This document shows positions 1 through 64,000 of a stretch of 64,000 bases of DNA, in pieces. The position numbers and the translations under genes were made by a program. How positions within the stretch are numbered: the stretch's first letter is position 1; each line of letters begins with the position of its first letter. The notes beneath the pieces are model-generated. The model saw nothing but the letters and a program-made list of their open reading frames with translations. It made no database searches and had not been told where the DNA came from. Source of the stretch: Maricaulis sp. (GTDB lineage: Bacteria; Pseudomonadota; Alphaproteobacteria; Caulobacterales; Maricaulaceae); NCBI GenBank assembly GCA_017643585.1, contig JAEPND010000005.1, forward strand, positions 62,001-126,000, written 5' to 3'.

Positions 1-1482
1 AATAATGCCCGGGCCGAAGCCGGTCGTCAGTGGACCGATCACGGCTACACTTTCACGCCGCGTTCCGGCCCGCACATGAACACGCCCACCTTCATGATCA
101 ACAATCACCGGGTGGACACGCTGGAAGATGCTGAGGCCTATATCGGTCGCCTGCGCAATATGGGTGCGTATCTGGATCAGCACATCGCCAATTCCCGCCG
201 CTCTGCAGAGCTGGGCGTCTATACACCGCGCTGGACCTATCAGCCGATGATCGCGACCTCGCGTAACATCATCACCGGCGCGCCGTTTGATGAGAGCGGT
301 GAAGACAGCCCGCTGATGGGCGATTTCCGCCGCAAGGTCACGGCGCTGGAGCTGAGCGAAGAGGACACCAATCGCCTTCTGGACGAGGCTGCAGCAGCGC
401 TCACCGAGATCGTCGCGCCCGCCTATGGCCGCATCATCGCGCTGTTTGAAGAACAAGAAGCCGTCGCCAATGATGATGACGGCGTGTGGAAACACCCGCA
501 GGGCGATGAATATTACAACCACCTGCTGAACGGCTACACGACGATGGATATCTCTGCTGAGGAGATCCATCAGCTCGGTGTTGCTGAGGTCGACCGCATT
601 CACAATGAGATGCGCGCCATCATGACCCAGGTTGGCTTTGAAGGTTCGCTGCAGGACTTCTTCGAATTCATGCGGACGGACGAGCAGTTCTATTATCCGA
701 ACACGGATGAGGGCCGCGACGCCTATCTCGCCGACGCGACGGCGATGATCGACACCATGGTCGAGACGCTGCCGCAGATGTTCAACCGCTTCCCGCAAGC
801 GGAACTGGAAGTCCGTCGCGTTGAACCCTTCCGGGAAAACGCTGCCGGCAAGGCCTTCTATCAACGCCCGGCGGCCAATGGCTCGCGCCCCGGCATCTAT
901 TACGCCAACCTGCGCGACATGGCCCAGATGCCCAGCTACCAGATGGAAGCCCTCGCCTATCATGAAGGCGCGCCGGGTCACCACATGCAGCTGGCCATCA
1001 TGCAGGAGCTGGAAGGTATTCCGGCGTTCCGTCGCTTTGGCGGCTACACGGCCTACACCGAGGGCTGGGGTCTTTACACCGAGTACTTCCCGCTCGAGTT
1101 CGGCTTCTATTCCGACCCGTATTCCAACTTCGGACGCCTGGCGATGGAGCTGTGGCGTGCCTGCCGTCTGGTGGTCGATACCGGTCTGCACCATCACCAG
1201 TGGACACGCCAGGAAGCCGTCGATTATCTGATGGAAAACACGCCGAACCCGGAAGGTGATGCGATCAACGCGATCGACCGCTACATCGTCTTTGCCGGCC
1301 AGGCGACGGCCTACAAGATCGGCATGTTAGAGATTCTTCGCTTGCGAGGTATTGCCGAAGAAGAGCTGGGCGAAGACTACGACATCCGCGAATTCCACGA
1401 TGTCATCCTGCGCGAAGGCGCCCTGCCGCTCTCCATCCTGGCAGAGCAGGTCCGGGCCTATATCGCCGAGACCGGGGAGTAA
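1..1482 (+). CDS. DUF885 family protein, 5' end cut by window edge
   Basis: The reading frame is open from the first base of the window, so the N-terminus lies upstream; 493 codons are visible. An internal ATG at 76 is not the likely start because the frame continues before it. The DUF885 hallmark HEGAPGHH is at visible residues 321-328 and a YTEGWGLYTE stretch follows about 30 residues later. The HExxxGHH-type motif resembles a zinc site and the family is often described as predicted metallopeptidases or carboxypeptidases, but a substrate cannot be given. A hairpin terminator lies 23 bases after the stop. Confidence 0.85.
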   Translation, partial: NNARAEAGRQWTDHGYTFTPRSGPHMNTPTFMINNHRVDTLEDAEAYIGRLRNMGAYLDQHIANSRRSAELGVYTPRWTYQPMIATSRNIITGAPFDESGEDSPLMGDFRRKVTALELSEEDTNRLLDEAAAALTEIVAPAYGRIIALFEEQEAVANDDDGVWKHPQGDEYYNHLLNGYTTMDISAEEIHQLGVAEVDRIHNEMRAIMTQVGFEGSLQDFFEFMRTDEQFYYPNTDEGRDAYLADATAMIDTMVETLPQMFNRFPQAELEVRRVEPFRENAAGKAFYQRPAANGSRPGIYYANLRDMAQMPSYQMEALAYHEGAPGHHMQLAIMQELEGIPAFRRFGGYTAYTEGWGLYTEYFPLEFGFYSDPYSNFGRLAMELWRACRLVVDTGLHHHQWTRQEAVDYLMENTPNPEGDAINAIDRYIVFAGQATAYKIGMLEILRLRGIAEEELGEDYDIREFHDVILREGALPLSILAEQVRAYIAETGE

Positions 1483-1504
1483 CACCACCAGCCCCCTTAT
1501 GATT

Positions 1505-1537
1505 GGGCCGTACTGATTTTGATCAGTGCGGCCCTTT
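1505..1537 (+). terminator. Rho-independent terminator after DUF885 gene
   Basis: Inverted repeat with arms 1505-1517 and 1522-1534 (GGGCCG, one T/G bulge pair, ACTGAT, loop TTTG), followed by TTT. It sits 23 bases past the DUF885 stop. Confidence 0.75.
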
Positions 1538-1935
1538 CGCATTAAACATCTCTTTTTTCCCGGAGGAGCGAAGCGAATTCCTTGACCTACCCCTGGGCAA
1601 GCTAGAACTCGTTTGTAGGCCCCGGCACAAGGCCGGGGGAAATGGATAGTGACATTGGTCAGTGATATCGAACCAAAGGTCTTTCCACCCCGGATTACCA
1701 TCCTCGATCAGATTGAATTTCCAGGCACGCGGATGGCGCTTGATTTGCTGCTCCTTACGCCACGCGGCCTCCCAGCAATCATGGGGCTCGAAATAGACGA
1801 GCTGGTTGATCGAGTACGTCTTCGTGTGACCGCGCAAAAACATGTTCGGTGTTCCCACTCACGCCGCACCAGGTCTCTTGTCCGACCGGTGTACAGTGCG
1901 CCGCGCGGACGGCTTGCCATGATGTAGACTGTCTC
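1523..1935 (-). pseudogene. GIY-YIG nuclease remnant, frameshifted
   Basis: Two minus-strand frames together rebuild a small GIY-YIG (UPF0213/YhbQ-like) domain. The first (about 1935-1847) reads TVYIMASRPRGALYTG, then TRDLVRREWEHR. The second (about 1850-1655) continues with KTYSINQLVYFE, EQQIKRHPRAWKFNLIE and NPGWKDLWFD. The switch needs a frameshift near base 1847, where the first frame stops matching. No good start codon precedes the first half, and the second frame reads on to 1523 past the usual end of the domain. This is most likely a decayed gene; a sequencing error at 1847 is the alternative. Confidence 0.75.
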
Positions 1936-2072
1936 GTGTGCGTCGATGATCGTGCAAAACCTCCGATTGCATACAAACGATCTACTACCGAAAAGATGAA
2001 GTCAACGAAAGGCCGCTCCGGATGAGCGCCGTTCTCGATAGCTGACAAACAAGTAAGTTGTTGGTGACTTGC

Positions 2073-2717
2073 TCAGAAAGGCGGCCAAGTCATCTGAGCG
2101 ACGCAGCCCTGCGGTGTCAGCCGGGTATCCTCTTGCGGATCGTCACTTGGCCTGCATGTGGGAAATGGCGCAGCATCAGCGGCCCAGACGAGCCTATTGT
2201 AAGTCTCCGCATATTGCTGCGCGTGTCGGTCAGCGCTGTCTCTGGCAGTGTCGGCACCCGCTTCTGCAACTACCCCTAGTGCTTTGGGATGTCGGACATG
2301 GAACACAGTTTGATACCCAGGCTCACAGCGCAAGCCGGGCAAAGATTTTTCCCAACCCCGACTTATAACCAGCAGGCGAAAATCTCCTCGACTGATTGCG
2401 TGTTCAGCGTCTCTCTGCGCTCGGTTTTCCGCAATTTGTTCCGAAAGATACAACTCCCGGATTTGCTGCCACCGAACGGTCCCCACACTATCGGCCTCGA
2501 AGGCCCTGAGGTAGTCAGACTCGATAGCGGTCAATTCGGTGATGAGGTCAGCGGCAACGAGTGGCTCACCGGCTACCACCATACTGAAGTCCTCAGGCTC
2601 GCTGAAAATACAAAGGCTTCCAATGACGGCTTCAGCTAATAACTTCACACTCTCAATCTCGAATAAAACTGCGCACCGGCTAACGCAATCATAGATTAGG
2701 AGCACACTCAACAACAA
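2073..2717 (-). CDS. Hypothetical protein, start uncertain
   Basis: Open frame of up to 214 codons that I do not recognise. The TTG at 2717 lies inside a terminator stem, so a GTG at 2648 (preceded by GAGATTGAGA) or the ATG at 2582 is more likely. The middle (GEPLVAADLITELTAIESDYLRAF and onward, roughly residues 50-110 of the long form) reads like real protein, with acidic helical composition and no low complexity. Overlapping plus-strand frames here look like shadows. The stretch is visibly less GC-rich than its neighbours and follows a decayed gene, so it may be acquired DNA. Confidence 0.45.
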   Translation of the reverse strand: MLLSVLLIYDCVSRCAVLFEIESVKLLAEAVIGSLCIFSEPEDFSMVVAGEPLVAADLITELTAIESDYLRAFEADSVGTVRWQQIRELYLSEQIAENRAQRDAEHAISRGDFRLLVISRGWEKSLPGLRCEPGYQTVFHVRHPKALGVVAEAGADTARDSADRHAQQYAETYNRLVWAADAAPFPTCRPSDDPQEDTRLTPQGCVAQMTWPPF

Positions 2718-2752
2718 ACGAGGGGCCGGTGGTTCTAAGCCGGCCCCTCGTT
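2717..2752 (-). terminator. Terminator of cytochrome c peroxidase-like gene
   Basis: Perfect 13-bp stem (2717-2729 with 2740-2752, AACGAGGGGCCGG and its complement) with a 10-base loop. It lies 44 bases past the stop of the minus-strand cytochrome gene, and a T-rich stretch (TGTTGTTGAG) follows on that strand. Confidence 0.8.
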
Positions 2753-2796
2753 CTCACCCTCCCCCTCCCCAAAAAGAAGAGGGTGTTTCACAGCAC

Positions 2797-4623
2797 TCAC
2801 TCCTCGAACGGATCCGAGAAGGCTTCTTCTGCGGTGAAACTCGTATCGGTAAAGCTCGACATGAAGGCGACCAGCGCGGCGACATCCTCCTCGTCCAGGT
2901 CAAAGCGCTGGATCGGCGCTCCGGCATTATTACCCTGGCGCAGAAGATTGCTGGTCTCGCCATTGTCCTGGACCCCGGTGGCGTAGAAATCGACAACCTC
3001 CTCCAGCGTGTCGAAACGGCCATCATGCATATACGGCGCTGTCAGCTCGATATTTCGCAGGCTGGGCGATTTGAAATCGTCATCGCCCGTGGCCCCGAGA
3101 CCGGTAACCGTCGCATCGAGGCCGATATTCTGGGGTGGACGGTCATAGATCTGGGCATTGGTCTGGTGACACTGGTTGCAGCCCATCGACTGGATCGGCG
3201 GCAGTCCGGCCTGGGCCAGGTCGTCGGCGTCCACGGGTTGGAACAATGCCATTCCGTGCAGTTCTTGCTGCGTCAGACGCCCGACAAAATCCGGCGTGTT
3301 GGCGTTTGGATTATCGCCGATCACAGCGGTATCGAAATCGGACTGATAGCTGACCATCGCGCGCTGAAATTGGGCCAGAGCCATGCCGATGCGTTCGGCC
3401 GTGACCTGGTCATCACCAAAGGCCGCCTCGAAGAGCGGTGGATAGAAACCCAGGTTTTCGACCGTGGCCACGACATTGGCGAGGGTATTGCCCATCTCGA
3501 CGGGAGACTGGATTGGGCCCAGCGCCTGGTCCTCCAGACTGTCCGCACGTTCGTCCCAGAACATATTGCCACGCCGGTAAAAGCGCGCATTGGCGATATG
3601 CGGCGCATTGCGGTCGGTGATCTGTCCGTCAAAGCCGCGCGAGAACTGGCTGGGTTCACCGAAGCTGAAGGCCTGCACATGGCAGCTCGAACAGGAAACG
3701 GTGCCGTTCACCGACAGGCGCGTATCGTAGAACAGGACCCGGCCCAGCGTGGCGCCTTCATTGGTGAGAGGATTATTGCCCGGCGTATTATCCGTCGCTG
3801 CGATATTGTTATTGCCCCCCTGGCGAAAATGCAGCGGTGTGTCCGCCTCGGCGTAGGCGACATAGTCGAACGGCTCCGTCGGCAGGACCGGCGCAGTCGA
3901 GGTCAAGGCGCGGATAATGACAAGACTGATCGTCTTCACGGCATCATCGCCTGCACCATTGCTGGCCGTCAGCACGGCTGAATGCACGCCGGCTGTCGTG
4001 GGGCGGCCCACCAGCGCGCCATTTTCAACCTCCAGCCCGGGGACGGGCGTCACCAGTTCGATCTCGATGTCCAGGCCATTGCCCGACGGATCCTCGAACT
4101 GGCCCGCCCAGCTTGCCGGATCAAAATTGACCGGCTGGTTGACGGCAAATCGCAGGCCCGAAAGGCCCGCGAGGGCTTTCACATCATTGTCCGGCTGGAT
4201 GAAGATGATGAAACTGTCGGTCACGCTCAGCCCCATCGGGTCGGTGGCCGTGATCTCGGCGGTGACATTCACGACGGTGTCCGGGGTCCCGGAAATCTGG
4301 GCGCCCTGGGTCGTGAGCCCGGAATTGTCCGGGGTCAGACTGACCGCATAGCTCAGATTATCGCCATCCGGGTCGCTGAATGTCGTGCCATTCTGGCTGG
4401 CGTCGTAGTCAAAGGCTTCGCCGACCTGGGCAGATTGATCGAGATTGGCATTGTTGATCTGTGGAGCAGAATTGGTGTTCTGCCCGCCACCGCCGGTATT
4501 GCCGCCCGCATCGGTGGAACCACCACCTCCGCCGCCACAGGCGCTGACAAACATCAATGATGAAAGAAGAATGGTTCCAAGGTTCAGCCCCTTGGCCGGC
4601 TTACCCATCGCTTGCGCGGACAT
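2797..4623 (-). CDS. Di-haem cytochrome c peroxidase/MauG-like lipoprotein
   Basis: A 608-residue exported lipoprotein. The signal peptide ends in a lipobox at FVSAC (C29) and is followed by a Gly-rich spacer. Residues about 55-240 form two putative-Ig/cadherin-like beta domains (SFSDPDGDNLSY-type and GLEVENGALVGRPTTAG). The C-terminal half holds two c-type haem motifs, CSSCH at 311-315 and CNQCH at 482-486, in the arrangement of bacterial cytochrome c peroxidase/MauG proteins. The expected role is periplasmic redox chemistry on peroxide or an unknown substrate. The start ATG at 4623 has AGGAG eight bases upstream. An IS630 copy lies only about 30 bases upstream of the start, so the native promoter has probably been displaced. 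Confidence 0.85.
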   Translation of the reverse strand: MSAQAMGKPAKGLNLGTILLSSLMFVSACGGGGGGSTDAGGNTGGGGQNTNSAPQINNANLDQSAQVGEAFDYDASQNGTTFSDPDGDNLSYAVSLTPDNSGLTTQGAQISGTPDTVVNVTAEITATDPMGLSVTDSFIIFIQPDNDVKALAGLSGLRFAVNQPVNFDPASWAGQFEDPSGNGLDIEIELVTPVPGLEVENGALVGRPTTAGVHSAVLTASNGAGDDAVKTISLVIIRALTSTAPVLPTEPFDYVAYAEADTPLHFRQGGNNNIAATDNTPGNNPLTNEGATLGRVLFYDTRLSVNGTVSCSSCHVQAFSFGEPSQFSRGFDGQITDRNAPHIANARFYRRGNMFWDERADSLEDQALGPIQSPVEMGNTLANVVATVENLGFYPPLFEAAFGDDQVTAERIGMALAQFQRAMVSYQSDFDTAVIGDNPNANTPDFVGRLTQQELHGMALFQPVDADDLAQAGLPPIQSMGCNQCHQTNAQIYDRPPQNIGLDATVTGLGATGDDDFKSPSLRNIELTAPYMHDGRFDTLEEVVDFYATGVQDNGETSNLLRQGNNAGAPIQRFDLDEEDVAALVAFMSSFTDTSFTAEEAFSDPFEE

Positions 4624-4653
4624 GTACTCACTCCTGTCCCGCCCCCGCGGTTA

Positions 4654-5704
4654 GAGCGTTTTCGCTTTATTCTGGCTCATACCCGCAGGCTGTGAAGTAG
4701 TTCGCGCATTCGGCGGGGGTGATAGCGTCGAGTGCATCGGCGACGGCGTTGTGCAGATCGGGAACGGTGCGCGCGGCGGCTTTGCGCAGCAGGGCTTTGA
4801 GCTTGGAGAAGGCCTTCTCGATGGGATTGAAGTCGGGACTATAGGGCGGCAGGTAGGCGACACGGGCTCCGGCGGCCTCGACGGCTTCGTGTACCCCGGC
4901 AACCTTGTGGGCGGGCAGGTTGTCCATGACCACGACGTCGCCGGGCTTGAGCTCCTTCACCAGCATCCCGCGCATCCAGGTCAGGAAGGTCTCGCCATCC
5001 ATCGCGCCGTCGACCAGCGCCGGCGCCGCCACGCCGTTCAAGCGCAGGCCGGCCACCAGCGTGATCGTCTTCCAGTGCCCATGGGGAACCGGTGCCCGGC
5101 AGCGCTCACCTTTCAAGGAGCGGCCGCGCAGGCGGGCCATCTTGGTCGATATGCCGCTCTCATCGATGAACACCAGGCGCGCCGGGTCCAGATCAGGCTG
5201 ACGCTCGAACCATGTCAGCCGGCGCTTGAAGACGTCTTCGCGGCTCTGCTCGCTCGCGTGCGCGGTCTTTTTTTATACGTGAGGCCGCGCTTGCGCAGGA
5301 AGCTCCACAGCGTACTCAGCTGAACGCGCACGTCATGATCAGCGTCCAGACGCTCCACCATCTCCGCCAGCGTGATGTCGGCGCGATCTTCGATCAGGCC
5401 GAGGATATAGCCCTCATGTGGGTCCAGCCGTGACCGGCCCGGATTACCCCTCGGCCGCGCCGCAACGCTGCCTGTGCGCCGATACTGGCGCGCCCAGCGT
5501 CCCACCGTCGCCTCCCCAATGCACAGCCGCCGCCCAACCGCGCGCAGCGAAAGCCCATCCTCAACAACCAGCCTCACCGCCCGAAGCCGCAAATCCTCGC
5601 TCAACGTTCTCATGGCCGCCCTCCTCAAACAGACGACACCTCATGAATCACGCTTCGCGGCTAAACGGAATCCTCATCCGAGTCAGAACCCGGCGAAAAC
5701 GCTC
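4654..5704 (-). mobile_element. IS630-family insertion sequence, complete
   Basis: 1051-bp element with 25-bp terminal inverted repeats (4654-4678 and 5680-5704). The outer 12 bases, GAGCGTTTTCGC, are identical and 20 of 25 match overall. It is flanked by TA at 4652-4653 and 5705-5706, the target duplication typical of IS630/Tc1 elements. It carries one transposase gene in two overlapping frames. It separates the cytochrome gene from the fliE terminator. Confidence 0.95.
4667..5613 (-). CDS. IS630 transposase, made by -1 frameshift
   Basis: The first frame starts at ATG 5613 (GGAGGGCGGCC upstream) and encodes the helix-turn-helix N-terminus (SLRAVGRRLCIGEATVGRW). At 5268-5274 the minus strand has seven A residues after TAT. 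Slipping back one base there continues as TYKKKTAH into the second frame, which carries the DDE catalytic core: FIDESG, VVMDNLPAHK and the final E in YSPDFNPIEKAFSKLK. Together the frames give a full-length enzyme of about 315 residues. Programmed -1 frameshifting on A-rich heptamers is known for IS630 elements, so this is read as a normal, possibly active transposase. Confidence 0.9.
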
Positions 5705-5771
5705 TAGGTTTTCCCTCGGCAAGTGGAACGAAGCGTCTCGATCCATTCCGTCGCGAAAAAGTGAGATTCAT

Positions 5772-5805
5772 TAAAACGAAAACGGCCGCCCCTCAGGGAC
5801 GGCCG
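5772..5805 (-). terminator. Terminator of flgB-flgC-fliE operon
   Basis: On the minus strand a CGGCCG-N-CCC/GGG-N-CGGCCG hairpin (5783-5805, one mismatch, TGA loop) is followed by TTTTCGTTTT, 24 bases past the fliE stop. Confidence 0.8.
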
Positions 5806-5828
5806 CGCAAGCAACTGTTTCAGCGCCG

Positions 5829-6146
5829 TTAAATCGGCATACGCAGGATTTCCTGATAAGCTTTCACGACCTGGTCCCGCACCGCGACGACAGTTTCCAG
5901 TGTCACTTCTGCCGCAGAAACCGCTGTGACGACATCCACCAGATCCGCCTGGCCAACAACAGACGCAGCCGAGGCCTGCTCTGCCCCTTGAACCGCACCC
6001 TGGGCCTGGGTGATCGAATCCATCACCAGTCCTGTGAAATCAACATTTTCGCTGGCCGACGCTGCATTTGAACCGCCGCCGATAGCGTCCTGGGCGGCGC
6101 GCAAGGTCGCCTGATAGGCCTGGAGGCCGGAAGGATCAATGGCCAT
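5829..6146 (-). CDS. fliE: Flagellar hook-basal body protein FliE
   Basis: 105 residues, the usual FliE length. FliE joins the MS ring to the proximal rod. The C-terminal helix carries the family pattern (VSAAEVTLETVVAVRDQV then AYQEILRMPI). It is the last gene of flgB-flgC-fliE, 33 bases after flgC, and is followed by a clear terminator. The order flgB-flgC-fliE is standard, and the divergent fliO-fliP unit starts across the intergenic region upstream of flgB. Confidence 0.95.
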   Translation of the reverse strand: MAIDPSGLQAYQATLRAAQDAIGGGSNAASASENVDFTGLVMDSITQAQGAVQGAEQASAASVVGQADLVDVVTAVSAAEVTLETVVAVRDQVVKAYQEILRMPI

Positions 6147-6179
6147 GAGTTTCTACTCCTGAAGCGCCAGCGCCGGCAT

Positions 6180-6593
6180 TTAGCGGCGCAGAAGGTCCAG
6201 CGTACGCTCAAGCATGCGCCGGTGATTTTCGATCATGTTGAGGTTGGCTTCATAGCTGCGCATGGCTTCGCGCATATCCATGGTCTCAACAATCGTGGAA
6301 ACGTTCGAATACTTCACATACCCCTCCGCATTGGCGGCGGGGTGATCGGGCTCGTGCTCGAGCCGGAAAGAGGAATTGTCGTGGATGGCGTCCGTCATGC
6401 GAACGGTGGTCATGCCGGTCGTGCGGTTCAGTTCGGCTTCGAAAACCGGGATCTGGCGACGATAGGGATCACCGCCGGCCTCGCGGGAGGTTGAGTCCGC
6501 ATTGGCCAGGTTCTCCGAGATGATGCGCATACGCGCCGCCTGCGCACGCATGCCCGCAGCGGAAACCAGCATTGAATCGCGAGGATCAGACAT
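6180..6593 (-). CDS. flgC: Flagellar proximal rod protein FlgC
   Basis: 137 residues. The N-terminal rod motif MRIISENLANADST (about residues 21-34) and the C-terminal TIVETMDMREAMRSYEANLNMIE identify FlgC. It would be exported by the flagellar type III system and assembled in the proximal rod between FliE/FlgB and FlgF/FlgG. Middle gene of the flgB-flgC-fliE operon, 18 bases after flgB. Confidence 0.95.
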   Translation of the reverse strand: MSDPRDSMLVSAAGMRAQAARMRIISENLANADSTSREAGGDPYRRQIPVFEAELNRTTGMTTVRMTDAIHDNSSFRLEHEPDHPAANAEGYVKYSNVSTIVETMDMREAMRSYEANLNMIENHRRMLERTLDLLRR

Positions 6594-6611
6594 GGCTTAT
6601 CCCTTCCTAAC

Positions 6612-7043
6612 CTATGACGGCGGCCGGATCGCGGTACGGATCAGGCCCAGGCTTTTCTGATAGAGGCTCAAGGCGGTCTCGTAGCGCATGCGCGTTTCGT
6701 TCGCCTTGACCATCTGTTCTTCCAAAACAACGGAATTGCCGTTGATCGTTGTTTCACTGTCAGGGGTATCCTGGGTCGACCAGGTCCGCGCCACGCCACC
6801 TGCCGACGGGCTACCCTCGATATGGTTGTCGCGCGTCGTGCGCAGGCGCATGCCATTGGCACTGCGGCGCTGGCTCATCACTTCACTGACCGAACGCTCG
6901 AACTCGGCGCGGTCCAGGTCCTGAGCCGTAAAGCCCGGCGTGTTCGCGTTCGCGACATTGTTGGCAATGACGCGCTGGCGGTCCGAGCTGAAGTTCATTT
7001 CCTGTCGAAGGAGTGCCAGCAGTGGCACATCATCGGGTCGCAT
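6612..7043 (-). CDS. flgB: Flagellar proximal rod protein FlgB
   Basis: 143 residues with the rod motif QRVIANNVANANTPGF (about residues 23-38) and a C-terminal helix (EEQMVKANETRMRYETALSLYQKS) typical of FlgB. First gene of the operon; its start at 7043 faces fliO across a short intergenic region holding a perfect CtrA-type box 46 bases upstream. Confidence 0.95.
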   Translation of the reverse strand: MRPDDVPLLALLRQEMNFSSDRQRVIANNVANANTPGFTAQDLDRAEFERSVSEVMSQRRSANGMRLRTTRDNHIEGSPSAGGVARTWSTQDTPDSETTINGNSVVLEEQMVKANETRMRYETALSLYQKSLGLIRTAIRPPS

Positions 7044-7088
7044 GCGCGAATCCCCTTAATCACCTGTGACAAGGCTGCGCTGGCACGG

Positions 7089-7104
7089 TTAACGAGGACT
7101 TAAC
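7089..7104 (+). promoter_or_regulatory. CtrA-type box between flgB and fliO
   Basis: TTAACGAGGACTTAAC is a perfect match to the Caulobacter CtrA consensus TTAA-N7-TTAAC. It lies 46 bases from flgB (-) and about 69 bases from fliO (+) and could serve either or both. Confidence 0.75.
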
Positions 7105-7172
7105 CGGCGCACTTCAAAAGGCGGATATCCCATGACTCAGCAGGCATTCTGCCAGTTTCGGTGACGGTTACG

Positions 7173-7478
7173 ATGGATATGACACAATACTTCCTCGCAC
7201 TCGTTGTGCTGGCCGGCCTGTTGGGCGCTTTCGGCCTGCTCGCGCTTGCGGTTCAAAGAGGCTGGATTTTCAACCAGCTGACCGGCCTGACCCGAATGGT
7301 CGCCACCGATGAGCGCCGCCTGAAGGTGCGCGAGAGCCTGATTATCGACCCCCGTCGTCGACTGGTGATCCTGCAAGCGGATGACGAGGAACATGTGGTG
7401 CTGCTGGGCACTGATAGCGAAACCGTGCTCAAGACGCAGCCAGCCAAACCCGAACCCAGCCGGACGGAGATCCGATAA
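7173..7478 (+). CDS. fliO: FliO-like flagellar export protein
   Basis: 101 residues from ATG 7173 (a GTG at 7161 is possible). One N-terminal membrane helix (YFLALVVLAGLLGAFGLLALAV) is followed by a small cytoplasmic domain with the FliO-type pattern LKVRESLIIDPRRRLVILQADDEEHVVLLG. FliO helps assemble the FliP pore of the flagellar type III export gate. The stop overlaps the fliP start (TAATG), which supports the identification, since sequence conservation in FliO is low. Confidence 0.8.
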   Translation: MDMTQYFLALVVLAGLLGAFGLLALAVQRGWIFNQLTGLTRMVATDERRLKVRESLIIDPRRRLVILQADDEEHVVLLGTDSETVLKTQPAKPEPSRTEIR

Positions 7479-8233
7479 TGCGCAAGGGTTTCTGGCTCAC
7501 CTTCACCCTTTTTGCCCTTGGCGTGCTGATGCTGATAGGCACCGGCGGCGCCGAGGCGCAAAGCCTGACCCTGGACACCGGCAGTGAAGGCGAGCTGACC
7601 GAGCGCGTGCTGCAGCTGATCGCCCTGATCACCATTCTCTCGCTCGCACCGTCCATCGTCATCATGACGACGAGTTTCGTGCGCATTGTCGTGGTGCTGT
7701 CCCTGCTGCGGACCGGCCTGGGCCTGCAGCAAAGTCCGCCGAATGCGGTCCTGGTCAGCCTGGCGCTCTTCCTGACCGCCTTCATCATGGCGCCGGTGTT
7801 TACGCAGTCCTACAATGAGGGCATCGAGCCGCTGCTGAATGACGAGATCGAGCTGACGGAAAGCTTCGCGCTGACCTCCGGCCCGCTGAAGACCTTCATG
7901 CTCAGCCATGTGCGCGAGGATGATCTCGAACTCTTCATCAACATGTCCCAGGACCCGGTTCCGGCCACACCGGAGGAAACCTCCTTCTGGGTCGTCACGC
8001 CGGCCTTCATGATCTCGGAGCTCAGACGCGCGTTCGAGATCGGCTTCCTGCTCTTCATCCCCTTCCTGATCATCGATCTGGTGGTCGCCTCGATCCTGAT
8101 GTCGATGGGCATGATGATGCTGCCCCCGGTCGTCATCTCCCTGCCCTTCAAGCTGATTTTCTTCGTGCTTGTGGATGGCTGGAGACTGGTCACCGGCTCG
8201 CTGGTGCAGAGTTTCGGGACATTGCCGGGGTGA
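7478..8233 (+). CDS. fliP: Flagellar export gate protein FliP
   Basis: 251 residues, the usual length. A cleavable signal peptide ([21 protein letters not shown], AEAQ) is followed by four hydrophobic segments with the conserved stretches [23 protein letters not shown] and [46 protein letters not shown] (both quoted only in part in the family pattern). FliP forms the core of the export pore with FliQ and FliR, which are not in this window. It overlaps a small unrelated-looking gene at its 3' end by four bases. Confidence 0.95.
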   Translation: [251 protein letters not shown]

Positions 8234-8613
8234 GCGAAGACGGCCAGCTCGAACTTCGATGCAATCTGCACGTCTCAAGCGATCACCACACGGTAATGGA
8301 ATTGCAGGACCTGCTTAGCATCGCCGCCAGCCGAACCTCGGCCGAGAACTCTCAATCAAGACGCGCGACCTTGAGCGTTTATGCCGGACATCGCAGGGGC
8401 TACACACGGAGCACTCCGGACGAGATTGTCACAGAACTGCTCGATCAATTTAGTTCCAATGACTTCTCGCTCTCGAACGGTCGAGTGAACGCATCGGTGG
8501 TCCTAAGCTGCATTTGCGAAGAAGGTGCCCAGATGACTGAATTATCCCTATCAGCAAACGTACTGCGCCGACTCAGCGAGATGAATCTCAAGCTCACGAC
8601 GATATTCATTTAA
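8230..8613 (+). CDS. Small protein, possibly DUF4279-like
   Basis: 127 residues starting at a GTG that overlaps the fliP stop (GTGA), so it is probably translated with fliP. The C-terminal third (VVLSCICEEGAQMTELSLSANVLRRLSEMNLKL, given here only as a pattern) resembles the end of DUF4279 domains, where an acidic beta-strand precedes a short helix with LSxxxLRRLxxL. The N-terminal part is poorly conserved and the region is less GC-rich than fliP. Function is unknown; DUF4279 members occur near polymorphic toxin immunity genes, but nothing here shows such a role. It ends convergently on the TPR gene. Confidence 0.6.
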   Translation: MSEDGQLELRCNLHVSSDHHTVMELQDLLSIAASRTSAENSQSRRATLSVYAGHRRGYTRSTPDEIVTELLDQFSSNDFSLSNGRVNASVVLSCICEEGAQMTELSLSANVLRRLSEMNLKLTTIFI

Positions 8614-11600
8614 GCCCCGCCACCATCAAAGCGGCGACGGAAGGGCTCCATGAAGGCGTCCAGCGTGTCGATGCCGGCGATCTCGCCAGCAAGGTCGATG
8701 AAGCGGACATTGCCGGCGGGCAGCGTGTTGTCCGTCAGAAGCTCAAAGGCTGCGGCCTGGTCGGTCTGCGCCATGGCCGCACCATAGCGCTGTCCAAGAC
8801 GGGCAGAACTATCGCGATCCTCGGAGAGCGAATAGGCGATCGCGGCCCGCATCAGGTCGTTCTGTTCGGACGGCGTCAGCGGAGCCGGATCCTGGAACCT
8901 GTTGGCCAGAATGCGCTCGAGACGGCGGCCGGTGGCTGGCCAGTCGCGGTTTTCCCAGGCGATATCGGCACGCAGGCGTACGGCCTCGGAACTGGTATCG
9001 CCGGCAATCAGCTCCAGCGCAGTATCGGCCCGGCCCATTTCCGACAGGGCGCGGGCTTCCAGCAGATAGCGCTCATTGACCAGTTCACGCGGCAGCCCCG
9101 CAACGCGGGAGCGACGGATCGTGTTCATCGCGTCTTCGTAGCGGTGGTCCATCAGATAGACGACCGCCAGGTCGGTTGCGACACGGGCACGGGCCAGCGG
9201 TTCGCTCAGGCGGTTATCGACCTGGTGCTGCAAGAGCTCTGCCGCCGGGTCAAGCAGGTCAAAGGCGATCAGGCGGTCGGCCAGCCGGCGGATCATGCGA
9301 TCGCCGTCCGTGCCGATCGGCGCAAGATGCTGGTACTGATAAAACAGCGCCACAGCCTCGACCGGATCCATCCGGTCCGCCTCGCCCTCAAGGAAGAGAC
9401 GGCGGAAGGTATCATTCATGTCGTCGAACAGCCGGCGTCCGGCCTCGTTGTCCTCGAACCGTGTCTGGCCGCGCGCCATTACCTCGAGACCAAGGCCAAA
9501 CTCGCCGGCAGAGCCATAGAGCTCACCCAGCGTGCGGATGGTATCGGACTCGATGCTGTCGCCGCGCCAGCGGAAACGCAGGTTTTCCAGGTCATCAATC
9601 GCCTGCTCGCGCGAGATTTCGCCCGCGGCCAGCCGGGCGCGGGTCAGCTCATAGATCGCCCGGGCTTCCATCGGCGGATTGCCTGATTGCGCCAGCTCTT
9701 CCAGTTGCTCGATCGCACTGGTCAGATTGCCTCGGGCCTCGTCCAGTCGCGCGGCCACATAGGCGGCATCCAGCTGGGTCTGCGCATCCGGCTCACCCGC
9801 TTCAATCGCGTACAGGTGCTGCTCTGCGGCGGCATAATCACCCAGTTCCAGCGTCGCGCGTGCCAGCGCAGCCTCGTAGCGGGCCTGCCACACGGGCGGA
9901 TAGAAATAGGCTGCATCCGCGCCGGCACCGAGACGGCGCCGCGCATCTTCCCAGCGTTCCTGTTCTACCGCGATCAGACCCCGCCACATGTCAGTCGCCG
10001 GATCGGCGACAAGTCCGGCATTGGACAGATAGGCCTCGGCATCATCGAGGCGGTGCAGCATGTAACTGGCCACGCCGCGCATGGCGCGGATGTGATGATC
10101 GGCGCCCAGCTCCGGTTCCTCACTGACGGCGAGGGTCAACATGCCTAGGGCTTCGGGTGCCAGGTTGTTGGCCAACAGGAAGCGCGCCAGCGAGACGTGT
10201 CTGTCAGGACCGTGTTCCATGGCTGCACGGCGCAATCGGTCAGACCATTCGTCTGCGAAATAACCCTCACCGCGCCAATTGTCGAAATCCATCAGCGCGG
10301 GCGATGCGATATTGGCGAGCACGGAACTGTCGCCCTGGGAGCGGTTACCATCCGTGGATGGCGTCAGATCCAGGCCTTCCGGTCGGCCAATAATCGCGCC
10401 AGCGCCGTTGATCGAGATCAGCAGGTCATCGGCCAAGGCCTCCACGGCTGCCCCTTGTGCGGACGGCAACAATGCGCCGCCAACAAAGGCACGGCGCGAA
10501 GCCAGTCCCTGAACCGGTCCACCGGCCGTGATCACGCCCAGCCGGTCACCCACGATCGGGTCATCAATCCAGCGGACCGCGCGCGGCTCGCTCAGACCCA
10601 CGAGGATGCGGCCCAGTCGCCCGCGACGGGCATCGCGGCGGACACTGACAGGGCGTGGCGGGGAATCGATGCGTTCGGAGAAGACAATGGCCCATTCATC
10701 ACCCTCAAGCCGGGCTTCGGCCTGGGTGGTTTCCGGAACGTCCAGTCGCGCCGCCACAAAATCCTCGCCGCGGACAACCTGATAGCCCTGGAAATGGCGG
10801 CGTTCGCGATGCCCCAGCTCGTCCATGTCCAGATCGGCCGCTGCGTCGAAAACAATCCAGATGGCCCGGCCGCGTCGGAAGACCGAGGCTCCGACAGGCC
10901 CCTTCCAGGCAAATTCGGTTCTCAGATCGCCATTGAATTCCGTCACGGCGACATGAACGACACCACTCTCCGGCACAGGATCGCGATCGACCTGGATCAC
11001 CGGCTCGTCCGGGATCTCAGTGACATCTTCCAGCCCGTCTTCGGCAAAACTGTCGAAACGGTCTTCGATCTGCGGCGTCGCGCTCTCTCCTGCATAGCCT
11101 TCCGGAGCCGGTTCGAAACCGGCATCATCGGCCTGTTGTGGCTGGTTTTCCGGGATCAGTTCGGCCAGTTGCGCCAACAGGGCCTGGGTATTGTCTGCAT
11201 CGGGATCGACCAGGTCGATCGATACGCGGCCGTCCTCGCTCCAGGCGCGGGCGCGGATGCCCTCATCCATGACCAGGCGCAGCAGCCACTCATCGCCCTC
11301 ACGACGACCTTCCGCAGACCGCAGGAAGCGCGGCGGTGACCCGGCAAGACGGGCCAGATCAATGTCGGCCGGACGCGAGAAACGCACCTCGGCGATATTA
11401 TCATTCTGGCGGATGGCATAATCGACGGTTTCCGGCCAGATCAGCTCGACGCGTGTATATTCTGTCGCCTGTCCAACCCGCAGTTCAACCGGCAGCGGGG
11501 GAATGGGTGGCGGGCCTTCCGGCTCGGCATTGGCCAGCTCGATTGCCAGTCGCTCGGCTTCGGCCGCAGCCTCGATCTCTGCCTGTTCGCGCGGGGATAT

Positions 11601-12026
11601 GATATCCGCCGGGGCGTCCGCTCCACGCGGTACGATATCAATGGCGATGTGATCATAACTCGACGAGGTGTGCACATCGGCCTGCCCATTCAGGGCAATC
11701 CGCAGCGTGCGACCATCGGGGTCGAGACGCGCGCGAGCCGCGATGCCGCCCAGCTCGTCCACCAGATCAGAGACATCGGAGGAAATCGGCTCGCTGAGCG
11801 CGGCGATCAGGACCGTGTGCTCGATATCGACATCAGCCGTCGGCAGGCTGGCTTGATAACTATCGGGATAATCGAGAACGAGGCGCACATTGGCACCGTC
11901 CCGCTCGACACGGATGTCGGCGGGCGCCTGGGCCAGAGCCGGCGCGCCGAGAACCAGGGACAGCGCGGCTCCGCAGAGAAGACGGTGATGTCTAACTCTC
12001 TTCGGCAAGCCGGGCCTCCAGCTCAT
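8610..12026 (-). CDS. Exported motility-associated TPR protein
   Basis: About 1138 residues from ATG 12026; a GTG at 12050 and a TTG nearer the signal peptide are alternatives. All choices overlap the 3' end of the motE-like gene. A signal peptide (LLCGAALSLVLGAPALAQA) is followed by AMIN-like beta repeats (RVERDGANVRLVLDYP, HIAIDIVPRG, and a second set with VELRVGQATEYTRVELIWP). The C-terminal half is made of TPR-like helical pairs such as ALGMLTLAVSEEPELG and AEQHLYAIEAGEPDA. Being last in fliL-fliM-DUF6468-motE suggests a periplasmic role around the motor or its peptidoglycan ring; this is inferred from position only. Confidence 0.75.
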   Translation of the reverse strand: MSWRPGLPKRVRHHRLLCGAALSLVLGAPALAQAPADIRVERDGANVRLVLDYPDSYQASLPTADVDIEHTVLIAALSEPISSDVSDLVDELGGIAARARLDPDGRTLRIALNGQADVHTSSSYDHIAIDIVPRGADAPADIISPREQAEIEAAAEAERLAIELANAEPEGPPPIPPLPVELRVGQATEYTRVELIWPETVDYAIRQNDNIAEVRFSRPADIDLARLAGSPPRFLRSAEGRREGDEWLLRLVMDEGIRARAWSEDGRVSIDLVDPDADNTQALLAQLAELIPENQPQQADDAGFEPAPEGYAGESATPQIEDRFDSFAEDGLEDVTEIPDEPVIQVDRDPVPESGVVHVAVTEFNGDLRTEFAWKGPVGASVFRRGRAIWIVFDAAADLDMDELGHRERRHFQGYQVVRGEDFVAARLDVPETTQAEARLEGDEWAIVFSERIDSPPRPVSVRRDARRGRLGRILVGLSEPRAVRWIDDPIVGDRLGVITAGGPVQGLASRRAFVGGALLPSAQGAAVEALADDLLISINGAGAIIGRPEGLDLTPSTDGNRSQGDSSVLANIASPALMDFDNWRGEGYFADEWSDRLRRAAMEHGPDRHVSLARFLLANNLAPEALGMLTLAVSEEPELGADHHIRAMRGVASYMLHRLDDAEAYLSNAGLVADPATDMWRGLIAVEQERWEDARRRLGAGADAAYFYPPVWQARYEAALARATLELGDYAAAEQHLYAIEAGEPDAQTQLDAAYVAARLDEARGNLTSAIEQLEELAQSGNPPMEARAIYELTRARLAAGEISREQAIDDLENLRFRWRGDSIESDTIRTLGELYGSAGEFGLGLEVMARGQTRFEDNEAGRRLFDDMNDTFRRLFLEGEADRMDPVEAVALFYQYQHLAPIGTDGDRMIRRLADRLIAFDLLDPAAELLQHQVDNRLSEPLARARVATDLAVVYLMDHRYEDAMNTIRRSRVAGLPRELVNERYLLEARALSEMGRADTALELIAGDTSSEAVRLRADIAWENRDWPATGRRLERILANRFQDPAPLTPSEQNDLMRAAIAYSLSEDRDSSARLGQRYGAAMAQTDQAAAFELLTDNTLPAGNVRFIDLAGEIAGIDTLDAFMEPFRRRFDGGGA

Positions 12027-12708
12027 CCAGGGTTTCCGGCAGGTCGCCACGCGTTGCCATCAGCTGGGTCAGCGTCGCCGCTTCATTCGGCGGTATTTCC
12101 GCGAGGATCAAGGCAAACTTCCGCTCGTCCATCTGCGAGGCGATCTGGAGTTGCACCTGTGGGTCAAGCGCGCCGAACTGGGCGGCAGCATTTCCAACAT
12201 TATCGTCCGCCATGGAGCTGTACCAGTTGATGATACGACTGAGATCCTGCTCTTCCAGATCATCCAGCTGACCAAACAGCCCGTTGATTTCATTGCGCAG
12301 GTTTTCCAGCTCGACGATGCGGTCATCGACGCGCTGTTCCATGGCCAGCATCAGGGCCTCCCGTGTATCAAGCTCGGCCTCACGGGCATCGAGCTCTTCG
12401 CGACGCAGGGTCAGCGCGCGCAGCACGTCTTCTTCCTCGGCGCTGCGCATGCGATTGGCCAGACGCTGCTGGAAGGCCGAATTGACGTCCGGCACCTCGG
12501 CCAGCGGCTCCTCCGGCTCAGCGTTTTCGTCCTCACCGCCATCCCCCTCATCTGTACCCGCCTCGTCTTCCGGCGGCGCGACTTCCATCGCAACGGCCTC
12601 GGCGGTGAAGAAGTCGATCGCGTTATTGGTGACCGAAATCGCCTTGAGGCCGAACAGGCCGCCAGCAAGGATCGCGATGATAGAGAAAAGCCGGATCGGC
12701 TGAGCCAT
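11992..12708 (-). CDS. motE: MotE-like motor chaperone (MgtE N-domain-like)
   Basis: 238 residues. One N-terminal membrane helix (IRLFSIIAILAGGLFGLKAI), an acidic linker (residues about 45-75), a coiled coil rich in R/E (RREELDAREAELDTRE, about 100-150) and a C-terminal MgtE-N-like domain (SMADDNVGNAAAQFGALDPQ, then MDERKFALILAEIPPNEAATL). This matches the rhizobial MotE architecture, a periplasmic chaperone for MotC. Position between a DUF6468 gene and the TPR gene fits a motility role. Confidence 0.75.
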   Translation of the reverse strand: MAQPIRLFSIIAILAGGLFGLKAISVTNNAIDFFTAEAVAMEVAPPEDEAGTDEGDGGEDENAEPEEPLAEVPDVNSAFQQRLANRMRSAEEEDVLRALTLRREELDAREAELDTREALMLAMEQRVDDRIVELENLRNEINGLFGQLDDLEEQDLSRIINWYSSMADDNVGNAAAQFGALDPQVQLQIASQMDERKFALILAEIPPNEAATLTQLMATRGDLPETLDELEARLAEES

Positions 12709-12712
12709 GATC

Positions 12713-13102
12713 TTACCTTACATCCTTGAGATCATTGAGAACTGAAGATCCCGCACCCTGCGGGAAAATGTCAGCTGCGCGCTTGCGTGCCGGGCGCCGG
12801 GACATGGTGTCAGCCGTGCGGTCCGCCTTGCCAGTCATAAGGCGCAGCTCGTCGGACAGGGCACGGGCATCCTGGACGCGGCGTTCGAGAATCTCGCCAT
12901 TCTCCCGGGTCGCACGCTCCAGCGTCGCCAGGGCGGCACGGGCACGGTCGGTGGCATCATTGAGCTGGATGACGGATTCGCGCACGCCATCCTGGCCCGT
13001 CTTGAGAGCGTTGAGGCGACGATCAACCCTCCAGCACATGATGACGGCCAGTAGCAGCAAACCTGCGACGACACCTTCGAAAACCAAACCAGCCAGCGTC
13101 AT
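12713..13102 (-). CDS. DUF6468 family flagellar-cluster protein
   Basis: 129 residues: an N-terminal membrane helix (LVFEGVVAGLLLLAVIMCWRV) followed by a coiled coil (LNDATDRARAALATLERA to RRVQDARALSDELRLMTGKA) and a basic tail. Proteins of this form follow fliM in many alphaproteobacterial flagellar operons and are annotated DUF6468; function unknown. It overlaps fliM by four bases (ATGA) and is followed by motE after four bases, so translation is probably coupled. Confidence 0.75.
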   Translation of the reverse strand: MTLAGLVFEGVVAGLLLLAVIMCWRVDRRLNALKTGQDGVRESVIQLNDATDRARAALATLERATRENGEILERRVQDARALSDELRLMTGKADRTADTMSRRPARKRAADIFPQGAGSSVLNDLKDVR

Positions 13103-14235
13103 GAGAACCTCATCATTGCGCGCTTCGCGCCCGGCGAGAGCGGACCGCTCAGGCGCAGGGCAACATTATGTCCGATACGACCCATCCGGCCGCGGGTCAG
13201 GGGTACAGAGCCACATCGCAGCTCAACTTCACTCATCGGTGACGCATCCAGAAACAGCGTGTCACCGACCTTGAGATCGGCCACGGTTCCCAGCGACACT
13301 TTTTGTTCGTCCAGGACAGCGTGAACTTCCATCTTGGTGGACCACAGCTCGGTTGCCAGGTGTCCTTCCCAGATATTGTCGCGTCCGAATTTCTCACCCA
13401 TGAATTGCTGCAGCAGCATTTTACGAATGGGTTCTAGCGTGGCGTAGGGCAGCATCAACTCGATGCGACCGCCGCGGTCTTCCATATCGATACGCAGCTT
13501 GACCAGGATGGCGGCGTTTGCCGGGCGAGCGATGGCAGCAAAGCGCGGGTTCGTTTCCACACGCTCGAGATCAAAGTCCACCTCGGTCAGCGGCTGGAAA
13601 GCCGCCTTGGCGTCCTCCAGAACCACTTCGATCATGCGCTGGACCAGCATGCGCTCGATCGTGGTGTAGGGACGGCCCTCGATGCGCATCGCAGACGTGC
13701 CGCGGCGACCGCCGAGCAGAACGTCCACGATGGAATAGATCAGGTTGGAGTCGACCGTCAGCAGGCCGTAATTGTCCAGCTGCTGGGCCCGGAACACCGC
13801 CAGGATCGCCGGCAGCGGGATCGAGTTGAGATAATCACCGAAACGAATGGACGAGATATTGTCGAGCGAGACCTCGACATTGTCCGAGGTGAAATTGCGC
13901 AGCGAGGTCGTCATCAGACGCACGAGGCGGTCAAAGACGATCTCCAGCATGGGCAGGCGCTCGTAAGAGACGAGCGCGGAATTGATAATGGCACGAATGC
14001 CGGACTTGTCCGCCCCATCATCATCAGACAGGGAGAAACCCAGCAGGCTGTCAATTTCATCCTGGTTGAGAATGCGCTCGGGACCACCGCCGACGGTCGG
14101 GAGGTCCTGTTCGTCCTCCTCGGCGCCAACCATGGCTTCCCATTCGGATGCAAGATCGAGGTCATCGCCGTCTTCGGCCATGGCCTCCCACTCTGCAGCC
14201 AGGGCATCCTGGTCCAATGAATCGTCGTCAGACAT
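13099..14235 (-). CDS. fliM: Flagellar motor switch protein FliM
   Basis: 378 residues. The switch motif ILNQDEIDSLLGF lies near residue 57 instead of at the very N-terminus. It is preceded by two copies of an EWEAM element (LAAEWEAMAEDG and LASEWEAMVGAE). The CheC-like middle domain and the C-terminal SpoA domain (VHAVLDEQKVSLGTVADLKVGDTLFLD) are complete. FliM forms the C ring and binds phosphorylated CheY-type regulators. It starts 12 bases after fliL. Confidence 0.95.
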   Translation of the reverse strand: MSDDDSLDQDALAAEWEAMAEDGDDLDLASEWEAMVGAEEDEQDLPTVGGGPERILNQDEIDSLLGFSLSDDDGADKSGIRAIINSALVSYERLPMLEIVFDRLVRLMTTSLRNFTSDNVEVSLDNISSIRFGDYLNSIPLPAILAVFRAQQLDNYGLLTVDSNLIYSIVDVLLGGRRGTSAMRIEGRPYTTIERMLVQRMIEVVLEDAKAAFQPLTEVDFDLERVETNPRFAAIARPANAAILVKLRIDMEDRGGRIELMLPYATLEPIRKMLLQQFMGEKFGRDNIWEGHLATELWSTKMEVHAVLDEQKVSLGTVADLKVGDTLFLDASPMSEVELRCGSVPLTRGRMGRIGHNVALRLSGPLSPGAKRAMMRFS

Positions 14236-14246
14236 TCGCGCTTGCC

Positions 14247-14810
14247 TTAGTCAACAATAATAAACTCTTGAATCCACACCGCATCGACCTGTGCAGGTTC
14301 GATGGCAAGATTCACCCTGCGGAGCAATTCCAGACGTACACGCTGCATCCCCCTAGAGCCGTAGAGATCGTCTTCACGCAGCTCGCGCAGGAAGACGATG
14401 AACTGGTCCATGATCGGGTCGACATGCTCTTCCAGGACAGGGCCCAGATCATCGCGCGATGATTCAAAGGTCAGCTTGAACTGGACAATGACCGGACGAC
14501 CATCAACCGACCGGATGTTTGTGGTGATGGTTTCCTCGGTGCCGTCACCATCGCGCAGGTCATAATAATAGACCGCATCGGAGTGGCTGGCCTCAGCACT
14601 TTCATAGTGGCCGCCCTCCTCGCCATGCTCGCCTTCCGCGACCGCATGCTCGTCCTCACCGCCTGACAGCAGGAAGAAGGCCGCGGCAGCGCCCAGCAAG
14701 AGAATGACAGCGCCCAGGCCACCAATGAGCACGATTTTGGGAAGGCCTTTCTTCTTGCCTTCCTCGCCCTCGGCGTCTTCTTCATCGATTTCGTCGTTGT
14801 CGTCCGACAT
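14247..14810 (-). CDS. fliL: Flagellar basal body-associated protein FliL
   Basis: 187 residues: an acidic cytoplasmic N-terminus (DDNDEIDEEDAEGEE), one membrane helix (IVLIGGLGAVILLLGAAAAFFLL), a charged His/Glu linker, and the periplasmic FliL domain (RPVIVQFKLTFESS, then VDPIMDQFIVFLRELREDDLYG). FliL rings surround the stator units and stabilise torque generation. First gene of the fliL-fliM-DUF6468-motE-TPR operon. Upstream on the minus strand are two TTAA half-sites separated by 12 bases, not the CtrA spacing. Confidence 0.93.
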   Translation of the reverse strand: MSDDNDEIDEEDAEGEEGKKKGLPKIVLIGGLGAVILLLGAAAAFFLLSGGEDEHAVAEGEHGEEGGHYESAEASHSDAVYYYDLRDGDGTEETITTNIRSVDGRPVIVQFKLTFESSRDDLGPVLEEHVDPIMDQFIVFLRELREDDLYGSRGMQRVRLELLRRVNLAIEPAQVDAVWIQEFIIVD

Positions 14811-14888
14811 GGCAAACTCCGTCTAGGGAATCATCTGAAGTTATTAACGGCCAGAGTCGTTAACCTTCCGTAGCTTTTGTCCGGGCAG

Positions 14889-14903
14889 CGGCAAATTCTG
14901 CCC
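14889..14903 (+). promoter_or_regulatory. ftr-like enhancer (FlbD site) upstream of flgF
   Basis: CGGCAAATTCTGCCC fits the inverted repeat CGGCA-N5-TGCCG seen upstream of other late flagellar genes in this window. It lies about 115 bases before the predicted flgF transcription start, the expected enhancer distance. Confidence 0.55.
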
Positions 14904-14989
14904 AGCACAAGCCCCATTGGGTCCGGCAACACTTTCCGCCTGCCCTGGGACACCCCCGCTTAACCCTTGTTTTCCTTAGGCGCTAACCT

Positions 14990-15005
14990 TGGCACGCCCT
15001 GTGCA
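14990..15005 (+). promoter_or_regulatory. Sigma-54 promoter of flgF operon
   Basis: TGGCACGCCCTGTGCA matches the -24/-12 consensus TGGCACG-N4-TTGCW with one mismatch. The flgF ATG is 60 bases downstream. Confidence 0.8.
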
Positions 15006-15065
15006 ACATGGTCTTCAACCGCCGCAGATGACGGTGGACGTGTCATCCAGAATGGAGACCACCCG

Positions 15066-15812
15066 ATGGACAACGCACTGATGATCGGCCTGACGCGCCA
15101 GATGACCCTTCGACGGTCTATGGATATCGTGGCCAACAATATCGCCAACGCGAACACGACCGGTTTCAAGGTCGAGACGCTGCTGCTGGAGAACAGCCCG
15201 GCACGCACTGCGGAGCATTCCGATGGCCCCTCTGAACTCCAATACGTCGAGACCTGGGGCATGGGACGCGATTTCAGCCAAGGCACGCTGGAGCTGACCA
15301 ACCGCCCCTTTGACTTTGCGATTGAAGGCGACGGCTTCTTCGGCCTGGAAACGGATGCCGGCACCGAATACACCCGGGATGGCCGTTTCCATGTCGACAA
15401 TATCGGCCAGCTGGTCAGCGCCGACGGCTCGCCTGTTCTGGACGCCGACACGCGCGCTCCGATTATTCTCGATCCCAACGCCCAGAACGTGCGCATCATC
15501 GACGGCGGTGCCGTCATCGAAGATGGCGCCCAGGTCGGCCGGATCGGGGTCTTTGATATCGTTGATCGCGGCGCACTCTCCAAAGAGGGCAATGGCCGTT
15601 ACACCCTGGAACTCGGACCGGAGGAAGCAGAGCCCCTGGCCATGTTCGATGCCGTGGTTCGCCAGGGCTATGTGGAGGGCTCGAACGTCTCCTCCATCGT
15701 CGAACTGACCGACATGATGCAGATCATGCGCGCCTACGCCTCGGTCTCGAAATTCTTGAAAGATGCAGAAGAGCTGAACCGCAGCGCCATCGAGCGCCTC
15801 GGCAAGGCCTAA
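15066..15812 (+). CDS. flgF: Flagellar proximal rod protein FlgF
   Basis: 248 residues from ATG 15066 (GGAG upstream); the frame is open before it but has no coding character. The N-terminal motif SMDIVANNIANANTTGFK, the FAIEGDGFFGLET core and the C-terminal EGSNVSSIVELTDMMQIMRAYAS are typical. FlgF sits in the rod between FlgC and FlgG. First gene of flgF-flgG-flgA-flgH, behind a sigma-54 promoter. Confidence 0.95.
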   Translation: MDNALMIGLTRQMTLRRSMDIVANNIANANTTGFKVETLLLENSPARTAEHSDGPSELQYVETWGMGRDFSQGTLELTNRPFDFAIEGDGFFGLETDAGTEYTRDGRFHVDNIGQLVSADGSPVLDADTRAPIILDPNAQNVRIIDGGAVIEDGAQVGRIGVFDIVDRGALSKEGNGRYTLELGPEEAEPLAMFDAVVRQGYVEGSNVSSIVELTDMMQIMRAYASVSKFLKDAEELNRSAIERLGKA

Positions 15813-15827
15813 AGAAGGAGCCCTATC

Positions 15828-16613
15828 ATGCGTGCACTCTCTACCGCCGCGACGGGCATGGAAGCCCAGCAGCTGAACGTCGAGGTCATCTCGAACAACC
15901 TGGCCAACATGAACACGACAGGGTTCAAGCGCCAACGTGCGGAATTCCAGGACCTTCTCTACCAGAACGTCCAATCCATGGGCGTTGACAGCTCTGATGC
16001 CGGCACGATCGTCCCCACCGGGGTCCAGGTCGGCCTGGGCGTCGAAACCGCTTCGATCTACCGCATCACCGAGCAGGGCTCGCTGAACAATACCGGTAAT
16101 GATTTCGACCTGGCGATCTCCGGCCGCGGGTATTTCCGCATCCAGATGCCGGACGGCACCGATGCCTATACCCGCGCCGGCAATTTCGCCGTCAGCCCGG
16201 ACGGTCAGATCGTGACCTCCGAGGGCTACACGGTCTCCCCCGGCATCGCCATTCCCCAGGGAACGCGCGATATCTCCATCAATGAACAGGGGCAGGTGCA
16301 GGTGCTGATCGATGGCCAGACCGCACCGCAGACCGTCGGCCAGCTGGAATTGTCGACTTTCTTCAACGAAGCCGGCCTGGAAGCCATGGGCAACAATCTC
16401 TTCCTGGAAAGCGCAGCTTCAGGCACCGCGACAGCCGGCACGCCGGGATCGCCGGGCTTTGGCTCTGTCCGCCAGGGCTTTGTCGAGGGATCGAACGTCA
16501 ACTCGGTCTCCGAAATCACCGCTCTCATCTCGGCCCAGCGGGCTTATGAGATGAATGCGCGCGTAATCACGGCAGCCGACGAGATGCTCGCCACCTCCTC
16601 CAACCTTCGCTAA
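15828..16613 (+). CDS. flgG: Flagellar distal rod protein FlgG
   Basis: 261 residues, the usual length, with GGAG before the ATG. MRALSTAATGMEAQQLNVEV at the N-terminus, NLANMNTTGFKRQRAEFQDLLY and the C-terminal EGSNVNSVSEITALISAQRAYEMN are diagnostic. FlgG forms the distal rod crossing the peptidoglycan and P/L rings. It follows flgF by 15 bases. Confidence 0.97.
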   Translation: MRALSTAATGMEAQQLNVEVISNNLANMNTTGFKRQRAEFQDLLYQNVQSMGVDSSDAGTIVPTGVQVGLGVETASIYRITEQGSLNNTGNDFDLAISGRGYFRIQMPDGTDAYTRAGNFAVSPDGQIVTSEGYTVSPGIAIPQGTRDISINEQGQVQVLIDGQTAPQTVGQLELSTFFNEAGLEAMGNNLFLESAASGTATAGTPGSPGFGSVRQGFVEGSNVNSVSEITALISAQRAYEMNARVITAADEMLATSSNLR

Positions 16614-16625
16614 CGGAGCCGGTAG

Positions 16626-17555
16626 ATGATCCGATCCACCCTCCTTGCACTGACCTGTCTGGCAACGGCTCCCGCCTTTGCAGGCGAACCGGTCGTGCTG
16701 CGCGAGAGCCTAACCATCGAAGGCGCCCAGGTCACGCTGGGCGACCTGTTCGAAGACGCTGGCGAAGCGGGCGATACAGTGATTGCCCGCGCACCGGCCC
16801 CGGGACAGCGTACATCCCTGAATGTGGAATATGTGCGCCGTCTGGCGGCTGAAAACGATCTGGTATGGGCCAATGCCGGCGGGATGCGCCGCGTCACCAT
16901 CACCCGGGCCAGCCGCGTCATTACCGGTGATGTCCTCGCGGACATCCTGGAAGGCGAGCTGTTCATGAATGAAGGCGTTCGCCACGAGGTCCGTCTCGCC
17001 AATACCGCGCTGGCCGTGCACGCACCGGTCGACAGTTTTGGCGGACTGGAAGTCCTGTCCCTGAATTACGATCCGCGCTCCAGCATGCTGGCGGCAGAGA
17101 TCCGCCCCTATGACGGCGCGGAGACTGTGCGCATAACCGGACGCGCGTATCAGACGATGGAGATCCCGGTTCTCGCCCGCCTGGTCTCTGCCGGAGAAGA
17201 GATCACCGCCAATGATATCGACTGGATCTCGGTTCGCGCAGATCGCGTGCGCCCGGATGCGGTTCTCAACCCGGATGATATTATCGGCATGGAAAGCCGT
17301 CGGGCCCTGCGTGCCGGTGAACCGCTGCGCAATTACGATCTGCAAATGCCTGTTGTCATCGCACGTGGTGAGACCGTGACCCTGATCTTCGATGCCCCCG
17401 GCATTCAGCTGACGGTGCGAGCGCGAGCGCTTGAAGATGTCGCTGACGGCGAGGTTGCTCGCTTCGTCAACCTGCAATCCAACCGTACGGTTGAAGCCCT
17501 GGCAGACGGCCCCGGCCGCGGCCGCGTCGGCTTTACCTCCACGGCCAGCTTCTAG
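16626..17555 (+). CDS. flgA: P-ring chaperone FlgA
   Basis: 309 residues. The signal peptide ends near AFAG. The C-terminal SAF-type FlgA domain is visible (GRAYQTMEIPVLARLVSAGE, then ESRRALRAGEPLRNYDL and GETVTLIFDAPGIQLTV). FlgA is the periplasmic chaperone for FlgI. It is longer than enteric FlgA because of an extra N-terminal domain, as in other alphaproteobacteria. RBS GGAG lies upstream of ATG 16626. Confidence 0.93.
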   Translation: MIRSTLLALTCLATAPAFAGEPVVLRESLTIEGAQVTLGDLFEDAGEAGDTVIARAPAPGQRTSLNVEYVRRLAAENDLVWANAGGMRRVTITRASRVITGDVLADILEGELFMNEGVRHEVRLANTALAVHAPVDSFGGLEVLSLNYDPRSSMLAAEIRPYDGAETVRITGRAYQTMEIPVLARLVSAGEEITANDIDWISVRADRVRPDAVLNPDDIIGMESRRALRAGEPLRNYDLQMPVVIARGETVTLIFDAPGIQLTVRARALEDVADGEVARFVNLQSNRTVEALADGPGRGRVGFTSTASF

Positions 17556-17572
17556 TCCGAAGGATCCATCCC

Positions 17573-18316
17573 ATGCTGAAGAAACTCGCTATCGTCGCTC
17601 TTTTGGGTCTGGGCCTTCAGGCTTGCGCGACCGACCGCATTCGCGAAGTCGGGCAGACGCCGGCCATGTCCCCCATCGCTAATCCGAACCAGCTGGTGGG
17701 TACGGGGCCGTCGCAAATTCCGATGCCGGTCCAGTCGTACCAGCAGAACCCAACCGTTCGTGCGAACAATTCGCTCTGGAATGCCAACTCTCCGACCTTC
17801 TTTGGTGATCCGCGGGCGGCACGCGTTGGCGACATCCTGACGGTCAATATCGATATCTCTGACAGTGCGCAGCTTTCCAACACTACCAGCCGCTCTCGCA
17901 CCTCGGCCGAAGACAGCGACCTGACACAATTGTTCGGCATCGATCTGACTGGCTTCTTCAACGACAATATCGACCAGTCGAGCCTGGGCAGTTTTGGCTC
18001 CACCTCCTCGCTGGACGGTGCCGGCTCCGTCAATCGCACCGAAAGCGTTTCCCTGACCATTGCTGCCCTGGTCACCCAGGTTCTGCCGAATGGGAATCTG
18101 GTCATCGCCGGACGCCAGGAGGTCCGCGTGAACAACGAGGTTCGCGAGCTTCTCATCTCCGGCATTGCGCGCCCTGAAGACATTGGCTCGGACAATACGA
18201 TCAGCCACACGCAGATCGCCGAGGCCCGCATTTCCTACGGTGGCCGCGGACATCTCTCCGATGTTCAGCGCCCCTCCTACGGCCAGGAACTCTACAACAT
18301 CCTGATGCCGTTCTAG
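17573..18316 (+). CDS. flgH: Flagellar L-ring lipoprotein FlgH
   Basis: 247 residues. The lipobox LGLQAC gives a lipidated cysteine at about residue 19. Conserved stretches include SLWNANSPTFFGDPRAARVGDILTV, NLVIAGRQEVRVNNEVRELLISG and the C-terminal GGRGHLSDVQRPSYGQELYNILMPF (all partial patterns). FlgH forms the outer-membrane L ring. Last gene of its operon; a strong terminator starts 34 bases after the stop. Confidence 0.96.
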   Translation: MLKKLAIVALLGLGLQACATDRIREVGQTPAMSPIANPNQLVGTGPSQIPMPVQSYQQNPTVRANNSLWNANSPTFFGDPRAARVGDILTVNIDISDSAQLSNTTSRSRTSAEDSDLTQLFGIDLTGFFNDNIDQSSLGSFGSTSSLDGAGSVNRTESVSLTIAALVTQVLPNGNLVIAGRQEVRVNNEVRELLISGIARPEDIGSDNTISHTQIAEARISYGGRGHLSDVQRPSYGQELYNILMPF

Positions 18317-18349
18317 GACCGAAATCCCGCCACCATCGGGTATCCACCT

Positions 18350-18383
18350 GGCCGTCATGGTTCTCCATGACGGCCTCTTTTTT
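18350..18383 (+). terminator. Terminator of flgF-flgG-flgA-flgH operon
   Basis: Perfect 11-bp stem (18350-18360 with 18365-18375, GGCCGTCATGG) with a TTCT loop, followed by TCTTTTTT. Confidence 0.93.
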
Positions 18384-18430
18384 GTGCGCTTTGTGCTTGC
18401 TGAAGCGCGTGCCGACACTAACTTGACGGC

Positions 18431-19357
18431 ATGATCGCGAAGCTGAAATCCCTGCGGCTCCGGCCCATCCAGATAGTGACCCTGGGCATTCTGAGCATGC
18501 TGGCCGCAGCCTATGCATGGGTCGTCAGCATGGTCGCCCCGGGCGCGGAGACCGCACAACAATTCTGGCCCTTCAGTCTTGTCGGTATTGCCGGCGCACT
18601 GGTCGCCAACTCCACCGGCGTCGGAGGAGGCGTCGTCTTCGTGCCGGTTTTTGCGCTGATGCGGGAAAGCGGCGTGCTGGACCTCACGCCCTCGGCGGCC
18701 GTGGGCGTGAGTTTCGCCATCCAGTGTTTCGGCATGACGATCGGCGCCCTGACCTGGGCCAATCGCTTTTATCGACGTGATGTCACGCCCGTGGAGATCG
18801 CACATCGCCCCATCGTGCGCGAGTTGGTCGTCCGCAGCCTGCTCACCGGGCTGCCGGCCCTCTTGATCACACAATACATCATCCGGGTGGATGGCGATCT
18901 CGCCTTTCTTTTGTTCAAGCTTTTCTCGATCACGCTCGGCATCTTGCTGCTCGTCCAGGTCTTCATCCTCCGACAGCCACACAGCGACCGGGAAATGCTC
19001 GAGAATTTCGATCGCCGTGCAGCACTGGCAATCGGCATCGCCGGCGGCATGGCGACGGCCCTGTTCTCTGTCGGCATCGGGGAATTGCTGGCGCTCTCGC
19101 TCTTCCTGCGTCGCTATCCGGTGGACGTCAGTGTCGCCAGCGCGGTAATCGTCTCGGCGATCACGGTCTGGTTGGGCGTCGTTTTTCACCTGCAGGCCGA
19201 CCATCTGGACTGGCGCGTCCTGGTCTTTGCCGCCCCGGCCGTGGCCATCGGCGGCTTCCTGGCGCGGCGACTTGCACACGCGCTCGGAGCCGTACGCCTC
19301 AAGATCATGACAGCCATCTGGATCATCGTATCCAGCGGAGTCTTGCTGATAATCTAG
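18431..19357 (+). CDS. TSUP-family (TauE/SafE) permease
   Basis: 308 residues with about eight hydrophobic segments. Two repeats carry the TSUP pattern: GALVANSTGVGGGVVFVPVF near residues 55-75 and GIAGGMATALFSVGIGELLALSLFL near 195-220. The family exports or takes up sulfite, sulfoacetate and related anions; the substrate here is unknown. The gene stands alone between the flgH terminator and the convergent dksA-like gene. No functional link to the flagellar genes is visible. Confidence 0.85.
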   Translation: MIAKLKSLRLRPIQIVTLGILSMLAAAYAWVVSMVAPGAETAQQFWPFSLVGIAGALVANSTGVGGGVVFVPVFALMRESGVLDLTPSAAVGVSFAIQCFGMTIGALTWANRFYRRDVTPVEIAHRPIVRELVVRSLLTGLPALLITQYIIRVDGDLAFLLFKLFSITLGILLLVQVFILRQPHSDREMLENFDRRAALAIGIAGGMATALFSVGIGELLALSLFLRRYPVDVSVASAVIVSAITVWLGVVFHLQADHLDWRVLVFAAPAVAIGGFLARRLAHALGAVRLKIMTAIWIIVSSGVLLII

Positions 19358-19365
19358 CTGACGGG

Positions 19366-19794
19366 TCAGTCGTCGCGGTGGACGCGTTCCTTGCGCTCGT
19401 GGCGTTCCTGCGCCTCGAGGCTGAGCGTGGCGACCGGGCGGGCATCGAGACGGGCCAGCGCGATCGGCTCACCGGTCTCCTCGCAATAACCATACTCGCC
19501 CTCTTCGATACGGCGAATGGCGCTGTCGATCTTGGAGATCAGCTTGCGCTGACGATCACGGGCACGCAGTTCCAGAGAACGGTCCGTCTCGGTAGACGCG
19601 CGATCCGCCAGATCCGGCAAGGCACCCATGTCTTCCTGAAGCGCAGAAATCGTGGATTTGCTCTCGCGCAGGATTTCGTCCTTCCAGGCCTCCAGTTTGA
19701 GTCGGAAGTATTCCTGCTGCCGCTCATTCATAAACGGCTCGTCGTCAGACGGCATGTAGCCCTTGGGCAACTCGATACGATTTTCGTCGCTCAT
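19366..19794 (-). CDS. dksA: DksA-family transcription factor without zinc site
   Basis: 142 residues. A coiled-coil N-terminal half (RQQEYFRLKLEAWKDEIL) is followed by a conserved C-terminal motif, GEYGYCEETGEPIALARLD. DksA binds RNA polymerase through the secondary channel and modulates initiation with ppGpp. Of the four cysteines of the Escherichia coli zinc finger only the first is kept here (others are T, S and A), as in cysteine-poor DksA homologues, so it should fold without zinc. Confidence 0.88.
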   Translation of the reverse strand: MSDENRIELPKGYMPSDDEPFMNERQQEYFRLKLEAWKDEILRESKSTISALQEDMGALPDLADRASTETDRSLELRARDRQRKLISKIDSAIRRIEEGEYGYCEETGEPIALARLDARPVATLSLEAQERHERKERVHRDD

Positions 19795-19962
19795 GACGCT
19801 TTCAACTCACTTCAAGCGGACAGGCCGCACTCCCCGAAAGCGGGGCGGAGAATATTCACACGCAAGCGCGAGTCAACGCGTTCTAGCTGTTGGACTCGAC
19901 AAATCGTTAAAATCCAACGCGTTTTTCACAGAAATGTCAGGGCAACAGATCGCCTGGGAGGC

Positions 19963-20373
19963 TTAGCCGAACTTGGCCAATTCCACGGCTGCGCGAGTCT
20001 CTACCTCGTTCAGCGCAGCTTCCAGCTGTGCATCATTGGTGTCGTCCCGGCGCGTCTGGAGCAGTTTCATCAGGGCCTCCAGCTTGGCCCGCGGGAGACC
20101 GCCTTCCAGCAGAGCCAGCTTCAGCTCATCGAGCACGTCCAGCATATCAAAGGCACGTTCCGTGGCGCGCTTGCGCGCCTCGGTGAAATCCCCGACTGAC
20201 TGCAAGGCCAGAATAGCGTCTACCGACTGGATGGACGACGCAGCCTGGGTGTTCACCGCCGCCTGGGTATGCGACGGCGTATCCACGGAAAAGCTCTGCC
20301 CACCCGCCTTGTTCGCGGACTTGGACTTGGTTGAAGAGATCGAACCGGTGGAGCTTGTTCCAGAGATTTTCAT
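19963..20373 (-). CDS. fliX: Flagellar assembly regulator FliX
   Basis: 136 residues: a disordered Ser/Thr-rich N-terminus (first 50 residues) and a helical C-terminal half (DAILALQSVGDFTEARKRA, DVLDELKLALLEGGLPRAKLEAL). In Caulobacter FliX couples basal-body assembly to FlbD activity. Two points support the call: its divergent placement from flgI, as in Caulobacter, and a perfect CtrA box about 48 bases upstream. Confidence 0.88.
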   Translation of the reverse strand: MKISGTSSTGSISSTKSKSANKAGGQSFSVDTPSHTQAAVNTQAASSIQSVDAILALQSVGDFTEARKRATERAFDMLDVLDELKLALLEGGLPRAKLEALMKLLQTRRDDTNDAQLEAALNEVETRAAVELAKFG

Positions 20374-20420
20374 GGCAGAATCACATTCCGTCGCTAGGCA
20401 TTAAGACATGAACTTGCGCC

Positions 20421-20436
20421 GTTAACAGAAACTTAA
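20421..20436 (-). promoter_or_regulatory. CtrA-type box upstream of fliX
   Basis: Read on the minus strand this is TTAAGTTTCTGTTAAC, a perfect TTAA-N7-TTAAC. It lies 48 bases before the fliX start codon. Confidence 0.8.
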
Positions 20437-20481
20437 GTCTACGCGCTCGATGGGAAATTTCTACCCGGCCGCATGCGCACC

Positions 20482-20496
20482 CGGCGGTTTTTGCCC
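20482..20496 (+). promoter_or_regulatory. ftr-like enhancer (FlbD site) upstream of flgI
   Basis: CGGCGGTTTTTGCCC fits CGGCN-N5-TGCCC, about 100 bases upstream of the predicted flgI transcription start. Confidence 0.5.
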
Positions 20497-20570
20497 CTCC
20501 CAGCACCCCGGATAATAAAACTAAGCCTATGTTTTTATGTCGCATTTTTTATACCTTCGAATTTTCGAAC

Positions 20571-20586
20571 TGGCACGTCTCTCGCA
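20571..20586 (+). promoter_or_regulatory. Sigma-54 promoter of flgI operon
   Basis: TGGCACGTCTCTCGCA matches TGGCACG-N4-TTGCW with one mismatch; the flgI ATG is 37 bases downstream. Confidence 0.8.
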
Positions 20587-20622
20587 ACAGGGTTTCCAGA
20601 ACCAAAGTTCGGAGACCGCAAA

Positions 20623-21738
20623 ATGCGCATCATCGCCCTCGCCCTTGCCGCCCTCATGCTCGCGACACCCGCCAATGCCTCGTCGCGGATCAAGGACATG
20701 GTTGATGTCGAGGATGTGCGTGAGAACCATCTTGTCGGCTACGGCCTGGTGGTCGGTCTGGACGGCACGGGTGACAGCTTGCGCAATGCCAGCTTCACCA
20801 ATCAGTCCCTCAACGCGATGCTGGAACAGTTCAACGTCAATACACGCGACGCCAATCTGAACACGCGCAATGTCGCGGCGGTCATGGTCACGGCCAGCCT
20901 GCCAGCATTCTCTTCCCAGGGCACACGCATTGATGTGACGGTCTCTGCGATCGGTGACGCGTCCAGCCTGCAGGGCGGAACGCTCGTGGCGACACCCTTG
21001 TTCGACAGTCACGGCCGGACCTGGGCCGTCGCCCAGGGCACGATGACGGTCGGCGGTTTCTCAACCGGTGGTGATGGCGCAACGATCACCCGCGGCGTTC
21101 CAACTTCGGGCCGCATTGCCAATGGTGCCCTGGTCGAGAACCCGTTTGCAGGAACGGGCTTGGACCCCTGGGCCGATATCGCAAACCGTGCCTCCCTGCG
21201 CCTGTCCCTGCGCAATCCCGATTTCACGACCGCTCGCCGCATGGCCGATGCCATCAACGCCTATATGGGCGGGGATGCTGCCCGCGCCCTTGATCCGAGC
21301 ACTGTCGAGCTGTTCCGCCCGGCCAGCTTCAATGGCGACATGATCGACCTGCTGGCCGAAGTCGAGCAGCTGCGTGTCGAGGCCGACATGCCAGCCCGTG
21401 TCATCATCGACGAAAACACCGGCACGATTGTCATGGGTGAGAATGTACGCGTTTCCATGGTTGCCATCGCCCAGGGCAATCTGACCATCACCGTGTCGGA
21501 AAGCCCGGTCGCCAGCCAGCCCTCCCCGTTCGCCAATGGTGAAACGGCGATCCTGCCGCGCACCGATGTGACGGTGGAAGAAGATGCCATGCAGCTGGGT
21601 GTGCTTGATGACACCGTGTCGCTGCGCGAACTGGTCGATGGCCTGAACGCACTGGGCGTGACGCCGCGCGACATGATCACGATCCTGCAGGCCATCAAGG
21701 CTGCAGGCGCCCTGCAAGCCGATATCGAGGTGCTGTAA
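20623..21738 (+). CDS. flgI: Flagellar P-ring protein FlgI
   Basis: 371 residues from ATG 20623; the frame is open upstream but the sigma-54 promoter lies inside that extension. A signal peptide (IIALALAALMLATPANA) is followed by the family start SRIKDMVDVEDVRENHLVGYGLVVGLDGTGD (partial pattern) and the C-terminal TVSLRELVDGLNALGVTPRDMI. FlgI forms the periplasmic P ring. First gene of flgI-flgJ/cheL-flgN-like. Confidence 0.96.
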   Translation: MRIIALALAALMLATPANASSRIKDMVDVEDVRENHLVGYGLVVGLDGTGDSLRNASFTNQSLNAMLEQFNVNTRDANLNTRNVAAVMVTASLPAFSSQGTRIDVTVSAIGDASSLQGGTLVATPLFDSHGRTWAVAQGTMTVGGFSTGGDGATITRGVPTSGRIANGALVENPFAGTGLDPWADIANRASLRLSLRNPDFTTARRMADAINAYMGGDAARALDPSTVELFRPASFNGDMIDLLAEVEQLRVEADMPARVIIDENTGTIVMGENVRVSMVAIAQGNLTITVSESPVASQPSPFANGETAILPRTDVTVEEDAMQLGVLDDTVSLRELVDGLNALGVTPRDMITILQAIKAAGALQADIEVL

Positions 21739-22073
21739 TGGACGAGCTCCTCAACCTGCAAATGGCCAATGCGGTTGGAGCATCCCGCTCCAACACACAG
21801 GCCCCCAATATCGAGGGCGCGCGCAGCGAAGCGGAAGCGCGTGCCGTTGCCGAGGATTTCGAGAGCTTCTTCCTGTCCCAGATGGTGTCAGCGATGTTCG
21901 CGAATGTCGGCGAGGAAAATCCGTTTGGCGGCGGTGCAGGCGAAAAGGCCTTCGCCGGATTGCTGCACGAGGAATACGCCAAGGTCATGGCCCAGTCCGG
22001 CGGACTGGGACTGGCGGATCGGCTGACATCAGAAATCCTGCGTTATCAGGAAGCAGGGGGAGAACAAGCATGA
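21738..22073 (+). CDS. flgJ: Rod-binding protein (FlgJ N-domain, CheL-like)
   Basis: 111 residues. Its start shares one base with the flgI stop (TAATG). The rod-binding motif VAEDFESFFLSQMVSAMF (about residues 36-53) and KAFAGLLHEEYAKVMAQSGGLGLADRL match the N-terminal domain of FlgJ. The muramidase domain of enteric FlgJ is absent, as in Caulobacter, where this protein is named CheL. Expected role: rod-cap scaffold. Confidence 0.9.
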   Translation: MDELLNLQMANAVGASRSNTQAPNIEGARSEAEARAVAEDFESFFLSQMVSAMFANVGEENPFGGGAGEKAFAGLLHEEYAKVMAQSGGLGLADRLTSEILRYQEAGGEQA

Positions 22074-22519
22074 CGGAACTGGCAGCTGCGAATGGTGCCG
22101 AACGGGCGCAGGCCCTGCTCAAGCTGACACAGCGTTTGACGGATTTGATCCGCCAGGAAACATCGCTGTTTCAGGAGCGTCGTCCGCAGGATGCCCTGCA
22201 CCTGCAGGACGAGAAATCAAAACTGGCCAACATCTATAGAGTGGAGGTGTCTCGGGCACGCCAGGAGCCGCAGCGATTTGCCGGTGCCAGCGCGCCGGTC
22301 AAGGACGCCCTGCGCGAGGCAACGGAAATGTTCCACAAGGCCCTCGCGGAAAACGGTCATGCCGTGGCTGCGATGAAGACGCTGACCGAAGGCGTGGTCA
22401 AGGCCATCGCCGACGAGGCTGCGCGTCAGAAATCAGCGGGGGGTGGATATGGCCCTGGCGCCGGCCATCGTGCGGTGGCCCCGGGCGCGATGAACATCGC
22501 GCTGAACCAGACCGCCTGA
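22070..22519 (+). CDS. FlgN/FlbY-like flagellar protein
   Basis: 149 residues, almost all helix, overlapping the previous gene by four bases. The N-terminal helices (ALLKLTQRLTDLIRQETSLFQERR, then DALHLQDEKSKLANIYRVEV) have the FlgN-like pattern of chaperones for hook-associated proteins. In Caulobacter the gene after flgI and cheL is usually called flbY or flgN-like. The tail after residue 120 is Gly/Ala-rich and probably disordered. The assignment rests mainly on position and fold pattern. Confidence 0.7.
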   Translation: MTELAAANGAERAQALLKLTQRLTDLIRQETSLFQERRPQDALHLQDEKSKLANIYRVEVSRARQEPQRFAGASAPVKDALREATEMFHKALAENGHAVAAMKTLTEGVVKAIADEAARQKSAGGGYGPGAGHRAVAPGAMNIALNQTA

Positions 22520-22540
22520 TACTGGTTGCATCCCAAGAAT

Positions 22541-22565
22541 AAAGCCCGCTTCGGCGGGCTTTTTT
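22541..22565. terminator. Bidirectional terminator between flgI operon and flaEY
   Basis: AAAGCCCGC-TTCG-GCGGGCTTT stem (22541-22549 with 22554-22562) followed by T residues on the plus strand and by TTTATTC on the minus strand. It separates two convergent operons. Confidence 0.92.
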
Positions 22566-22569
22566 GTGT

Positions 22570-25329
22570 CTAGAAAAAGAGCGCGCCCGTCGCGCCAGAG
22601 GGCCCTTGGGCCAGACGGGACAAACCGGCCTGGTAGTTCGCCAGCTGGGCATTGTAATACGCCGGCACCGCCCCACCGGTCTTGCCGTTCTGGGGACCTT
22701 CAAGCAGCGCCTTCAATGCCGGGTCCGTGGTGATATCGCGATAAGCACGCTGGACCTTGGACATGGCCGCCTGCAGCGCATCCATGGCGTCCTCGGACGT
22801 ATCTTCATCCGCCAGTGACAGGACGTTGGGCAGGTCCAGCGAGAAGAGCGGTGGCGCATCGACCGACTTGTCATCATCGTCATCAAGCAGGGAACCAGTA
22901 TTGACCACAGCGCCCGGCTCGATGCCTAGCGATTTGAGCAAATCGCGACCGGTCTCGCCGGCGAACAATTCGATCCGGTGATCCTCCGCAGCCTTGATCC
23001 GCAGCTGATCGCCCGCACTGCTGCGGCGTACATCCGCTGTGCCATCCAGCACAAGATGCGCGTTAATCTTGAATGTCAGCGACCGCATCGTGTCATCGGC
23101 GTCGATGGAGATCTTCTTGCGTCGGCCACCGTCCACGGAAATGTAGAAATGGTCGCCTTCGCGGGCCGCGCTCCGGTCGGTAATCACCCGACTGTCGGAA
23201 TAGGTCAGGGATCCCGAGGGCAGCCCCATGGCGTCCAGCACGCTGTCACCCTGACTTTGAACAACGATGCCCGTGGACTCTGCGATGCCGCTGCGACCGG
23301 AAATTTGGGTCGCCCAGTCCAGCGCACCCGTTGTCGCATCCACCCGCGCGGCAAAAGCGTCGCGGTCACCGTTCAGGGTCGCGCCAGGCAGTGTGCCATC
23401 CGTCTTGCCCGCCAGATAAACCTTGCCGTCGCTGACGGTTACCGCATTGGCCATTTCGTCACCCGCTGATCCCACGAAAGTCGTGTAGTTCAAGCTTGGG
23501 GTGGCGCCGTCAGTCATCTTGACCAGGAAGGCATCGCGGACACCGCCGGCATGGCCGCTCAGGGGCGCACTCAGCGCGAAGCTGGATCCGGCAGATCCTG
23601 CCACATAGATATCCGTGCCATCGCTGATGATCTGTCCGATCCGGCCATCTTCCAGATCGCCCAGGCTCTGCTCCCAGCTCGCGGCAGACGTGCCATCGGC
23701 TGCATCATACTTGCGCACGACACCGACACCGTCTTCCTCGCTGGCAACCAGCAGGCTGCCATCATCGGCGATGGCCAGAGAGGCGATCTTGTCCTCCCCA
23801 GCCCCGCCAATGCGGCGAGTATACTGGGTTGTTCCATCAGACCCGATGGCGCGGATATATCCATCCGAAGCCCCGCCCAGATGGGTCTGGTCGCCGAATG
23901 TCGATTCGCTGCGCCCGGCGACATAAACCGTACCGTCCAACCCGATCGCCACACTGTCCGCAGTGTCATCATCGCGACTGCCGAAACGCTGCATCCACTG
24001 TTCAACGCCATCGCCATTATACTTGGCCACGACCGTGTCCGTACCACCGATATCGGTCGTGGAGCCAAGACCGCCAGACACCTGGCCTGCGATCACGACA
24101 TTGCCGTCATCATCAACATTGATGGTCGTACCAGCCGCATCCTCTGATGCGCCTAGCACGCGGCTCCAAAGCTTGTTTCCAAGACTGTCATACTTGGCAA
24201 GAACGAGATCCTGCTCCCCCTTGATCACCTGGCCATCCACCGTATGGGAGGTTTCGCCCACGACGTAGATGCCCCCGTCCGCAGACGCGGCGCTGGCGTG
24301 AATTTCAAGCGGATTGCTTTCGGTCTTGGTCCGGGTCTCGCCGTCCTCGCCACCAACCACATCCACTTCACTCGTTGTCGCGTCAGCTTCCCAGCGCGAG
24401 GATGCACCTACAGTCGGGTCGCCACTGGCCAGATCGGTCAGTTTGACGAACTGGCCACCTGCCGTGTCATTGAGGCCCGAGGTGCCTGTCAGATAGACGG
24501 CCGCCTCGCCGGTCGGAGAACTGAAACTGATCCGCTCGGTCGAGATCCCGCTGACCTTGAAGCCGAAATCATTGCCCTCGACGACGCCGAACTCGTTCTT
24601 CTCGCCCAGCTTCACGCGGCTGAACTTGGTCAGCATGCCGGCTGCGTCGAGCTGCGTGTTGATGTGCTCGGCGATATTGTCGAGATTTCGGGTCGTCGCG
24701 CCCATATCGGCAAGATCGATGGCGATATTGGTCGTCACGCCATTCTTGACCACCGAGATATCAAACTGGACATCGCCGGTCAGACTGGCGACTTCGGCGT
24801 CGAAATCCCCTGAATGCACCAATCCCGTCGTGAAGGTCGAGCTACCACGGGAAATCGCGACCTCGCTCTCCATATTGCGCAGCTCTTCGCCCTTCAGGAG
24901 ATTGACTTCCGTCAGATCCAGGGACTGGAAATACGTGTCGAGCTGCCCAATGCCCTCCTGGAAACGATTTTCCAGAAATGTACGACGCGACGCATCCGTC
25001 TCCTTGTCCTTGGCTTCTTCGGCCAGGGCTGCAAGGCGCTTGAGCCCCTGGTGCAGAGAGAACAGGCTCTTGTGATCAGCGGGGGCGTCGAGCGTGGAAA
25101 ACTCGCGTGTCGGGTCCTTGAAAAAAACACCCGTCGCCAGGACGCTGCGGCGCATTTCCTCCAGCGAGCTGACATCGCCACGCACATCCCAGGGCGTCAC
25201 CACGTCGGCTGCAGACGATGCGCTGGACCGGCTGGCGCCAGACAGCGATGAACTGGAGGCGAGCGAGCTGGAGAGCTTGGCATTGTACCAGCCCGTCAGC
25301 ACATTCATGTCCAGTCCGATGATTGACAT
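22570..25329 (-). CDS. flaEY: FlaEY-like flagellar protein with internal beta-propeller
   Basis: 919 residues from ATG 25329. Helical, hook-associated-like segments sit at both ends (about 60-165 and 840-910). Two beta domains of the type found in flagellin and hook-associated proteins lie near 185-270 and 715-805. Between them, about 340-690, are six or more SBBP-type propeller blades, each built on a D-x-x-(V/L)-x-K-Y/I then G-x-x-x-W-x-x-x-(F/L)-G and D-G-x-(V/I)-Y-(V/I)-A-G pattern. The layout resembles the Caulobacter protein called FlaEY, which is linked to filament formation; its mechanism is unresolved. No signal peptide is visible, which fits type III export or a cytoplasmic role. 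It follows the SpsF-like gene by 81 bases on the same strand. Confidence 0.7.
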   Translation of the reverse strand: MSIIGLDMNVLTGWYNAKLSSSLASSSSLSGASRSSASSAADVVTPWDVRGDVSSLEEMRRSVLATGVFFKDPTREFSTLDAPADHKSLFSLHQGLKRLAALAEEAKDKETDASRRTFLENRFQEGIGQLDTYFQSLDLTEVNLLKGEELRNMESEVAISRGSSTFTTGLVHSGDFDAEVASLTGDVQFDISVVKNGVTTNIAIDLADMGATTRNLDNIAEHINTQLDAAGMLTKFSRVKLGEKNEFGVVEGNDFGFKVSGISTERISFSSPTGEAAVYLTGTSGLNDTAGGQFVKLTDLASGDPTVGASSRWEADATTSEVDVVGGEDGETRTKTESNPLEIHASAASADGGIYVVGETSHTVDGQVIKGEQDLVLAKYDSLGNKLWSRVLGASEDAAGTTINVDDDGNVVIAGQVSGGLGSTTDIGGTDTVVAKYNGDGVEQWMQRFGSRDDDTADSVAIGLDGTVYVAGRSESTFGDQTHLGGASDGYIRAIGSDGTTQYTRRIGGAGEDKIASLAIADDGSLLVASEEDGVGVVRKYDAADGTSAASWEQSLGDLEDGRIGQIISDGTDIYVAGSAGSSFALSAPLSGHAGGVRDAFLVKMTDGATPSLNYTTFVGSAGDEMANAVTVSDGKVYLAGKTDGTLPGATLNGDRDAFAARVDATTGALDWATQISGRSGIAESTGIVVQSQGDSVLDAMGLPSGSLTYSDSRVITDRSAAREGDHFYISVDGGRRKKISIDADDTMRSLTFKINAHLVLDGTADVRRSSAGDQLRIKAAEDHRIELFAGETGRDLLKSLGIEPGAVVNTGSLLDDDDDKSVDAPPLFSLDLPNVLSLADEDTSEDAMDALQAAMSKVQRAYRDITTDPALKALLEGPQNGKTGGAVPAYYNAQLANYQAGLSRLAQGPSGATGALFF

Positions 25330-25410
25330 CAACGCAGTCCTTTTGGTTCTGCTGCTCAATATGGCGCATGAACACAAACAAAGCGTTGAGAAATGGAGTT
25401 AATGCGGCAC

Positions 25411-26196
25411 TCAAGCCGCGATGCGCAGCGCCTCGATCGCACTCTCGATATCGGCTGCCTGCAAGGGAACCACGGGGTTTGCCTCGCCAGCATGCTCCAC
25501 CAGTCGCTGGAGGTCCGGGCGGCGCAGGCAAAGCGCCGCAAGTTCAGCGGCGGATACCGCTGCAGCGCCCTCGCCCAGTTCGTCGAAAATCGCCCGCGCG
25601 AACCGGATGCCATCCGCACTGGAAACCCGCCAGTCCAGCGCTTCGAGCGCTCCGCCGGGGCCCCGCAGATTGGCTTTATGCAAATAGGCATGCTGACGCA
25701 TCCACAGGGTTGGATCCGCGAGTTCCTCATCGGACGAGGCAACATCATGCGCCTTGTGCAGCAATACGGCCGGAATAACTTCGACCTCAAGACCGCGCGG
25801 ATAGCCGGTCGGCATCGCATTGGTTGCGAAATCCGCCCGGGAATCATGCAGGAGCTCAAGCACGCGGCCAGCAAGCTGGGCATCGACAAAAGCCGCCTCG
25901 GCACTGACCCGGACAACCGTGTCGACGTGATAATCCTTGGCCGCATGGGAAAGATTGGCCAGGGCATCACCTGCAGGGCCAACCGAAAGACAATGCCCGG
26001 CCCGCAGAACCTCCAGCGCCAGCGAGGTTTCCAATTCCGTTTCCGGTATGGAGCAAATCACGCTATCGACACCCGGGATGGATGCACAACGATCGAGAAC
26101 ACGATTCAGGACGGTACGCCCGCCCAGATCAGCCAACACCGGTGAGGTGTCAGTTTGAAAATCGGTCTGAGCCTGAACGATCACAGCTGTGGTCAT
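25411..26196 (-). CDS. SpsF-like cytidylyltransferase homologue, eroded active loop
   Basis: 261 residues. The fold and several motifs match SpsF/acylneuraminate cytidylyltransferase proteins: VDTVVRVSAEAAFVDAQL and TGYPRGLEVEVIPAVLL. The nucleotide-binding signature QARxxSxRLPGKxL is replaced by QAQTDFQTDTSPVLADLGG, which lacks the conserved Arg and Lys. A second, intact SpsF-like gene lies at 38267-38992. This copy may be inactive as a transferase, act as a regulatory subunit, or use another substrate. It is on the flaEY strand, directly upstream, and divergent from pseB. Confidence 0.75.
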   Translation of the reverse strand: MTTAVIVQAQTDFQTDTSPVLADLGGRTVLNRVLDRCASIPGVDSVICSIPETELETSLALEVLRAGHCLSVGPAGDALANLSHAAKDYHVDTVVRVSAEAAFVDAQLAGRVLELLHDSRADFATNAMPTGYPRGLEVEVIPAVLLHKAHDVASSDEELADPTLWMRQHAYLHKANLRGPGGALEALDWRVSSADGIRFARAIFDELGEGAAAVSAAELAALCLRRPDLQRLVEHAGEANPVVPLQAADIESAIEALRIAA

Positions 26197-26254
26197 GGAA
26201 CTTCCTCCCGCGCCCGGACGACGCTTGCCCAGGCTTTAGGATCGCGGGCCCAGC

Positions 26255-26270
26255 CTAACGACCCGTTAAC
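26255..26270 (+). promoter_or_regulatory. Possible CtrA-type box upstream of pseB
   Basis: CTAACGACCCGTTAAC differs from TTAA-N7-TTAAC at one base and lies 49 bases before the pseB ATG. Confidence 0.4.
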
Positions 26271-26318
26271 CCAACGGGAGCAGCGTCGATACCGATTAAC
26301 GAATCGCGGAACCAAACC

Positions 26319-27392
26319 ATGTCTGACATCACGCCCCCCATGGACGCCCTGAACTCGATGGCCTTTAACCGGACTTTCCGCGAACCGCGCATGGACCTGA
26401 ACGGCAAGGTGATCCTGGTCACCGGCGGCACCGGCTCTTTCGGCAAGCAACTCGCTGAAACCATTTGCCGGGAATACAAGCCCCGCAAGCTGATCATCTT
26501 CTCACGCGATGAGCTCAAACAGTCAGAAATGGCTCAGGAATTTTCACCCAGTGACTATCCGTTCCTGCGTTACTTCATTGGCGATGTGAGAGATGAAAGC
26601 CGCCTCGACATGGCCATGCGTGACGTCGATATCGTCATCCATGCAGCCGCGCTGAAACACGTGCCGATCGCCGAGTACAACCCGTTCGAATGCATCAAGA
26701 CCAATGTGATCGGGGCCGAGAATGTTGTTCGCGCTGCGATCCGGCGTGGGGTTCGTCATGTCTGTGGGCTGTCCACGGACAAGGCCGCGAGCCCAATCAA
26801 TCTCTATGGCGCATCCAAACTGGCAGCGGATAAGATATTCACTGCCGCTCAGCATATGGGCGGTGAAGGCGGACCGATTTTCTCTGTGGTTCGCTACGGC
26901 AATGTCGTGGGGTCGCGGGGCTCTGTCATTCCGCTGTTCCGCAAGCTGATCGATGAAGGCGCCGACCACCTGCCGATCACCGATGAGCGCATGACACGGT
27001 TCTGGATCACGCTCGAACAGGGGGTGAATTTCGTCCTATCCAGCCTGGCCATGGCTCGCGGAGGCGAGGTCTTCGTCCCGAAGATCCCGTCCATGTCCAT
27101 GGTAGAACTGGCCAAATCGATGGCGCCGGACCTGCCCATCAAGATCATCGGCATCCGCCCGGGTGAAAAGCTGCACGAGGTGATGATCCCCGAGGATGAC
27201 GCGCGCACCACAGTGGAACTGGAGGATCGCTATGCTATCCTGCCTGCCCATAATGCACGCATCATGCGACGCTATCTGGCAGAGGGCGGCAAGGAAGTGC
27301 CGGAATTCTTCTGTTACGCCTCGCACACCAATCCAGAGCATTTCAGCCAGGAGGAACTTCGCGATTACCTCAACGGGCGCAAGGCAGCCTAG
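26319..27392 (+). CDS. pseB: UDP-GlcNAc 4,6-dehydratase (PseB/FlmA)
   Basis: 357 residues. The Rossmann motif TGGTGSFGK is at about 35-43, and STDKAASPINLYGASKL carries the SDR lysine and tyrosine. AALKHVPIAEYNPFE is diagnostic of the PseB/FlaA1 group, which dehydrates and epimerises UDP-GlcNAc in the first step of pseudaminic acid synthesis. The start at 26319 adds about 24 residues before the usual N-terminus; ATG 26391 is an alternative. It converges on pseC with a four-base overlap, so the first two pathway genes are on opposite strands. Confidence 0.93.
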   Translation: MSDITPPMDALNSMAFNRTFREPRMDLNGKVILVTGGTGSFGKQLAETICREYKPRKLIIFSRDELKQSEMAQEFSPSDYPFLRYFIGDVRDESRLDMAMRDVDIVIHAAALKHVPIAEYNPFECIKTNVIGAENVVRAAIRRGVRHVCGLSTDKAASPINLYGASKLAADKIFTAAQHMGGEGGPIFSVVRYGNVVGSRGSVIPLFRKLIDEGADHLPITDERMTRFWITLEQGVNFVLSSLAMARGGEVFVPKIPSMSMVELAKSMAPDLPIKIIGIRPGEKLHEVMIPEDDARTTVELEDRYAILPAHNARIMRRYLAEGGKEVPEFFCYASHTNPEHFSQEELRDYLNGRKAA

Positions 27393-28555
27393 AGCCCCAG
27401 CACTTCGCTCAGCGCATTGACGACCCGATCGGGTGCGTCAGCGTCAAGCCCGGCGTAGAGCGGCAGGCTCAATGTGTGTGCATAATAGCGCTCCGCACCA
27501 TCCAGAGCCGTCTGGCCATAGCGTTGGCGATAGAAGGGTTGCTTGTAGAGCGGGATGTAGTGGACCTGAGTTCCGACACCGCGCTGGCGCAGCGCATTCA
27601 TCAGCTCGGCCCGCGTCACCCCCACCGCCTCAAAGTCAATTCTCACCGGGTAGAGATGCAGGCAGGCATCCGTGTCCGGCGTCCTCCGGATCGGCAGAAT
27701 ATGCGGCGCCAGCTCAGCGAGCGCCTCGTCATACCGTTGTGCCAGCGCCTGGCGCGCACGCTTGAACTGATCCAGCCGCTTGAGCTGGGACCGGGCCAAG
27801 GCCGCCTGGATATCGGTCAAACGATAGTTCCAGCCCAGGGACTGCATCTCGTACCACCAGGGCTCGTCGGCGCCCCGCTCCAGATGTTCTGGTGAACGCT
27901 CCATGCCATGGCTGCGCAGTCGGGCTATGCGCTGTGCCAGAACCGCATCACGCGTTGTCACCATTCCGCCCTCACCCGCGGCGATCGTCTTGACCGGGTG
28001 GAAAGAGAATGTCGCCGCATCCGAGTGATGACAGGCCCCGACCGGTAGGCCTGCGTGAACTGTCCCGAGTGCGTGACACGCATCCTCGACGACCCGCAAT
28101 TGCGCGGTTCGAGCGATGCTCGATATCGCAGCCATGTCCACAGCCTGCCCGGCAAGATGCACTGGCAAGACAGCGGCGGCGCGGTCGCCCGCGCGTCCCA
28201 GCGCCTCTTCCAGATGCGCTTGGGTCATCAAGCCGGTGTCGGCATCCACATCACAGAACACAACCTCGGCGCCGCAGAAAAGCGCGGCATTCGCTGTTGC
28301 GAGGAAGGTAATCGCCGGAACGATGCACACATCCCCCTCGCCGATACCCAGCCCGGCCAGTGCGAGATGCAAGGCCGTTGTACCGTTGGAACAGGCCAGG
28401 GCATGCGGCGCAGCAGTTGCGGACCGAAACGCTGTTTCGAAGTCGCTGACAGCCGGCCCCGTGGTCAGCCAGTCACTCTTCAGCACATCAACCACGGCCT
28501 CGATATCGTCCTCGGCGATGGATTGACGACCATAGGGAAGGAAGTTGTCGGACAT
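27389..28555 (-). CDS. pseC: PLP aminotransferase PseC/FlmB
   Basis: 388 residues of the DegT/DnrJ/EryC1 family. ACSNGTTALHLALAGLGIG binds the cofactor phosphate region, EDACHALG carries the PLP aspartate, and FSFHPVKTIAAGEGG carries the Schiff-base lysine. PseC aminates the 4-keto product of PseB. The beginning FLPYGRQSIAEDDIEAVVDVLKSDWLTTGP is a PseC-type start (partial pattern). Downstream lies a flagellin unit on the same strand upstream of it, separated by a hairpin. Confidence 0.92.
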   Translation of the reverse strand: MSDNFLPYGRQSIAEDDIEAVVDVLKSDWLTTGPAVSDFETAFRSATAAPHALACSNGTTALHLALAGLGIGEGDVCIVPAITFLATANAALFCGAEVVFCDVDADTGLMTQAHLEEALGRAGDRAAAVLPVHLAGQAVDMAAISSIARTAQLRVVEDACHALGTVHAGLPVGACHHSDAATFSFHPVKTIAAGEGGMVTTRDAVLAQRIARLRSHGMERSPEHLERGADEPWWYEMQSLGWNYRLTDIQAALARSQLKRLDQFKRARQALAQRYDEALAELAPHILPIRRTPDTDACLHLYPVRIDFEAVGVTRAELMNALRQRGVGTQVHYIPLYKQPFYRQRYGQTALDGAERYYAHTLSLPLYAGLDADAPDRVVNALSEVLGL

Positions 28556-28602
28556 GCAGCACTCCTTTGCCGGGATAGTGGCGCGAGTCGCCTAAACAGT
28601 AA

Positions 28603-28622
28603 CGGCCCCCCGAAGGGAGCCG
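28603..28622 (-). terminator. Hairpin downstream of first flagellin gene
   Basis: On the minus strand CGGCTCCC-TTCG-GGGGGCCG forms an 8-bp stem (one G-T pair) with a stable TTCG loop, 32 bases after the flagellin stop. The following T run is weak (TTACTGTTT), so it may be an mRNA-stabilising hairpin as well as a terminator. Confidence 0.55.
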
Positions 28623-28653
28623 ATTCCGTGGTGGTGGAGACCGAAAACGGCGA

Positions 28654-29487
28654 TTAGCCGTTGAACAGGTTCAGAATGATCTGCGGCTGGCTGTTCGCAA
28701 TCGATAGCGCCTGTACGCCCAGTTGTTGCTTGACCTGCAAGGCCTGCAGCTTGGCGCTCTCAACGGCAAGATCCGCGTCAACGAGGTCGCCGATACCTTT
28801 GGTCAGGCTGTCCATAAGCTTGCCAACGAAACCAGAGTGAGCCTCTAGCTTCTTCACGTCAGAACCCAGGTTTGCGAGAGCCTGGTTAACGTTGTCGAGG
28901 CTGGTCTGGATCTGAGAAGCCACTGTGCTTGCGAGCGTTACCGTACCAAGAGATGCGGTGGTCGTCAGCGTAATGATCGCGCCGGAGAGGCTCATATCCT
29001 GCGATTTCAGCGTGACGGAGCGGGAGGCATCGGCATCGGCCAGGAACTCGACGCCGTTGGTTATCGCGCCATTGATCATATTAGCGCCGTCGAACTCGGC
29101 GTTCGCGATGATACCTTGCACCTGGTCAACAAGCGCCTTGAAATCACTGTCATAGGCTGCACGAGAGAAGGTATCGAGCGAGGGGTCCATCGCGGCGACG
29201 GCCTTTTCACGCATCTGGACGAGAAGGTCGGAGATCGCTTCGCCGGCAGCCAGCGCGACATCACCGATGGTGCTGGCGCGCTCTAGGCCAGTCTGCACCG
29301 CACCCAGCGCACTCACATCAGCGCGCATGCTCTGTGCAACGGCGTAAATCGCAGCGTTATCCTTGGCACCGGCAATCTTCAGGCCGGTATTGATACGGTT
29401 CTGGGTCTGATCCATCTCAACATTGGTCTTGTTGAGATTCTGCAGAGCGATCATGGCTCCGGTGTTGGTGTGGACACTCATCGTCAT
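28654..29487 (-). CDS. Flagellin, divergent copy
   Basis: 277 residues. The N-terminal D0/D1 helices (TNTGAMIALQNLNKTN, QNRINTGLKIAGAKDNAAIYAVAQ) and C-terminal D0 (LQALQVKQQLGVQALSIANSQPQIILNLF) are complete; the variable centre is very short. It is the most divergent of the three flagellins here (Met-Asp-Gln in place of the usual TQ linker, different C-terminal motif). A GGGAG RBS favours ATG 29487 over the ATG at 29481. It has its own sigma-54 promoter and ftr-like site. Confidence 0.95.
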   Translation of the reverse strand: MTMSVHTNTGAMIALQNLNKTNVEMDQTQNRINTGLKIAGAKDNAAIYAVAQSMRADVSALGAVQTGLERASTIGDVALAAGEAISDLLVQMREKAVAAMDPSLDTFSRAAYDSDFKALVDQVQGIIANAEFDGANMINGAITNGVEFLADADASRSVTLKSQDMSLSGAIITLTTTASLGTVTLASTVASQIQTSLDNVNQALANLGSDVKKLEAHSGFVGKLMDSLTKGIGDLVDADLAVESAKLQALQVKQQLGVQALSIANSQPQIILNLFNG

Positions 29488-29543
29488 GCGACATTCTCCC
29501 GCAAAGTGCTGCTGCAGTTTTGCAGCGCATTCGCAGACCTATG

Positions 29544-29559
29544 CGCAAGCGGCGTGCCG
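29544..29559 (-). promoter_or_regulatory. Sigma-54 promoter of divergent flagellin
   Basis: On the minus strand CGGCACGCCGCTTGCG matches TGGCACG-N4-TTGCW except at the two end bases; the start codon is 57 bases downstream. Confidence 0.8.
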
Positions 29560-29600
29560 CTTTGCCAACTGATAATTAACCTCAATGAATTCAATAAATT

Positions 29601-29629
29601 AAAAAACCCCACTCGAATTTCGAGAGGGG
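29601..29629 (-). terminator. Terminator of flaG-like gene
   Basis: On the minus strand CCCC-T-CTCGAA / TTCGAG-T-GGGG forms a stem with one T-T mismatch, followed by TTTTTTAATTTA, 57 bases after the flaG stop. Confidence 0.85.
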
Positions 29630-29665
29630 CGAAAACTTAGATTTGCCGGGCGTGGATTGCCCGGG

Positions 29666-29680
29666 CGGCTAATATTGCCG
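29666..29680 (-). promoter_or_regulatory. ftr-like enhancer (FlbD site) of divergent flagellin
   Basis: CGGCTAATATTGCCG fits CGGCA-N5-TGCCG with one mismatch. Two more TTGCCGGG/TTGCCCGGG half-sites lie at 29643-29664. They are about 110-145 bases upstream of the predicted transcription start on the minus strand. Confidence 0.5.
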
Positions 29681-29685
29681 GGTGG

Positions 29686-30078
29686 TCAGACGCGCTGGTT
29701 GATCAAGCCTGCCGTGCTTGTACGCAGGTATTCCAGCAAGTCGGAATGTTTCTCGGGCGGCCATCGCCGGACAGTCTCCCCGGATTCATCGTCAATCATC
29801 AGATAGACGTATTCTCCGGACGTGTTGTCCTGCGTGATCTTCAAACGCGAGTTTGCAAAAGGGGTCTCAGAGAGTTCCTGGATTTTCTGCTCGACCACCT
29901 CATAGCGCTCGGACTGATCCATCTGCTCAGCGGGTGATTTGGATGCACCACTCCCGTCCTGCTCCTCGACAGGCTGGATGCGTGTGCTGTCCTGACGGTT
30001 ACGCTCGACAATCTTCTCTCGATTGTCCGTGGCCGAGACCGCCGTGACAGATGCTGGATTAAATCCTGTTTCTGCCAT
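29686..30078 (-). CDS. FlaG family protein
   Basis: 130 residues. The C-terminal half carries the FlaG pattern (SRLKITQDNTSGEYVYLMIDD, then SGETVRRWPPEKHSDLLEYLR). The first 60 residues are polar and probably disordered. FlaG proteins affect filament length in other bacteria; the biochemical role is unclear. It lies between two flagellin genes, all on the minus strand, with its own terminator. Confidence 0.85.
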   Translation of the reverse strand: MAETGFNPASVTAVSATDNREKIVERNRQDSTRIQPVEEQDGSGASKSPAEQMDQSERYEVVEQKIQELSETPFANSRLKITQDNTSGEYVYLMIDDESGETVRRWPPEKHSDLLEYLRTSTAGLINQRV

Positions 30079-30095
30079 TTCCTATTCGCCGACGC

Positions 30096-30113
30096 GGAGG
30101 CGCCAGCGCCTCC
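30096..30113 (-). repeat. Short perfect hairpin upstream of flaG-like gene
   Basis: GGAGGCGC-CA-GCGCCTCC, an 8-bp inverted repeat with a two-base centre, in the gap between the second flagellin and flaG. No T run follows; role unknown. Confidence 0.5.
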
Positions 30114-30145
30114 ATATTGGTTCCCGTCATCAGCTTCCGGGAAGC

Positions 30146-30171
30146 GGAAGGTGGGCGCGAACCCACCTTCC
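30146..30171 (-). terminator. Hairpin downstream of second flagellin gene
   Basis: Perfect 10-bp stem (GGAAGGTGGG with its complement, six-base loop) beginning 11 bases after the flagellin stop. No T run follows on the minus strand, so it could limit 3' decay or attenuate read-through into flaG instead of ending transcription fully. Confidence 0.5.
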
Positions 30172-30181
30172 ATTTCCGGGA

Positions 30182-31006
30182 TTAACGGAAGTAGCCCAGG
30201 ATGGTGGACGGAGCACTGTTCGCGATGGACAGAGCCTGTACACCAAGCTGCTGCTTGACCTGCAGAGACTGCAAGCGAGCGCTTTCCTTGGCCAGGTCCG
30301 CGTCGACCAGGTTGCCGATACCCTTTTCCAGGGAGTCAGACAGTTTGCCTACGAAGTCCTTGTGGATGCCCAGCGACTTGGAAGCCGTACCCAGGCGCGC
30401 CAGAGAAGCGTTCAGGTTGTTGATGGACGTAGAGATCGTACCCGCAATCGTGCTCGCTGCGCCAGCGGAATCCATGGAGGCCGTTGCAGAGAGCGTGACG
30501 ACACCACCACCGAGTGACAGGTTCTCGTCGACGATGGAAATCGTGGACGAACCCGAAGCATTAGCGAGTGCGGAAATCGAGGTCACGGAGTTGTTGATCA
30601 GGTTCGTACCGTTGAACGAAGCGTTCGAAACGATCTTACCGATCTGGTCACGCAGCGCTTTGAAGTCCTCGTTCAGCGCGGTGCGCGAAGCGGAGTCAAG
30701 CGAAGCGTCCGAAGCCGCCAAAGCCTTCTCTTTCATCTCAACGAGGAGATCGGAGACAGCTTCACCAGCAGCCAGCGCAACGTCTACGGTCGAAGCAGCC
30801 AGGTCCAGCGAGTTACCAACGGCTTCATAGCTTTTTACGTCGGAACGCATTTTCTGGGCGATCGCGTAAACACCACCATTGTCCTTGGCAGAAGCAACAG
30901 CCAAACCCGTGTTAATGCGGGACTGAACTTCGGTGATTTCACGGTTCGTAGCGTTGAGGTTCTGCAGCGCAACCATGGCGCCAGCATTGGTATTGATAGT
31001 AGCCAT
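30182..31006 (-). CDS. Flagellin
   Basis: 274 residues from ATG 31006, where the flagellin N-terminus ATINTNAGAMVALQNLNATN begins; the open frame before it overlaps the promoter. Both terminal D0/D1 regions are complete (RINTGLAVASAKDNGGVYAIAQ and LQVKQQLGVQALSIANSAPSTILGYFR, partial). The centre is short, as in Caulobacter flagellins of about 25-28 kDa. It is closely related to the gene at 31357-32181. Ser/Thr residues in the central part would be candidate glycosylation sites for the FlmG-like enzyme. Confidence 0.97.
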   Translation of the reverse strand: MATINTNAGAMVALQNLNATNREITEVQSRINTGLAVASAKDNGGVYAIAQKMRSDVKSYEAVGNSLDLAASTVDVALAAGEAVSDLLVEMKEKALAASDASLDSASRTALNEDFKALRDQIGKIVSNASFNGTNLINNSVTSISALANASGSSTISIVDENLSLGGGVVTLSATASMDSAGAASTIAGTISTSINNLNASLARLGTASKSLGIHKDFVGKLSDSLEKGIGNLVDADLAKESARLQSLQVKQQLGVQALSIANSAPSTILGYFR

Positions 31007-31076
31007 TTCTTGGCCCTTTCCTTTCTGGTTTCTCGGACGTTCTGTCCGCTGGATCTTCTGATCCGCCCTCCTACAC

Positions 31077-31092
31077 AGCAAAGGAAGTGCCA
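31077..31092 (-). promoter_or_regulatory. Sigma-54 promoter of second flagellin
   Basis: On the minus strand TGGCACTTCCTTTGCT matches TGGCACG-N4-TTGCW with one mismatch; the flagellin start is 70 bases downstream. Confidence 0.85.
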
Positions 31093-31182
31093 GTTTTTGC
31101 TTGACCTACTTGGTTAATCCCGAATCACCCCGAATCACTGGGAGTGTTCTGCCGAGTCAGAATTTCCGGGTAACCATTCACC

Positions 31183-31197
31183 CGGCAAAACTTGCCC
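31183..31197 (-). promoter_or_regulatory. ftr-like enhancer, distal-proximal pair, copy 1
   Basis: CGGCAAAACTTGCCC fits CGGCA-N5-TGCCG with one mismatch, about 115-130 bases upstream of the predicted start of the second flagellin transcript. Confidence 0.6.
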
Positions 31198-31217
31198 ATC
31201 AACACGTAAAAATCGCC

Positions 31218-31232
31218 CGGCAAAAACTGCCG
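31218..31232 (-). promoter_or_regulatory. ftr-like enhancer, copy 2
   Basis: CGGCAAAAACTGCCG is a perfect CGGCA-N5-TGCCG inverted repeat, 35 bases from copy 1. That spacing is a little over three helical turns, so both sites would face nearly the same side. Confidence 0.65.
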
Positions 31233-31249
31233 GTCGGCAATAATGTATG

Positions 31250-31265
31250 GTTAACAATGAGTTAA
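31250..31265 (-). promoter_or_regulatory. CtrA-type box between two flagellin genes
   Basis: On the minus strand TTAACTCATTGTTAAC is a perfect TTAA-N7-TTAAC. It lies behind the ftr-like pair, about 245 bases upstream of the second flagellin start and outside the terminator of the third flagellin. Confidence 0.65.
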
Positions 31266-31309
31266 TTTTGAAATTCAGGCATGGGTCCGCGCCTCCGCTG
31301 TGGACGCAG

Positions 31310-31346
31310 AAAAAAAATGCTGGGATCGCTCGAAAGCGATCCCAGC
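31310..31346 (-). terminator. Terminator of third flagellin gene
   Basis: Perfect 12-bp stem (31319-31330 with 31335-31346, GCTGGGATCGCT) with a four-base loop, followed on the minus strand by a run of eight T residues interrupted by none after ATT. Confidence 0.95.
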
Positions 31347-31356
31347 GCGCTTACGG

Positions 31357-32181
31357 TTATCCGAAGAACGACATGATCGTCTGCGGCGCCTGGTTGGCGA
31401 TGGAGAGCGCCTGTACGCCCAGCTGCTGCTTGACCTGCAGCGACTGCAAACGTGCACTTTCCTTGGCCAGATCGGCGTCGACCAGGTTTCCGATGCCGGT
31501 CTCCAGGGAGTCGGTCAGTTGCTGAACAAAGCCTTTGTGGATCTCGAGAGACTTGGCGGCCGTGCCGAGGCGCGCCAGAGACTGGTTAAGATTGTTCAAG
31601 GACGTCGAGATCGTACCCGCAAGAGTGCCTGCTGCGCCGGCAGACGCGAAGGAAGCCGTTGCAGCCAGCGTCACAACACCACCACCGAGCGAGAGGTTCT
31701 CGTCAATGATAGAAATCGTGCTCGATCCGTCCTGGTTAGCCAGGGCGGAGATCGAGGTCACTGAGTTATTGATCAGGTTCGTGCCGTTGAACTCGGCCGT
31801 GGATACCATCTTGCCGATCTGGTCACGCAGTGCCTTGAAATCTTCGTTCAGGGCGGTGCGGGACTCAGCATCGAGAGAGACATCCGAAGCAGCGAGGGCC
31901 TTCTCCTTCATTTCGATGAGCAGATCCGAAATGCCCTCGCCTGCCGCGAGGGCGACATCGACAACAGAACGGGTCCGATCGAGGCTCTGCTGAACAACAC
32001 CATAACCCGCTACCTGAGCACGCATGCGCTGCGCGATGGCGAATGTACCGCCGTCGTCTTTCGCGCCCGCGACCTTCAGGCCGGTATTGATGCGGTTCTG
32101 AACTTCGTTCATCGACTGGTTCGTAGCGTTCAAGTTCTGCAGGGCCACCATGGCCCCAGCGTTGGTGTTCACAGAAAGCAT
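31357..32181 (-). CDS. Flagellin
   Basis: 274 residues, complete at both ends (LSVNTNAGAMVALQNLNATN at the start; LQVKQQLGVQALSIANQAPQTIMSFFG at the end, partial). Very similar to the 30182-31006 flagellin over the whole length, with identical stretches such as GTNLINNSVTSISALAN and LSLGGGVVTL, so the pair probably arose by tandem duplication. Own sigma-54 promoter and strong terminator. First flagellin after flaF on this strand. Confidence 0.97.
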   Translation of the reverse strand: MLSVNTNAGAMVALQNLNATNQSMNEVQNRINTGLKVAGAKDDGGTFAIAQRMRAQVAGYGVVQQSLDRTRSVVDVALAAGEGISDLLIEMKEKALAASDVSLDAESRTALNEDFKALRDQIGKMVSTAEFNGTNLINNSVTSISALANQDGSSTISIIDENLSLGGGVVTLAATASFASAGAAGTLAGTISTSLNNLNQSLARLGTAAKSLEIHKGFVQQLTDSLETGIGNLVDADLAKESARLQSLQVKQQLGVQALSIANQAPQTIMSFFG

Positions 32182-32252
32182 AATTGTTCCTCCGTTCTGG
32201 AAGCGATGAAGCCGACTTTTTCGGCCTGGACGTTTTGTCCTGCCGCAAGCTT

Positions 32253-32268
32253 CGCAAGCGCTATGCCG
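32253..32268 (-). promoter_or_regulatory. Sigma-54 promoter of third flagellin
   Basis: On the minus strand CGGCATAGCGCTTGCG keeps the GG and GC of the -24/-12 elements and matches most of TGGCACG-N4-TTGCW. The start codon is 72 bases downstream. No clear full ftr-like repeat is seen upstream; only a degenerate CGGCAGATGTTTCCC near 32371. Confidence 0.65.
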
Positions 32269-32402
32269 AGCGGTGAATATGCTATAACGCTGTTTTCACG
32301 ATACTTTTTGGACAGAAACACCTCAAGAACACAGCGTGCGGACGGATCTGCAGTGCCTTTCTTGCCGCCCCGGCAGATGTTTCCCGGCGAACAAGCAGGC
32401 AA

Positions 32403-32427
32403 GAAAAAAGCCGCCCGTGGGCGGCTT
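32403..32427 (-). terminator. Terminator of flbT-flaF operon
   Basis: GC-rich stem (GCCGCC/GGCGGC, CGTG-type loop) followed on the minus strand by TTTTTT, 24 bases after the flaF stop. Confidence 0.9.
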
Positions 32428-32450
32428 CCTGTTCAGCAATCTGCGGGCCT

Positions 32451-32819
32451 TTATGCGGCTGGTGCCTGGGCCTGGGGCGATAGCCCCTGCATAATCGTTC
32501 GATTGATATCGATCAGGGTTTCGAAATCATCATCTCCGCGCATAACGACGGAGGTGTGCTTGGAGACAAAAAGCGACAGCGAGATGATCGAGGCCCGCAA
32601 TTGCTCGGGCAATTGATTTTCCTCACTCGAGCAGTCCAGAGCGAAATTGCTCCACATGCGACGATTCCAGTCCAGCGCTTCGGCACGCTTGGTGATCTCA
32701 AGCTTGTCCGCCTGTGACGCCTCCATGAGCGCGCGCGTCACTTGCGCGAACAGGCGGTACTCCGTTGAACGCGGATCCTCGCTACGGGTCGCAGCTTGCT
32801 GATAGGCCTGGAAGGACAT
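32451..32819 (-). CDS. flaF: Flagellin synthesis regulator FlaF
   Basis: 122 residues. [30 protein letters not shown] at the start (partial) and [38 protein letters not shown] identify FlaF. In Caulobacter FlaF is required for flagellin secretion and acts with FlbT on flagellin translation. Its ATG shares one base with the flbT stop, so the two are translationally coupled. Confidence 0.95.
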
Positions 32820-33205
32820 TACTTCAGTCGCTCCTCTTCATAGACGATGAGCTTTTTGCACCGGATGAGAGCCTTGTAGTACTCACCCGCCATCACATCC
32901 CTGCTCACGGCAACGCATTCCGCCAACACTTCCGGTGACTGGATCACGCTCATGAACTCATTCATGCGCACGACAAATTGTTCGTAGATGGCATCGTTTT
33001 GCTTGTCAGACAGATACATCATCATGATCGGGAAATAGATGTGACGCGCCGGCGTCGTCACCTCTTCCTGTTGCATGATGTCTTTCTCACGCAGCACCGA
33101 AGCCTTGTTCTGCAGGACCAGCACTGATCGGCGATCGCCATTCTCGATCACCGCGCCGTTCAGAACGAACTTCTCGCCAGGTTTTAGCGAGATTTTGAGC
33201 GGCAT
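32819..33205 (-). CDS. flbT: Flagellin mRNA regulator FlbT
   Basis: 128 residues, with the family start [32 protein letters not shown] (partial) and [17 protein letters not shown]. FlbT binds the 5' region of flagellin mRNA and represses translation before hook completion in Caulobacter. First gene of flbT-flaF, divergent from the flmG-like gene. Confidence 0.96.
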
Positions 33206-33394
33206 TCAGTCTCTCCCAGAACTATGATTGCGCATTAGACAGGCGGAGAATCTGCCAAAGGCTGATGAACAAAAGGTTTCGCCAATCATCGCGAAACGAG
33301 GCAATCGCGGTCATGCATATTAAATACGCGTCAAACCGCCTAGACCGAGCCGACCGATAGCGCGTGGTTGTCTGTGACGGGCCGTCCGGAAACC

Positions 33395-33410
33395 TTAGCC
33401 AAACGTTAAG
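33395..33410. promoter_or_regulatory. Possible CtrA-type box between flbT and flmG
   Basis: TTAGCCAAACGTTAAG differs from TTAA-N7-TTAA at one base. It lies in the divergent gap, 51 bases from the flmG-like start. Confidence 0.35.
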
Positions 33411-33460
33411 TCGAATCGATGCCTCAGTCTGGCTGCGAGCGACCCTAGCGATAGCGAGAC

Positions 33461-35248
33461 ATGATGACCGACAGCGCGCTGTTAGAAGAATTCAACGCCG
33501 AGGCTGAAGCAGAAAAGAATGAGACCCGCGGGGCTGTGGGCGATTCCGGACACTTCAAGGCTGAAACCAAACTGGGCGTTATCCCCAAGGATCAGCGCGC
33601 GACCTATCGCAAGGTCGCTGCCCTGTGCAAACGCGCCATCAAGATATCTGATGAAGGCGACCATGTCGGCGCTGCGAAACACGCGCTCAAGGCGCTCGAT
33701 GCCGGGCCGGACACAGCTCTCGCCAACCATACGGTCGGCCTGCTCCTGTTCCGCCTGGGACGACTATCCCGCGCTCTTGAGTTTTATGAACGCGCCTGGA
33801 AACTCGATCCCGCCGACGATGAAATCTATCTCAACATGGGGATTGTGGCCTGGAAACTGGACATGCTCGAGGCCGCGGAAAAATTCTATCGCCTGTGCGT
33901 CCAGGTCAATCCCGACAGTATGAGCGGCATGATCAACCTGGCGAGTGTCCTGCGCGACCAGGCCAAGTTCGAGGATGCGATTGAATTGCTGCGAGAGCGC
34001 ATCTACCTGCACCCAGAAAATGCCGAGCTGTGGAATTCCCTGGGTACGGTTCTGTCGGATTCCGGCGACCCGGTCGGCGCGGTGCCCTTTTACACTGAAG
34101 CCTTACGGCTGAAGCCCAATTTCGCACGGGCACACAACAACCTCGCGAATGTCTACGAGCTGATCGGCGAACCCGAGAATGCCGTCACGCATTTCGAAGA
34201 AGCACTGAAGAATCCCCAGGACAAGATCGACCGGGCCACGATGCTGCACGGGCACTCACTGGCATTGCTCGCGTCGGGCCGCCTCGCTGAAGGCTGGAAG
34301 GCGCAACGCATTCGCCTCGACCCCGACAATACCCAGGCCACACTGTTTGTCATGAACTGTCCAATGTGGGAAGGCGATGACCTGGACGAGATCCGGGGCA
34401 AGTCTCTGGTCTGGATCGGCGAACAGGGGCTGGGCGATGAAGTCCTGTTTCTCAACCAGGCCAATGACCTGATCGACGCGGTCGGCCCGGATGGCGAATT
34501 GCGTATCGCCGTGGAGTATCGATTGGTGGATCTGGTCGCCCGCTCCTTCCCCAAGGCAAAGGTCTACAGCCACCGCTCCGCCAATGTGGAAGGCCGCGAT
34601 GTGCGCGTCCTGCCAAAGATCGACAAGGCCTCCGATTGCTGGACTCCGATGGCGACGCCTCTGCGCTCGCTTCGCAACAGTGTCGACAGCTTTCCCAAGG
34701 ATGCCGGTTTCCTGACCCCGGATCCGGACCGCCAGGAAGAGTTCCGGCAACAACTCGCCGCGTTCGGCCCGGGTCTCAAGGTCGGCATCCTCTGGAAATC
34801 GCTGAAAATGAATGCACGGCGCGCCCGGTTTTTCTCGGCATTCGACGCTTGGAAACCGGTCCTGGATGTAGAGGGCGTGGAGTTCGTCAACCTGCAGTAT
34901 GGCAAGGTCGAAGACGAGCTGAAGATCGCCCGCGAGCGTTTCGGGGTCACGGTTCACCAGCCTGAAGGCATCGACCTCAAGATGGATCTCGACGGGGTCG
35001 CCGCGCTGTCTTTTGCTTGTGATCTGGTCATCGGCCCTATGAATGCGACCACCAACCTGGCCGCCGCCAGTGGTGCAAATGTCTGGTTCATCCACGCGCG
35101 CTCCTCGACCTGGACCATGCTGGGCGCCGGGCGCTCACTTTGGTATCCGCAGACACGCTCCTTCTTTGGCGAAGGCTTCCAGGACTGGGAGAACACGATG
35201 GGGCGGGTCGCCACCGAGCTTGCAGCACACGTTAAGGCTACCGGTTAG
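33461..35248 (+). CDS. flmG: FlmG-like TPR flagellin glycosyltransferase
   Basis: 595 residues. About six TPR-like pairs span residues 50-285 (RALEFYERAWKLDPADD, AVPFYTEALRLKPN, AVTHFEEALKNPQD). A GT-B-like domain follows from about 310 (SLVWIGEQGLGDEVLF, then VIGPMNATTNLAAASGANVW). Length and architecture match Caulobacter FlmG, which binds flagellin through the TPR part and adds pseudaminic acid. It heads an operon with pseG, a sulfotransferase, an ATP-grasp ligase, spsF-like and neuB-like genes, next to flbT-flaF and the flagellins, which supports the same job here. Confidence 0.88.
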   Translation: MMTDSALLEEFNAEAEAEKNETRGAVGDSGHFKAETKLGVIPKDQRATYRKVAALCKRAIKISDEGDHVGAAKHALKALDAGPDTALANHTVGLLLFRLGRLSRALEFYERAWKLDPADDEIYLNMGIVAWKLDMLEAAEKFYRLCVQVNPDSMSGMINLASVLRDQAKFEDAIELLRERIYLHPENAELWNSLGTVLSDSGDPVGAVPFYTEALRLKPNFARAHNNLANVYELIGEPENAVTHFEEALKNPQDKIDRATMLHGHSLALLASGRLAEGWKAQRIRLDPDNTQATLFVMNCPMWEGDDLDEIRGKSLVWIGEQGLGDEVLFLNQANDLIDAVGPDGELRIAVEYRLVDLVARSFPKAKVYSHRSANVEGRDVRVLPKIDKASDCWTPMATPLRSLRNSVDSFPKDAGFLTPDPDRQEEFRQQLAAFGPGLKVGILWKSLKMNARRARFFSAFDAWKPVLDVEGVEFVNLQYGKVEDELKIARERFGVTVHQPEGIDLKMDLDGVAALSFACDLVIGPMNATTNLAAASGANVWFIHARSSTWTMLGAGRSLWYPQTRSFFGEGFQDWENTMGRVATELAAHVKATG

Positions 35249-35251
35249 GCC

Positions 35252-36223
35252 ATGTCTGTCATCCTGATACGGGCGGACGGCGGACCGACAATTGGTTTCG
35301 GCCATGTCACACGCTGCCGCGCGCTGGCGCGCACGCTGCACGAGCTTGGGCGCCAGGTGCTCTGGATCACCCGAACGCCAGACGTTCTACCCGCAGATGT
35401 GAAAGCATTGTGCGAGATTGTATCTGTGACGCAGACCGACGAGTTCGAGGCGCTCTCCACGCTGGCCCGTAGGCACGAAGCCCCGGTGCTGATCGGGGAC
35501 TGGAAGGACACAGACCCGATCCTGGTGCAAAGGCTGCGGGACACCGGCCTGCCAGTCGTACTGCTGGGCAACCAGACCGGCGCTGCGCGGGCCGATCTGA
35601 TCGTCAAACAACGCTTTGTTCCCCAACCCGAAACACGTGGAGTGCATTGTCTTGATGGTCCGGAACATCTGCTCTTGCCTGCTGCGTTTAGCGCCCTGAC
35701 TCCCCCCGTCGCCGTCACGCAAGCGCAATCCGTCTTCGTCTCCCTGGGCGGAAGCCAGAGCGAATTGATCGACCATTGCCTGGCGATCTGCGAAGAGCTT
35801 TGCCAACAACGTAACGTGAAAGTGGATATCCTGCGTCCGGACCACCAGGGCACCCCTCATCGCGCACAGGAGGTTGCAGAGCGAATGCGCGCGGCTGATT
35901 TTGCCGTCATGGCGGGCGGCACGAGCCTGCACGAGGCTGCAGCCTGCCGTTTGCCCGCGATATGCCTGCCGATTGTTCCGCGTCAGCTGGACCGGGCCCG
36001 CAGCTGGGAGGCCCTTGGATTTGGCGTCAGCCTTGTTCCGGACACGCCGCACTGGGAAAGCCAGTTCGCCACGGCTTTCAACCGGTTCCACACGGACGTT
36101 GAGATCCGCCAGGGCGCGATCGAAAAAATGGCAGCCAGCGTTGACGGGCTTGGCGCGCAGCGGGTCGCCCAATTCATCCACACGACCTGGCCCGGCGAAC
36201 CGTCGCCGCCAGAATCGTCCTAA
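35252..36223 (+). CDS. pseG: UDP-sugar hydrolase PseG (FlmD-like)
   Basis: 323 residues, three bases after flmG. The PseG signature IRADGGPTIGFGHVTRC holds the catalytic histidine at residue 18. VFVSLGGS (161-168) and AGGTSLHE (221-228) bind the nucleotide sugar, as in MurG-like GT-B folds. PseG removes UDP from UDP-2,4-diacetamido-2,4,6-trideoxy-L-altrose, giving the free sugar that the synthase condenses with pyruvate or phosphoenolpyruvate. Confidence 0.9.
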   Translation: MSVILIRADGGPTIGFGHVTRCRALARTLHELGRQVLWITRTPDVLPADVKALCEIVSVTQTDEFEALSTLARRHEAPVLIGDWKDTDPILVQRLRDTGLPVVLLGNQTGAARADLIVKQRFVPQPETRGVHCLDGPEHLLLPAAFSALTPPVAVTQAQSVFVSLGGSQSELIDHCLAICEELCQQRNVKVDILRPDHQGTPHRAQEVAERMRAADFAVMAGGTSLHEAAACRLPAICLPIVPRQLDRARSWEALGFGVSLVPDTPHWESQFATAFNRFHTDVEIRQGAIEKMAASVDGLGAQRVAQFIHTTWPGEPSPPESS

Positions 36224-36261
36224 TACGACTTGAAGCAGAAACCTGAAGCGAAGAGACGGAA

Positions 36262-37209
36262 TTGACCGAGTCCTCACCCACAGTCGGCGACATCTGGCCA
36301 AACTTTCTGGTCATCGGCGCACCAAAGGCGGGCACGACCTCGCTGTACCACTATCTCAGCCAGCACCCCGATGTTTTCCTGTCCCGGGTTCGCAAGGAAG
36401 GCCGTTTTTTTTCCGGAGTGGGACAAGGGCAGGTCTACTGGCCCGATTTTTACCACTTCGACACCGCGCCGGAGATCTCTGATTACCAGGCGCTGATGGC
36501 GGATTATTCTGGCCAGGCGCGGGTCGGGGACGTTTCGCCGGACTACTATGCCTATGCATCGATTGCAGCCCCACGGGCGCGCGAATTGTGTGGGCCTGAC
36601 ACCCGCATTATCGCCCTGTTGCGCAATCCCGTCGACCGGACCTATTCCCACTATCTGCAGAATGTCCGACGTGATGCAGAATTTCTCTCGTTTGAGAAAG
36701 CGCTGGAAGACCAGCCGCGCCGTATCGCGGAAAACTGGGGGTTCCAGTGGCTTTACGCGCACACTTCCACCTATCCCGAGCGCTTGAAGATCTGGCAGGC
36801 TCACTTCCCGAACATGCTGGTCCTTCTCCAGGATGACCTCGACGCAGACGGCCCGGGAACCGTCGCCCAGATTGTTGACTTCCTTGACCTGCCCCCACAC
36901 CCCATCACAGTCGAGGCGCGCTATAACACCGGTGGCATACCCGCGGCCAAGAAGATGATCATTGATGGCCATTTCGACGACCGTATCGGCGAGGATTTTG
37001 ATCGGCTGCATGCCGAGCTGATCGCCCCCGTTTCCGGCACCACCAGCGCCAAGACCGCTGACGGCGTTTACCCGCCACTCGACAACACGCCGGTCTCCAT
37101 TCCGCCAATGGCCAGCGACATGCGCGCCCGCCTGCAGACACAGTACGAGCCCTCGATCCGGGAGGTCGAGGTACTGCTCGGACGATCACTGGATGTCTGG
37201 CGCAAATGA
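36262..37209 (+). CDS. PAPS-dependent sulfotransferase
   Basis: 315 residues from a TTG start preceded by GAGACGG. The 5'-phosphosulfate loop GAPKAGTTSLYHYL is at 19-32 and the 3'-phosphate motif RNPVDRTYSHY at 121-131, both as in heparan/carbohydrate-type (Sulfotransfer_1) enzymes. It would move sulfate from PAPS to a hydroxyl or amine of a sugar or protein. It sits inside the flagellin glycosylation operon and overlaps the ATP-grasp gene by four bases, so the likely target is the flagellar sugar or its precursor. That target is inferred. Confidence 0.88.
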   Translation: MTESSPTVGDIWPNFLVIGAPKAGTTSLYHYLSQHPDVFLSRVRKEGRFFSGVGQGQVYWPDFYHFDTAPEISDYQALMADYSGQARVGDVSPDYYAYASIAAPRARELCGPDTRIIALLRNPVDRTYSHYLQNVRRDAEFLSFEKALEDQPRRIAENWGFQWLYAHTSTYPERLKIWQAHFPNMLVLLQDDLDADGPGTVAQIVDFLDLPPHPITVEARYNTGGIPAAKKMIIDGHFDDRIGEDFDRLHAELIAPVSGTTSAKTADGVYPPLDNTPVSIPPMASDMRARLQTQYEPSIREVEVLLGRSLDVWRK

Positions 37210-38270
37210 GTGCGCTTCATGACATCTCCAGCGGCGTGCTGGTCACGGGCGTCGGCGCCCCTCCGGGCCTGGGCACCCTGCGCTCACTGAGACAGGCCGA
37301 TCCAGAGCTGACGCTTGTTGCCGCCGACCTGAACGCGCTTGCGGGCGGGCTGTATGAACCCGGCTGTACCGGGATAACCCTGCCCTCCGCTGCAGATGCG
37401 GAGGCCTATCGGAGCGCTGCGCTGAAGGTGATGGCAGATCATGGCTGTGACACCATCATTCCGGGTTCGGAAGCTGAAGCCAAAGCCCTGGCGCCGGTCG
37501 TGGACGCCTGGGCAAAGGACGGTATTCGTGTGCCTGTGCCAGCTCCGGATGTGCTCGAATATGGTATCGACAAGGGCAAGCTCCTGTCCCGTGCCAAGGC
37601 CCGCGGACTGCCGATACCGGCGACACTACAGCCCAACAGCGTCGACGATCTGGATGCCTGGGATGGCGGCTATCCCTGCGTTGTCAAACCCCGCACATCA
37701 CGCGGTGCACGCGGTGTCAGCTATCCGGCCAATGCTATCGAGCTGGCCCAGATCTGGGCCGAAACCCACCGCGATCATGGCCCCTGTGTGGTCCAGCAAT
37801 ACATTCCGGGCGGTGCCGAGACCGTCTACACGATCGGCTCGCTGTGGCGCGAAGGCGAACTCATCGTCTCCACCCTGCACCGCAAGCTGCAGACCAATCC
37901 ACCGACCGGGGGCGTCGCGGTCGCCGGGGAAACCGTGCATGACCCGGTCCTAATGCAGGCCGGGCTTGATGTTCTGCAGGCCAGTGGCCCCTGGCACGGT
38001 CTTGCGGCAGTCGAGCTGAAACGGCCGGCTGCGGGCGAACCTGCCTATTTGCTGGAGATCAATCCGCGCATGTGGGGGTTTGGATATCTGATGACCCTGG
38101 CGGGACTCAATATCCCGGCCCTGCTCGTACGCATGCTGGCCAATGATCCAGATCTTGGTAACCATATCCCCGGTAGAATTCCTCCGTATAATGCGACTCG
38201 GATGACGCGGACCTGGATGGATGTCGAAATCCCTGTCCAAGGCAGCCAGAATGAAGAGGACACGGTGTGA
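37206..38270 (+). CDS. ATP-grasp ligase (CarB-like)
   Basis: 354 residues, ATG overlapping the sulfotransferase stop. An N-terminal Rossmann-like preATP-grasp domain (VLVTGVGAPPGLGTLRSL) is followed by the ATP-grasp core: YPCVVKPRTSRGARGV binds ATP, and ELKRP plus LLEINPRMWGFGY hold the metal ligands. The group resembles carbamoyl-phosphate synthase-type and amino-acid or peptide ligases often found in surface-sugar clusters. It may attach a carboxylate or amino acid to an amine of the sugar. The substrate is unknown. Confidence 0.85.
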   Translation: MSALHDISSGVLVTGVGAPPGLGTLRSLRQADPELTLVAADLNALAGGLYEPGCTGITLPSAADAEAYRSAALKVMADHGCDTIIPGSEAEAKALAPVVDAWAKDGIRVPVPAPDVLEYGIDKGKLLSRAKARGLPIPATLQPNSVDDLDAWDGGYPCVVKPRTSRGARGVSYPANAIELAQIWAETHRDHGPCVVQQYIPGGAETVYTIGSLWREGELIVSTLHRKLQTNPPTGGVAVAGETVHDPVLMQAGLDVLQASGPWHGLAAVELKRPAAGEPAYLLEINPRMWGFGYLMTLAGLNIPALLVRMLANDPDLGNHIPGRIPPYNATRMTRTWMDVEIPVQGSQNEEDTV

Positions 38271-38992
38271 AAAGAACCGTCGCGGTAATTCAGGCACGAA
38301 CAGGCTCGAATCGGCTTCCGAGGAAGATTCTCGAACCGCTTTTCGATGATGTTTCCCTGCTCGCTTACCAGTGTCGACACTTGCGCAATATTCCAGGCGT
38401 GGACGAGCTGGTGATCGCCACGACGACACACCCCAATGATGATACCGTCGAACAGCTGGGACAGGCCGAAGGCATTCGCGTCATTCGTGGTTCAGAGCAC
38501 GACGTTCTTGATCGTTTCCTCGTCGTCGCCGAACGAACCCTGGCCACGACCCTTGTGCGCATTACATCGGACAGTCCCTTCCGTGACCCCATGATTATTG
38601 CGCGATGCGTGTCGGACCATCACGACAATCTTTCCGAATACACGCGACCCGTTGACAAGCATCTGCCGCGGGGCTTGCGCGCGGAAGTCGTGGAAACGCG
38701 TGTGCTTCAACATCTTGCCGCTGATCCGGAAGTCACCGCCCGCCACCGCGAGCACGTCACCCTGTTCATACGTGAACACTATGAAGCCTTCCGGACACAC
38801 ATGGTGCGGTTCGCCGACACGCTTCACTATCCCGATTATGATTTTTCGGTCGACACACGTGAGGACCTGGACTTCGTCCGCTCCGTTTACGCACAGATGA
38901 GCGAACGCGACTGGCCCATCGATGCAGAACACATCTGCAAGCTGATCGGCGAACAGGTGGCCGAACAAAACCGCTTCGAGGACATTGCCTGA
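38267..38992 (+). CDS. SpsF-like sugar cytidylyltransferase
   Basis: 241 residues, GTG start overlapping the previous stop (GTGA). The CTP-binding signature IQARTGSNRLPRKIL (residues 8-22) is intact, followed by VIRGSEHDVLDRF and VRITSDSPFRDP. SpsF-family enzymes activate acidic sugars such as nonulosonates with CMP. In this operon it would fill the PseF/FlmC step. It is the intact relative of the eroded copy at 25411-26196. Confidence 0.85.
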   Translation: MKRTVAVIQARTGSNRLPRKILEPLFDDVSLLAYQCRHLRNIPGVDELVIATTTHPNDDTVEQLGQAEGIRVIRGSEHDVLDRFLVVAERTLATTLVRITSDSPFRDPMIIARCVSDHHDNLSEYTRPVDKHLPRGLRAEVVETRVLQHLAADPEVTARHREHVTLFIREHYEAFRTHMVRFADTLHYPDYDFSVDTREDLDFVRSVYAQMSERDWPIDAEHICKLIGEQVAEQNRFEDIA

Positions 38993-39921
38993 TGAACGCA
39001 GAGCGCGTGACCCTGATCGCGGAGATCGGGTCGAACTATGATGGCGATCTCGATCTCGCCAAACGCTATATCGAAGCCAGTGCGAAAGCAGGCGCGGATA
39101 TTGCCAAATTCCAGAGCCTGAGCCGGGACGGCCTGATCGCACGACGCATCAAGGACCCCGGCAGCGGCGACATTGTCGACAATCCGAAATACGCCGCGTT
39201 CGGCAATCAGGGCTTGCCGGATGACTGGCACTACACTCTCAAGGCCTGTGCTGACGATAACGGCATCGAATTTATGTCCTCGCCCTTCTCTCTGGAAGCG
39301 GTGGACCTGCTCGAGGATGTCGGCGTCAGCCGTTACAAGATCGCATCCGGGGATATGACTTTCCGCGCGATGCAGGAAAAGATCGCGGCAACCGGCAAGG
39401 CCGTGATCCAGTCCACCGGCGCCAGCTATCTCGACGAAGTCGAGGCGGCGGCCAGCTTCCTCCGCGCCAAGGGCTGTAACGAGCTTACCCTGTTGCATTG
39501 TACAGCAAGTTATCCACCTGCCTGGGAGGATATGAACCTCAACGCGTTGACGTCCCTGCGGGCGGCGTTTCCGGACACGCCGCTGGGCCTCTCAGACCAC
39601 TCGCCAGGCAGCTTGGCTCCGATCGCTTCGATCGCGCTGGGTGCCAGAGTGATCGAGAAACATGTGACCTTTGACCGCTCCAATCCCGGGCCGGATCACC
39701 CCTTCGCGATGGAGATGGAAGAATTCGCGAGAATGGCGCACGACATCACCGATCTGTGCGTCGCGCTGGGCACGTCCGAGAAGCGGCCGGCAGCGAGCGA
39801 AATCAATCGCCGTCGCAATTTGCGCCGCGGCCTCTATGACGCTGAACACGGCGGCCCCACAACGGGAAATGACGGTGTGTGGCTGCGCCCGCAGCACGCC
39901 GCCGATGATCGGGCGGAATAG
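38992..39921 (+). CDS. pseI: Nonulosonate synthase (NeuB/PseI-like), short C-terminus
   Basis: 309 residues, ATG sharing one base with the previous stop (TGATG). The TIM-barrel motifs are present: LIAEIGSNYDGDLDLAKRYI, AKFQS, FMSSPFSLEAVDLLEDVGVSRYKIASGD (partial) and LSDHSPGSLAP, then VIEKHVTFDRSNPGPDHPFAME (partial). These enzymes condense a hexosamine with PEP to make sialic, legionaminic or pseudaminic acids. The usual C-terminal SAF (antifreeze-like) domain of about 60 residues is reduced to about 35, ending in GVWLRPQ and a short tail. Last gene of the operon, followed by a terminator. Confidence 0.88.
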   Translation: MNAERVTLIAEIGSNYDGDLDLAKRYIEASAKAGADIAKFQSLSRDGLIARRIKDPGSGDIVDNPKYAAFGNQGLPDDWHYTLKACADDNGIEFMSSPFSLEAVDLLEDVGVSRYKIASGDMTFRAMQEKIAATGKAVIQSTGASYLDEVEAAASFLRAKGCNELTLLHCTASYPPAWEDMNLNALTSLRAAFPDTPLGLSDHSPGSLAPIASIALGARVIEKHVTFDRSNPGPDHPFAMEMEEFARMAHDITDLCVALGTSEKRPAASEINRRRNLRRGLYDAEHGGPTTGNDGVWLRPQHAADDRAE

Positions 39922-39932
39922 CACACAGACAC

Positions 39933-39961
39933 AAAAAAGGCGTCCTGAGAGGCGCCTTTTT
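39933..39961. terminator. Bidirectional terminator after neuB-like gene
   Basis: AAAAAAGGCG / CGCCTTTTT stem with a ten-base loop, T run on both strands. It separates the operon from the convergent cupin gene. Confidence 0.88.
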
Positions 39962-39981
39962 CGTCGTGGGCCCAAAGCCCC

Positions 39982-40695
39982 TTATTTCGTTCGGATCGCG
40001 TCGATCTTGGATGCAGAGACACCGTCAACAATCGTGCGGTTGATCATCGGGTGATCTTCGTCCTGGGGGCCAAAATCACTATCGGGGTGATAGGCAACGA
40101 CCCGCATCTCGCTGTCATAGGTCCGGAATTTGTGGTGCCCCTCATAGGGGATCCGGAACATCACTCCCGGCTCCAGCGGGATGATGCCTTCCGGCGTGAC
40201 GCACTCGCCCTTGCCGGAAAAGACCACGCCAATCCGATCGGAAGGATGCGTGTGCGACGTCTGGTCAATGCCAGGCGGGAAGTAGAGCAGGTTGAGACAG
40301 GGGTCGCCCATCTTGATGGGTGAGATCAACAGGCTGTCGGTACAGCCATCGATATATTTCAGCCGCCCCTTGTCCTCGACCGGACCACCAATCGAGAAGA
40401 AGGCCTGGTGCTTGGCGCGCGCCATGACGATGCCCCGGCCGCCGGAAATACTGACGGCATTGTTGGCCGAGAAATACATGCCTGATTTGAGGGTGAAACT
40501 GCCCGCATCCGTCTTCACGACGGCATCGCCATCCTGGACAAAACCGAAATAGGCCGTATCCGTCGCGTCAAGATCAAGATCCTGATTGTCCCAAGCATGC
40601 AGAGTTGTTGGGAAATTCGGATCGCAATCGGCAACCTTGCCGGTCATCCATTCGAATGCGTAGAAGTTCTGCGTGTGGATCATTCCATCAGCCAT
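39982..40695 (-). CDS. Bicupin protein next to nonulosonate operon
   Basis: 237 residues from ATG 40695, with AGAGGTGG just upstream; a GTG at 40704 is less likely. Two cupin halves are visible. The first (about 50-110) lacks a clear metal triad. The second (about 140-215) has HTHPSDRIGVVFSGKGE and later YEGHHKF, giving three or four histidines for a metal. Possible roles are sugar isomerase, dioxygenase or small-molecule binding. Convergent with the neuB-like gene; a link to the sugar pathway is inferred from position only. Confidence 0.75.
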   Translation of the reverse strand: MADGMIHTQNFYAFEWMTGKVADCDPNFPTTLHAWDNQDLDLDATDTAYFGFVQDGDAVVKTDAGSFTLKSGMYFSANNAVSISGGRGIVMARAKHQAFFSIGGPVEDKGRLKYIDGCTDSLLISPIKMGDPCLNLLYFPPGIDQTSHTHPSDRIGVVFSGKGECVTPEGIIPLEPGVMFRIPYEGHHKFRTYDSEMRVVAYHPDSDFGPQDEDHPMINRTIVDGVSASKIDAIRTK

Positions 40696-40886
40696 CGGGG
40701 CCACCTCTAATCTATCACGATGAGTATCCCAGAGATTCGCCTTTACAGTCCCTTAATTTCGCAAGCAGGGAAAGGTGATTGGGGCAATGTGCCGCATTCA
40801 GGGTCTCGAACCGCCCCTGGGCACGCTGCAGCTTGACGCCTACGTCACACCTACCCAAGCCGTTTGCAACGCGCTAGGTCTTGGCC

Positions 40887-41777
40887 ATGCGCTTTGAAGG
40901 TACAGACAATTACGTCGCTGATGCTGAGCTGAGCGCCGCGGTAAATGCGGCGATCGCTCTGGAGCGCCCGCTGCTCGTCAAGGGCGAGCCGGGCACCGGT
41001 AAAACCGAGCTGGCCAAACAGGTCGCCGCTGCCATGGGCATGCCGCTGATCGAATGGCACATCAAGTCGACGACCAAGGCGCGTCAGGGTCTGTACGAAT
41101 ACGATGCCGTGGCCCGTCTGCGCGACAGCCAGCTGGGCGATGACAAGGTCCACGACATCAATAACTATATCCGCAAGGGCAAGCTGTGGGAGGCCTTCGC
41201 CGCCGAACAGCGCTCTGTGCTGCTGATTGACGAGATCGACAAGGCCGACATCGAATTCCCCAATGACCTCCTGCAGGAGCTCGACCGGATGGAATTCCAC
41301 GTCTACGAGACCGGTGAGACCATCAAGGCCGAACAGCGTCCGGTCGTGATCATCACCTCGAACAATGAAAAGGAATTGCCGGACGCCTTCCTGCGCCGCT
41401 GCTTCTTCCATTTCATCGCCTTCCCGGACGAGGACACGATGCGCGCCATTGTCGAGGTGCACTTCCCGGGACTGAAAGGTCGGCTGCTGTCCGAAGCCCT
41501 CAAGCTGTTCTACGACGTTCGCCAGGTGCCGGGCGTCAAGAAGAAGCCGTCCACCTCGGAACTGCTCGACTGGCTCAAACTGCTGCTGGTTGAGGACATC
41601 GATCCGGCGGTCCTGACCGAGCGCGATCCGCGCAAGTTGATCCCGCCGCTGCACGGCGCGCTCTTGAAGAACGAGCAGGATGTCATGCTGTTCGAGAAGC
41701 TGTCCTTCATGATGCGGCGCAATCCTGAACCCGGCGGGACACCGGGCAACGGCCCGCGCGACCCGGGCGCGATCTAG
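40887..41777 (+). CDS. MoxR-family AAA+ ATPase
   Basis: 296 residues from ATG 40887. Walker A GEPGTGKT at 33-40, Walker B VLLIDEIDKAD near 113-123, sensor ITSNNEKELPDAFLRR. MoxR ATPases act with vWA proteins as chaperones that insert metals or cofactors or mature complexes. The usual partner, a CoxE-like vWA protein, is present but 3.6 kb downstream (45379-46554), with three genes in between. Confidence 0.92.
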   Translation: MRFEGTDNYVADAELSAAVNAAIALERPLLVKGEPGTGKTELAKQVAAAMGMPLIEWHIKSTTKARQGLYEYDAVARLRDSQLGDDKVHDINNYIRKGKLWEAFAAEQRSVLLIDEIDKADIEFPNDLLQELDRMEFHVYETGETIKAEQRPVVIITSNNEKELPDAFLRRCFFHFIAFPDEDTMRAIVEVHFPGLKGRLLSEALKLFYDVRQVPGVKKKPSTSELLDWLKLLLVEDIDPAVLTERDPRKLIPPLHGALLKNEQDVMLFEKLSFMMRRNPEPGGTPGNGPRDPGAI

Positions 41778-41849
41778 CGCACCTTTCCGCTTTTTCACTC
41801 GGTGCTCGGCGAGTGTTTTCATACTCTTCCCGCACATCGGGAGGACATG

Positions 41850-42634
41850 ATGAAACACGCATTTTGTGCCGGTATTCTGGCAGCCAGCCTTGCCATGCCG
41901 GCCTTCGCACAGGACGAGGCCCCAGCCGATTTCATGTCCGCCTTCCGGCAGGTGATTCCACATGTCATGGCCGGAGACTGGGAGTCCGCGCTGGCGCCGG
42001 CAGAAACCGCTCTGGCCCTGGCCGACACGCCGATGGATCGATATCGCAGTCGCCACATGCTCACGGATATCAATGCGCGCCTCGGGTATTGGGAGGCGAC
42101 CGGGCGGTATGCGAGGCAGGCTGCGGACGTCATCCACGGTGATGCAGAGCTTGCAGCGACCCGCATGGTCATGGCCTCCCACATGGCCGCCGAAGAGGCC
42201 CGCGCTGCTTGGCATCTGGGCGACACGGCTCGCCTGGCAGACGCCAATGCCCGCTTTTCATTGCCGACTATCTGCGCTTCGACGTTTATGGCGGCAGCGA
42301 GGGCGACCCGGCCTGCCTTTACTGGAACCACGAGGATATCGGGCTTCGCCTGACCCAGGGCAGTCATGCTTCAGCAGAGGCCGAACGCATGGGCGAAACC
42401 TATCCGGACTTGCAAAGCACCCGGTTCGAGATCGTCACGACGGGCACAGGCGAAAACGCGCCCCTGACCTCCTGGTCACTGGGCGCATCTCGCCCGGGCA
42501 CGCCGGAACAATTCGCCATGACCCTGGAACACCCGCTCCAGCCCTGGACTGTCACCGTGCAATACCCGGCCGGACAAGACGCGGCTGCGCGAGCGGTGTT
42601 GCTGCAGGCCTTCGTCAGCCAGCAACCGGATTAA
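41850..42634 (+). pseudogene. Exported protein gene with a frameshift
   Basis: The first frame starts at ATG 41850 behind GGGAGG. It encodes a signal peptide (KHAFCAGILAASLAMPAFAQ) and helical repeats (WESALAPAETALALADTPMD). After ADANAR (about 42255) the frame stops making sense, while the next frame begins FIADYLRFDVYGG and continues LYWNHEDIGLRL to a stop at 42634. A one-base change at the CTTTTC near 42255-42260 joins them into one secreted protein of about 260 residues. It is either a real recent pseudogene or an assembly error. Family not recognised. Confidence 0.7.
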
Positions 42635-42716
42635 CGCCGTCGGGCGCCCCTTAAATCCTACAAACCTGTCATTTGCCACACAAAGAAAGCTCGGCTACAT
42701 GCAGGGGACCTAAAAC

Positions 42717-42729
42717 GTTATATTATAAC
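42717..42729 (+). promoter_or_regulatory. Zur-type operator before TonB receptor
   Basis: GTTATATTATAAC is a palindrome with perfect 6-bp arms around one base, matching the core of the Zur consensus GTTATANTATAAC. It ends six bases before the ATG of the receptor, so a bound repressor would block transcription or ribosome access. Confidence 0.8.
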
Positions 42730-42734
42730 ATCAC

Positions 42735-44804
42735 ATGAATAGATCGCTTGTCTCCGCCTGCCTTCTCGTCACCCTTTCCGCCACCGCTGCTGCCCAGGAC
42801 ACATCGACGGCTGATATTATTCACATCTGGGGCCAGGGAATGGACCAGATTGGCGTGGCTCAATCTGCGACCGAAGGGGTCGTCGGCTATGATGACATCT
42901 CGACACGACCGATCGGGAGAGTGGGTGAACTCGTTGAAGTCATCCCGGGCATGATCGCGACGCAGCACTCCGGAACGGGCAAGGCGAACCAGTATTTCAT
43001 GCGGGGTTTCAATCTGGATCACGGTACAGATTTCGCCGGCTTCATCGATGGTGCGCCGGTCAATATGCGCAGCCATGGCCATGGCCAGGGCTATCTGGAT
43101 CTCAATCCACTCATCCCGGAATTCGTATCTGAAATTCGTTTTCGCAAGGGTGCCTATCGTGCAGATGATGGTGATTTTTCACTCGCCGGGTCGGCCCGTT
43201 TCGCCCTCTATCAGCAATTGCCATCCAACTTCGCCAGCCTGGAGATCGGCGAATTTGGATACAGCCGAGCCGCTGCAGGCGTCAGCCATGAGACCGATGC
43301 CGGCGCACTGACCTTCGGCGGTGAACATGTCCTGTATGATGGCCCATGGAGCACGCAGGAGGACGCAGAGCGCATCAATCTGCTCGCCCGCTACGTGGCC
43401 CCGGCCTTTGGTGGTGATGCCAGCTTCACCCTCATGTATTACGATGCCGACTGGCGCGGCGCCGACCAAATTCCAGAACGAGCATTGAATGTGTATGGCC
43501 GTTTTGGTGTTATCGACCCGACGCTCGGGGGGCAATCGGAACGCCTCGCTGCCACAGCACGTTGGGAAAATCACCTCGCTGAGGTCAACGCCTGGATCGT
43601 CCGGTCCGACTTTACGCTCTACTCCAATTTCACCTATTTCCTCGAAGGCCCGGTCAATGGCGACCAATTCGAACAACGAGACGAACGCTGGATGTACGGG
43701 GCACGCTATCGTCAGCACGCGCACGTCGCAGATTCTCTTCAGCTCAGCTGGGGTGCCGAGCTTCGTCATGACGACATCGGTGAAATCGGCCTGCACCACT
43801 CTCGTGAGCGCGAGCGACTGGACACGGTCCGCGAAGACGCCATCAAACAGACAAGCTTCGCGACGCACATCGAGCTGAACTGGCAAGCGACCGACGCACT
43901 GCGCGTTATGGGGGGACTCCGCGCAGACTGGATGCAGGTCGATGTTGACGCCCGGACCCTCGCTGCCAATGGCGGCACCGCAGATGACGCCCTGCTTGCA
44001 CCAAAGTTCGGACTGGCCTGGCGCGCCTCCCCGGCCGTTGAACTCTACGCCAATTACGGCCGTGGTTTTCACTCCAATGATGCCCGTGGCGCCACTATTA
44101 CGCTGGCCCCAAGCACGGTCGTGATCACGGATCCGGCTGAGCCGCTGAACCCGGCCCATCACGTGCCGGGCGGAAAGCCAAATGCACCTGCAGTCGCTGT
44201 TCCGCTGCTAGTCCCGGGCGATGTCGCCGAGCTGGGCGTCCGCTGGCAGACCGACCACGTTCATTTCACGGCGGCTGCGTTCTGGCTGGAGCTCGACAGT
44301 GAGCTGGTTTTTGTCGGCGATGGCGGCTCCACAGAACCCAATGATGGATCCGAACGTCATGGTTTCGAAGCGGCCATGTTCTGGACGATCAATGACTGGC
44401 TGGTCGCCGACCTGGAAGCCTCCTGGACTGACGCCCGCTTCAAGACCAATGGCAGCGAGGATCACATTCCCGGCGCGGTGGAGACCGTGCTCAGTGGAGG
44501 CCTTATTGGCACTTGGGACGATTTCACCCTGTCTGTACGGGTGCGTCACTTCGGCGAAGCGCCTCTGATCGAGGACGGGTCAGTCCTCTCGGATCCGACA
44601 ACCCTGGTAAATCTGGGCGGTGAATACCGCTTCGGTTCAGCCGCGCTGTCTGTCGACGTTTTCAATCTCTTCGACGCACAAGATGCGGACATCACGTACT
44701 TCATCGAAAGCCGGCTCGCGACAGAAGCGACTGCGGTTGAAGATCGTCACCTGCGCAGCGTTGAACCGCGACAGATTCGCGCCGCAATCCGCTGGCAATT
44801 TTAA
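42735..44804 (+). CDS. TonB-dependent receptor, probable zinc uptake
   Basis: 689 residues. A signal peptide (SLVSACLLVTLSATAAAQ) is followed by a plug domain (GELVEVIPGMIATQHSG, ANQYFMRGFNLDHGTDFAGF, partial) and a beta-barrel ending in an aromatic residue (AAIRWQF). The plug has SHGHGQGY at 113-120, a His-rich loop suited to metal. With the Zur-type operator just upstream this points to zinc import, as for ZnuD/ZnuK-type receptors. No TonB-box is obvious. It ends convergently on the GNAT gene. Confidence 0.88.
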   Translation: MNRSLVSACLLVTLSATAAAQDTSTADIIHIWGQGMDQIGVAQSATEGVVGYDDISTRPIGRVGELVEVIPGMIATQHSGTGKANQYFMRGFNLDHGTDFAGFIDGAPVNMRSHGHGQGYLDLNPLIPEFVSEIRFRKGAYRADDGDFSLAGSARFALYQQLPSNFASLEIGEFGYSRAAAGVSHETDAGALTFGGEHVLYDGPWSTQEDAERINLLARYVAPAFGGDASFTLMYYDADWRGADQIPERALNVYGRFGVIDPTLGGQSERLAATARWENHLAEVNAWIVRSDFTLYSNFTYFLEGPVNGDQFEQRDERWMYGARYRQHAHVADSLQLSWGAELRHDDIGEIGLHHSRERERLDTVREDAIKQTSFATHIELNWQATDALRVMGGLRADWMQVDVDARTLAANGGTADDALLAPKFGLAWRASPAVELYANYGRGFHSNDARGATITLAPSTVVITDPAEPLNPAHHVPGGKPNAPAVAVPLLVPGDVAELGVRWQTDHVHFTAAAFWLELDSELVFVGDGGSTEPNDGSERHGFEAAMFWTINDWLVADLEASWTDARFKTNGSEDHIPGAVETVLSGGLIGTWDDFTLSVRVRHFGEAPLIEDGSVLSDPTTLVNLGGEYRFGSAALSVDVFNLFDAQDADITYFIESRLATEATAVEDRHLRSVEPRQIRAAIRWQF

Positions 44805-45262
44805 AGGCCCAGCTTCATGCCTTCATGGCTGGGAACAAACCCGAGGCGTTCGTAGAAGCGCAGTGCGTCGGGCCGGCTCTTGTCGGTGGTCAACTGGACC
44901 AGGCCACAGCCTTTCCGGCGGCACTGCTCGATTGCCCATTCGAACAAAACCTGGCCATAGCCCTCGCCCCGAGCGCGTGAATGGATGCGCACACTCTCGA
45001 TCTGACCGCGCCACATTCCCCTGCGCGACAGACCGGGAATAAAGCTGAGCTGTAGACATCCGACGATGCCCTCGCCGTCCTCGGCAACGGCCAGATATTG
45101 GTTGGGATCGGTGTCGATGGCAGCAAATGCCTCGACATAGTCACCGTGCACCGGATCGGCGACGACCTCCCGGCTCGCCCCCAATGCGTCATCGGCCAGC
45201 ATGTTGATGATCGCAGAGAGATCGTCGGCGCGGGCCCGTCGGAGGGTGAGGTTTTTGGGCAT
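44801..45262 (-). CDS. GNAT acetyltransferase
   Basis: 153 residues from ATG 45262; an upstream start at 45298 is less likely. The acetyl-CoA motif appears as RIHSRARGEGYGQVLFEWAIE and the C-terminal LTTDKSRPDALRFYERLGF is typical of small-molecule or protein N-acetyltransferases. Its sequence is not like PseH, so it is unlikely to fill the missing pseudaminate step. Substrate unknown. Confidence 0.88.
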   Translation of the reverse strand: MPKNLTLRRARADDLSAIINMLADDALGASREVVADPVHGDYVEAFAAIDTDPNQYLAVAEDGEGIVGCLQLSFIPGLSRRGMWRGQIESVRIHSRARGEGYGQVLFEWAIEQCRRKGCGLVQLTTDKSRPDALRFYERLGFVPSHEGMKLGL

Positions 45263-45378
45263 GGTGTTGGTCCCAGTTCGATTGAAAGCCTCAAACAAAT
45301 CTAGCCGTTTGTCGTCGACTGATGAAAGGCGGCATCACGGTGCTGGAAAAGAAGCTGTGAGCACCCTACTCTCTTGTC

Positions 45379-46554
45379 ATGCTGCATCATTTCTTCACCG
45401 AGCTCCGCGCTGCCAAGATCCCGGTCACGACCCGGGAATACCTGACCTTGCTGGAAGCGCTCGACAAGGGCGCCATCGATCCGAGCATCGGGCATTTCTA
45501 TTCGGTCAGCCGGGCGGCGCTGGTCAAGGATGAAAAGGATTTCGACAAGTTCGACATGGTGTTCGGCCATGTCTTCAAGGGTGTGGAAACGCTTGGTGCC
45601 CTGTTCGAGACCGAGGAGATCCCGGACGAATGGCTCAAGGCCATGATGCAACGTCTGCTCACCGAAGAGGAAATGGCCGAGCTTGCGGCCCTGCCCTTCG
45701 ACGAGCTGATGGAAACGCTGAAAAAGCGCCTCGAGGAACAGGAAAAGCGCCACGAGGGCGGAAACAAGTGGATCGGCACCGGCGGCACCTCGCCCTATGG
45801 CCATTCCGGCTATAATCCGGCGGGCGTGCGCATCGGCGGTCAAAGCCAGCACAAAAAGGCAGTGAAGGTCTGGGAACAGCGCCGCTACAAGGATCTGGAC
45901 GGCGAGCGCGAGCTGGGCACGCGCAATCTCAAGGTTGCCCTGCGCCGACTGCGCAAATTCGCCCGCGACGGCGCTCAGGAAGAGCTGGACCTGGGCGGCA
46001 CGATCGATGCCACGGCCAAACAAGGCTGGCTGGACGTGATCATGCGCCCGGAACGCCGCAATGCCATCAAGGTTCTCGCCCTGTTCGATGTTGGCGGATC
46101 CATGGATCCCTATGTGCGCATGTGCGAAGAGCTGTTTTCAGCCGCCCGCGGCACCTTCAAGAATCTCGAATACCTCTACTTCCACAACTGCCCCTATGAA
46201 GGGATGTGGAAGTCGAACCTGCGTCGCCGCGCGGAGACCGTGCCGACCTTTGATCTGATGCACAAATACCCGGCGGACTGGAAAGTCATCATCGTCGGTG
46301 ATGCGGCCATGGCCCCCTATGAGATCACCCATCCCGGCGGTTCGGTGGAACACTGGAATGAAGAAGCCGGCGCCGTCTGGCTGCAACGCCTCGTGGATAC
46401 CTGGCCCAACCTGATCTGGCTCAATCCGCAAAAGGAAGACTGGTGGGAGTATTCCTACTCCACCCGTCTCATCCAGGACATTATCGGCCCCCACCGCATG
46501 TTCCCGCTGACGCTGGAAGGCGTCGATGATGCGATGAAGGAACTGGCCCGCTAA
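45379..46554 (+). CDS. CoxE-like vWA domain protein
   Basis: 391 residues. An N-terminal helical region (TREYLTLLEALDKGAID, FDMVFGHVFKGVETL) is followed by a vWA domain with the metal site LFDVGGSMDPY near residue 235. The end LEGVDDAMKEL is conserved in the family. The MIDAS is DxGxS instead of the common DxSxS. The partner MoxR ATPase gene is upstream on the same strand but separated by a three-gene block. Confidence 0.9.
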   Translation: MLHHFFTELRAAKIPVTTREYLTLLEALDKGAIDPSIGHFYSVSRAALVKDEKDFDKFDMVFGHVFKGVETLGALFETEEIPDEWLKAMMQRLLTEEEMAELAALPFDELMETLKKRLEEQEKRHEGGNKWIGTGGTSPYGHSGYNPAGVRIGGQSQHKKAVKVWEQRRYKDLDGERELGTRNLKVALRRLRKFARDGAQEELDLGGTIDATAKQGWLDVIMRPERRNAIKVLALFDVGGSMDPYVRMCEELFSAARGTFKNLEYLYFHNCPYEGMWKSNLRRRAETVPTFDLMHKYPADWKVIIVGDAAMAPYEITHPGGSVEHWNEEAGAVWLQRLVDTWPNLIWLNPQKEDWWEYSYSTRLIQDIIGPHRMFPLTLEGVDDAMKELAR

Positions 46555-47174
46555 ACGAGCGGATCAAACCGGCCGTCATTGACGTCGATGCCGAGCTCGC
46601 TTTCAACGCGCGCGACCCAGCCGCGGACATTGAGGAATTCGTCGAGATCAAACCCGCCCTCGTCGGCGACGCGCGTATAGGCGACCAGTGCGATATCGGC
46701 CAGGGTCAGCTGTTCCGCGACGATGAAATCGCGCGACAACAACCGCATCTCCATCACGCCGAGCGCCCGTCGCCCCCGGGCCATCAGGTCCGGGTCAATC
46801 TGGTCCTCGTCCAGCCCCTTATAGGCTTTCTGAAAACGACGCACGGCGATGGCCGGCTCATGGCTGTACTGCTCCCAGAACATCCATTCGAGCATTTTGG
46901 CGACGTCGAAACTGTCGTCGGGGACGAGCTCGGAGCCTTCCGCGAGGTGGAAACAGATAGCATTGGACTGGGCCAGGATGCGGCCGTCCTGGCGCACCAG
47001 GCACGGCACCTGGCCGGCCGGATTGATCGACAGGAAGTCTTCGGTGCGCGTCTCGCCCTTGAGAACATCGACATTCTGCCAGTCATAGCTGATGCCCAGA
47101 CGATCGGCGGTCCATTTGACTTTCAGGCAGTTTCCACTGCGCTGATCTCCGTAAATACGTACGGGCTGAACCAT
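46551..47174 (-). CDS. Glutathione S-transferase family protein
   Basis: 207 residues from ATG 47174, which has AAGGAGGT upstream. The thioredoxin-like N-terminal domain has SGNCLKVKWTADRLGISYDW and INPAGQVPCLV with the glutathione-contact Q-S-N (ILAQSNAI). The helical C-terminal domain has EQLTLADIALVAYTRV. Substrate unknown; family members detoxify electrophiles or act in stress response. Confidence 0.9.
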   Translation of the reverse strand: MVQPVRIYGDQRSGNCLKVKWTADRLGISYDWQNVDVLKGETRTEDFLSINPAGQVPCLVRQDGRILAQSNAICFHLAEGSELVPDDSFDVAKMLEWMFWEQYSHEPAIAVRRFQKAYKGLDEDQIDPDLMARGRRALGVMEMRLLSRDFIVAEQLTLADIALVAYTRVADEGGFDLDEFLNVRGWVARVESELGIDVNDGRFDPLV

Positions 47175-47326
47175 GGGGACCTCCTTGATATGACTGCGGC
47201 AACATAGCTGGACCCGGGCAAAGGTCGAGCCGGAAATTGTGCCCTGGCCCATGTGTGACAGCTCGTCGCTTGGGCCTGCTCGATTGGCACACTATAAAGC
47301 AAGACAAATCACAAGGATCCCGCCCG

Positions 47327-47650
47327 ATGACAACCGTGTCCGACCTCAACATCACTGCTCCGGAAGACTGCGAGAACATGGCGCAGGTACGCGAGGGTGT
47401 GGATGCGCTGGACCGCGAACTGGTCGCCCTGATCGCCACGCGGGCCAAATACATGGAAGCCGCTGCGCGCATCAAACCCAATCGCGAGGTCGTGCGGGAC
47501 GAGTGGCGCATCAATGACGTGATTTCCAAGGTCATCGCCGAATCCGAACGGGTCGGCCTGAGCACCAGCATTTCCGAACCGGTCTGGCGCGAACTGGTCG
47601 AACGTTCGATCGCATATGAGTTCACGGTCTGGGACAAGACCCGGCTCTAG
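47327..47650 (+). CDS. AroQ-type chorismate mutase-like protein
   Basis: 107 residues from ATG 47327 (AAGGA upstream). The three-helix AroQ fold is visible: REGVDALDRELVALIATRAKYMEAAARIK (partial) and a C-terminal helix ending AYEFTVWDKTRL. R and K residues match chorismate-mutase or isochorismate-pyruvate-lyase (PchB) positions. It is single-domain and may act in aromatic amino acid or siderophore precursor synthesis. It overlaps the convergent hpt gene by four bases. Confidence 0.85.
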   Translation: MTTVSDLNITAPEDCENMAQVREGVDALDRELVALIATRAKYMEAAARIKPNREVVRDEWRINDVISKVIAESERVGLSTSISEPVWRELVERSIAYEFTVWDKTRL

Positions 47651-48042
47651 TCGGCCAGGGCACCGAACGCGGCACGCGTCGCCTTGACCATCTGCTCCAG
47701 CTGAAGCCGGGCTCCGGGCCAGGCGAGCTCTGGCAACTCCTCCGCCTCATCACACAGATCACCCAGGGCGAACGCCCCGACACCGCGGGACGACCCTTTC
47801 AGCGTATGCACAGCGGTTCGCCACTCGGAAGCTTCGCGCGCCAAACCCATCATGCCGATACAGCGATCAGCCTGTTCCAGCATCAGGGCAATCAGCTCAC
47901 GCTGAAGCGCCTCGTCCTCGCCGGTATAGCGAAGCAGGTGATCTCGATCGAAAAGCGCGGATCCGCCGGATTGGTATTCAGCAACCATGAAGCAGAGACT
48001 ATCCAGCCTGTTCTTAACATCCGCCTTAAGGGCCTGCGACAT
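47647..48042 (-). CDS. Hpt domain phosphotransfer protein
   Basis: 131 residues with one Hpt helix bundle; HTLKGSSRGVGA places the phosphorylatable histidine at residue 79. Stand-alone Hpt proteins pass phosphate between hybrid kinases and response regulators. No kinase or regulator gene is adjacent, so the partners are elsewhere. Confidence 0.88.
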   Translation of the reverse strand: MSQALKADVKNRLDSLCFMVAEYQSGGSALFDRDHLLRYTGEDEALQRELIALMLEQADRCIGMMGLAREASEWRTAVHTLKGSSRGVGAFALGDLCDEAEELPELAWPGARLQLEQMVKATRAAFGALAD

Positions 48043-48135
48043 TCGTGTGAAATACTCATCTAGGTGAATTTTTCGTTCAGTTTCGCGTCAGGCGGGAAAA
48101 TGCACTATGCTCCCCGCGCAATCAGGAGCCGTAGC

Positions 48136-48576
48136 ATGAAGAAGTTTTTCTTAGCCCTGCTCACTGCCGCAGGTGTCAGCCTTGTCGGATCAGTTGCGCA
48201 TGCTAACTCATCGCCGCAGGACGCGAGCACCGCCAAGTCCGAACAGACCAGCACCGCCAAGTCCGTGCTCCATCCCCGCGACCGCCACGGATATCGTGAT
48301 CGCCATCGTCATCGCCGGGATCGCGACGGATATCGCAATCCGCGCCACCGCCACGGCTATTATGACCGGGGTCGCTATGGCCGCGGCTATTATGGTCCAA
48401 GCCGTTATCAGGGTCGCCGCTGCTGGCGCGAAGAGCGCTATGGGCATTTCCGCGGTCGCCCGGCCCTTGTCTCCGACCGGGTCTGCCGGGACCGCCGTGG
48501 ATACATCTATGTCGAACGCGGTTCGACCCGACTGATCCATTATATCGATCGCCGAGGCCGTCGCGGACGCTATTGA
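48136..48576 (+). CDS. Exported Arg/Tyr/His-rich small protein
   Basis: 146 residues from ATG 48136 (GGAG upstream). A signal peptide (KKFFLALLTAAGVSLVGSVAHA) is followed by low-complexity sequence rich in RDRH, RYGRGYYG and similar. A short conserved-looking end (RCWREERYGHFRGRPALV, DRVCRDRRGYIYVERG) has two cysteines that could form a disulfide. Function unknown; a basic periplasmic or surface protein. Confidence 0.7.
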   Translation: MKKFFLALLTAAGVSLVGSVAHANSSPQDASTAKSEQTSTAKSVLHPRDRHGYRDRHRHRRDRDGYRNPRHRHGYYDRGRYGRGYYGPSRYQGRRCWREERYGHFRGRPALVSDRVCRDRRGYIYVERGSTRLIHYIDRRGRRGRY

Positions 48577-48852
48577 TCGAGGCATACAGAAGCCGCTTCA
48601 TCCAGATCTGACCTGATCCGGCCGCGCCAGAGCCGGTCCAAATAATTCGTACCGTCACCCAGAATTCACTTTCTGCGAGCTACAAGCTGTGGTAGCAGAA
48701 CAAGGGTGGACTGTCGGGGGGCAGCTCCGAAAGTCTCCAGGTTCGCGACAAAACCCGATTTCGCAGGCGAAATTGTGAAAGTGTCGCCCAAGATCCGCCC
48801 GGATTGGCGGTATTAATCAGCTTGGGACGGGGCGAATGTGTGATAGTTTGGT

Positions 48853-49272
48853 ATGCTTGAGTGTACGCATCTGATCTGGGGATTGTTCGTGGGGGAGTGT
48901 CCGGGGACCTTCACAGACGAATTTCGCCCCTATTCCCGCCTCGAAGCCGTCATCGAATATGACAGCAATAGCTGGCAGGTCTTGATCTCGAACCGCGGCA
49001 ATTTTGTGCTTGAACAATGTGTGCTGGAATTGCGTTCGGAACGCGGAGCCTTCGGTTATCGCTACGAGATGGATTTCGACCCGGACGAGATCTACCGGCT
49101 TGACCGCTTCGACTTTCGAAATCGCCTCGCAGACGCGCCCCGTCATCTTCAGGCCTTACGCGTTGAATGCCTCGACAGCGAACGTCTGGACATCCTCGTG
49201 GAGACGCTGGAAGTCGATGACCGCGAAGCCCCGGCCCGTCGATGGCAGCGCCTGGTCCCGGCTTTCCCATAA
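48853..49272 (+). CDS. Hypothetical protein
   Basis: 139 residues, not recognised. The sequence is globular and charged (VIEYDSNSWQVLISNRGNFVLEQ, partial; DFDPDEIYRLDRFDF). No signal peptide or membrane helix is present. No clear RBS precedes ATG 48853, and a GTG start about 12 codons later is possible. The 276 bases before it show no other feature I can name. Confidence 0.6.
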   Translation: MLECTHLIWGLFVGECPGTFTDEFRPYSRLEAVIEYDSNSWQVLISNRGNFVLEQCVLELRSERGAFGYRYEMDFDPDEIYRLDRFDFRNRLADAPRHLQALRVECLDSERLDILVETLEVDDREAPARRWQRLVPAFP

Positions 49273-49281
49273 ACAAACAAA

Positions 49282-49315
49282 ACGCCCGGACCGAAGGGGG
49301 AAAGGGTCCAGGCGT
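49282..49315. terminator. Terminator between hypothetical gene and chemoreceptor
   Basis: ACGCC-C-GGACC with GGTCC-A-GGCGT forms a stem with one mismatch. On the minus strand TTTGTTTGTTTAT follows, so it mainly serves the chemoreceptor gene. Confidence 0.75.
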
Positions 49316-49350
49316 CTGCATTCAACAAGGCGACATCAAGGGGGGAGAGA

Positions 49351-51051
49351 TCAGCCTGCCTTGCGAACTTCGTTGAGGAAGGACTCAACCGTCTGGTTCA
49401 GTCGTTCCGCGCGTTCAGTAACGGTGCGCACAGCGTCAAGGACATCGCGAGACGCCTCGCCGGTCTGATGCGCAGATTGCGAAACCGTACCGACATTCTC
49501 CGAGACCGAGCGCGCACTTGTCGCGGCATGGGCAACGGCACTGGAGATCTCCCGTGTCGACGCGCTCTGCTCTTCAGCAGCGGCCGCGATCGCGGACGAT
49601 GCCCGGCTGATTTCTGCCACAGCCTGCGTCACATCACCGATCGAGGATGAGGATGATGCGGCGGCGTCCTGGATCGCCTGGATCTGGTCGCGAATATCGT
49701 CTGTTGCCTTGGCCGTTTGGGCTGCCAGGGATTTCACCTCCGCAGCGACCACTGCGAAGCCCTTGCCGGCCTCCCCGGCCCGCGCCGCTTCGATCGTCGC
49801 ATTGAGCGCCAGCAGATTGGTCTGTTCGGAGATGTCATTGATCAGCTGGACAACATTACCGATTTCCTGCGCCGCTGATCCGAGGTTTTCAACCACACCC
49901 TGGACCGCCTTTGACCGTTCATCGGCTTGCGATGCCATGTCCGATGAGCCCTGGATCTGGGTTGTGACTTCCTGGATGGAGGCTGTCAGCTCCTCCGCAG
50001 CCGCTGCGACCGACTCCACATTGGCCGAGGCTTCGCCCGCGGCAGATGCCATTTCGCCGGACCGTGCAGAGCCTTCCGACGCAGCGGTCGACAATTGTTC
50101 GGAGATGGCGGACATCGAGGAACACGCCTCGGACACTTCCCCCAGCAGCGTCATGACTTCCTGGTCAAACCCGGCCGCCAGATCGTTCACACGCTTGGCA
50201 CGCGCTTCATTCGCCTGTGCCTGGGAGCGCTGCTCTTGTTCCAGTTCTTCCGCCTTGATGCCATTCTCCCGGAAGCGCTTCAGGCTTTCGACAACAGCAC
50301 CCAGCTCGTCATGCCGCTCCAGCGCACCGATATCGAGAGAATAGTCTCCATTGGCGAGCGTCTCGGTCGCGTCGGCGATCTGGGTGACCGACCGGGCCGT
50401 GCGACGCCCATACAGGACGGAAATTGCGATCAGGGCGATGGTGACCACAAGGGTCATGCCAATAAAGGTCATGATCGATGTGCGTGCGGCAGCGGCCGCA
50501 GACGCTGTATCATCGGCAGCCAGCTGGGCTGCGTGTTGCGCGATTTCATCCAGATCAGCGTTCAGTTCGTTGAACACACCATCAAACGGCGCCAGGAAAG
50601 CAACCGAACTTGCAAAATCCAGCTCCAGCATCTGGCCGACAAAATCGAGCGCATCCTTGTAGAGGCCCAGCTGTTCAACCAGTGCGTCGAGCGTTTCCTC
50701 TCGACCGGCCACGACCGGCGTGCCACGCAGAGCTTCGACGCGCGCTGTCACGGTGTCCACATTTGCGGCCACAGTCGCGAACTCGGCCATAACATCAACA
50801 CCCTCGCCCGCAGCCTGGCGTGTGACGATCTGGAAGACATCGGCGTTGATGGTTTCCAGATTTCCCTGGAGCTGGGTCAGCTCGACACCGTAACTCATTT
50901 GCTCGACGACCCGTTCCTGGGTCGAAGAGCCCTGCATGAGCGACCATGTGCCCAGACCGGCAACACTAATCAGGGCAAAAATCGCCATGATCGGTGCGAC
51001 AGCAAAGGATTGTGCAATCGTCAGTTTGAAAAGTGAGAGCCGGTTACTCAT
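49351..51051 (-). CDS. Methyl-accepting chemotaxis protein
   Basis: 566 residues. Membrane helices at about 12-37 and 190-214 frame a periplasmic helical sensor domain of about 150 residues (four-helix type). A HAMP domain (about 215-270) and the signalling hairpin follow, with the tip [28 protein letters not shown] (partial). Ligand unknown. There is no C-terminal CheR/CheB pentapeptide (ends NEVRKAG). It stands alone, apart from che genes. Confidence 0.95.
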
Positions 51052-51119
51052 TGTTCTCTCCGGAGCGAAATCGACCTGTTTTGATTATTGAAATTCGACT
51101 CGCTGAAAACGTGGTTAAC

Positions 51120-51144
51120 GCCCCGGCAGCAACGCCGCCGGGGC
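51120..51144 (-). terminator. Hairpin after TonB receptor gene
   Basis: GCCCCGGC / GCCGGGGC 8-bp stem with a nine-base loop, 13 bases after the receptor stop on the minus strand. The T run is weak. Confidence 0.6.
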
Positions 51145-51156
51145 ATATTTTAGTAC

Positions 51157-53175
51157 CTATTGGCGGACTGTGAGGCCGACCCACACCCGAGATTCATGCT
51201 CGTGATGGGTGTTGGTGACCTCGCCATCGCCAAAATTCACGTTCTGGGCGTTAAGCGAGAAGCCGACATGCTCGTTGACATCCCATCCGCCGCGGAATGA
51301 GAAGGCGGTATAGCCCTCAACCGGTACGCTGGTGATCGGCCCGAACACCGGCTGCAAGGGCATGTCGATGCTGGAGACATAGTTGACGTAACCATCGGCG
51401 GTGAAACGACCACTGGTCCAGCCGACATGACCGTTGAAGATGTGACTTGGCGTTGCGCCCTCGAAATCGAGTGCCGTGTTGACGCCAAACGGCTGCATAT
51501 CGTCTTCAACGGCCTTGAAGGTGTAGTTCGCGTCCCAGTCAAAACCATCATCAGAACCGCCGGAAAGCGTCAGCTCAACGCCCATGGTCTCGGTGTCACC
51601 GCGGTTGTCGAACAGATAGGTCGGAACCGGGGCAGACGGCGGAAGGAGGTCAGGTGCCATACCAAATACACCCTTCACATCCGAAGTACTTTCCAGGAAG
51701 ACCGCTCCCCGGAATTCGACACCGTTCGACAGCGTGCGGTCATAGGCGATCTCGTAATTGTTGATGATCGCCGGCTCGATGGACGGATTACCCGAAACAC
51801 CGACCATGAACCCACCGCCAATATCTACCGGCAGGGTAAACCCGACGTCGAACATGGTCGGGGCCTGGACACCCTGGGCAGCCGAGAAACGCACAGCACC
51901 ACCGGATTCCGGGCGCCAGACCAGCGCCGCATTGTAGGAGAATTCCTCGTACGAGACCGAGTAGTCATCAGCCGTGAACGCAAAGAACATCGGGTTCGGA
52001 TCGCCGTCCCGGCTCCAGTCCATGCTGTCGAAACGACCGGCAAGCGTCAGGTCGACATTGCTGGAGATGCGGCGGTTCCACATCGCCGAGAACGCCGTCG
52101 TCTCGTATCCAAAGCCGCCATTTCCAGGTTGAGGGAAGGAACCGGCATCACCTTCGCGATACTCCACCGACAGGCGGATGGTATTGTCGGTACCGATCTT
52201 GAAAAGGTTCTGGGCCCGATAGGCAGTCAATTCGGCACTGAGCGGTCCGAAGGCCGGGCCCACGTCTGTCTCGTTGCGATAGGCGGACAGGGTCCAGAAA
52301 CCGAAATCGGAATCGGCCTCCAGATCGACCTTGTAGGACGCCAGTTCGTAGAGTGATGAGGTCGCGTAATAGACTGAGGTATTCTCAGCCCAGAAACCGT
52401 CCGTAAACGTGGTCTCGGCGGAGATGTTGACCTTGTCCGAGAAGCGGTAACGCGCCTGCAGGGCACCGGTCTCCCGCCGATAGCGATCACCGGACAGCTC
52501 TGCGGCATAGGTGTTGGACGCGAAAGGCGTAAATTCGTCTGCCTCGGTATTGCCGTAGGAGAAGCGCACCGCAAAGTCGTCACCAAATGACCGGCCGCCG
52601 ACCATGGAGGCCTCGGTGTATTCATCACCGCCATAGTTCACGCGAGCGACCAGATAGTCCTGTTGCGCCGGATTGCGGGTGATGATGTTCACCACACCGC
52701 CGACAGCGTTGAAGCCGTAAAGCGCTGACTGTGGTCCCTTGACCACCTCAATCTGCTGGATCTCGTCCAGACGAACCGGCAGGGAGGACCAGGCTGTGTA
52801 GCCGTAGGTGTCGATATAGACCTCACGCCCGTTGACCAGCACCAGCAGGCGCGGCGTATAGCCAATTGCGGCGCCGCGAATATTGGTCTGACCGTCGCCG
52901 AAGGCATAGCGCGTCACATCCATACCGCCGAAATGACGAATGATGCCGGGAATGTCGTACTCCGGAAAACGCTGGATGTCGTCCTGAGTGATGATGATCA
53001 TCGTCGCGGGAACGTCAGATGCCCGCTGCGGCGCACCCGTGGCGCCTGCCGTGACCGGTTCACCGAACAGTTCACTCATCATCTGATAATCGAGCGTCTG
53101 CGCAAACGATTGACCGCCCAATGCAGCGCTGGCTGCGAGGGCAGAGACCGTCGTCATAATAATACGAGTATTCAT
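51157..53175 (-). CDS. TonB-dependent receptor paired with YfiR-like protein
   Basis: 672 residues. A signal peptide (VSALAASAALGGQSFA) is followed by a short acidic stretch and a plug domain with QRASDVPATMIIITQDDI, GDGQTNIRGAAIGYTPRLLV and VVKGPQSALYGFNAVGGVVNIIT (partial patterns). The barrel ends RVWVGLTVRQ. The substrate is unknown. The gene follows the YfiR-like gene on the same strand, an arrangement seen in several Proteobacteria. Confidence 0.92.
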   Translation of the reverse strand: MNTRIIMTTVSALAASAALGGQSFAQTLDYQMMSELFGEPVTAGATGAPQRASDVPATMIIITQDDIQRFPEYDIPGIIRHFGGMDVTRYAFGDGQTNIRGAAIGYTPRLLVLVNGREVYIDTYGYTAWSSLPVRLDEIQQIEVVKGPQSALYGFNAVGGVVNIITRNPAQQDYLVARVNYGGDEYTEASMVGGRSFGDDFAVRFSYGNTEADEFTPFASNTYAAELSGDRYRRETGALQARYRFSDKVNISAETTFTDGFWAENTSVYYATSSLYELASYKVDLEADSDFGFWTLSAYRNETDVGPAFGPLSAELTAYRAQNLFKIGTDNTIRLSVEYREGDAGSFPQPGNGGFGYETTAFSAMWNRRISSNVDLTLAGRFDSMDWSRDGDPNPMFFAFTADDYSVSYEEFSYNAALVWRPESGGAVRFSAAQGVQAPTMFDVGFTLPVDIGGGFMVGVSGNPSIEPAIINNYEIAYDRTLSNGVEFRGAVFLESTSDVKGVFGMAPDLLPPSAPVPTYLFDNRGDTETMGVELTLSGGSDDGFDWDANYTFKAVEDDMQPFGVNTALDFEGATPSHIFNGHVGWTSGRFTADGYVNYVSSIDMPLQPVFGPITSVPVEGYTAFSFRGGWDVNEHVGFSLNAQNVNFGDGEVTNTHHEHESRVWVGLTVRQ

Positions 53176-53205
53176 TACTTGACCCTTTAAAATCTTTATT
53201 TGCGC

Positions 53206-53724
53206 CTAGATCTCTTCGATCATCATTGCGAAGGCGGCGGCAAAGGAAACCGAAGCGGCGTTTGCATTGGCACGATTGACGACGATGCGGACTGAGGGCG
53301 CGCTTTGCACACCCATCACGCAACCGCCACTCTCGACACAGCTCATATCGGTTGAAACCGACATGGCACCTGAAGAGTTCACTGCACTTGCAACATTGGA
53401 ATCGCTGGCCGCACTGCCCAGCAGCACGGCGGCGTCAACACCGGAAAGACCTGAAAGATCACTTGACGATACAAGGCGCCCATTGAGCGTGACGCGGCCG
53501 GCGCTCAAGCCGCCTGACATGGCTGAGGCCAGAGCCTGGGCTTCAGCTTCGCTTGCAGCATCATAAACAATAGCGACGGTACGGTCAGAGCCGCTGGCGC
53601 CTTCGACGAACCCCAAGGCACGGCCGATGACTTCCAGGTCGCGGGTGGTGGTTTCCGCCATTGCGGGCGCAGCGACAGCAATCGCGGCAATCGCGGCAAT
53701 CGCGGGGAGGAGGATAGTTCGCAT
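53206..53724 (-). CDS. YfiR/DUF4154-like periplasmic protein
   Basis: 172 residues from ATG 53724 (AAGGGA upstream). The signal peptide contains three copies of a 9-bp repeat coding for Ala-Ile-Ala. The mature domain matches the YfiR/DUF4154 pattern: VAIVYDAASEAEAQALA, DAAVLLGS, and MSCVESGGCVMGV followed by VRIVVNRANANAASVSF. YfiR proteins hold partner signalling enzymes in check in the periplasm, but no diguanylate cyclase or kinase is adjacent. Likely co-transcribed with the TonB receptor 30 bases downstream. Confidence 0.78.
   Translation of the reverse strand: MRTILLPAIAAIAAIAVAAPAMAETTTRDLEVIGRALGFVEGASGSDRTVAIVYDAASEAEAQALASAMSGGLSAGRVTLNGRLVSSSDLSGLSGVDAAVLLGSAASDSNVASAVNSSGAMSVSTDMSCVESGGCVMGVQSAPSVRIVVNRANANAASVSFAAAFAMMIEEI
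53678..53704 (-). repeat. Triple 9-bp repeat in signal peptide
   Basis: Three tandem GCAATCGCG units within the hydrophobic core of the YfiR-like signal peptide. Copy-number change would lengthen or shorten the core by three residues. Confidence 0.7.
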
Positions 53725-53970
53725 GATTGTCCCTTTTGCGGAGGATGAGATGGATCTTCTCAACTTCGCCTGGGACTATGGCTTCCAAGTATTAACCGCA
53801 CCTTTCGTGAGGAGTAATACGATATACATCACAGCTTGAAGTAGTTATATTCTAGAATCTTACTCTTGCTTCTTGTGGTTTTTGATGAAAACCGGAAGCT
53901 GTAATCAGAATCTGACCCCTAGTCGTCTTTTCGCCGTTTTCACATGATGTGTTGATCCTACGGGGTTCAG

Positions 53971-54453
53971 ATGAGCGAAGCTGTACACACACACCAGAAC
54001 GGGCTGACAACCGCCCTGCTCGTATTGTCCACGGCCCTGCTTCCGCTTGGCTTGTTCCTGCCTGCTCTGGTCACCACGCAATTCGCGTTCTGGCAGGGTG
54101 AGCACTCGATCATCGGGGTGGGGTTCAGCCTGCTGGAAGGCGAGGAATACCTGTTGGCTGGCGTCGTCTGGCTGTTCTCGGTGGTGTTTCCGGCCAGCAA
54201 GCTGATCTGGATGTGGCGCCTGAACGCGCACCCCGCCCCCCTGCCCCACAAGGCCGTCCGGCGACTGGAATGGTTCGGGAAGTGGTCGATGGGCGATGTC
54301 TTCATCATCGCCCTGATCGTGTTTTCAGCCCGCAGCAATTCCATACTCGATGTCAGTATCGCGCCGGGACTGGTTGCGTTTGCCGCATCGGTCGTGCTGG
54401 CCATGTTCGCCTCCGGCCGCCTGGCCCGGCGCGTGGCTCAGCCCTCGGACTGA
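53971..54453 (+). CDS. PqiA-like (paraquat-inducible A) membrane protein
   Basis: 160 residues, four hydrophobic segments, single PqiA domain. The motif RRLEWFGKWSMGDVFIIALIV (partial) is diagnostic. PqiA-type proteins work with MCE proteins in envelope lipid transport; an Mla/MCE operon lies 6 kb away at 60062-63560. The gene converges on the MarR gene with a 16-base overlap. Confidence 0.88.
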   Translation: MSEAVHTHQNGLTTALLVLSTALLPLGLFLPALVTTQFAFWQGEHSIIGVGFSLLEGEEYLLAGVVWLFSVVFPASKLIWMWRLNAHPAPLPHKAVRRLEWFGKWSMGDVFIIALIVFSARSNSILDVSIAPGLVAFAASVVLAMFASGRLARRVAQPSD

Positions 54454-54905
54454 TCCAGCAAGTCCTGCGCACTGACTCGGATCTTTTCGAGCAGCCCTGC
54501 CAGCTGGGCACGCTCGCCCGGGCTCAACCGCTCGAGCAGTCGCGCCTCTGCATCCAGAGCCATCGGCACCACATCCTGATAGACATCCTGCCCCGCCAAG
54601 GTCAGGTGAAGAAGACGCGAACGGCCATCACCCGCATGGGCCACGCGTTCGACCAGGCCACGCTCCACCAGGCTCTTTACCGCCCTAGACACAGCGACCT
54701 TGTCCATGGCCGCAAGCTCAGCGAGGTCCTGGGCGGTGATCGACCGCCCCTCGCCCAGAATGGCCAGTGTTCGCCATTCCCAGATCGACAAGCCGAACCG
54801 GGCGCGATAGGCGCGCGCCACCATGCGACTGACGCGGTTGGAGGTAATGGCCAGACGATAGGGCAGGTATTCGGGCAGGCTCAGCGCGGGTTTCTTGGTG
54901 CTCAT
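54438..54905 (-). CDS. MarR family transcriptional regulator
   Basis: 155 residues from ATG 54905. The winged helix is clear (LSIWEWRTLAILGEGRSITAQDLAELAAMDKVAVSRAVKSL, partial) with the wing GLVERVAHAGDGRSRLLHLT. It starts 85 bases from the divergent FAH-family gene, so it probably controls the FAH/MaiA pair in response to an aromatic compound; this is inferred from position. Confidence 0.9.
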   Translation of the reverse strand: MSTKKPALSLPEYLPYRLAITSNRVSRMVARAYRARFGLSIWEWRTLAILGEGRSITAQDLAELAAMDKVAVSRAVKSLVERGLVERVAHAGDGRSRLLHLTLAGQDVYQDVVPMALDAEARLLERLSPGERAQLAGLLEKIRVSAQDLLDQSEG

Positions 54906-54990
54906 CGGCCTGTTGAACCACACCGACTCGCCTGTGGACAAGCCTCGCCAATACTCGACCGTGCAGGTCCGCGCAGGCTATGGAGATATC

Positions 54991-55638
54991 ATGACCGACC
55001 TTATCACCCCTCCTGACCTGCCCCGCCTTCAAATTGACCGGGATGACCGAACTTATCCGGTTGGCCGCATCTTCTGCATTGGCCGCAATTACGCCGAGCA
55101 CGCGGCAGAGATGGGCTCACCGCCCGAGCCGATATTCTTCATGAAGCCTGCGAGCGCTGCGACTCAAGACTCTGAAATCGCATATCCTATTGCCACTGAA
55201 GATGTGCACCATGAAATCGAGCTGGTGCTGGCCCTGGGCGAGGACCGCGAGATTATCGGCTGCGCAGCCGGGGTCGACCTGACCCGCCGGGACCTGCAGG
55301 CCCGCATGAAGGCCAAGTCTGCCCCCTGGGAGATCGCCAAGGCCTTCGATCAATCCGCAATCCTGGGCCCACTCCGTCTCGGCCCACCCCCTGAGATGGG
55401 CGCTATATCCCTGTCTGTAAACGGAAAACCCCGCCAAGCCGGCCGCCTTGAAGATATGATCCTGCCACCGCATACGATGCTGGACGCACTGTCCGCATTG
55501 TTCGAACTGAAGCCGGGCGACCTGATTTTCACAGGTACGCCGGCCGGCGTGGGCGCACTGGCCCCCGGAGATGATATTGTCGGCAGGATCGATGATCTGC
55601 CGGAGTTAAGATTCAACATGAAGGAGCGCGCAGTATGA
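54991..55638 (+). CDS. Fumarylacetoacetate hydrolase family protein
   Basis: 215 residues from ATG 54991 (GGAGAT upstream). GRIFCIGRNYAEHAAEMG, the metal ligands in VHHEIELVLALG, and LIFTGTPAGVG are conserved in fumarylpyruvate and acylpyruvate hydrolases. With the MaiA-like enzyme downstream it would complete gentisate or homogentisate ring-cleavage degradation; the short form favours fumarylpyruvate hydrolase. Overlaps maiA by four bases. Confidence 0.9.
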   Translation: MTDLITPPDLPRLQIDRDDRTYPVGRIFCIGRNYAEHAAEMGSPPEPIFFMKPASAATQDSEIAYPIATEDVHHEIELVLALGEDREIIGCAAGVDLTRRDLQARMKAKSAPWEIAKAFDQSAILGPLRLGPPPEMGAISLSVNGKPRQAGRLEDMILPPHTMLDALSALFELKPGDLIFTGTPAGVGALAPGDDIVGRIDDLPELRFNMKERAV

Positions 55639-56285
55639 GCGTGAAATTGTATGGATACTGGCGCTCCAGCGCCGCCTACCGCCTGCGCATCGCCCTGAAT
55701 CTCAAGGGCATTGAATACGAACAGGTCTCGATCAACCTCAAGGACGGCGAGCAGACCGGCGATGCGTGGCTGAACATTCAGCCCCAGGGACTGGTCCCGG
55801 TCCTGGAGGTCGACGGACAGAAGCTGGTGCAATCTCCCGCCATTCTGGAATGGATCGAAGAGACCTGGCCCACCCCGCCCCTCTTGCCGACAGACGCTTC
55901 GGAGCGTGCGCTCGTGCGCGGCTGGGCTGCGGCGATCGGGTGCGATATCCACCCGGTCCAGAACCTGCGCATTCTCAAGGCCGCCGCTGCCATCGATGGC
56001 AGCGGTCTGGCCGGCATGAAAGCCTGGGCCAATACCTGGATCAGTCGGGGGCTGGACGGGCTGGAAGCCCTTGTGGCCGCTCATCCGCGCGAAGGCGCAC
56101 ACCTGTTTGGCGACGCCCCCGGCATGGCGGAGATCTACCTGGTTCCACAACTATATAACGCCCGGCGCTGGGGCGTGGATGTCAGCCAGTTCCTGACCCT
56201 GGCCAAGGCCGAAGCCGCAGCACTCGCACTGCCAGCCTTCCAGGCAGCCGAGCCGGAACGCCAGCCCGATGCCGTAGTAGACTAG
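55635..56285 (+). CDS. maiA: Maleylacetoacetate/maleylpyruvate isomerase (zeta GST)
   Basis: 216 residues. The zeta-class motif YWRSSAAYRLRIALNLKGIEYE (partial) carries the SSxxxR active site, and NIQPQGLVPVLEVDG and GDAPGMAEIYLVPQLYNARRW follow. The enzyme isomerises cis ring-cleavage products with glutathione. Operon with the FAH-family gene. Confidence 0.92.
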   Translation: MSVKLYGYWRSSAAYRLRIALNLKGIEYEQVSINLKDGEQTGDAWLNIQPQGLVPVLEVDGQKLVQSPAILEWIEETWPTPPLLPTDASERALVRGWAAAIGCDIHPVQNLRILKAAAAIDGSGLAGMKAWANTWISRGLDGLEALVAAHPREGAHLFGDAPGMAEIYLVPQLYNARRWGVDVSQFLTLAKAEAAALALPAFQAAEPERQPDAVVD

Positions 56286-57478
56286 GAGCTGCGGGAGAGT
56301 GGTAGCTGGCGGCCATAGGTCAAGGACCGCCAGGCCCACTCCAAGGGACCATACCGGTAACGCGCCAGCCAGAGCGGCGACCAGACCAGCTGGATGCCCC
56401 AGACTGCAAGGACAATGATCAACTGTCCGACGCGGTCTACCTCTCCGAACAGGCCGAGCCCCGGCATGCCAACGAAGATGAAGGTCATCAACAGGGTCTG
56501 CGTCAGGTAATTGGTAAACGCCATCCGCCCGCACTGGGCGAGAAGATTGGTGACGCCGCGCAGCCAGCCGGACTGACAGATCAGCATCACCAGCGCCGCA
56601 TAGCCAAAGGCGAGCACCAGGGATCCGACGTATTGCGCCAGCGTGGTCAGCCAGGCTGAGGCGGGATCGAAATTGCTGACCAGGCCCTGCGTCGCGCTCC
56701 AGCCACACATCAAGAGACCTGTGGGGATGGCGATCGCGACAGCGCGAAGATAGCGCTCTCGGGACCAGCCCAGGGTCAGGAAACCCAGACGGAACAGCGC
56801 CATGCCCAACAGCATGACGCCGGCGATCCGGCCACCGAAAACGACGAGTTGCATCAGCTGGGCGATCAGCGCCGTTCCCATATTATAGGGTAGCCGATCG
56901 AAAAAACCGGCCTGGTAGAGGGCCGTGACGTTGGCAATGCTTTCCGGCGTGTGTCCCATGGCTTCAGCACCGGTTGTATCCTCTCCGACGAGGCCGACGA
57001 TGGCCGCTCCGGAAACCATCAACAGGCCGGTAAAGGCGATGAGACCTAGCCCCAGCCCAACCTGCCCCATCGGCGTCATGCGTCGCGCCGTGACCACCAC
57101 CATGCCAGCCAGCGCGTACGGGACCAGGATATCGCCGTACCAGAATATGTAGGCGTGGATCATGCCGAACATCAAAAGCCAGCTCATGCGGCGCCAGTGC
57201 CGACGATGCGCGGCGTCACCGGTTCCCAGCATCAGGATGATGCCGGCGCCGAACATGGCCGAGAACAAGGTGATGAACTTCGAGGCAAAGAAAGTCTGCG
57301 TGATCCACCAGACCGCCTGGTTTGCGGGCTGGTCGAAGCCCCCCTGGATATACGGGAAGTCTGCCGCGACATAGGACATGGAAAAGAACTGCACATTCAC
57401 CATCAAGATGCCGAGCACGGCCACACCGCGCAGTGTGTCCAGGCACTCGAATCGTGTCGCACGCGGCGCTGTCGGCAT
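56282..57478 (-). CDS. DUF418 family membrane protein
   Basis: 398 residues from ATG 57478 (GGGGGAAC upstream), about ten hydrophobic segments. RFECLDTLRGVAVLGILMVN at the start and FTNYLTQTLLMTFIF plus GPLEWAWRSLTYGRQLPL near the end are DUF418/YeiB hallmarks. Function unknown. Converges on maiA with a four-base overlap. Confidence 0.9.
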   Translation of the reverse strand: MPTAPRATRFECLDTLRGVAVLGILMVNVQFFSMSYVAADFPYIQGGFDQPANQAVWWITQTFFASKFITLFSAMFGAGIILMLGTGDAAHRRHWRRMSWLLMFGMIHAYIFWYGDILVPYALAGMVVVTARRMTPMGQVGLGLGLIAFTGLLMVSGAAIVGLVGEDTTGAEAMGHTPESIANVTALYQAGFFDRLPYNMGTALIAQLMQLVVFGGRIAGVMLLGMALFRLGFLTLGWSRERYLRAVAIAIPTGLLMCGWSATQGLVSNFDPASAWLTTLAQYVGSLVLAFGYAALVMLICQSGWLRGVTNLLAQCGRMAFTNYLTQTLLMTFIFVGMPGLGLFGEVDRVGQLIIVLAVWGIQLVWSPLWLARYRYGPLEWAWRSLTYGRQLPLSRSS

Positions 57479-57621
57479 GGAGTTCCCCCAGAGTGTGAAA
57501 ATGTCCGGTTTCTGCCGCAATCTTACAGAAGTTTCACCGGCCTCACCTTGATTGTGAATTGTATCTTCGAATGCGCCAGAGCATATGGCAACCGTCCTTA
57601 TTCGTGAGGGAGCAGGGTCCT

Positions 57622-57852
57622 ATGTCGACCTTTATTGCAGAATTGATCGAATGGCTGGCGGTATTCTCGATGTCCCTGATGGGCATTGAATACTCGCGTG
57701 TGATTGACTGCGCCGACACCGGCGCAGAGGCAAGCGCGATCAGCTATGTCGAATACGTTGATTACACACCGGCCCAGCCTGTCGCCTTCCGTTTTGAGGG
57801 CTGCGACACGCAAGACAGCAGCGAAATCCGCTTTCAGACGATCAACGCCTGA
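57622..57852 (+). CDS. Small hypothetical protein
   Basis: 76 residues from ATG 57622 (AGGGTCCT upstream). An N-terminal hydrophobic stretch (FIAELIEWLAVFSMSLMGI) is followed by a polar part with two cysteines. Not recognised. The 215 bases after it hold a possible CtrA-type box and otherwise nothing I can name. Confidence 0.55.
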   Translation: MSTFIAELIEWLAVFSMSLMGIEYSRVIDCADTGAEASAISYVEYVDYTPAQPVAFRFEGCDTQDSSEIRFQTINA

Positions 57853-57985
57853 TCAAGCCGATTATCGCGGTCTGACGCGCGCGCCGACGCGCGAACGCTG
57901 GCTGTATTCGCTCAAATTTTCCCGGGCAAATATCCAATTTGCATAGTTTATCTGTGTCTAAGCTGCGCCATTGTGCGTATGCTTG

Positions 57986-58001
57986 TTATAAATTGATTAA
58001 C
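57986..58001 (+). promoter_or_regulatory. Possible CtrA-type box upstream of tipN-like gene
   Basis: TTATAAATTGATTAAC differs from TTAA-N7-TTAAC at one base; it lies 67 bases before ATG 58068. Confidence 0.45.
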
Positions 58002-58067
58002 CCGATGGTTTTTCCGACGCAGGGCTGGCGCGAAGAAGTCGCGCGCCCGGTCAAGACGAGCACTTCC

Positions 58068-60065
58068 ATGACCGGAAATACACAAAATAAAACAAACACA
58101 TTGTCCGATATCGATGTCCTGCCTGATGCAGCCGACGCGCCGTTGATGGCCAGTATCGACCAGGCGATCAGCGACGAATCGCAACCGGCCGGAAATGGCA
58201 AGCGCAAACCGTCTGCAACGACGCCCGGCGCCTGGCTGATCTGGATCGGCAACTCCTTTGGATTGCTCTGGCTGGGTGCGGCAGGCGCCTTTTTGTGGGG
58301 TTACCTCGGACTGCAAAGCCTGGATAGGCTGACCCAGTTCGGATTTGGACAGCTGACGGGTCTGGCGGCTTTCGTCCTTACCCCGGCCCTGCTCTTCATC
58401 ATGTGCGGCCTCATGGCGCGTGAAATTGCACGCAATTCTGCCAATACGGACCGGGTGGAAGATGCCATCCATCGCCTGGCTGACCCGGCGGCCTATACCG
58501 AAGGCCAGGTGCGCAATCTGGCAACAGCTGTGTCCGGCGAGGTGGAGCGCATCAACTCCGCCATGGACAGCGCCCTCGCCCGTCTCGCTGCCATGGAAGA
58601 AGTCATCAATCACCACGCTGAAACGCTGGAACAATCTGCGGGCGACGCACACACACGCACGGAAACCCTGCTGGGTGGACTGCGCAAGGAACGCCTGCGG
58701 CTGAGCGAAGTCTCCGAGTCCCTCGATGACAAGGCCGCGCTGATCGCCGCCGCCATCTCTGACCAATCGAAAATGGTCGCTGCTGCCGCCGAGCTCGCCG
58801 CCAGCCAGGCCAACGACACCGAACAGAAAATTCTCGCCAGCGTGGAAACGCTCAATGATGCCAGCGTGAAGATTTCCGATCGTGGCCAGATGGTCTCCAC
58901 CAAGATTGCAGAACGTATCGAAAATCTCGGCGAGATGTCCGACACTCTCAAGGAGCGCGCTGAGAACCTCGATGCGGCCTATGTGAAACACCGCAAGCGC
59001 CTCAATGATGCCGGCGAAGCCCTGCGCCAGGAGCAGGAAAAGATCGCCGCGGCGCTCGATTTCCACCGGGCGGAACTGGAAACCATGGTCACCACGGCAC
59101 GTGATGGCGCAGAGGCACTCAATTCCGCAACGACGGATGGATCTGCGGCCTTCCGCGATGCGGTCGAGGACGCGCTGAGCCGTTCGCGTGATCTGGCCGG
59201 GGATATCCGCAAGGAATCCGAGCATGCCGCGCGTGAGCATGAAAGCGCGCTGGCCCGGCTGGTCGCCTCCGCCCAGGAAGCCAAAACCATATCCGAGGCC
59301 GCTATTGCGGCGATCGAGGATCAGGCAGATACGGTCGCCAACAAGGTCCAGCAGGCGAATGAGGCGGCCTATGAAGCGGCCAATCGCTCCGACCAGGCCT
59401 TCGAGATGCGCCTCGCCGAGGCCGAGAAGCTGACCGCGAAGGCCTCACAGGCCGCCGATGACGCGGCCGAGAGTGTGCGTCGACGCCTGGAAGCCGTACT
59501 GGCCTCCGCTCGCGCGGAGACCCAAACCGTTGAGCGCCAGGTCGAGACCATGACCGAACGCCTCGATGAATTGCCGGGACTGGCCAGGGACCGCGCTCAG
59601 GATGCTGCTGATGCTCTGCGGCGCGGACTGGAGGGGCTCAATGCCGCCGCCATGGCCGCCGCCGAGGAAGCCCAGGAAATCGATGCGGCCTTCCAGGCGC
59701 GCATTCGCCAGAACTATGAATTGCTGAGTGATTTCATGCTGCGCATGGGATCTGTGGCCGGAGGGCGCCGAGCGCCGGAACTCGGGCTGAACGAGGTGCC
59801 TTCGCCGCTGCCGCGTCGTCCGCGTAACTCGGATGCGGACACGGCGTCACCCAGCGCAGATAATGATGCGGTGACACCATCCACAGATGACATGCATCGG
59901 CCCCTGACCGGCATCAAGCCGTCGACTGAGCCGTCGAATGCGGAAAACAGTGTGGGCTTCCCGGAGCGGGACAGTCAAAACTCCCGCAAGGATCCGGGCT
60001 GGCGCTGGAAAGACCTGCTCTCCTCCATGCCGGAGGATGATGACGGACGACCGGGCGGCCGCTAG
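58068..60065 (+). CDS. TipN-like polar coiled-coil membrane protein
   Basis: 665 residues from ATG 58068; ATG 58005 is possible, but it would start only four bases after the CtrA-type box. A polar N-terminus is followed by two membrane helices (about 54-80 and 94-118), then a long Ala/Glu-rich coiled coil (about 125-590) and a disordered Pro/Ser-rich tail. Two helices plus a long coiled coil is the plan of Caulobacter TipN, the birth-scar marker that orients the flagellum and division. The call rests on architecture and the lineage, not on a recognised motif; a generic chromosome-segregation-like coiled-coil protein is the alternative. Confidence 0.5.
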   Translation: MTGNTQNKTNTLSDIDVLPDAADAPLMASIDQAISDESQPAGNGKRKPSATTPGAWLIWIGNSFGLLWLGAAGAFLWGYLGLQSLDRLTQFGFGQLTGLAAFVLTPALLFIMCGLMAREIARNSANTDRVEDAIHRLADPAAYTEGQVRNLATAVSGEVERINSAMDSALARLAAMEEVINHHAETLEQSAGDAHTRTETLLGGLRKERLRLSEVSESLDDKAALIAAAISDQSKMVAAAAELAASQANDTEQKILASVETLNDASVKISDRGQMVSTKIAERIENLGEMSDTLKERAENLDAAYVKHRKRLNDAGEALRQEQEKIAAALDFHRAELETMVTTARDGAEALNSATTDGSAAFRDAVEDALSRSRDLAGDIRKESEHAAREHESALARLVASAQEAKTISEAAIAAIEDQADTVANKVQQANEAAYEAANRSDQAFEMRLAEAEKLTAKASQAADDAAESVRRRLEAVLASARAETQTVERQVETMTERLDELPGLARDRAQDAADALRRGLEGLNAAAMAAAEEAQEIDAAFQARIRQNYELLSDFMLRMGSVAGGRRAPELGLNEVPSPLPRRPRNSDADTASPSADNDAVTPSTDDMHRPLTGIKPSTEPSNAENSVGFPERDSQNSRKDPGWRWKDLLSSMPEDDDGRPGGR

Positions 60066-60688
60066 CCGCGCGCCCGGATCGCCGTACTCGTCCAATCGGC
60101 AAGCTCACCAGCCACCTGGGTCGAGGCCGCGTTGAACGCATCCACGACTGAAGTGACATTATTGCTGCTTGCCCGTCGCGTGGTCGAGAAGACGCGTGAC
60201 GCCACGAGCTCGCGACCGCTTTCCTCAACCAATCGGGCCATGAAGCGCACACGGATCAGCGGCGCGCCAGTCTCGCCTTGATCATAGACGGCTTCGAAGG
60301 AACGCAGATCTATGCGCAACTCGTACTCGCCGCGAACAGCATCGCTCGGATAGACCGGATCAACCCCGTTACCTTCGGCATGGAAGGTATCCACGATCAG
60401 GCTCTGCAAGGCGACCGGCGCCGGCGATATCCACGCCGCGCCCGACAGATAGGCCAGATGCCCCGGGCCACGCTCGATCGCGATATCATCGCTCGCCAGG
60501 CCAGCGGGGGCACGTGGGCGTTCAATTTCAACAATCACACCCGGCGGGTTTTCGCTGTTGCGTGCAACGGGCGATGACAGACGATAAACGGCGACCGGCT
60601 CGGTTTCCGGCAGGATGGAGACACAGGCAGAAGCCGACAGAGCTGTCAGGCCCGCCAGCAGGAATTTGATGGAACGCGATGCACTCAT
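60062..60688 (-). CDS. ABC-type transport auxiliary lipoprotein (PqiC/MlaX-like)
   Basis: 208 residues. Lipobox LSASAC with lipidated C22. The mature domain has the family pattern YRLSSP, VIVEIERPRAPAGLASDDIAIERG (partial), YLSGAAWISPAPVALQSLIVDTF and ELVASRVFSTTRRASSNN. These outer-membrane lipoproteins accompany MCE transporters. It overlaps mlaD by four bases and the convergent tipN-like stop by four. Confidence 0.88.
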   Translation of the reverse strand: MSASRSIKFLLAGLTALSASACVSILPETEPVAVYRLSSPVARNSENPPGVIVEIERPRAPAGLASDDIAIERGPGHLAYLSGAAWISPAPVALQSLIVDTFHAEGNGVDPVYPSDAVRGEYELRIDLRSFEAVYDQGETGAPLIRVRFMARLVEESGRELVASRVFSTTRRASSNNVTSVVDAFNAASTQVAGELADWTSTAIRARG

Positions 60689-61632
60689 TGCGGAATCTCC
60701 ACGGTCTCACGCGGTGAACCGGCGATAAAGGCGCCGGGATTGTTCTCGATCTCGGTCGCAATCCGCTCGAGCGCCTCGGTCAGGCGCTGCAGATTGGCCG
60801 CCGAGCGGGTGATATTGTTCAAGCCGTTATCAGCAAAGTCTTCCAGCGCCGGCGTCACGGACTGCACCAGCGTATTGGTGTCGACGGCAGCCTGGTTCAC
60901 GGCCATGGCCGCCAGCGTGGTCTCGTTGACGGCAGCTGTCAGGTCATTGGCCACGAAGGTCGTTGTGGTCTCGCTGAATTCCTGCAGCGACTGGGCGGCG
61001 ACGGAAATGTCCACCGCTGCGGTATTGATCTGCTGCAGCGTATCGCGAGCATCCTCGATCAGGGCCCCTTCGTCGGACAATCGATCCGTGATTTCGCGGA
61101 GATTGATCAAGGTCTCGGCAACCTCGTCCACATTGTCTTCGCTGAGGAGGTCTGAGAGGCGGATCAGGGCGATCTGGGCTGCGTCCAGCACGTCCTCCGA
61201 CCCTTCCACGAGACCTTCAAGCTGGGCGCGACGTGCGAAGATACGCGGCGGCGGCCGGCCAACCTGGCTCTGCAAGCGCTGACCATCGGGCGACCCGCCG
61301 GAGATCAGAATATAGGACAGGCCTGTCAGTCCCTGGGGTTCAAGCTGTGCGTAACTGTCGACGCGCACCGGTGTCTGGGCGAGCACCTCGATGCGCGCGA
61401 CAACGCGGCTCTGCTCGTCCAGTCCCAACTCCTTCACCTCACCCACCTGGATACCGTTGAACCGGACCTCGGCGGATTCTCTCAGCCCACGCACCGGGCC
61501 ATCAAACACGATGTCGTATTGCGAGAACTCCTCGGATGTGACCTTGGCCATCCACAGGGTGAACAGGATGCCTGCGGTGATCAGCGTCACGGCGAACAGG
61601 CCCACAAGGATGTGATGTGCTTTGGTTTCCAT
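60685..61632 (-). CDS. mlaD: MlaD-family MCE protein
   Basis: 315 residues. One N-terminal membrane helix (ILVGLFAVTLITAGILFTLWM), the MCE domain (VRGLRESAEVRFNGIQVGEVKEL, then LEPQGLTGLSYILISGG) and a long helical C-terminus (about 150-300). MCE hexamers carry phospholipid across the periplasm. It lies between mlaF and the lipoprotein gene. Confidence 0.94.
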   Translation of the reverse strand: METKAHHILVGLFAVTLITAGILFTLWMAKVTSEEFSQYDIVFDGPVRGLRESAEVRFNGIQVGEVKELGLDEQSRVVARIEVLAQTPVRVDSYAQLEPQGLTGLSYILISGGSPDGQRLQSQVGRPPPRIFARRAQLEGLVEGSEDVLDAAQIALIRLSDLLSEDNVDEVAETLINLREITDRLSDEGALIEDARDTLQQINTAAVDISVAAQSLQEFSETTTTFVANDLTAAVNETTLAAMAVNQAAVDTNTLVQSVTPALEDFADNGLNNITRSAANLQRLTEALERIATEIENNPGAFIAGSPRETVEIPQ

Positions 61633-61635
61633 CTC

Positions 61636-62409
61636 TTACCCCCCTTGTCCCGCAGTCGCGGCACGGCCGCGCGGTCCATGGAAATACTCCTGAATCCAGG
61701 GATGCGGATTGCGCATCAAGGCTTCAAGTGGTGCCACGGCCTCGACCTTCTTGTCCGCCAGCACCGCGACACGGTCGCAAATGGCGTGAAGACTGTCGAG
61801 ATCGTGTGTGATCATCAATACGGTCAGGCCCAGGGCCTGGGATAGTTCAAGAATAAGGCTATCAAATGCCGCCGCACCAATCGGGTCGAGACCCGCGGTC
61901 GGCTCATCCAGGAAAAGTATATCGGGATCCAGTGCCAGGGCCCGGGCCAGGGCCGCACGTTTGCGCATACCGCCCGACAGCTCGGACGGATAGCGGTCCG
62001 CGGCCTCCGGAGACAGTCCGGCCAGACCGATCTTCATGCCGGCAATTTCTTCCATCAGCTCCTGAGGCATGGAGACATGCTCGCGCAGAGGCGCCATGAC
62101 GTTTTCGCGCACAGTCAGCGAGGTGAACAAGGCCCCGTTCTGGAACAGCACACCCCAGCGCGAATTGACCCGGTGGCGATCCGCGCGTGACAGGCCGCCA
62201 TAACGATGCCCCTCGAAGAAGACATCACCGCCATCGGGCTGTTTGAGGCCCAGGATCGTGTTCAGGAGCACGGTCTTGCCGGTGCCCGAGCCGCCGACGA
62301 GGCCAAGGATCTCGCCGCGCCGGATATCCAGGTCCAGGTTTTCATGGATGACGTGGGGACCAAAGGCCGTGCGCAGTCCCCGCACCGAGATGAGAGCGTC
62401 CTGCGTCAT
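61636..62409 (-). CDS. mlaF: MlaF-family ABC ATPase
   Basis: 257 residues. Walker A GGSGTGKT, signature LSGGMRKRAALARAL, Walker B ILFLDEPTAGLDP and the H-loop MITHDLDSLHAI are intact. It drives phospholipid transport with MlaE. Start overlaps the mlaE stop by four bases. Confidence 0.95.
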   Translation of the reverse strand: MTQDALISVRGLRTAFGPHVIHENLDLDIRRGEILGLVGGSGTGKTVLLNTILGLKQPDGGDVFFEGHRYGGLSRADRHRVNSRWGVLFQNGALFTSLTVRENVMAPLREHVSMPQELMEEIAGMKIGLAGLSPEAADRYPSELSGGMRKRAALARALALDPDILFLDEPTAGLDPIGAAAFDSLILELSQALGLTVLMITHDLDSLHAICDRVAVLADKKVEAVAPLEALMRNPHPWIQEYFHGPRGRAATAGQGG

Positions 62410-63560
62410 ATGCCCAGCTCCAGATAAAGCATGGCGAACAGGGCCTCCAATACAATCACGGCGAAAATCGATTGCACCACGGACGCGGTCACGCGGCGGC
62501 CGAGCGATTCCACATCGCCGCCGACCTGCATGCCCTGGCGACAGCCGATAATGGCGACCACGAGTCCGAAGACCGGCGCCTTGGACATGCCGACCAGGAA
62601 ATGGCTCCAGTCGAGCTGTTCGTGAAAGCGGGTGATGAAGAGCGAGGGCGAGATGTCCTGTGCGCTCCAGGCCACCAGCATGCCTCCGAAAATCCCGGCG
62701 ATCATGGCACCAAAGGTGAGCAGCGGCGCCATCAGGGTACAGGCGATCACCCGCGGCAGAACCAGTACCTCGAACGGATCGAGCCCCAGCACGCGCATGG
62801 CGTCGACTTCCTGTTGCATCTTCATCGCGCCGATCTGGGCGGTGAAGGCGGAGTCCGAACGGCCGGCCAGCATGATGGCGGTGATCAGAACACCGAATTC
62901 ACGAAGAACCGCGATCCCGACGAGCTCAACGGTAAACACGGAAAAGCCTAAACCCTGCAACAGGTTGGCACCCATATACGCCACCACGGCACCAATGAAG
63001 AAAGACAGGGTGGCGATGATCGGCATCGCGTTCACGCCGACCTCCTCCATGGCCCAGATCGTCGGGGTCAAACGCAAACGCGAGGGGACAAACAGGCTGC
63101 TGAAACCGGTCATCATCGTGCGCCCTAGAAAACCGAGCGTGTCCAGGATTTCGCTGAACATCGCCTCAAGCCCGGCACCAATACGGCCCAGGGCCTTTCC
63201 AAAGCCAAAGGTCGAGGGCGGTTCATCCGCACATACAGTTGTTCGTGCGCGAACTTCTTCGATCAGTCGTCGCGCCGTGGGGTGATCGCCGATGAAGTGG
63301 AAATCCCCGTCCGGCTCACCACATCGACGTGTCACACGACCGATGATGAAGGCACCCGCCGTATCAATCCGCCCCAGCCGGGTCAGGTCGATGACGATAT
63401 CTCCCGGTGCTGTGGTCTCCTCGACACGACGCAGGGCACCATCGCTGGCGCCGATCGTCTCGACAGTCCAGTCACCAAACAGCTCAACGACCGTCTTGGC
63501 ACCGTCTTGGCGCACGACGACCCCGGCAGAATCAACAGCTTCTAGCGCTTTACCCCTCAT
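62406..63560 (-). CDS. mlaE: MlaE-family permease with N-terminal STAS-like domain
   Basis: 384 residues from ATG 63560; the frame is open far upstream but that part overlaps the MFS gene and has no coding pattern. Residues 1-110 form a STAS-like domain (TVVELFGDWTVETIG, DIVIDLTRLGRIDTAGAFI), which in other systems is the separate MlaB protein, so this is an MlaB-MlaE fusion. The permease part has VGVNAMPIIATLSFFIGAVVAY and TAQIGAMKMQQEVDAMRVLGLDP (partial). First gene of mlaE-mlaF-mlaD-lipoprotein. Confidence 0.93.
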   Translation of the reverse strand: MRGKALEAVDSAGVVVRQDGAKTVVELFGDWTVETIGASDGALRRVEETTAPGDIVIDLTRLGRIDTAGAFIIGRVTRRCGEPDGDFHFIGDHPTARRLIEEVRARTTVCADEPPSTFGFGKALGRIGAGLEAMFSEILDTLGFLGRTMMTGFSSLFVPSRLRLTPTIWAMEEVGVNAMPIIATLSFFIGAVVAYMGANLLQGLGFSVFTVELVGIAVLREFGVLITAIMLAGRSDSAFTAQIGAMKMQQEVDAMRVLGLDPFEVLVLPRVIACTLMAPLLTFGAMIAGIFGGMLVAWSAQDISPSLFITRFHEQLDWSHFLVGMSKAPVFGLVVAIIGCRQGMQVGGDVESLGRRVTASVVQSIFAVIVLEALFAMLYLELGI

Positions 63561-63571
63561 AGCTCGGAAGA

Positions 63572-64000
63572 CTAGTCGATTTCTTTGTGATGCGGGAGTG
63601 CAGAAACGCGTTGAAGTGCAATTGCTGCAACCAGACCGATTGCCGATGGTATGATCATGATCGCGAACCCGCCGATTCCCACCCAAGCATAGAAATAGCC
63701 GGACACGGCAGCCGCGAGTGCCATGATGACACCGCCGGACAGGGCGGAGTTGATGGCCTGGACCGTCGCAGTATGCCGATCCGGCATGCTCTCGACCGCA
63801 AATCGCAAGAAGCCGATATAGGTCGCGGCATAGGTCAGGGCGTGGAAGAGTTGCAGGCCGAACAAGACCGGAAGCGGCGGGCCCAGCGAGGTCAGCCCCC
63901 AGCGCAGGATCGAACCGATGGCACCGACCGCGAACAATTGCGCAGGAGTCAAACGGCCAAGCAGCCCCTTGCCGGACCACCACAGGAAGGCAATCTCGAT
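63572..64000 (-). CDS. MFS transporter, HcaT-like, start beyond window
   Basis: The frame is open to the last base of the window; 142 codons of the C-terminal end are visible. GLQLFHALTYAATYIGFLRFAVE and ALSGGVIMALAAAVSGYFYAWVG (partial) match the last helices of HcaT/LacY-like (3-phenylpropionate transporter-type) MFS proteins. Substrate unknown. It ends 12 bases before mlaE and may be co-transcribed. Confidence 0.8.
   Translation of the reverse strand: MEIAFLWWSGKGLLGRLTPAQLFAVGAIGSILRWGLTSLGPPLPVLFGLQLFHALTYAATYIGFLRFAVESMPDRHTATVQAINSALSGGVIMALAAAVSGYFYAWVGIGGFAIMIIPSAIGLVAAIALQRVSALPHHKEID

Follow-up and report, generated by a model that had tools for sequence, protein, structure and literature searches.

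What kind of sugar is made for the flagellum of a bacterium in which genes resembling those of nonulosonate synthesis are interleaved with genes for a sulfotransferase and an ATP-grasp ligase? The question is raised by six packed open reading frames, all on the plus strand, at positions 33461-39921 of the window, the 64,000-nucleotide stretch of Maricaulis DNA that was analysed as a whole. The cassette probably builds an unusual acidic sugar for the flagellum, sulfated and carrying an amide-linked group. On balance, we favor reading the locus as a variant nonulosonate pathway for flagellin, leading from PseB and PseC through a PseG-like hydrolase and a short NeuB to an amide ligase, a sulfotransferase, an SpsF-like enzyme, and FlmG. 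The product, its acyl group, the site of sulfation, and the flagellin target are predicted here from the genes.

Operon and flagellin neighborhood

An earlier note on this DNA had described six tightly packed genes, with gaps of 3 and 38 bases followed by overlaps of 4, 4, and 1, and had assigned each to a family; ORF coordinates and family profile searches bear out that description (Table 1), and the interpretation given with it is supported in part. The sulfotransferase ORF starts with TTG. The arrangement is not one of chance: of 15 further loci that carry the cassette, 14 have the same gene order (flmG, pseG-like, sulfotransferase, ATP-grasp, spsF, short neuB). In the fifteenth (G068) the contig stops after gene four, and in G064 additional pseudaminate genes sit between flmG and the pseG-like gene. 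Measured against a sister strain, whose ATP-grasp protein is 97% identical to that of the window, the six genes have dN/dS values of 0.055 to 0.319.

Table 1. Features of the cassette and its surroundings, in window coordinates
Feature	Position	Strand	Basis
Second cytidylyltransferase-like protein, placed like FlmC	25411-26196	-	Relatives in non-carriers
PseB	26319-27392	+	TIGR03589, 491.6 bits (cut-off 407.75)
PseC	27389-28555	-	TIGR03588, 487.5 bits (cut-off 423.5)
Flagellin gene, presumed acceptor	28654-29487	-	ORF, position; name by reading and synteny
FlaG-like gene	29686-30078	-	ORF, position; name by reading and synteny
Flagellin gene, presumed acceptor	30182-31081	-	ORF, position; name by reading and synteny
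Flagellin gene, presumed acceptor	31357-32181	-	ORF, position; name by reading and synteny
flaF	32451-32819	-	PF07309 above cut-off
flbT	32819-33205	-	PF07378 above cut-off
CtrA-like box TTAG-N7-TTAA (candidate)	33395-33409	+	Begins 66 bases before flmG start
FlmG-like TPR protein, presumed flagellin O-glycosyltransferase	33461-35248	+	TPR families
PseG-like UDP-sugar hydrolase	35252-36223	+	TIGR03590, 80.5 bits
PAPS-type carbohydrate sulfotransferase	36262-37209	+	PF13469, PF00685
ATP-grasp ligase, carbamoyl-phosphate-synthase-like	37206-38270	+	PF02655
SpsF-like cytidylyltransferase, presumed CMP-sugar synthetase	38267-38992	+	PF02348
Short NeuB, PEP-condensing sugar-acid synthase without SAF domain	38992-39921	+	PF03102 only
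Terminator-like inverted repeat with A/T runs on its flanks, between convergent genes (candidate)	39933-39963		Read from sequence
Bicupin protein, possible seventh cassette member	39982-40704	-	Linkage to short neuB

The FlmG-like protein matches TPR repeats, and its gene adjoins the flagellin genes, flaF, and flbT; Pfam searches detected no glycosyltransferase domain in the protein. Relatives at E ≤ 1e-20 occur in 73 of the 137 genomes of the family. The FlmG tree tracks the species, with non-carriers of the cassette nested within carriers. In the carrier G012 the cassette is paired with an FlmG of that genome's own genus, so no adaptation of FlmG to the cassette is apparent. The box before flmG is the sole exact match to TTAG-N7-TTAA in the window, where 0.09 would be expected (one was present in 9 of 100 shuffles). 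Sites within one mismatch of TTAA-N7-TTAA, which we take to be the CtrA consensus, precede flmG in 21 of 22 other loci, against 0.8 expected over the set, G067 being the locus where no such site was found.

A NeuB without a recognizable antifreeze-like domain

PseB and PseC both exceed the cut-offs of their models. The PseG-like protein falls below the PseG cut-off of 153.55 bits, has no PDB relative at E ≤ 0.01, and evolves fast, scoring 85-345 bits against 14 carrier loci with that of the sister strain excluded. The short NeuB belongs to the NeuB superfamily (PF03102, 251.1 bits; cut-off 22.1) and lies below the cut-offs for both PseI (TIGR03586, 231.5 versus 340.25 bits) and NeuB/NnaB (TIGR03569, 259.8 versus 399.65 bits). 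The substrates of the two enzymes may therefore differ from those of the known pathways.

At E ≤ 0.1, the SAF domain (PF08666) was found in none of 15 short NeuBs and in all 10 full-length relatives (41-66 bits). Among seven full-length NeuBs of Maricaulis relatives, six score 475-499 on the PseI model, and that of G072 (L135) exceeds the cut-off for NnaB (451.7) rather than for PseI. The short proteins form a separate clade on a long stem, with support of 100/100, and terminate shortly after the motif W-L-R-P. Glu11, Lys39, Lys116, His203, Glu222, His224, Asp235, and Arg299, which we take to be catalytic residues, are invariant in 15 of 15; positions up to Asp235 were read from one alignment to NmNeuB and the pairing of Arg299 with Arg314 from another. 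Arg299 is the arginine whose position matches R-P in the SAF domain, and we assume that it corresponds in role to NmNeuB Arg314. The earlier note called the protein NeuB/PseI-like; the NeuB barrel and the presumed catalytic residues are present, and with the PseI and NnaB cut-offs missed and SAF lacking a pseudaminate identity is not established. The gene is present in 15 of 16 carriers, the exception (G068, 65% complete) being cut short by a contig end, and it encodes the sole NeuB match (E ≤ 1e-10) in 11 of the 15 genomes, one of which (G079) is 69% complete.

The two additional enzymes

The sulfotransferase is above the cut-off of both PF13469 (50.0 bits) and PF00685 (39.5 bits), and its nearest solved relatives by fold and sequence are 3rnl and the heparan sulfate 3-O- and N-sulfotransferases. 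Glu46 and the nucleotide-site motifs Lys22-Gly24-Thr25-Thr26 and Arg121-Pro123-Ser129, presumably those that bind PAPS, are unchanged in 16 of 16 carriers. Judged by its sequence, the protein has a sulfotransferase domain with putative PAPS-binding motifs, as in PAPS-dependent carbohydrate sulfotransferases.

The supply of PAPS is less straightforward. Searches of the 16 carrier genomes matched an APS kinase in 13 (partially and below cut-off in G077) and found none in the window's assembly, G068, or G079. Nor was a CysD-type gene found in the window's assembly, which has a single PF01507 match, whereas the sister strain has such a gene. The sister's block, missing here, maps beyond the start of contig C4, which implies either an assembly gap or loss; unless they lie within such a gap, the missing APS kinase and CysD-type genes weigh against sulfation in this strain.

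The ATP-grasp protein matches PF02655 (ATP-grasp_3) at 28.3 bits, above its cut-off of 23.2; with NF009402, a carbamoyl-phosphate-synthase-like model, it scores 127.8 bits, below the cut-off of 218. Its predicted structure (pLDDT 86.6) and its sequence have as relatives 2pn1, L-amino acid ligases, carbamoyl-phosphate synthase (CPS), and PurT, and the metal-binding E-x-N motif (Glu284-Ile-Asn286) is unchanged in all 16 carriers. Fold and motif are those of a carboxylate-amine ligase. The top row of the VIA-align list for this protein is equalled by biotin carboxylases and GAR synthetases, and ATP-grasp ligases use many substrates. By fold and by sequence relatives, the two proteins are compatible with a carbohydrate sulfotransferase and with a carboxylate-amine ligase, respectively, so an amide is a fair prediction; of the amide- or ester-linked group proposed earlier, nothing points to the ester.

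Relatives of the ligase were collected at 74 loci, of which 13 are the cassette of Maricaulis and Oceanicaulis. The remaining 61, mostly in haloarchaea and 22-35% identical, were dropped as a functional lead: a NeuB relative lies nearby in three (L214, Terriglobia; L219, Daejeonella; L226, a gammaproteobacterium), and phmmer searches of ORFs of at least 100 residues found the short NeuB or the sulfotransferase at none.

An exchangeable cassette

At identities of at least 50%, the sulfotransferase and ATP-grasp genes are adjacent and share one distribution across the 137 family genomes: both are present in 16, namely 15 of the 19 Maricaulis genomes searched and one Oceanicaulis; the next-best matches at E ≤ 1e-10 reach at most 34 and 32% identity, respectively. 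The earlier note had proposed a neighborhood search for this pair beside flmG or neuB, and the association was found in 16 of 16 carriers, in 15 of them together with the SpsF-like gene and the short NeuB. The cassette is not peculiar to the strain of the window. Its ATP-grasp protein was matched at E ≤ 1e-30 in 14 of 398 genomes of the order, all Maricaulis or G012, and by score no orthologue of the short NeuB was found among 384 other alphaproteobacterial genomes sampled (best other 259 versus 583 bits).

Four Maricaulis genomes (89-94% complete) do not carry the cassette. All four have a full-length NeuB, in the slot between flmG and moxR in three and beyond pseC in G073, and PseI scores above cut-off were obtained for the three that were tested. 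The cassette swaps with ordinary pseudaminate genes around flmG, and flmG itself stays. We do not claim that each ordinary cassette has one acyl enzyme: a scan of 20 ORFs, one of them a NeuB, turned up GNAT, WbqC, formyltransferase, and hexapeptide enzymes at part of the loci, the rest having methyltransferases or no hit.

In the window a bicupin gene adjoins the short neuB, as it does at 12 of the 14 other cassette loci where the contig extends beyond that gene, the proteins being 70-99% identical. The two loci without it (L125 of G079 and L127 of G070) have 763 and 775 bases of sequence after neuB, respectively, and G070 has a bicupin near the end of a different contig. It is absent from all 11 flmG-moxR slots that lack the cassette. 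Being linked to the cassette in most loci, it is a possible seventh member. It matches no NCBIfam family and has weak PDB relatives; a relative with 42% identity lies on a plasmid, where no neighbor matched the nonulosonate genes used as queries.

The cytidylyltransferases differ in distribution. The SpsF-like protein is above the cut-off of CTP_transf_3 (PF02348, 88.7 bits), with solved relatives 6oew (E 9.2e-20) and the KdsB-type 1gq9 (E 0.0005). The FlmC-like protein has no NCBIfam match; its relatives in the non-carriers G073-G075 are 35-59% identical, and in G074 they adjoin pseB in one place and flmG and PseH in another. No match of at least 35% identity to it was found in nine of the 15 Maricaulis carriers, which leaves these with the SpsF of the cassette.

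Proposed pathway and its alternatives

In the pathway that we favor, PseB and PseC, assigned by family match, would make UDP-4-amino-4,6-dideoxy-AltNAc, from which the PseG-like hydrolase would release the sugar. The short NeuB, its active-site residues kept and its SAF arm reduced to a stub retaining the arginine, would join this sugar to PEP to give a nine-carbon acid. The ATP-grasp ligase may form an amide between an amino group of the sugar and a carboxylic acid, for which a small amino acid is the likeliest candidate, and the sulfotransferase would move sulfate onto the sugar from PAPS. The SpsF-like enzyme would then form the CMP-sugar, and FlmG, by analogy with Caulobacter, would pass the sugar to flagellin.

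A PseH acetyltransferase above cut-off (TIGR03585) occurs in 12 of the 137 family genomes; it was not found in the genome of the window, and just two of the 16 carriers, G064 and G070, have one. That ATP-grasp acylation takes the place of PseH acetylation has, in our estimate, slightly less than an even chance; it might alternatively add to the PseH step. We think it rather unlikely that an acetyltransferase encoded elsewhere performs this step, with ligase and sulfotransferase acting later, for example to amidate the carboxyl group or to add an amino acid to the finished sugar. Weak matches to the PseH model in 130 of 137 genomes (four in that of the window, best E 2.6e-6) favor such late decoration, and one of these FlmH-like proteins could do the PseH step. 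The third step is redundant in Caulobacter, where loss of flmH and two paralogues does not reproduce the phenotype of the other mutants, as far as the sections of PMC7591256 used here go. The non-carriers G073 and G076 equally have no PseH above cut-off. Against this, PseH in the two PseH-positive carriers accompanies, and its gene adjoins that of, a second, full-length PseI, and no acyltransferase family was matched among the six operon proteins.

Less probable still is a reading in which the short NeuB, instead of making the sugar core, produces an acid from PEP, to be attached by the ATP-grasp enzyme as an acyl arm. The pair of short NeuB and ATP-grasp proteins is common to this cassette and the Shewanella sfm operon (PMC3765264), although the role of acyl-arm maker for SfmA is our suggestion and not that of its authors, and the short NeuBs form a clade of their own. 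As the sole NeuB in most of its genomes, however, such an enzyme would leave no synthase for the core; moreover, the SAF-equivalent arginine is retained, and profile searches of the six proteins found neither a ketoreductase nor a methyltransferase of the kind encoded by sfmC and sfmD. That the cassette serves another surface polymer (capsule, lipopolysaccharide, or holdfast) and lies near flagellin by chance is the least probable reading, for although a pseudaminate-pathway gene is required for the K-antigen capsule in Sinorhizobium fredii (as cited in PMC7591256), the cassette runs in the same direction as flmG, 3 bases separating the first two genes, its order is conserved with only pseudaminate genes inserted (G064), relatives keep pseudaminate genes around flmG, and no polymerase, flippase, or further glycosyltransferase family was found among the six proteins.

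Whether the variant pathway amounts to a new class of nonulosonate, with a SAF-less synthase, N-acylation by an ATP-grasp amino-acid ligase replacing PseH, sulfation before transfer by FlmG, and perhaps a role for the bicupin, is doubtful. As far as our searches reach, it would have no precedent as a sulfated nonulosonate carried by bacterial flagellin, and it would be a PseH-independent route. Phrase searches of open-licence literature found no sulfated flagellin and no sulfated Pse or Leg, and among the papers listed by further searches no title or abstract opening told of a sulfated sugar on a bacterial flagellin. Flagellin nonulosonates are required for filament assembly in Caulobacter (PMC7591256, in the sections used), and a cassette that alters the sugar with FlmG unchanged would reveal how tolerant FlmG is of its donor, a question posed in the discussion of that paper. 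With the cassette one can also ask whether PseH is replaceable by an ATP-grasp ligase, why NeuB enzymes retain SAF, and whether sulfated flagellar sugars suit sea water or counter flagella-binding phages. Cultured type strains carry it, so it is testable at once; Maricaulis maris DSM 4734 is an example of a species that has the cassette only.

Comparison with known systems

The pseudaminate pathway (PseB-C-H-G-I-F) shares with Maricaulis PseB, PseC, a PseG-like protein, a NeuB-like protein, and a cytidylyltransferase. It differs in that 14 of 16 carriers have no PseH above cut-off, the NeuB fails the PseI cut-off and lacks SAF, and sulfotransferase and ATP-grasp ligase are extra. A short synthetase of the NeuB family is also known from 6ncs (290 residues), from another organism, presumably Leptospira; it has the NeuB barrel and a chain too short for a full SAF, but that chain stops at 289-290, aligned to query residue 279, and has no counterpart of the R-P stub.

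Another close parallel is the FlmG system of Caulobacter crescentus (PMC7591256, as far as its main text goes), in which flmG acts on flagellins together with PseB, PseC, a PseG-like protein, NeuB, and a cytidylyltransferase. CtrA controls flmG there, and in Maricaulis a CtrA-like box precedes it. In Caulobacter, however, NeuB acts as a pseudaminate synthase and FlmH is present, and the main text names no sulfotransferase or ATP-grasp gene.

In Shewanella oneidensis, sfmABCDE includes a 290-residue NeuB homologue (sfmA) and an ATP-grasp gene (sfmE), and the operon is needed for normal flagellin modification, a 274-Da mono-acetylated nonulosonate with a group of 236-264 Da; PseB and PseC are present, with no clear PseH, PseG, PseI, or PseF (PMC3765264). 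Its ATP-grasp protein is of the ATP-grasp_4 type (412 residues), it has a TPP enzyme, a reductase, and a methyltransferase but no sulfotransferase, and MAF proteins, not FlmG, are suspected of the transfer (PMC3765264).

The flagellar sugar of type B Clostridium difficile is acidic, contains sulfur, and has an amide cap; it is described as sulfonated peptidyl-amido, and its formation requires the CPS-like ATP-grasp protein CDR20291_0245 (PMC5207246, PMC5207245). There the glycan is a Fuc3N-Rha-Rha-GlcNAc chain with a taurine/alanine/glycine cap, and the sections of those papers used here include no glycosulfotransferase among the studied genes and note no NeuB. ATP-grasp genes in flagellin-glycan loci are therefore already published, as Shewanella sfmE and C. 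difficile CDR20291_0245.

Organization of the operon and its surroundings

The six open reading frames that the earlier note had joined into one operon were confirmed at that place on the forward strand; the first two intergenic gaps measure 3 and 38 bases, and the remaining junctions overlap by 4, 4, and 1. By Pfam and NCBIfam, the first gene encodes a FlmG-like TPR protein, and Pfam places the fifth and sixth products in the CTP_transf_3 and NeuB families. The PseG-like protein scores 80.5 bits against its NCBIfam model, under the cut-off of 153.55; the sulfotransferase gene matches PF13469 and PF00685; and the ATP-grasp protein matches PF02655, with a carbamoyl-phosphate-synthase-like model as its top NCBIfam match, also under cut-off. 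A CtrA-like box starts 66 bases before flmG and is the only match in the window (0.09 expected); similar boxes, with at most one mismatch, precede flmG in 21 of 22 other loci. Simple Nei-Gojobori counts on one strain pair, the window strain and its closest relative (the sister), give dN/dS values of 0.055 for flmG, 0.314 for pseG, 0.152 for the sulfotransferase gene, 0.161 for the ATP-grasp gene, 0.319 for spsF, and 0.230 for the short neuB, with few changes in the last two.

The window contains neither a tRNA gene nor an Rfam match at the gathering score. The 935-residue protein encoded next to the second cytidylyltransferase gene appears, by eye, to be flagellar-like with an inserted run of repeats, and relatives of 911-918 residues are encoded near pseB in three other genomes (loci L127, L137, and L146).

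Features of the glycosylation locus and its neighborhood
Feature	Position	Strand	Remark
935-aa protein	22570-25377	-	adjoins second cytidylyltransferase-like gene
Second cytidylyltransferase-like gene	25411-26196	-	FlmC-like product
PseB	beyond PseC	+	
flbT, flaF, FlaG-like gene, three flagellin genes, PseC	just upstream of operon	opposite to operon	
Six-gene operon	33461-39921	+	
Bicupin gene	39982-40704	-	convergent to short neuB; Cupin_2 domain only, no named family

A recurrent cassette

The sulfotransferase/ATP-grasp gene set is a cassette, not a one-off. At an identity of at least 50%, both proteins are found in an identical set of 16 of 137 family genomes, comprising the window genome, 14 of the 18 other Maricaulis, and one Oceanicaulis (G012), and the two genes are adjacent in every one. 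Of the 15 other loci, 14 show flmG, pseG-like, sulfotransferase, ATP-grasp, spsF, and short neuB in full and in this order, the exception being that of G068, where the contig ends after the ATP-grasp gene; in G064, flmG is separated from the pseG-like gene by additional genes. Among named strains, Maricaulis sp. HCUG1439-2 has the most similar locus (97% in the ATP-grasp protein), and further relatives occur in M. maris DSM 4734, M. salignorans, M. parjimensis, and M. alexandrii. Maricaulis belongs to the family Maricaulaceae of the Alphaproteobacteria. M. maris DSM 4734 has a single NeuB match, no PseH over cut-off, and an APS kinase. Within the order, 14 of 398 genomes have ATP-grasp relatives at E ≤ 1e-30, all of them Maricaulis or G012, and the other 384 class genomes sampled contain no orthologue, judged by score, of the short NeuB.

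Probable exchange or loss between flmG and moxR

In all four non-carrying Maricaulis genomes (G073-G076, 89-94% complete), flmG, the flagellin genes, and moxR stand in unchanged order. A full-length NeuB is encoded between flmG and moxR in G074, G075, and G076; that of G073 lies on the far side of pseC, leaving only an spsF-like gene in the slot. In addition to the short form, four carriers (G064, G067, G070, and G072) encode a second NeuB, which in G064 and G070 is a PseI adjoining PseH. Seven full-length NeuBs were scanned with NCBIfam, that of G075 being left out: six (from G073, G074, and G076, plus the extra ones of G064, G067, and G070) pass the PseI cut-off, and the seventh, the extra one of G072, passes that of NnaB. 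The FlmG tree (29 rows) follows genera, the Oceanicaulis carrier clustering with Oceanicaulis, and nests the non-carriers among carriers, with G076 beside G062/G066/G068, G073 beside G067 (long branches, and hence a less sure join), and G074/G075 apart. From these 29 rows, we infer that FlmG was kept in place as the sugar cassette was swapped or lost on more than one occasion.

G064 (L122) and G070 (L127/L136) contain an ordinary, PseH-containing pseudaminate set in addition to the sulfotransferase cassette. The two sets lie in tandem in G064 and perhaps, across a contig break, in G070 as well; each genome may produce two flagellar sugars. The stretch from flmG to moxR forms a hotspot where sugar genes differ from locus to locus (L131, L132, L134, L139, L145, and L147). 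Genes for GNAT (L132), hexapeptide (L134), methyltransferase (L139), and amidotransferase plus HisF-like (L145) proteins occupy the slot, and a WbqC-like gene (L131) and a formyltransferase gene (L147) adjoin NeuB on the pseB/pseC side.

The short NeuB

The short NeuBs form a single clade (support 100/100, stem 1.9 changes per column) separate from the full-length NeuBs, in a tree whose outer joins call for long-branch caution. A SAF domain is detected in none of 15 at E ≤ 0.1, versus 10 of 10 full-length NeuBs. The chain ends shortly past a W-L-R-P motif aligned with the SAF-domain R-P; its arginine probably corresponds to Arg314 in the meningococcal enzyme, a residue that extends into the active site of the neighboring subunit. 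R299 and barrel residues E11, K39, K116, H203, E222, H224, and D235 are invariant in all 15; the window protein reaches 259.8 bits with the NnaB model and 231.5 with that for PseI, below both cut-offs; and the short form is the only NeuB match (E ≤ 1e-10) in 11 of 15 genomes, one of which, G079, is 69% complete. Taken together, these observations point to an active synthase with altered specificity as the most likely reading. The earlier description of this protein as NeuB/PseI-like holds for the family, with the barrel residues kept, but a pseudaminate identity is not established, both cut-offs having been missed. In Caulobacter, a neuB deletion is complemented by C. jejuni NeuB3 (PMC7591256).

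Proposed assignment of the biosynthetic steps

PseB and PseC together with the cassette would provide a full route. In nine of 15 Maricaulis carriers, two of them (G068 and G079) at 65-69% completeness, the FlmC-like protein has no relative at 35% identity or more, which leaves SpsF as the sole cytidylyltransferase of these two kinds. PseH over cut-off is absent in 14 of 16 carriers, and because this lack coincides with a lone extra acyl-type enzyme, the ATP-grasp ligase, the latter may replace PseH. The pattern fits such a replacement but does not prove it: PseH over cut-off is likewise missing from G073 and G076, which lack the cassette, and the third step is redundant in Caulobacter (PMC7591256).

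Sulfotransferase and PAPS supply

The closest solved relatives of the sulfotransferase, by sequence and by structure model (pLDDT 81.4), are 3rnl and the human heparan sulfate 3-O- and N-sulfotransferases. All 16 sequences share, without exception, the K-x-G-T-T and R-x-P-V-x-R-x-x-S-H-Y residues as well as Glu46, which aligns with a glutamate of the 3-O enzyme that is presumably catalytic. Searches of the 16 carriers gave an APS kinase match in 13, one of them partial, and none in G068, G079, or the window assembly. The latter, at 99.95% completeness, also has no counterpart of the CysD-type match of the sister, a gene so named from its position beside APS kinase. Both genes belong to the sulfate-activation block of the sister (L149). 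Of a 12-kb region around this block, only the part beyond it matches the window genome, at the start of its contig C4; the neighbors of the missing block begin at this contig end, where a short segment is inverted. The absence reflects either an assembly gap or loss and, if the genes are lost, the sulfotransferase of this strain could be idle.

A possible seventh gene

In the window, the bicupin gene adjoins the short neuB. Of the 14 other cassette loci whose sequence continues beyond neuB, 12 have it in this position at 70-99% identity, that of Oceanicaulis among them, and it is absent from all 11 complete flmG-moxR slots that lack the cassette. It is a possible seventh cassette gene; a sugar-modifying or metal-binding role is our guess. 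No bicupin gene follows neuB in L125 (G079) or L127 (G070), where the contigs end 763 and 775 bases past neuB. As it starts within about 600 bases of neuB in the other loci, these two may place it elsewhere. G070 does have a copy close to the end of a different contig, beside its second, PseI-type set.

Comparison with known systems

We rate the locus as an FlmG-type system for nonulosonate glycosylation of flagellin with an altered, self-contained sugar cassette. A search of open-licence literature, in part by title and opening abstract line, yielded no published flagellin nonulosonate locus with a sulfotransferase. In a member of the Terriglobia (L214) and a gammaproteobacterium (L226), distant relatives of the ATP-grasp protein (29-32% identity; split over two ORFs in L226) are encoded close to ordinary PseI-like genes, and decoration of nonulosonates by such ligases may therefore be more widespread. 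ATP-grasp genes are already known in flagellin sugar loci, namely Shewanella sfmE (PMC3765264) and C. difficile CDR20291_0245 (PMC5207246, PMC5207245). The C. difficile gene serves a sulfonated, taurine-containing cap, and the genes examined there include no sulfotransferase (PMC5207246, PMC5207245). In Shewanella, sfmE shares one operon with a NeuB homologue of 290 residues (PMC3765264).
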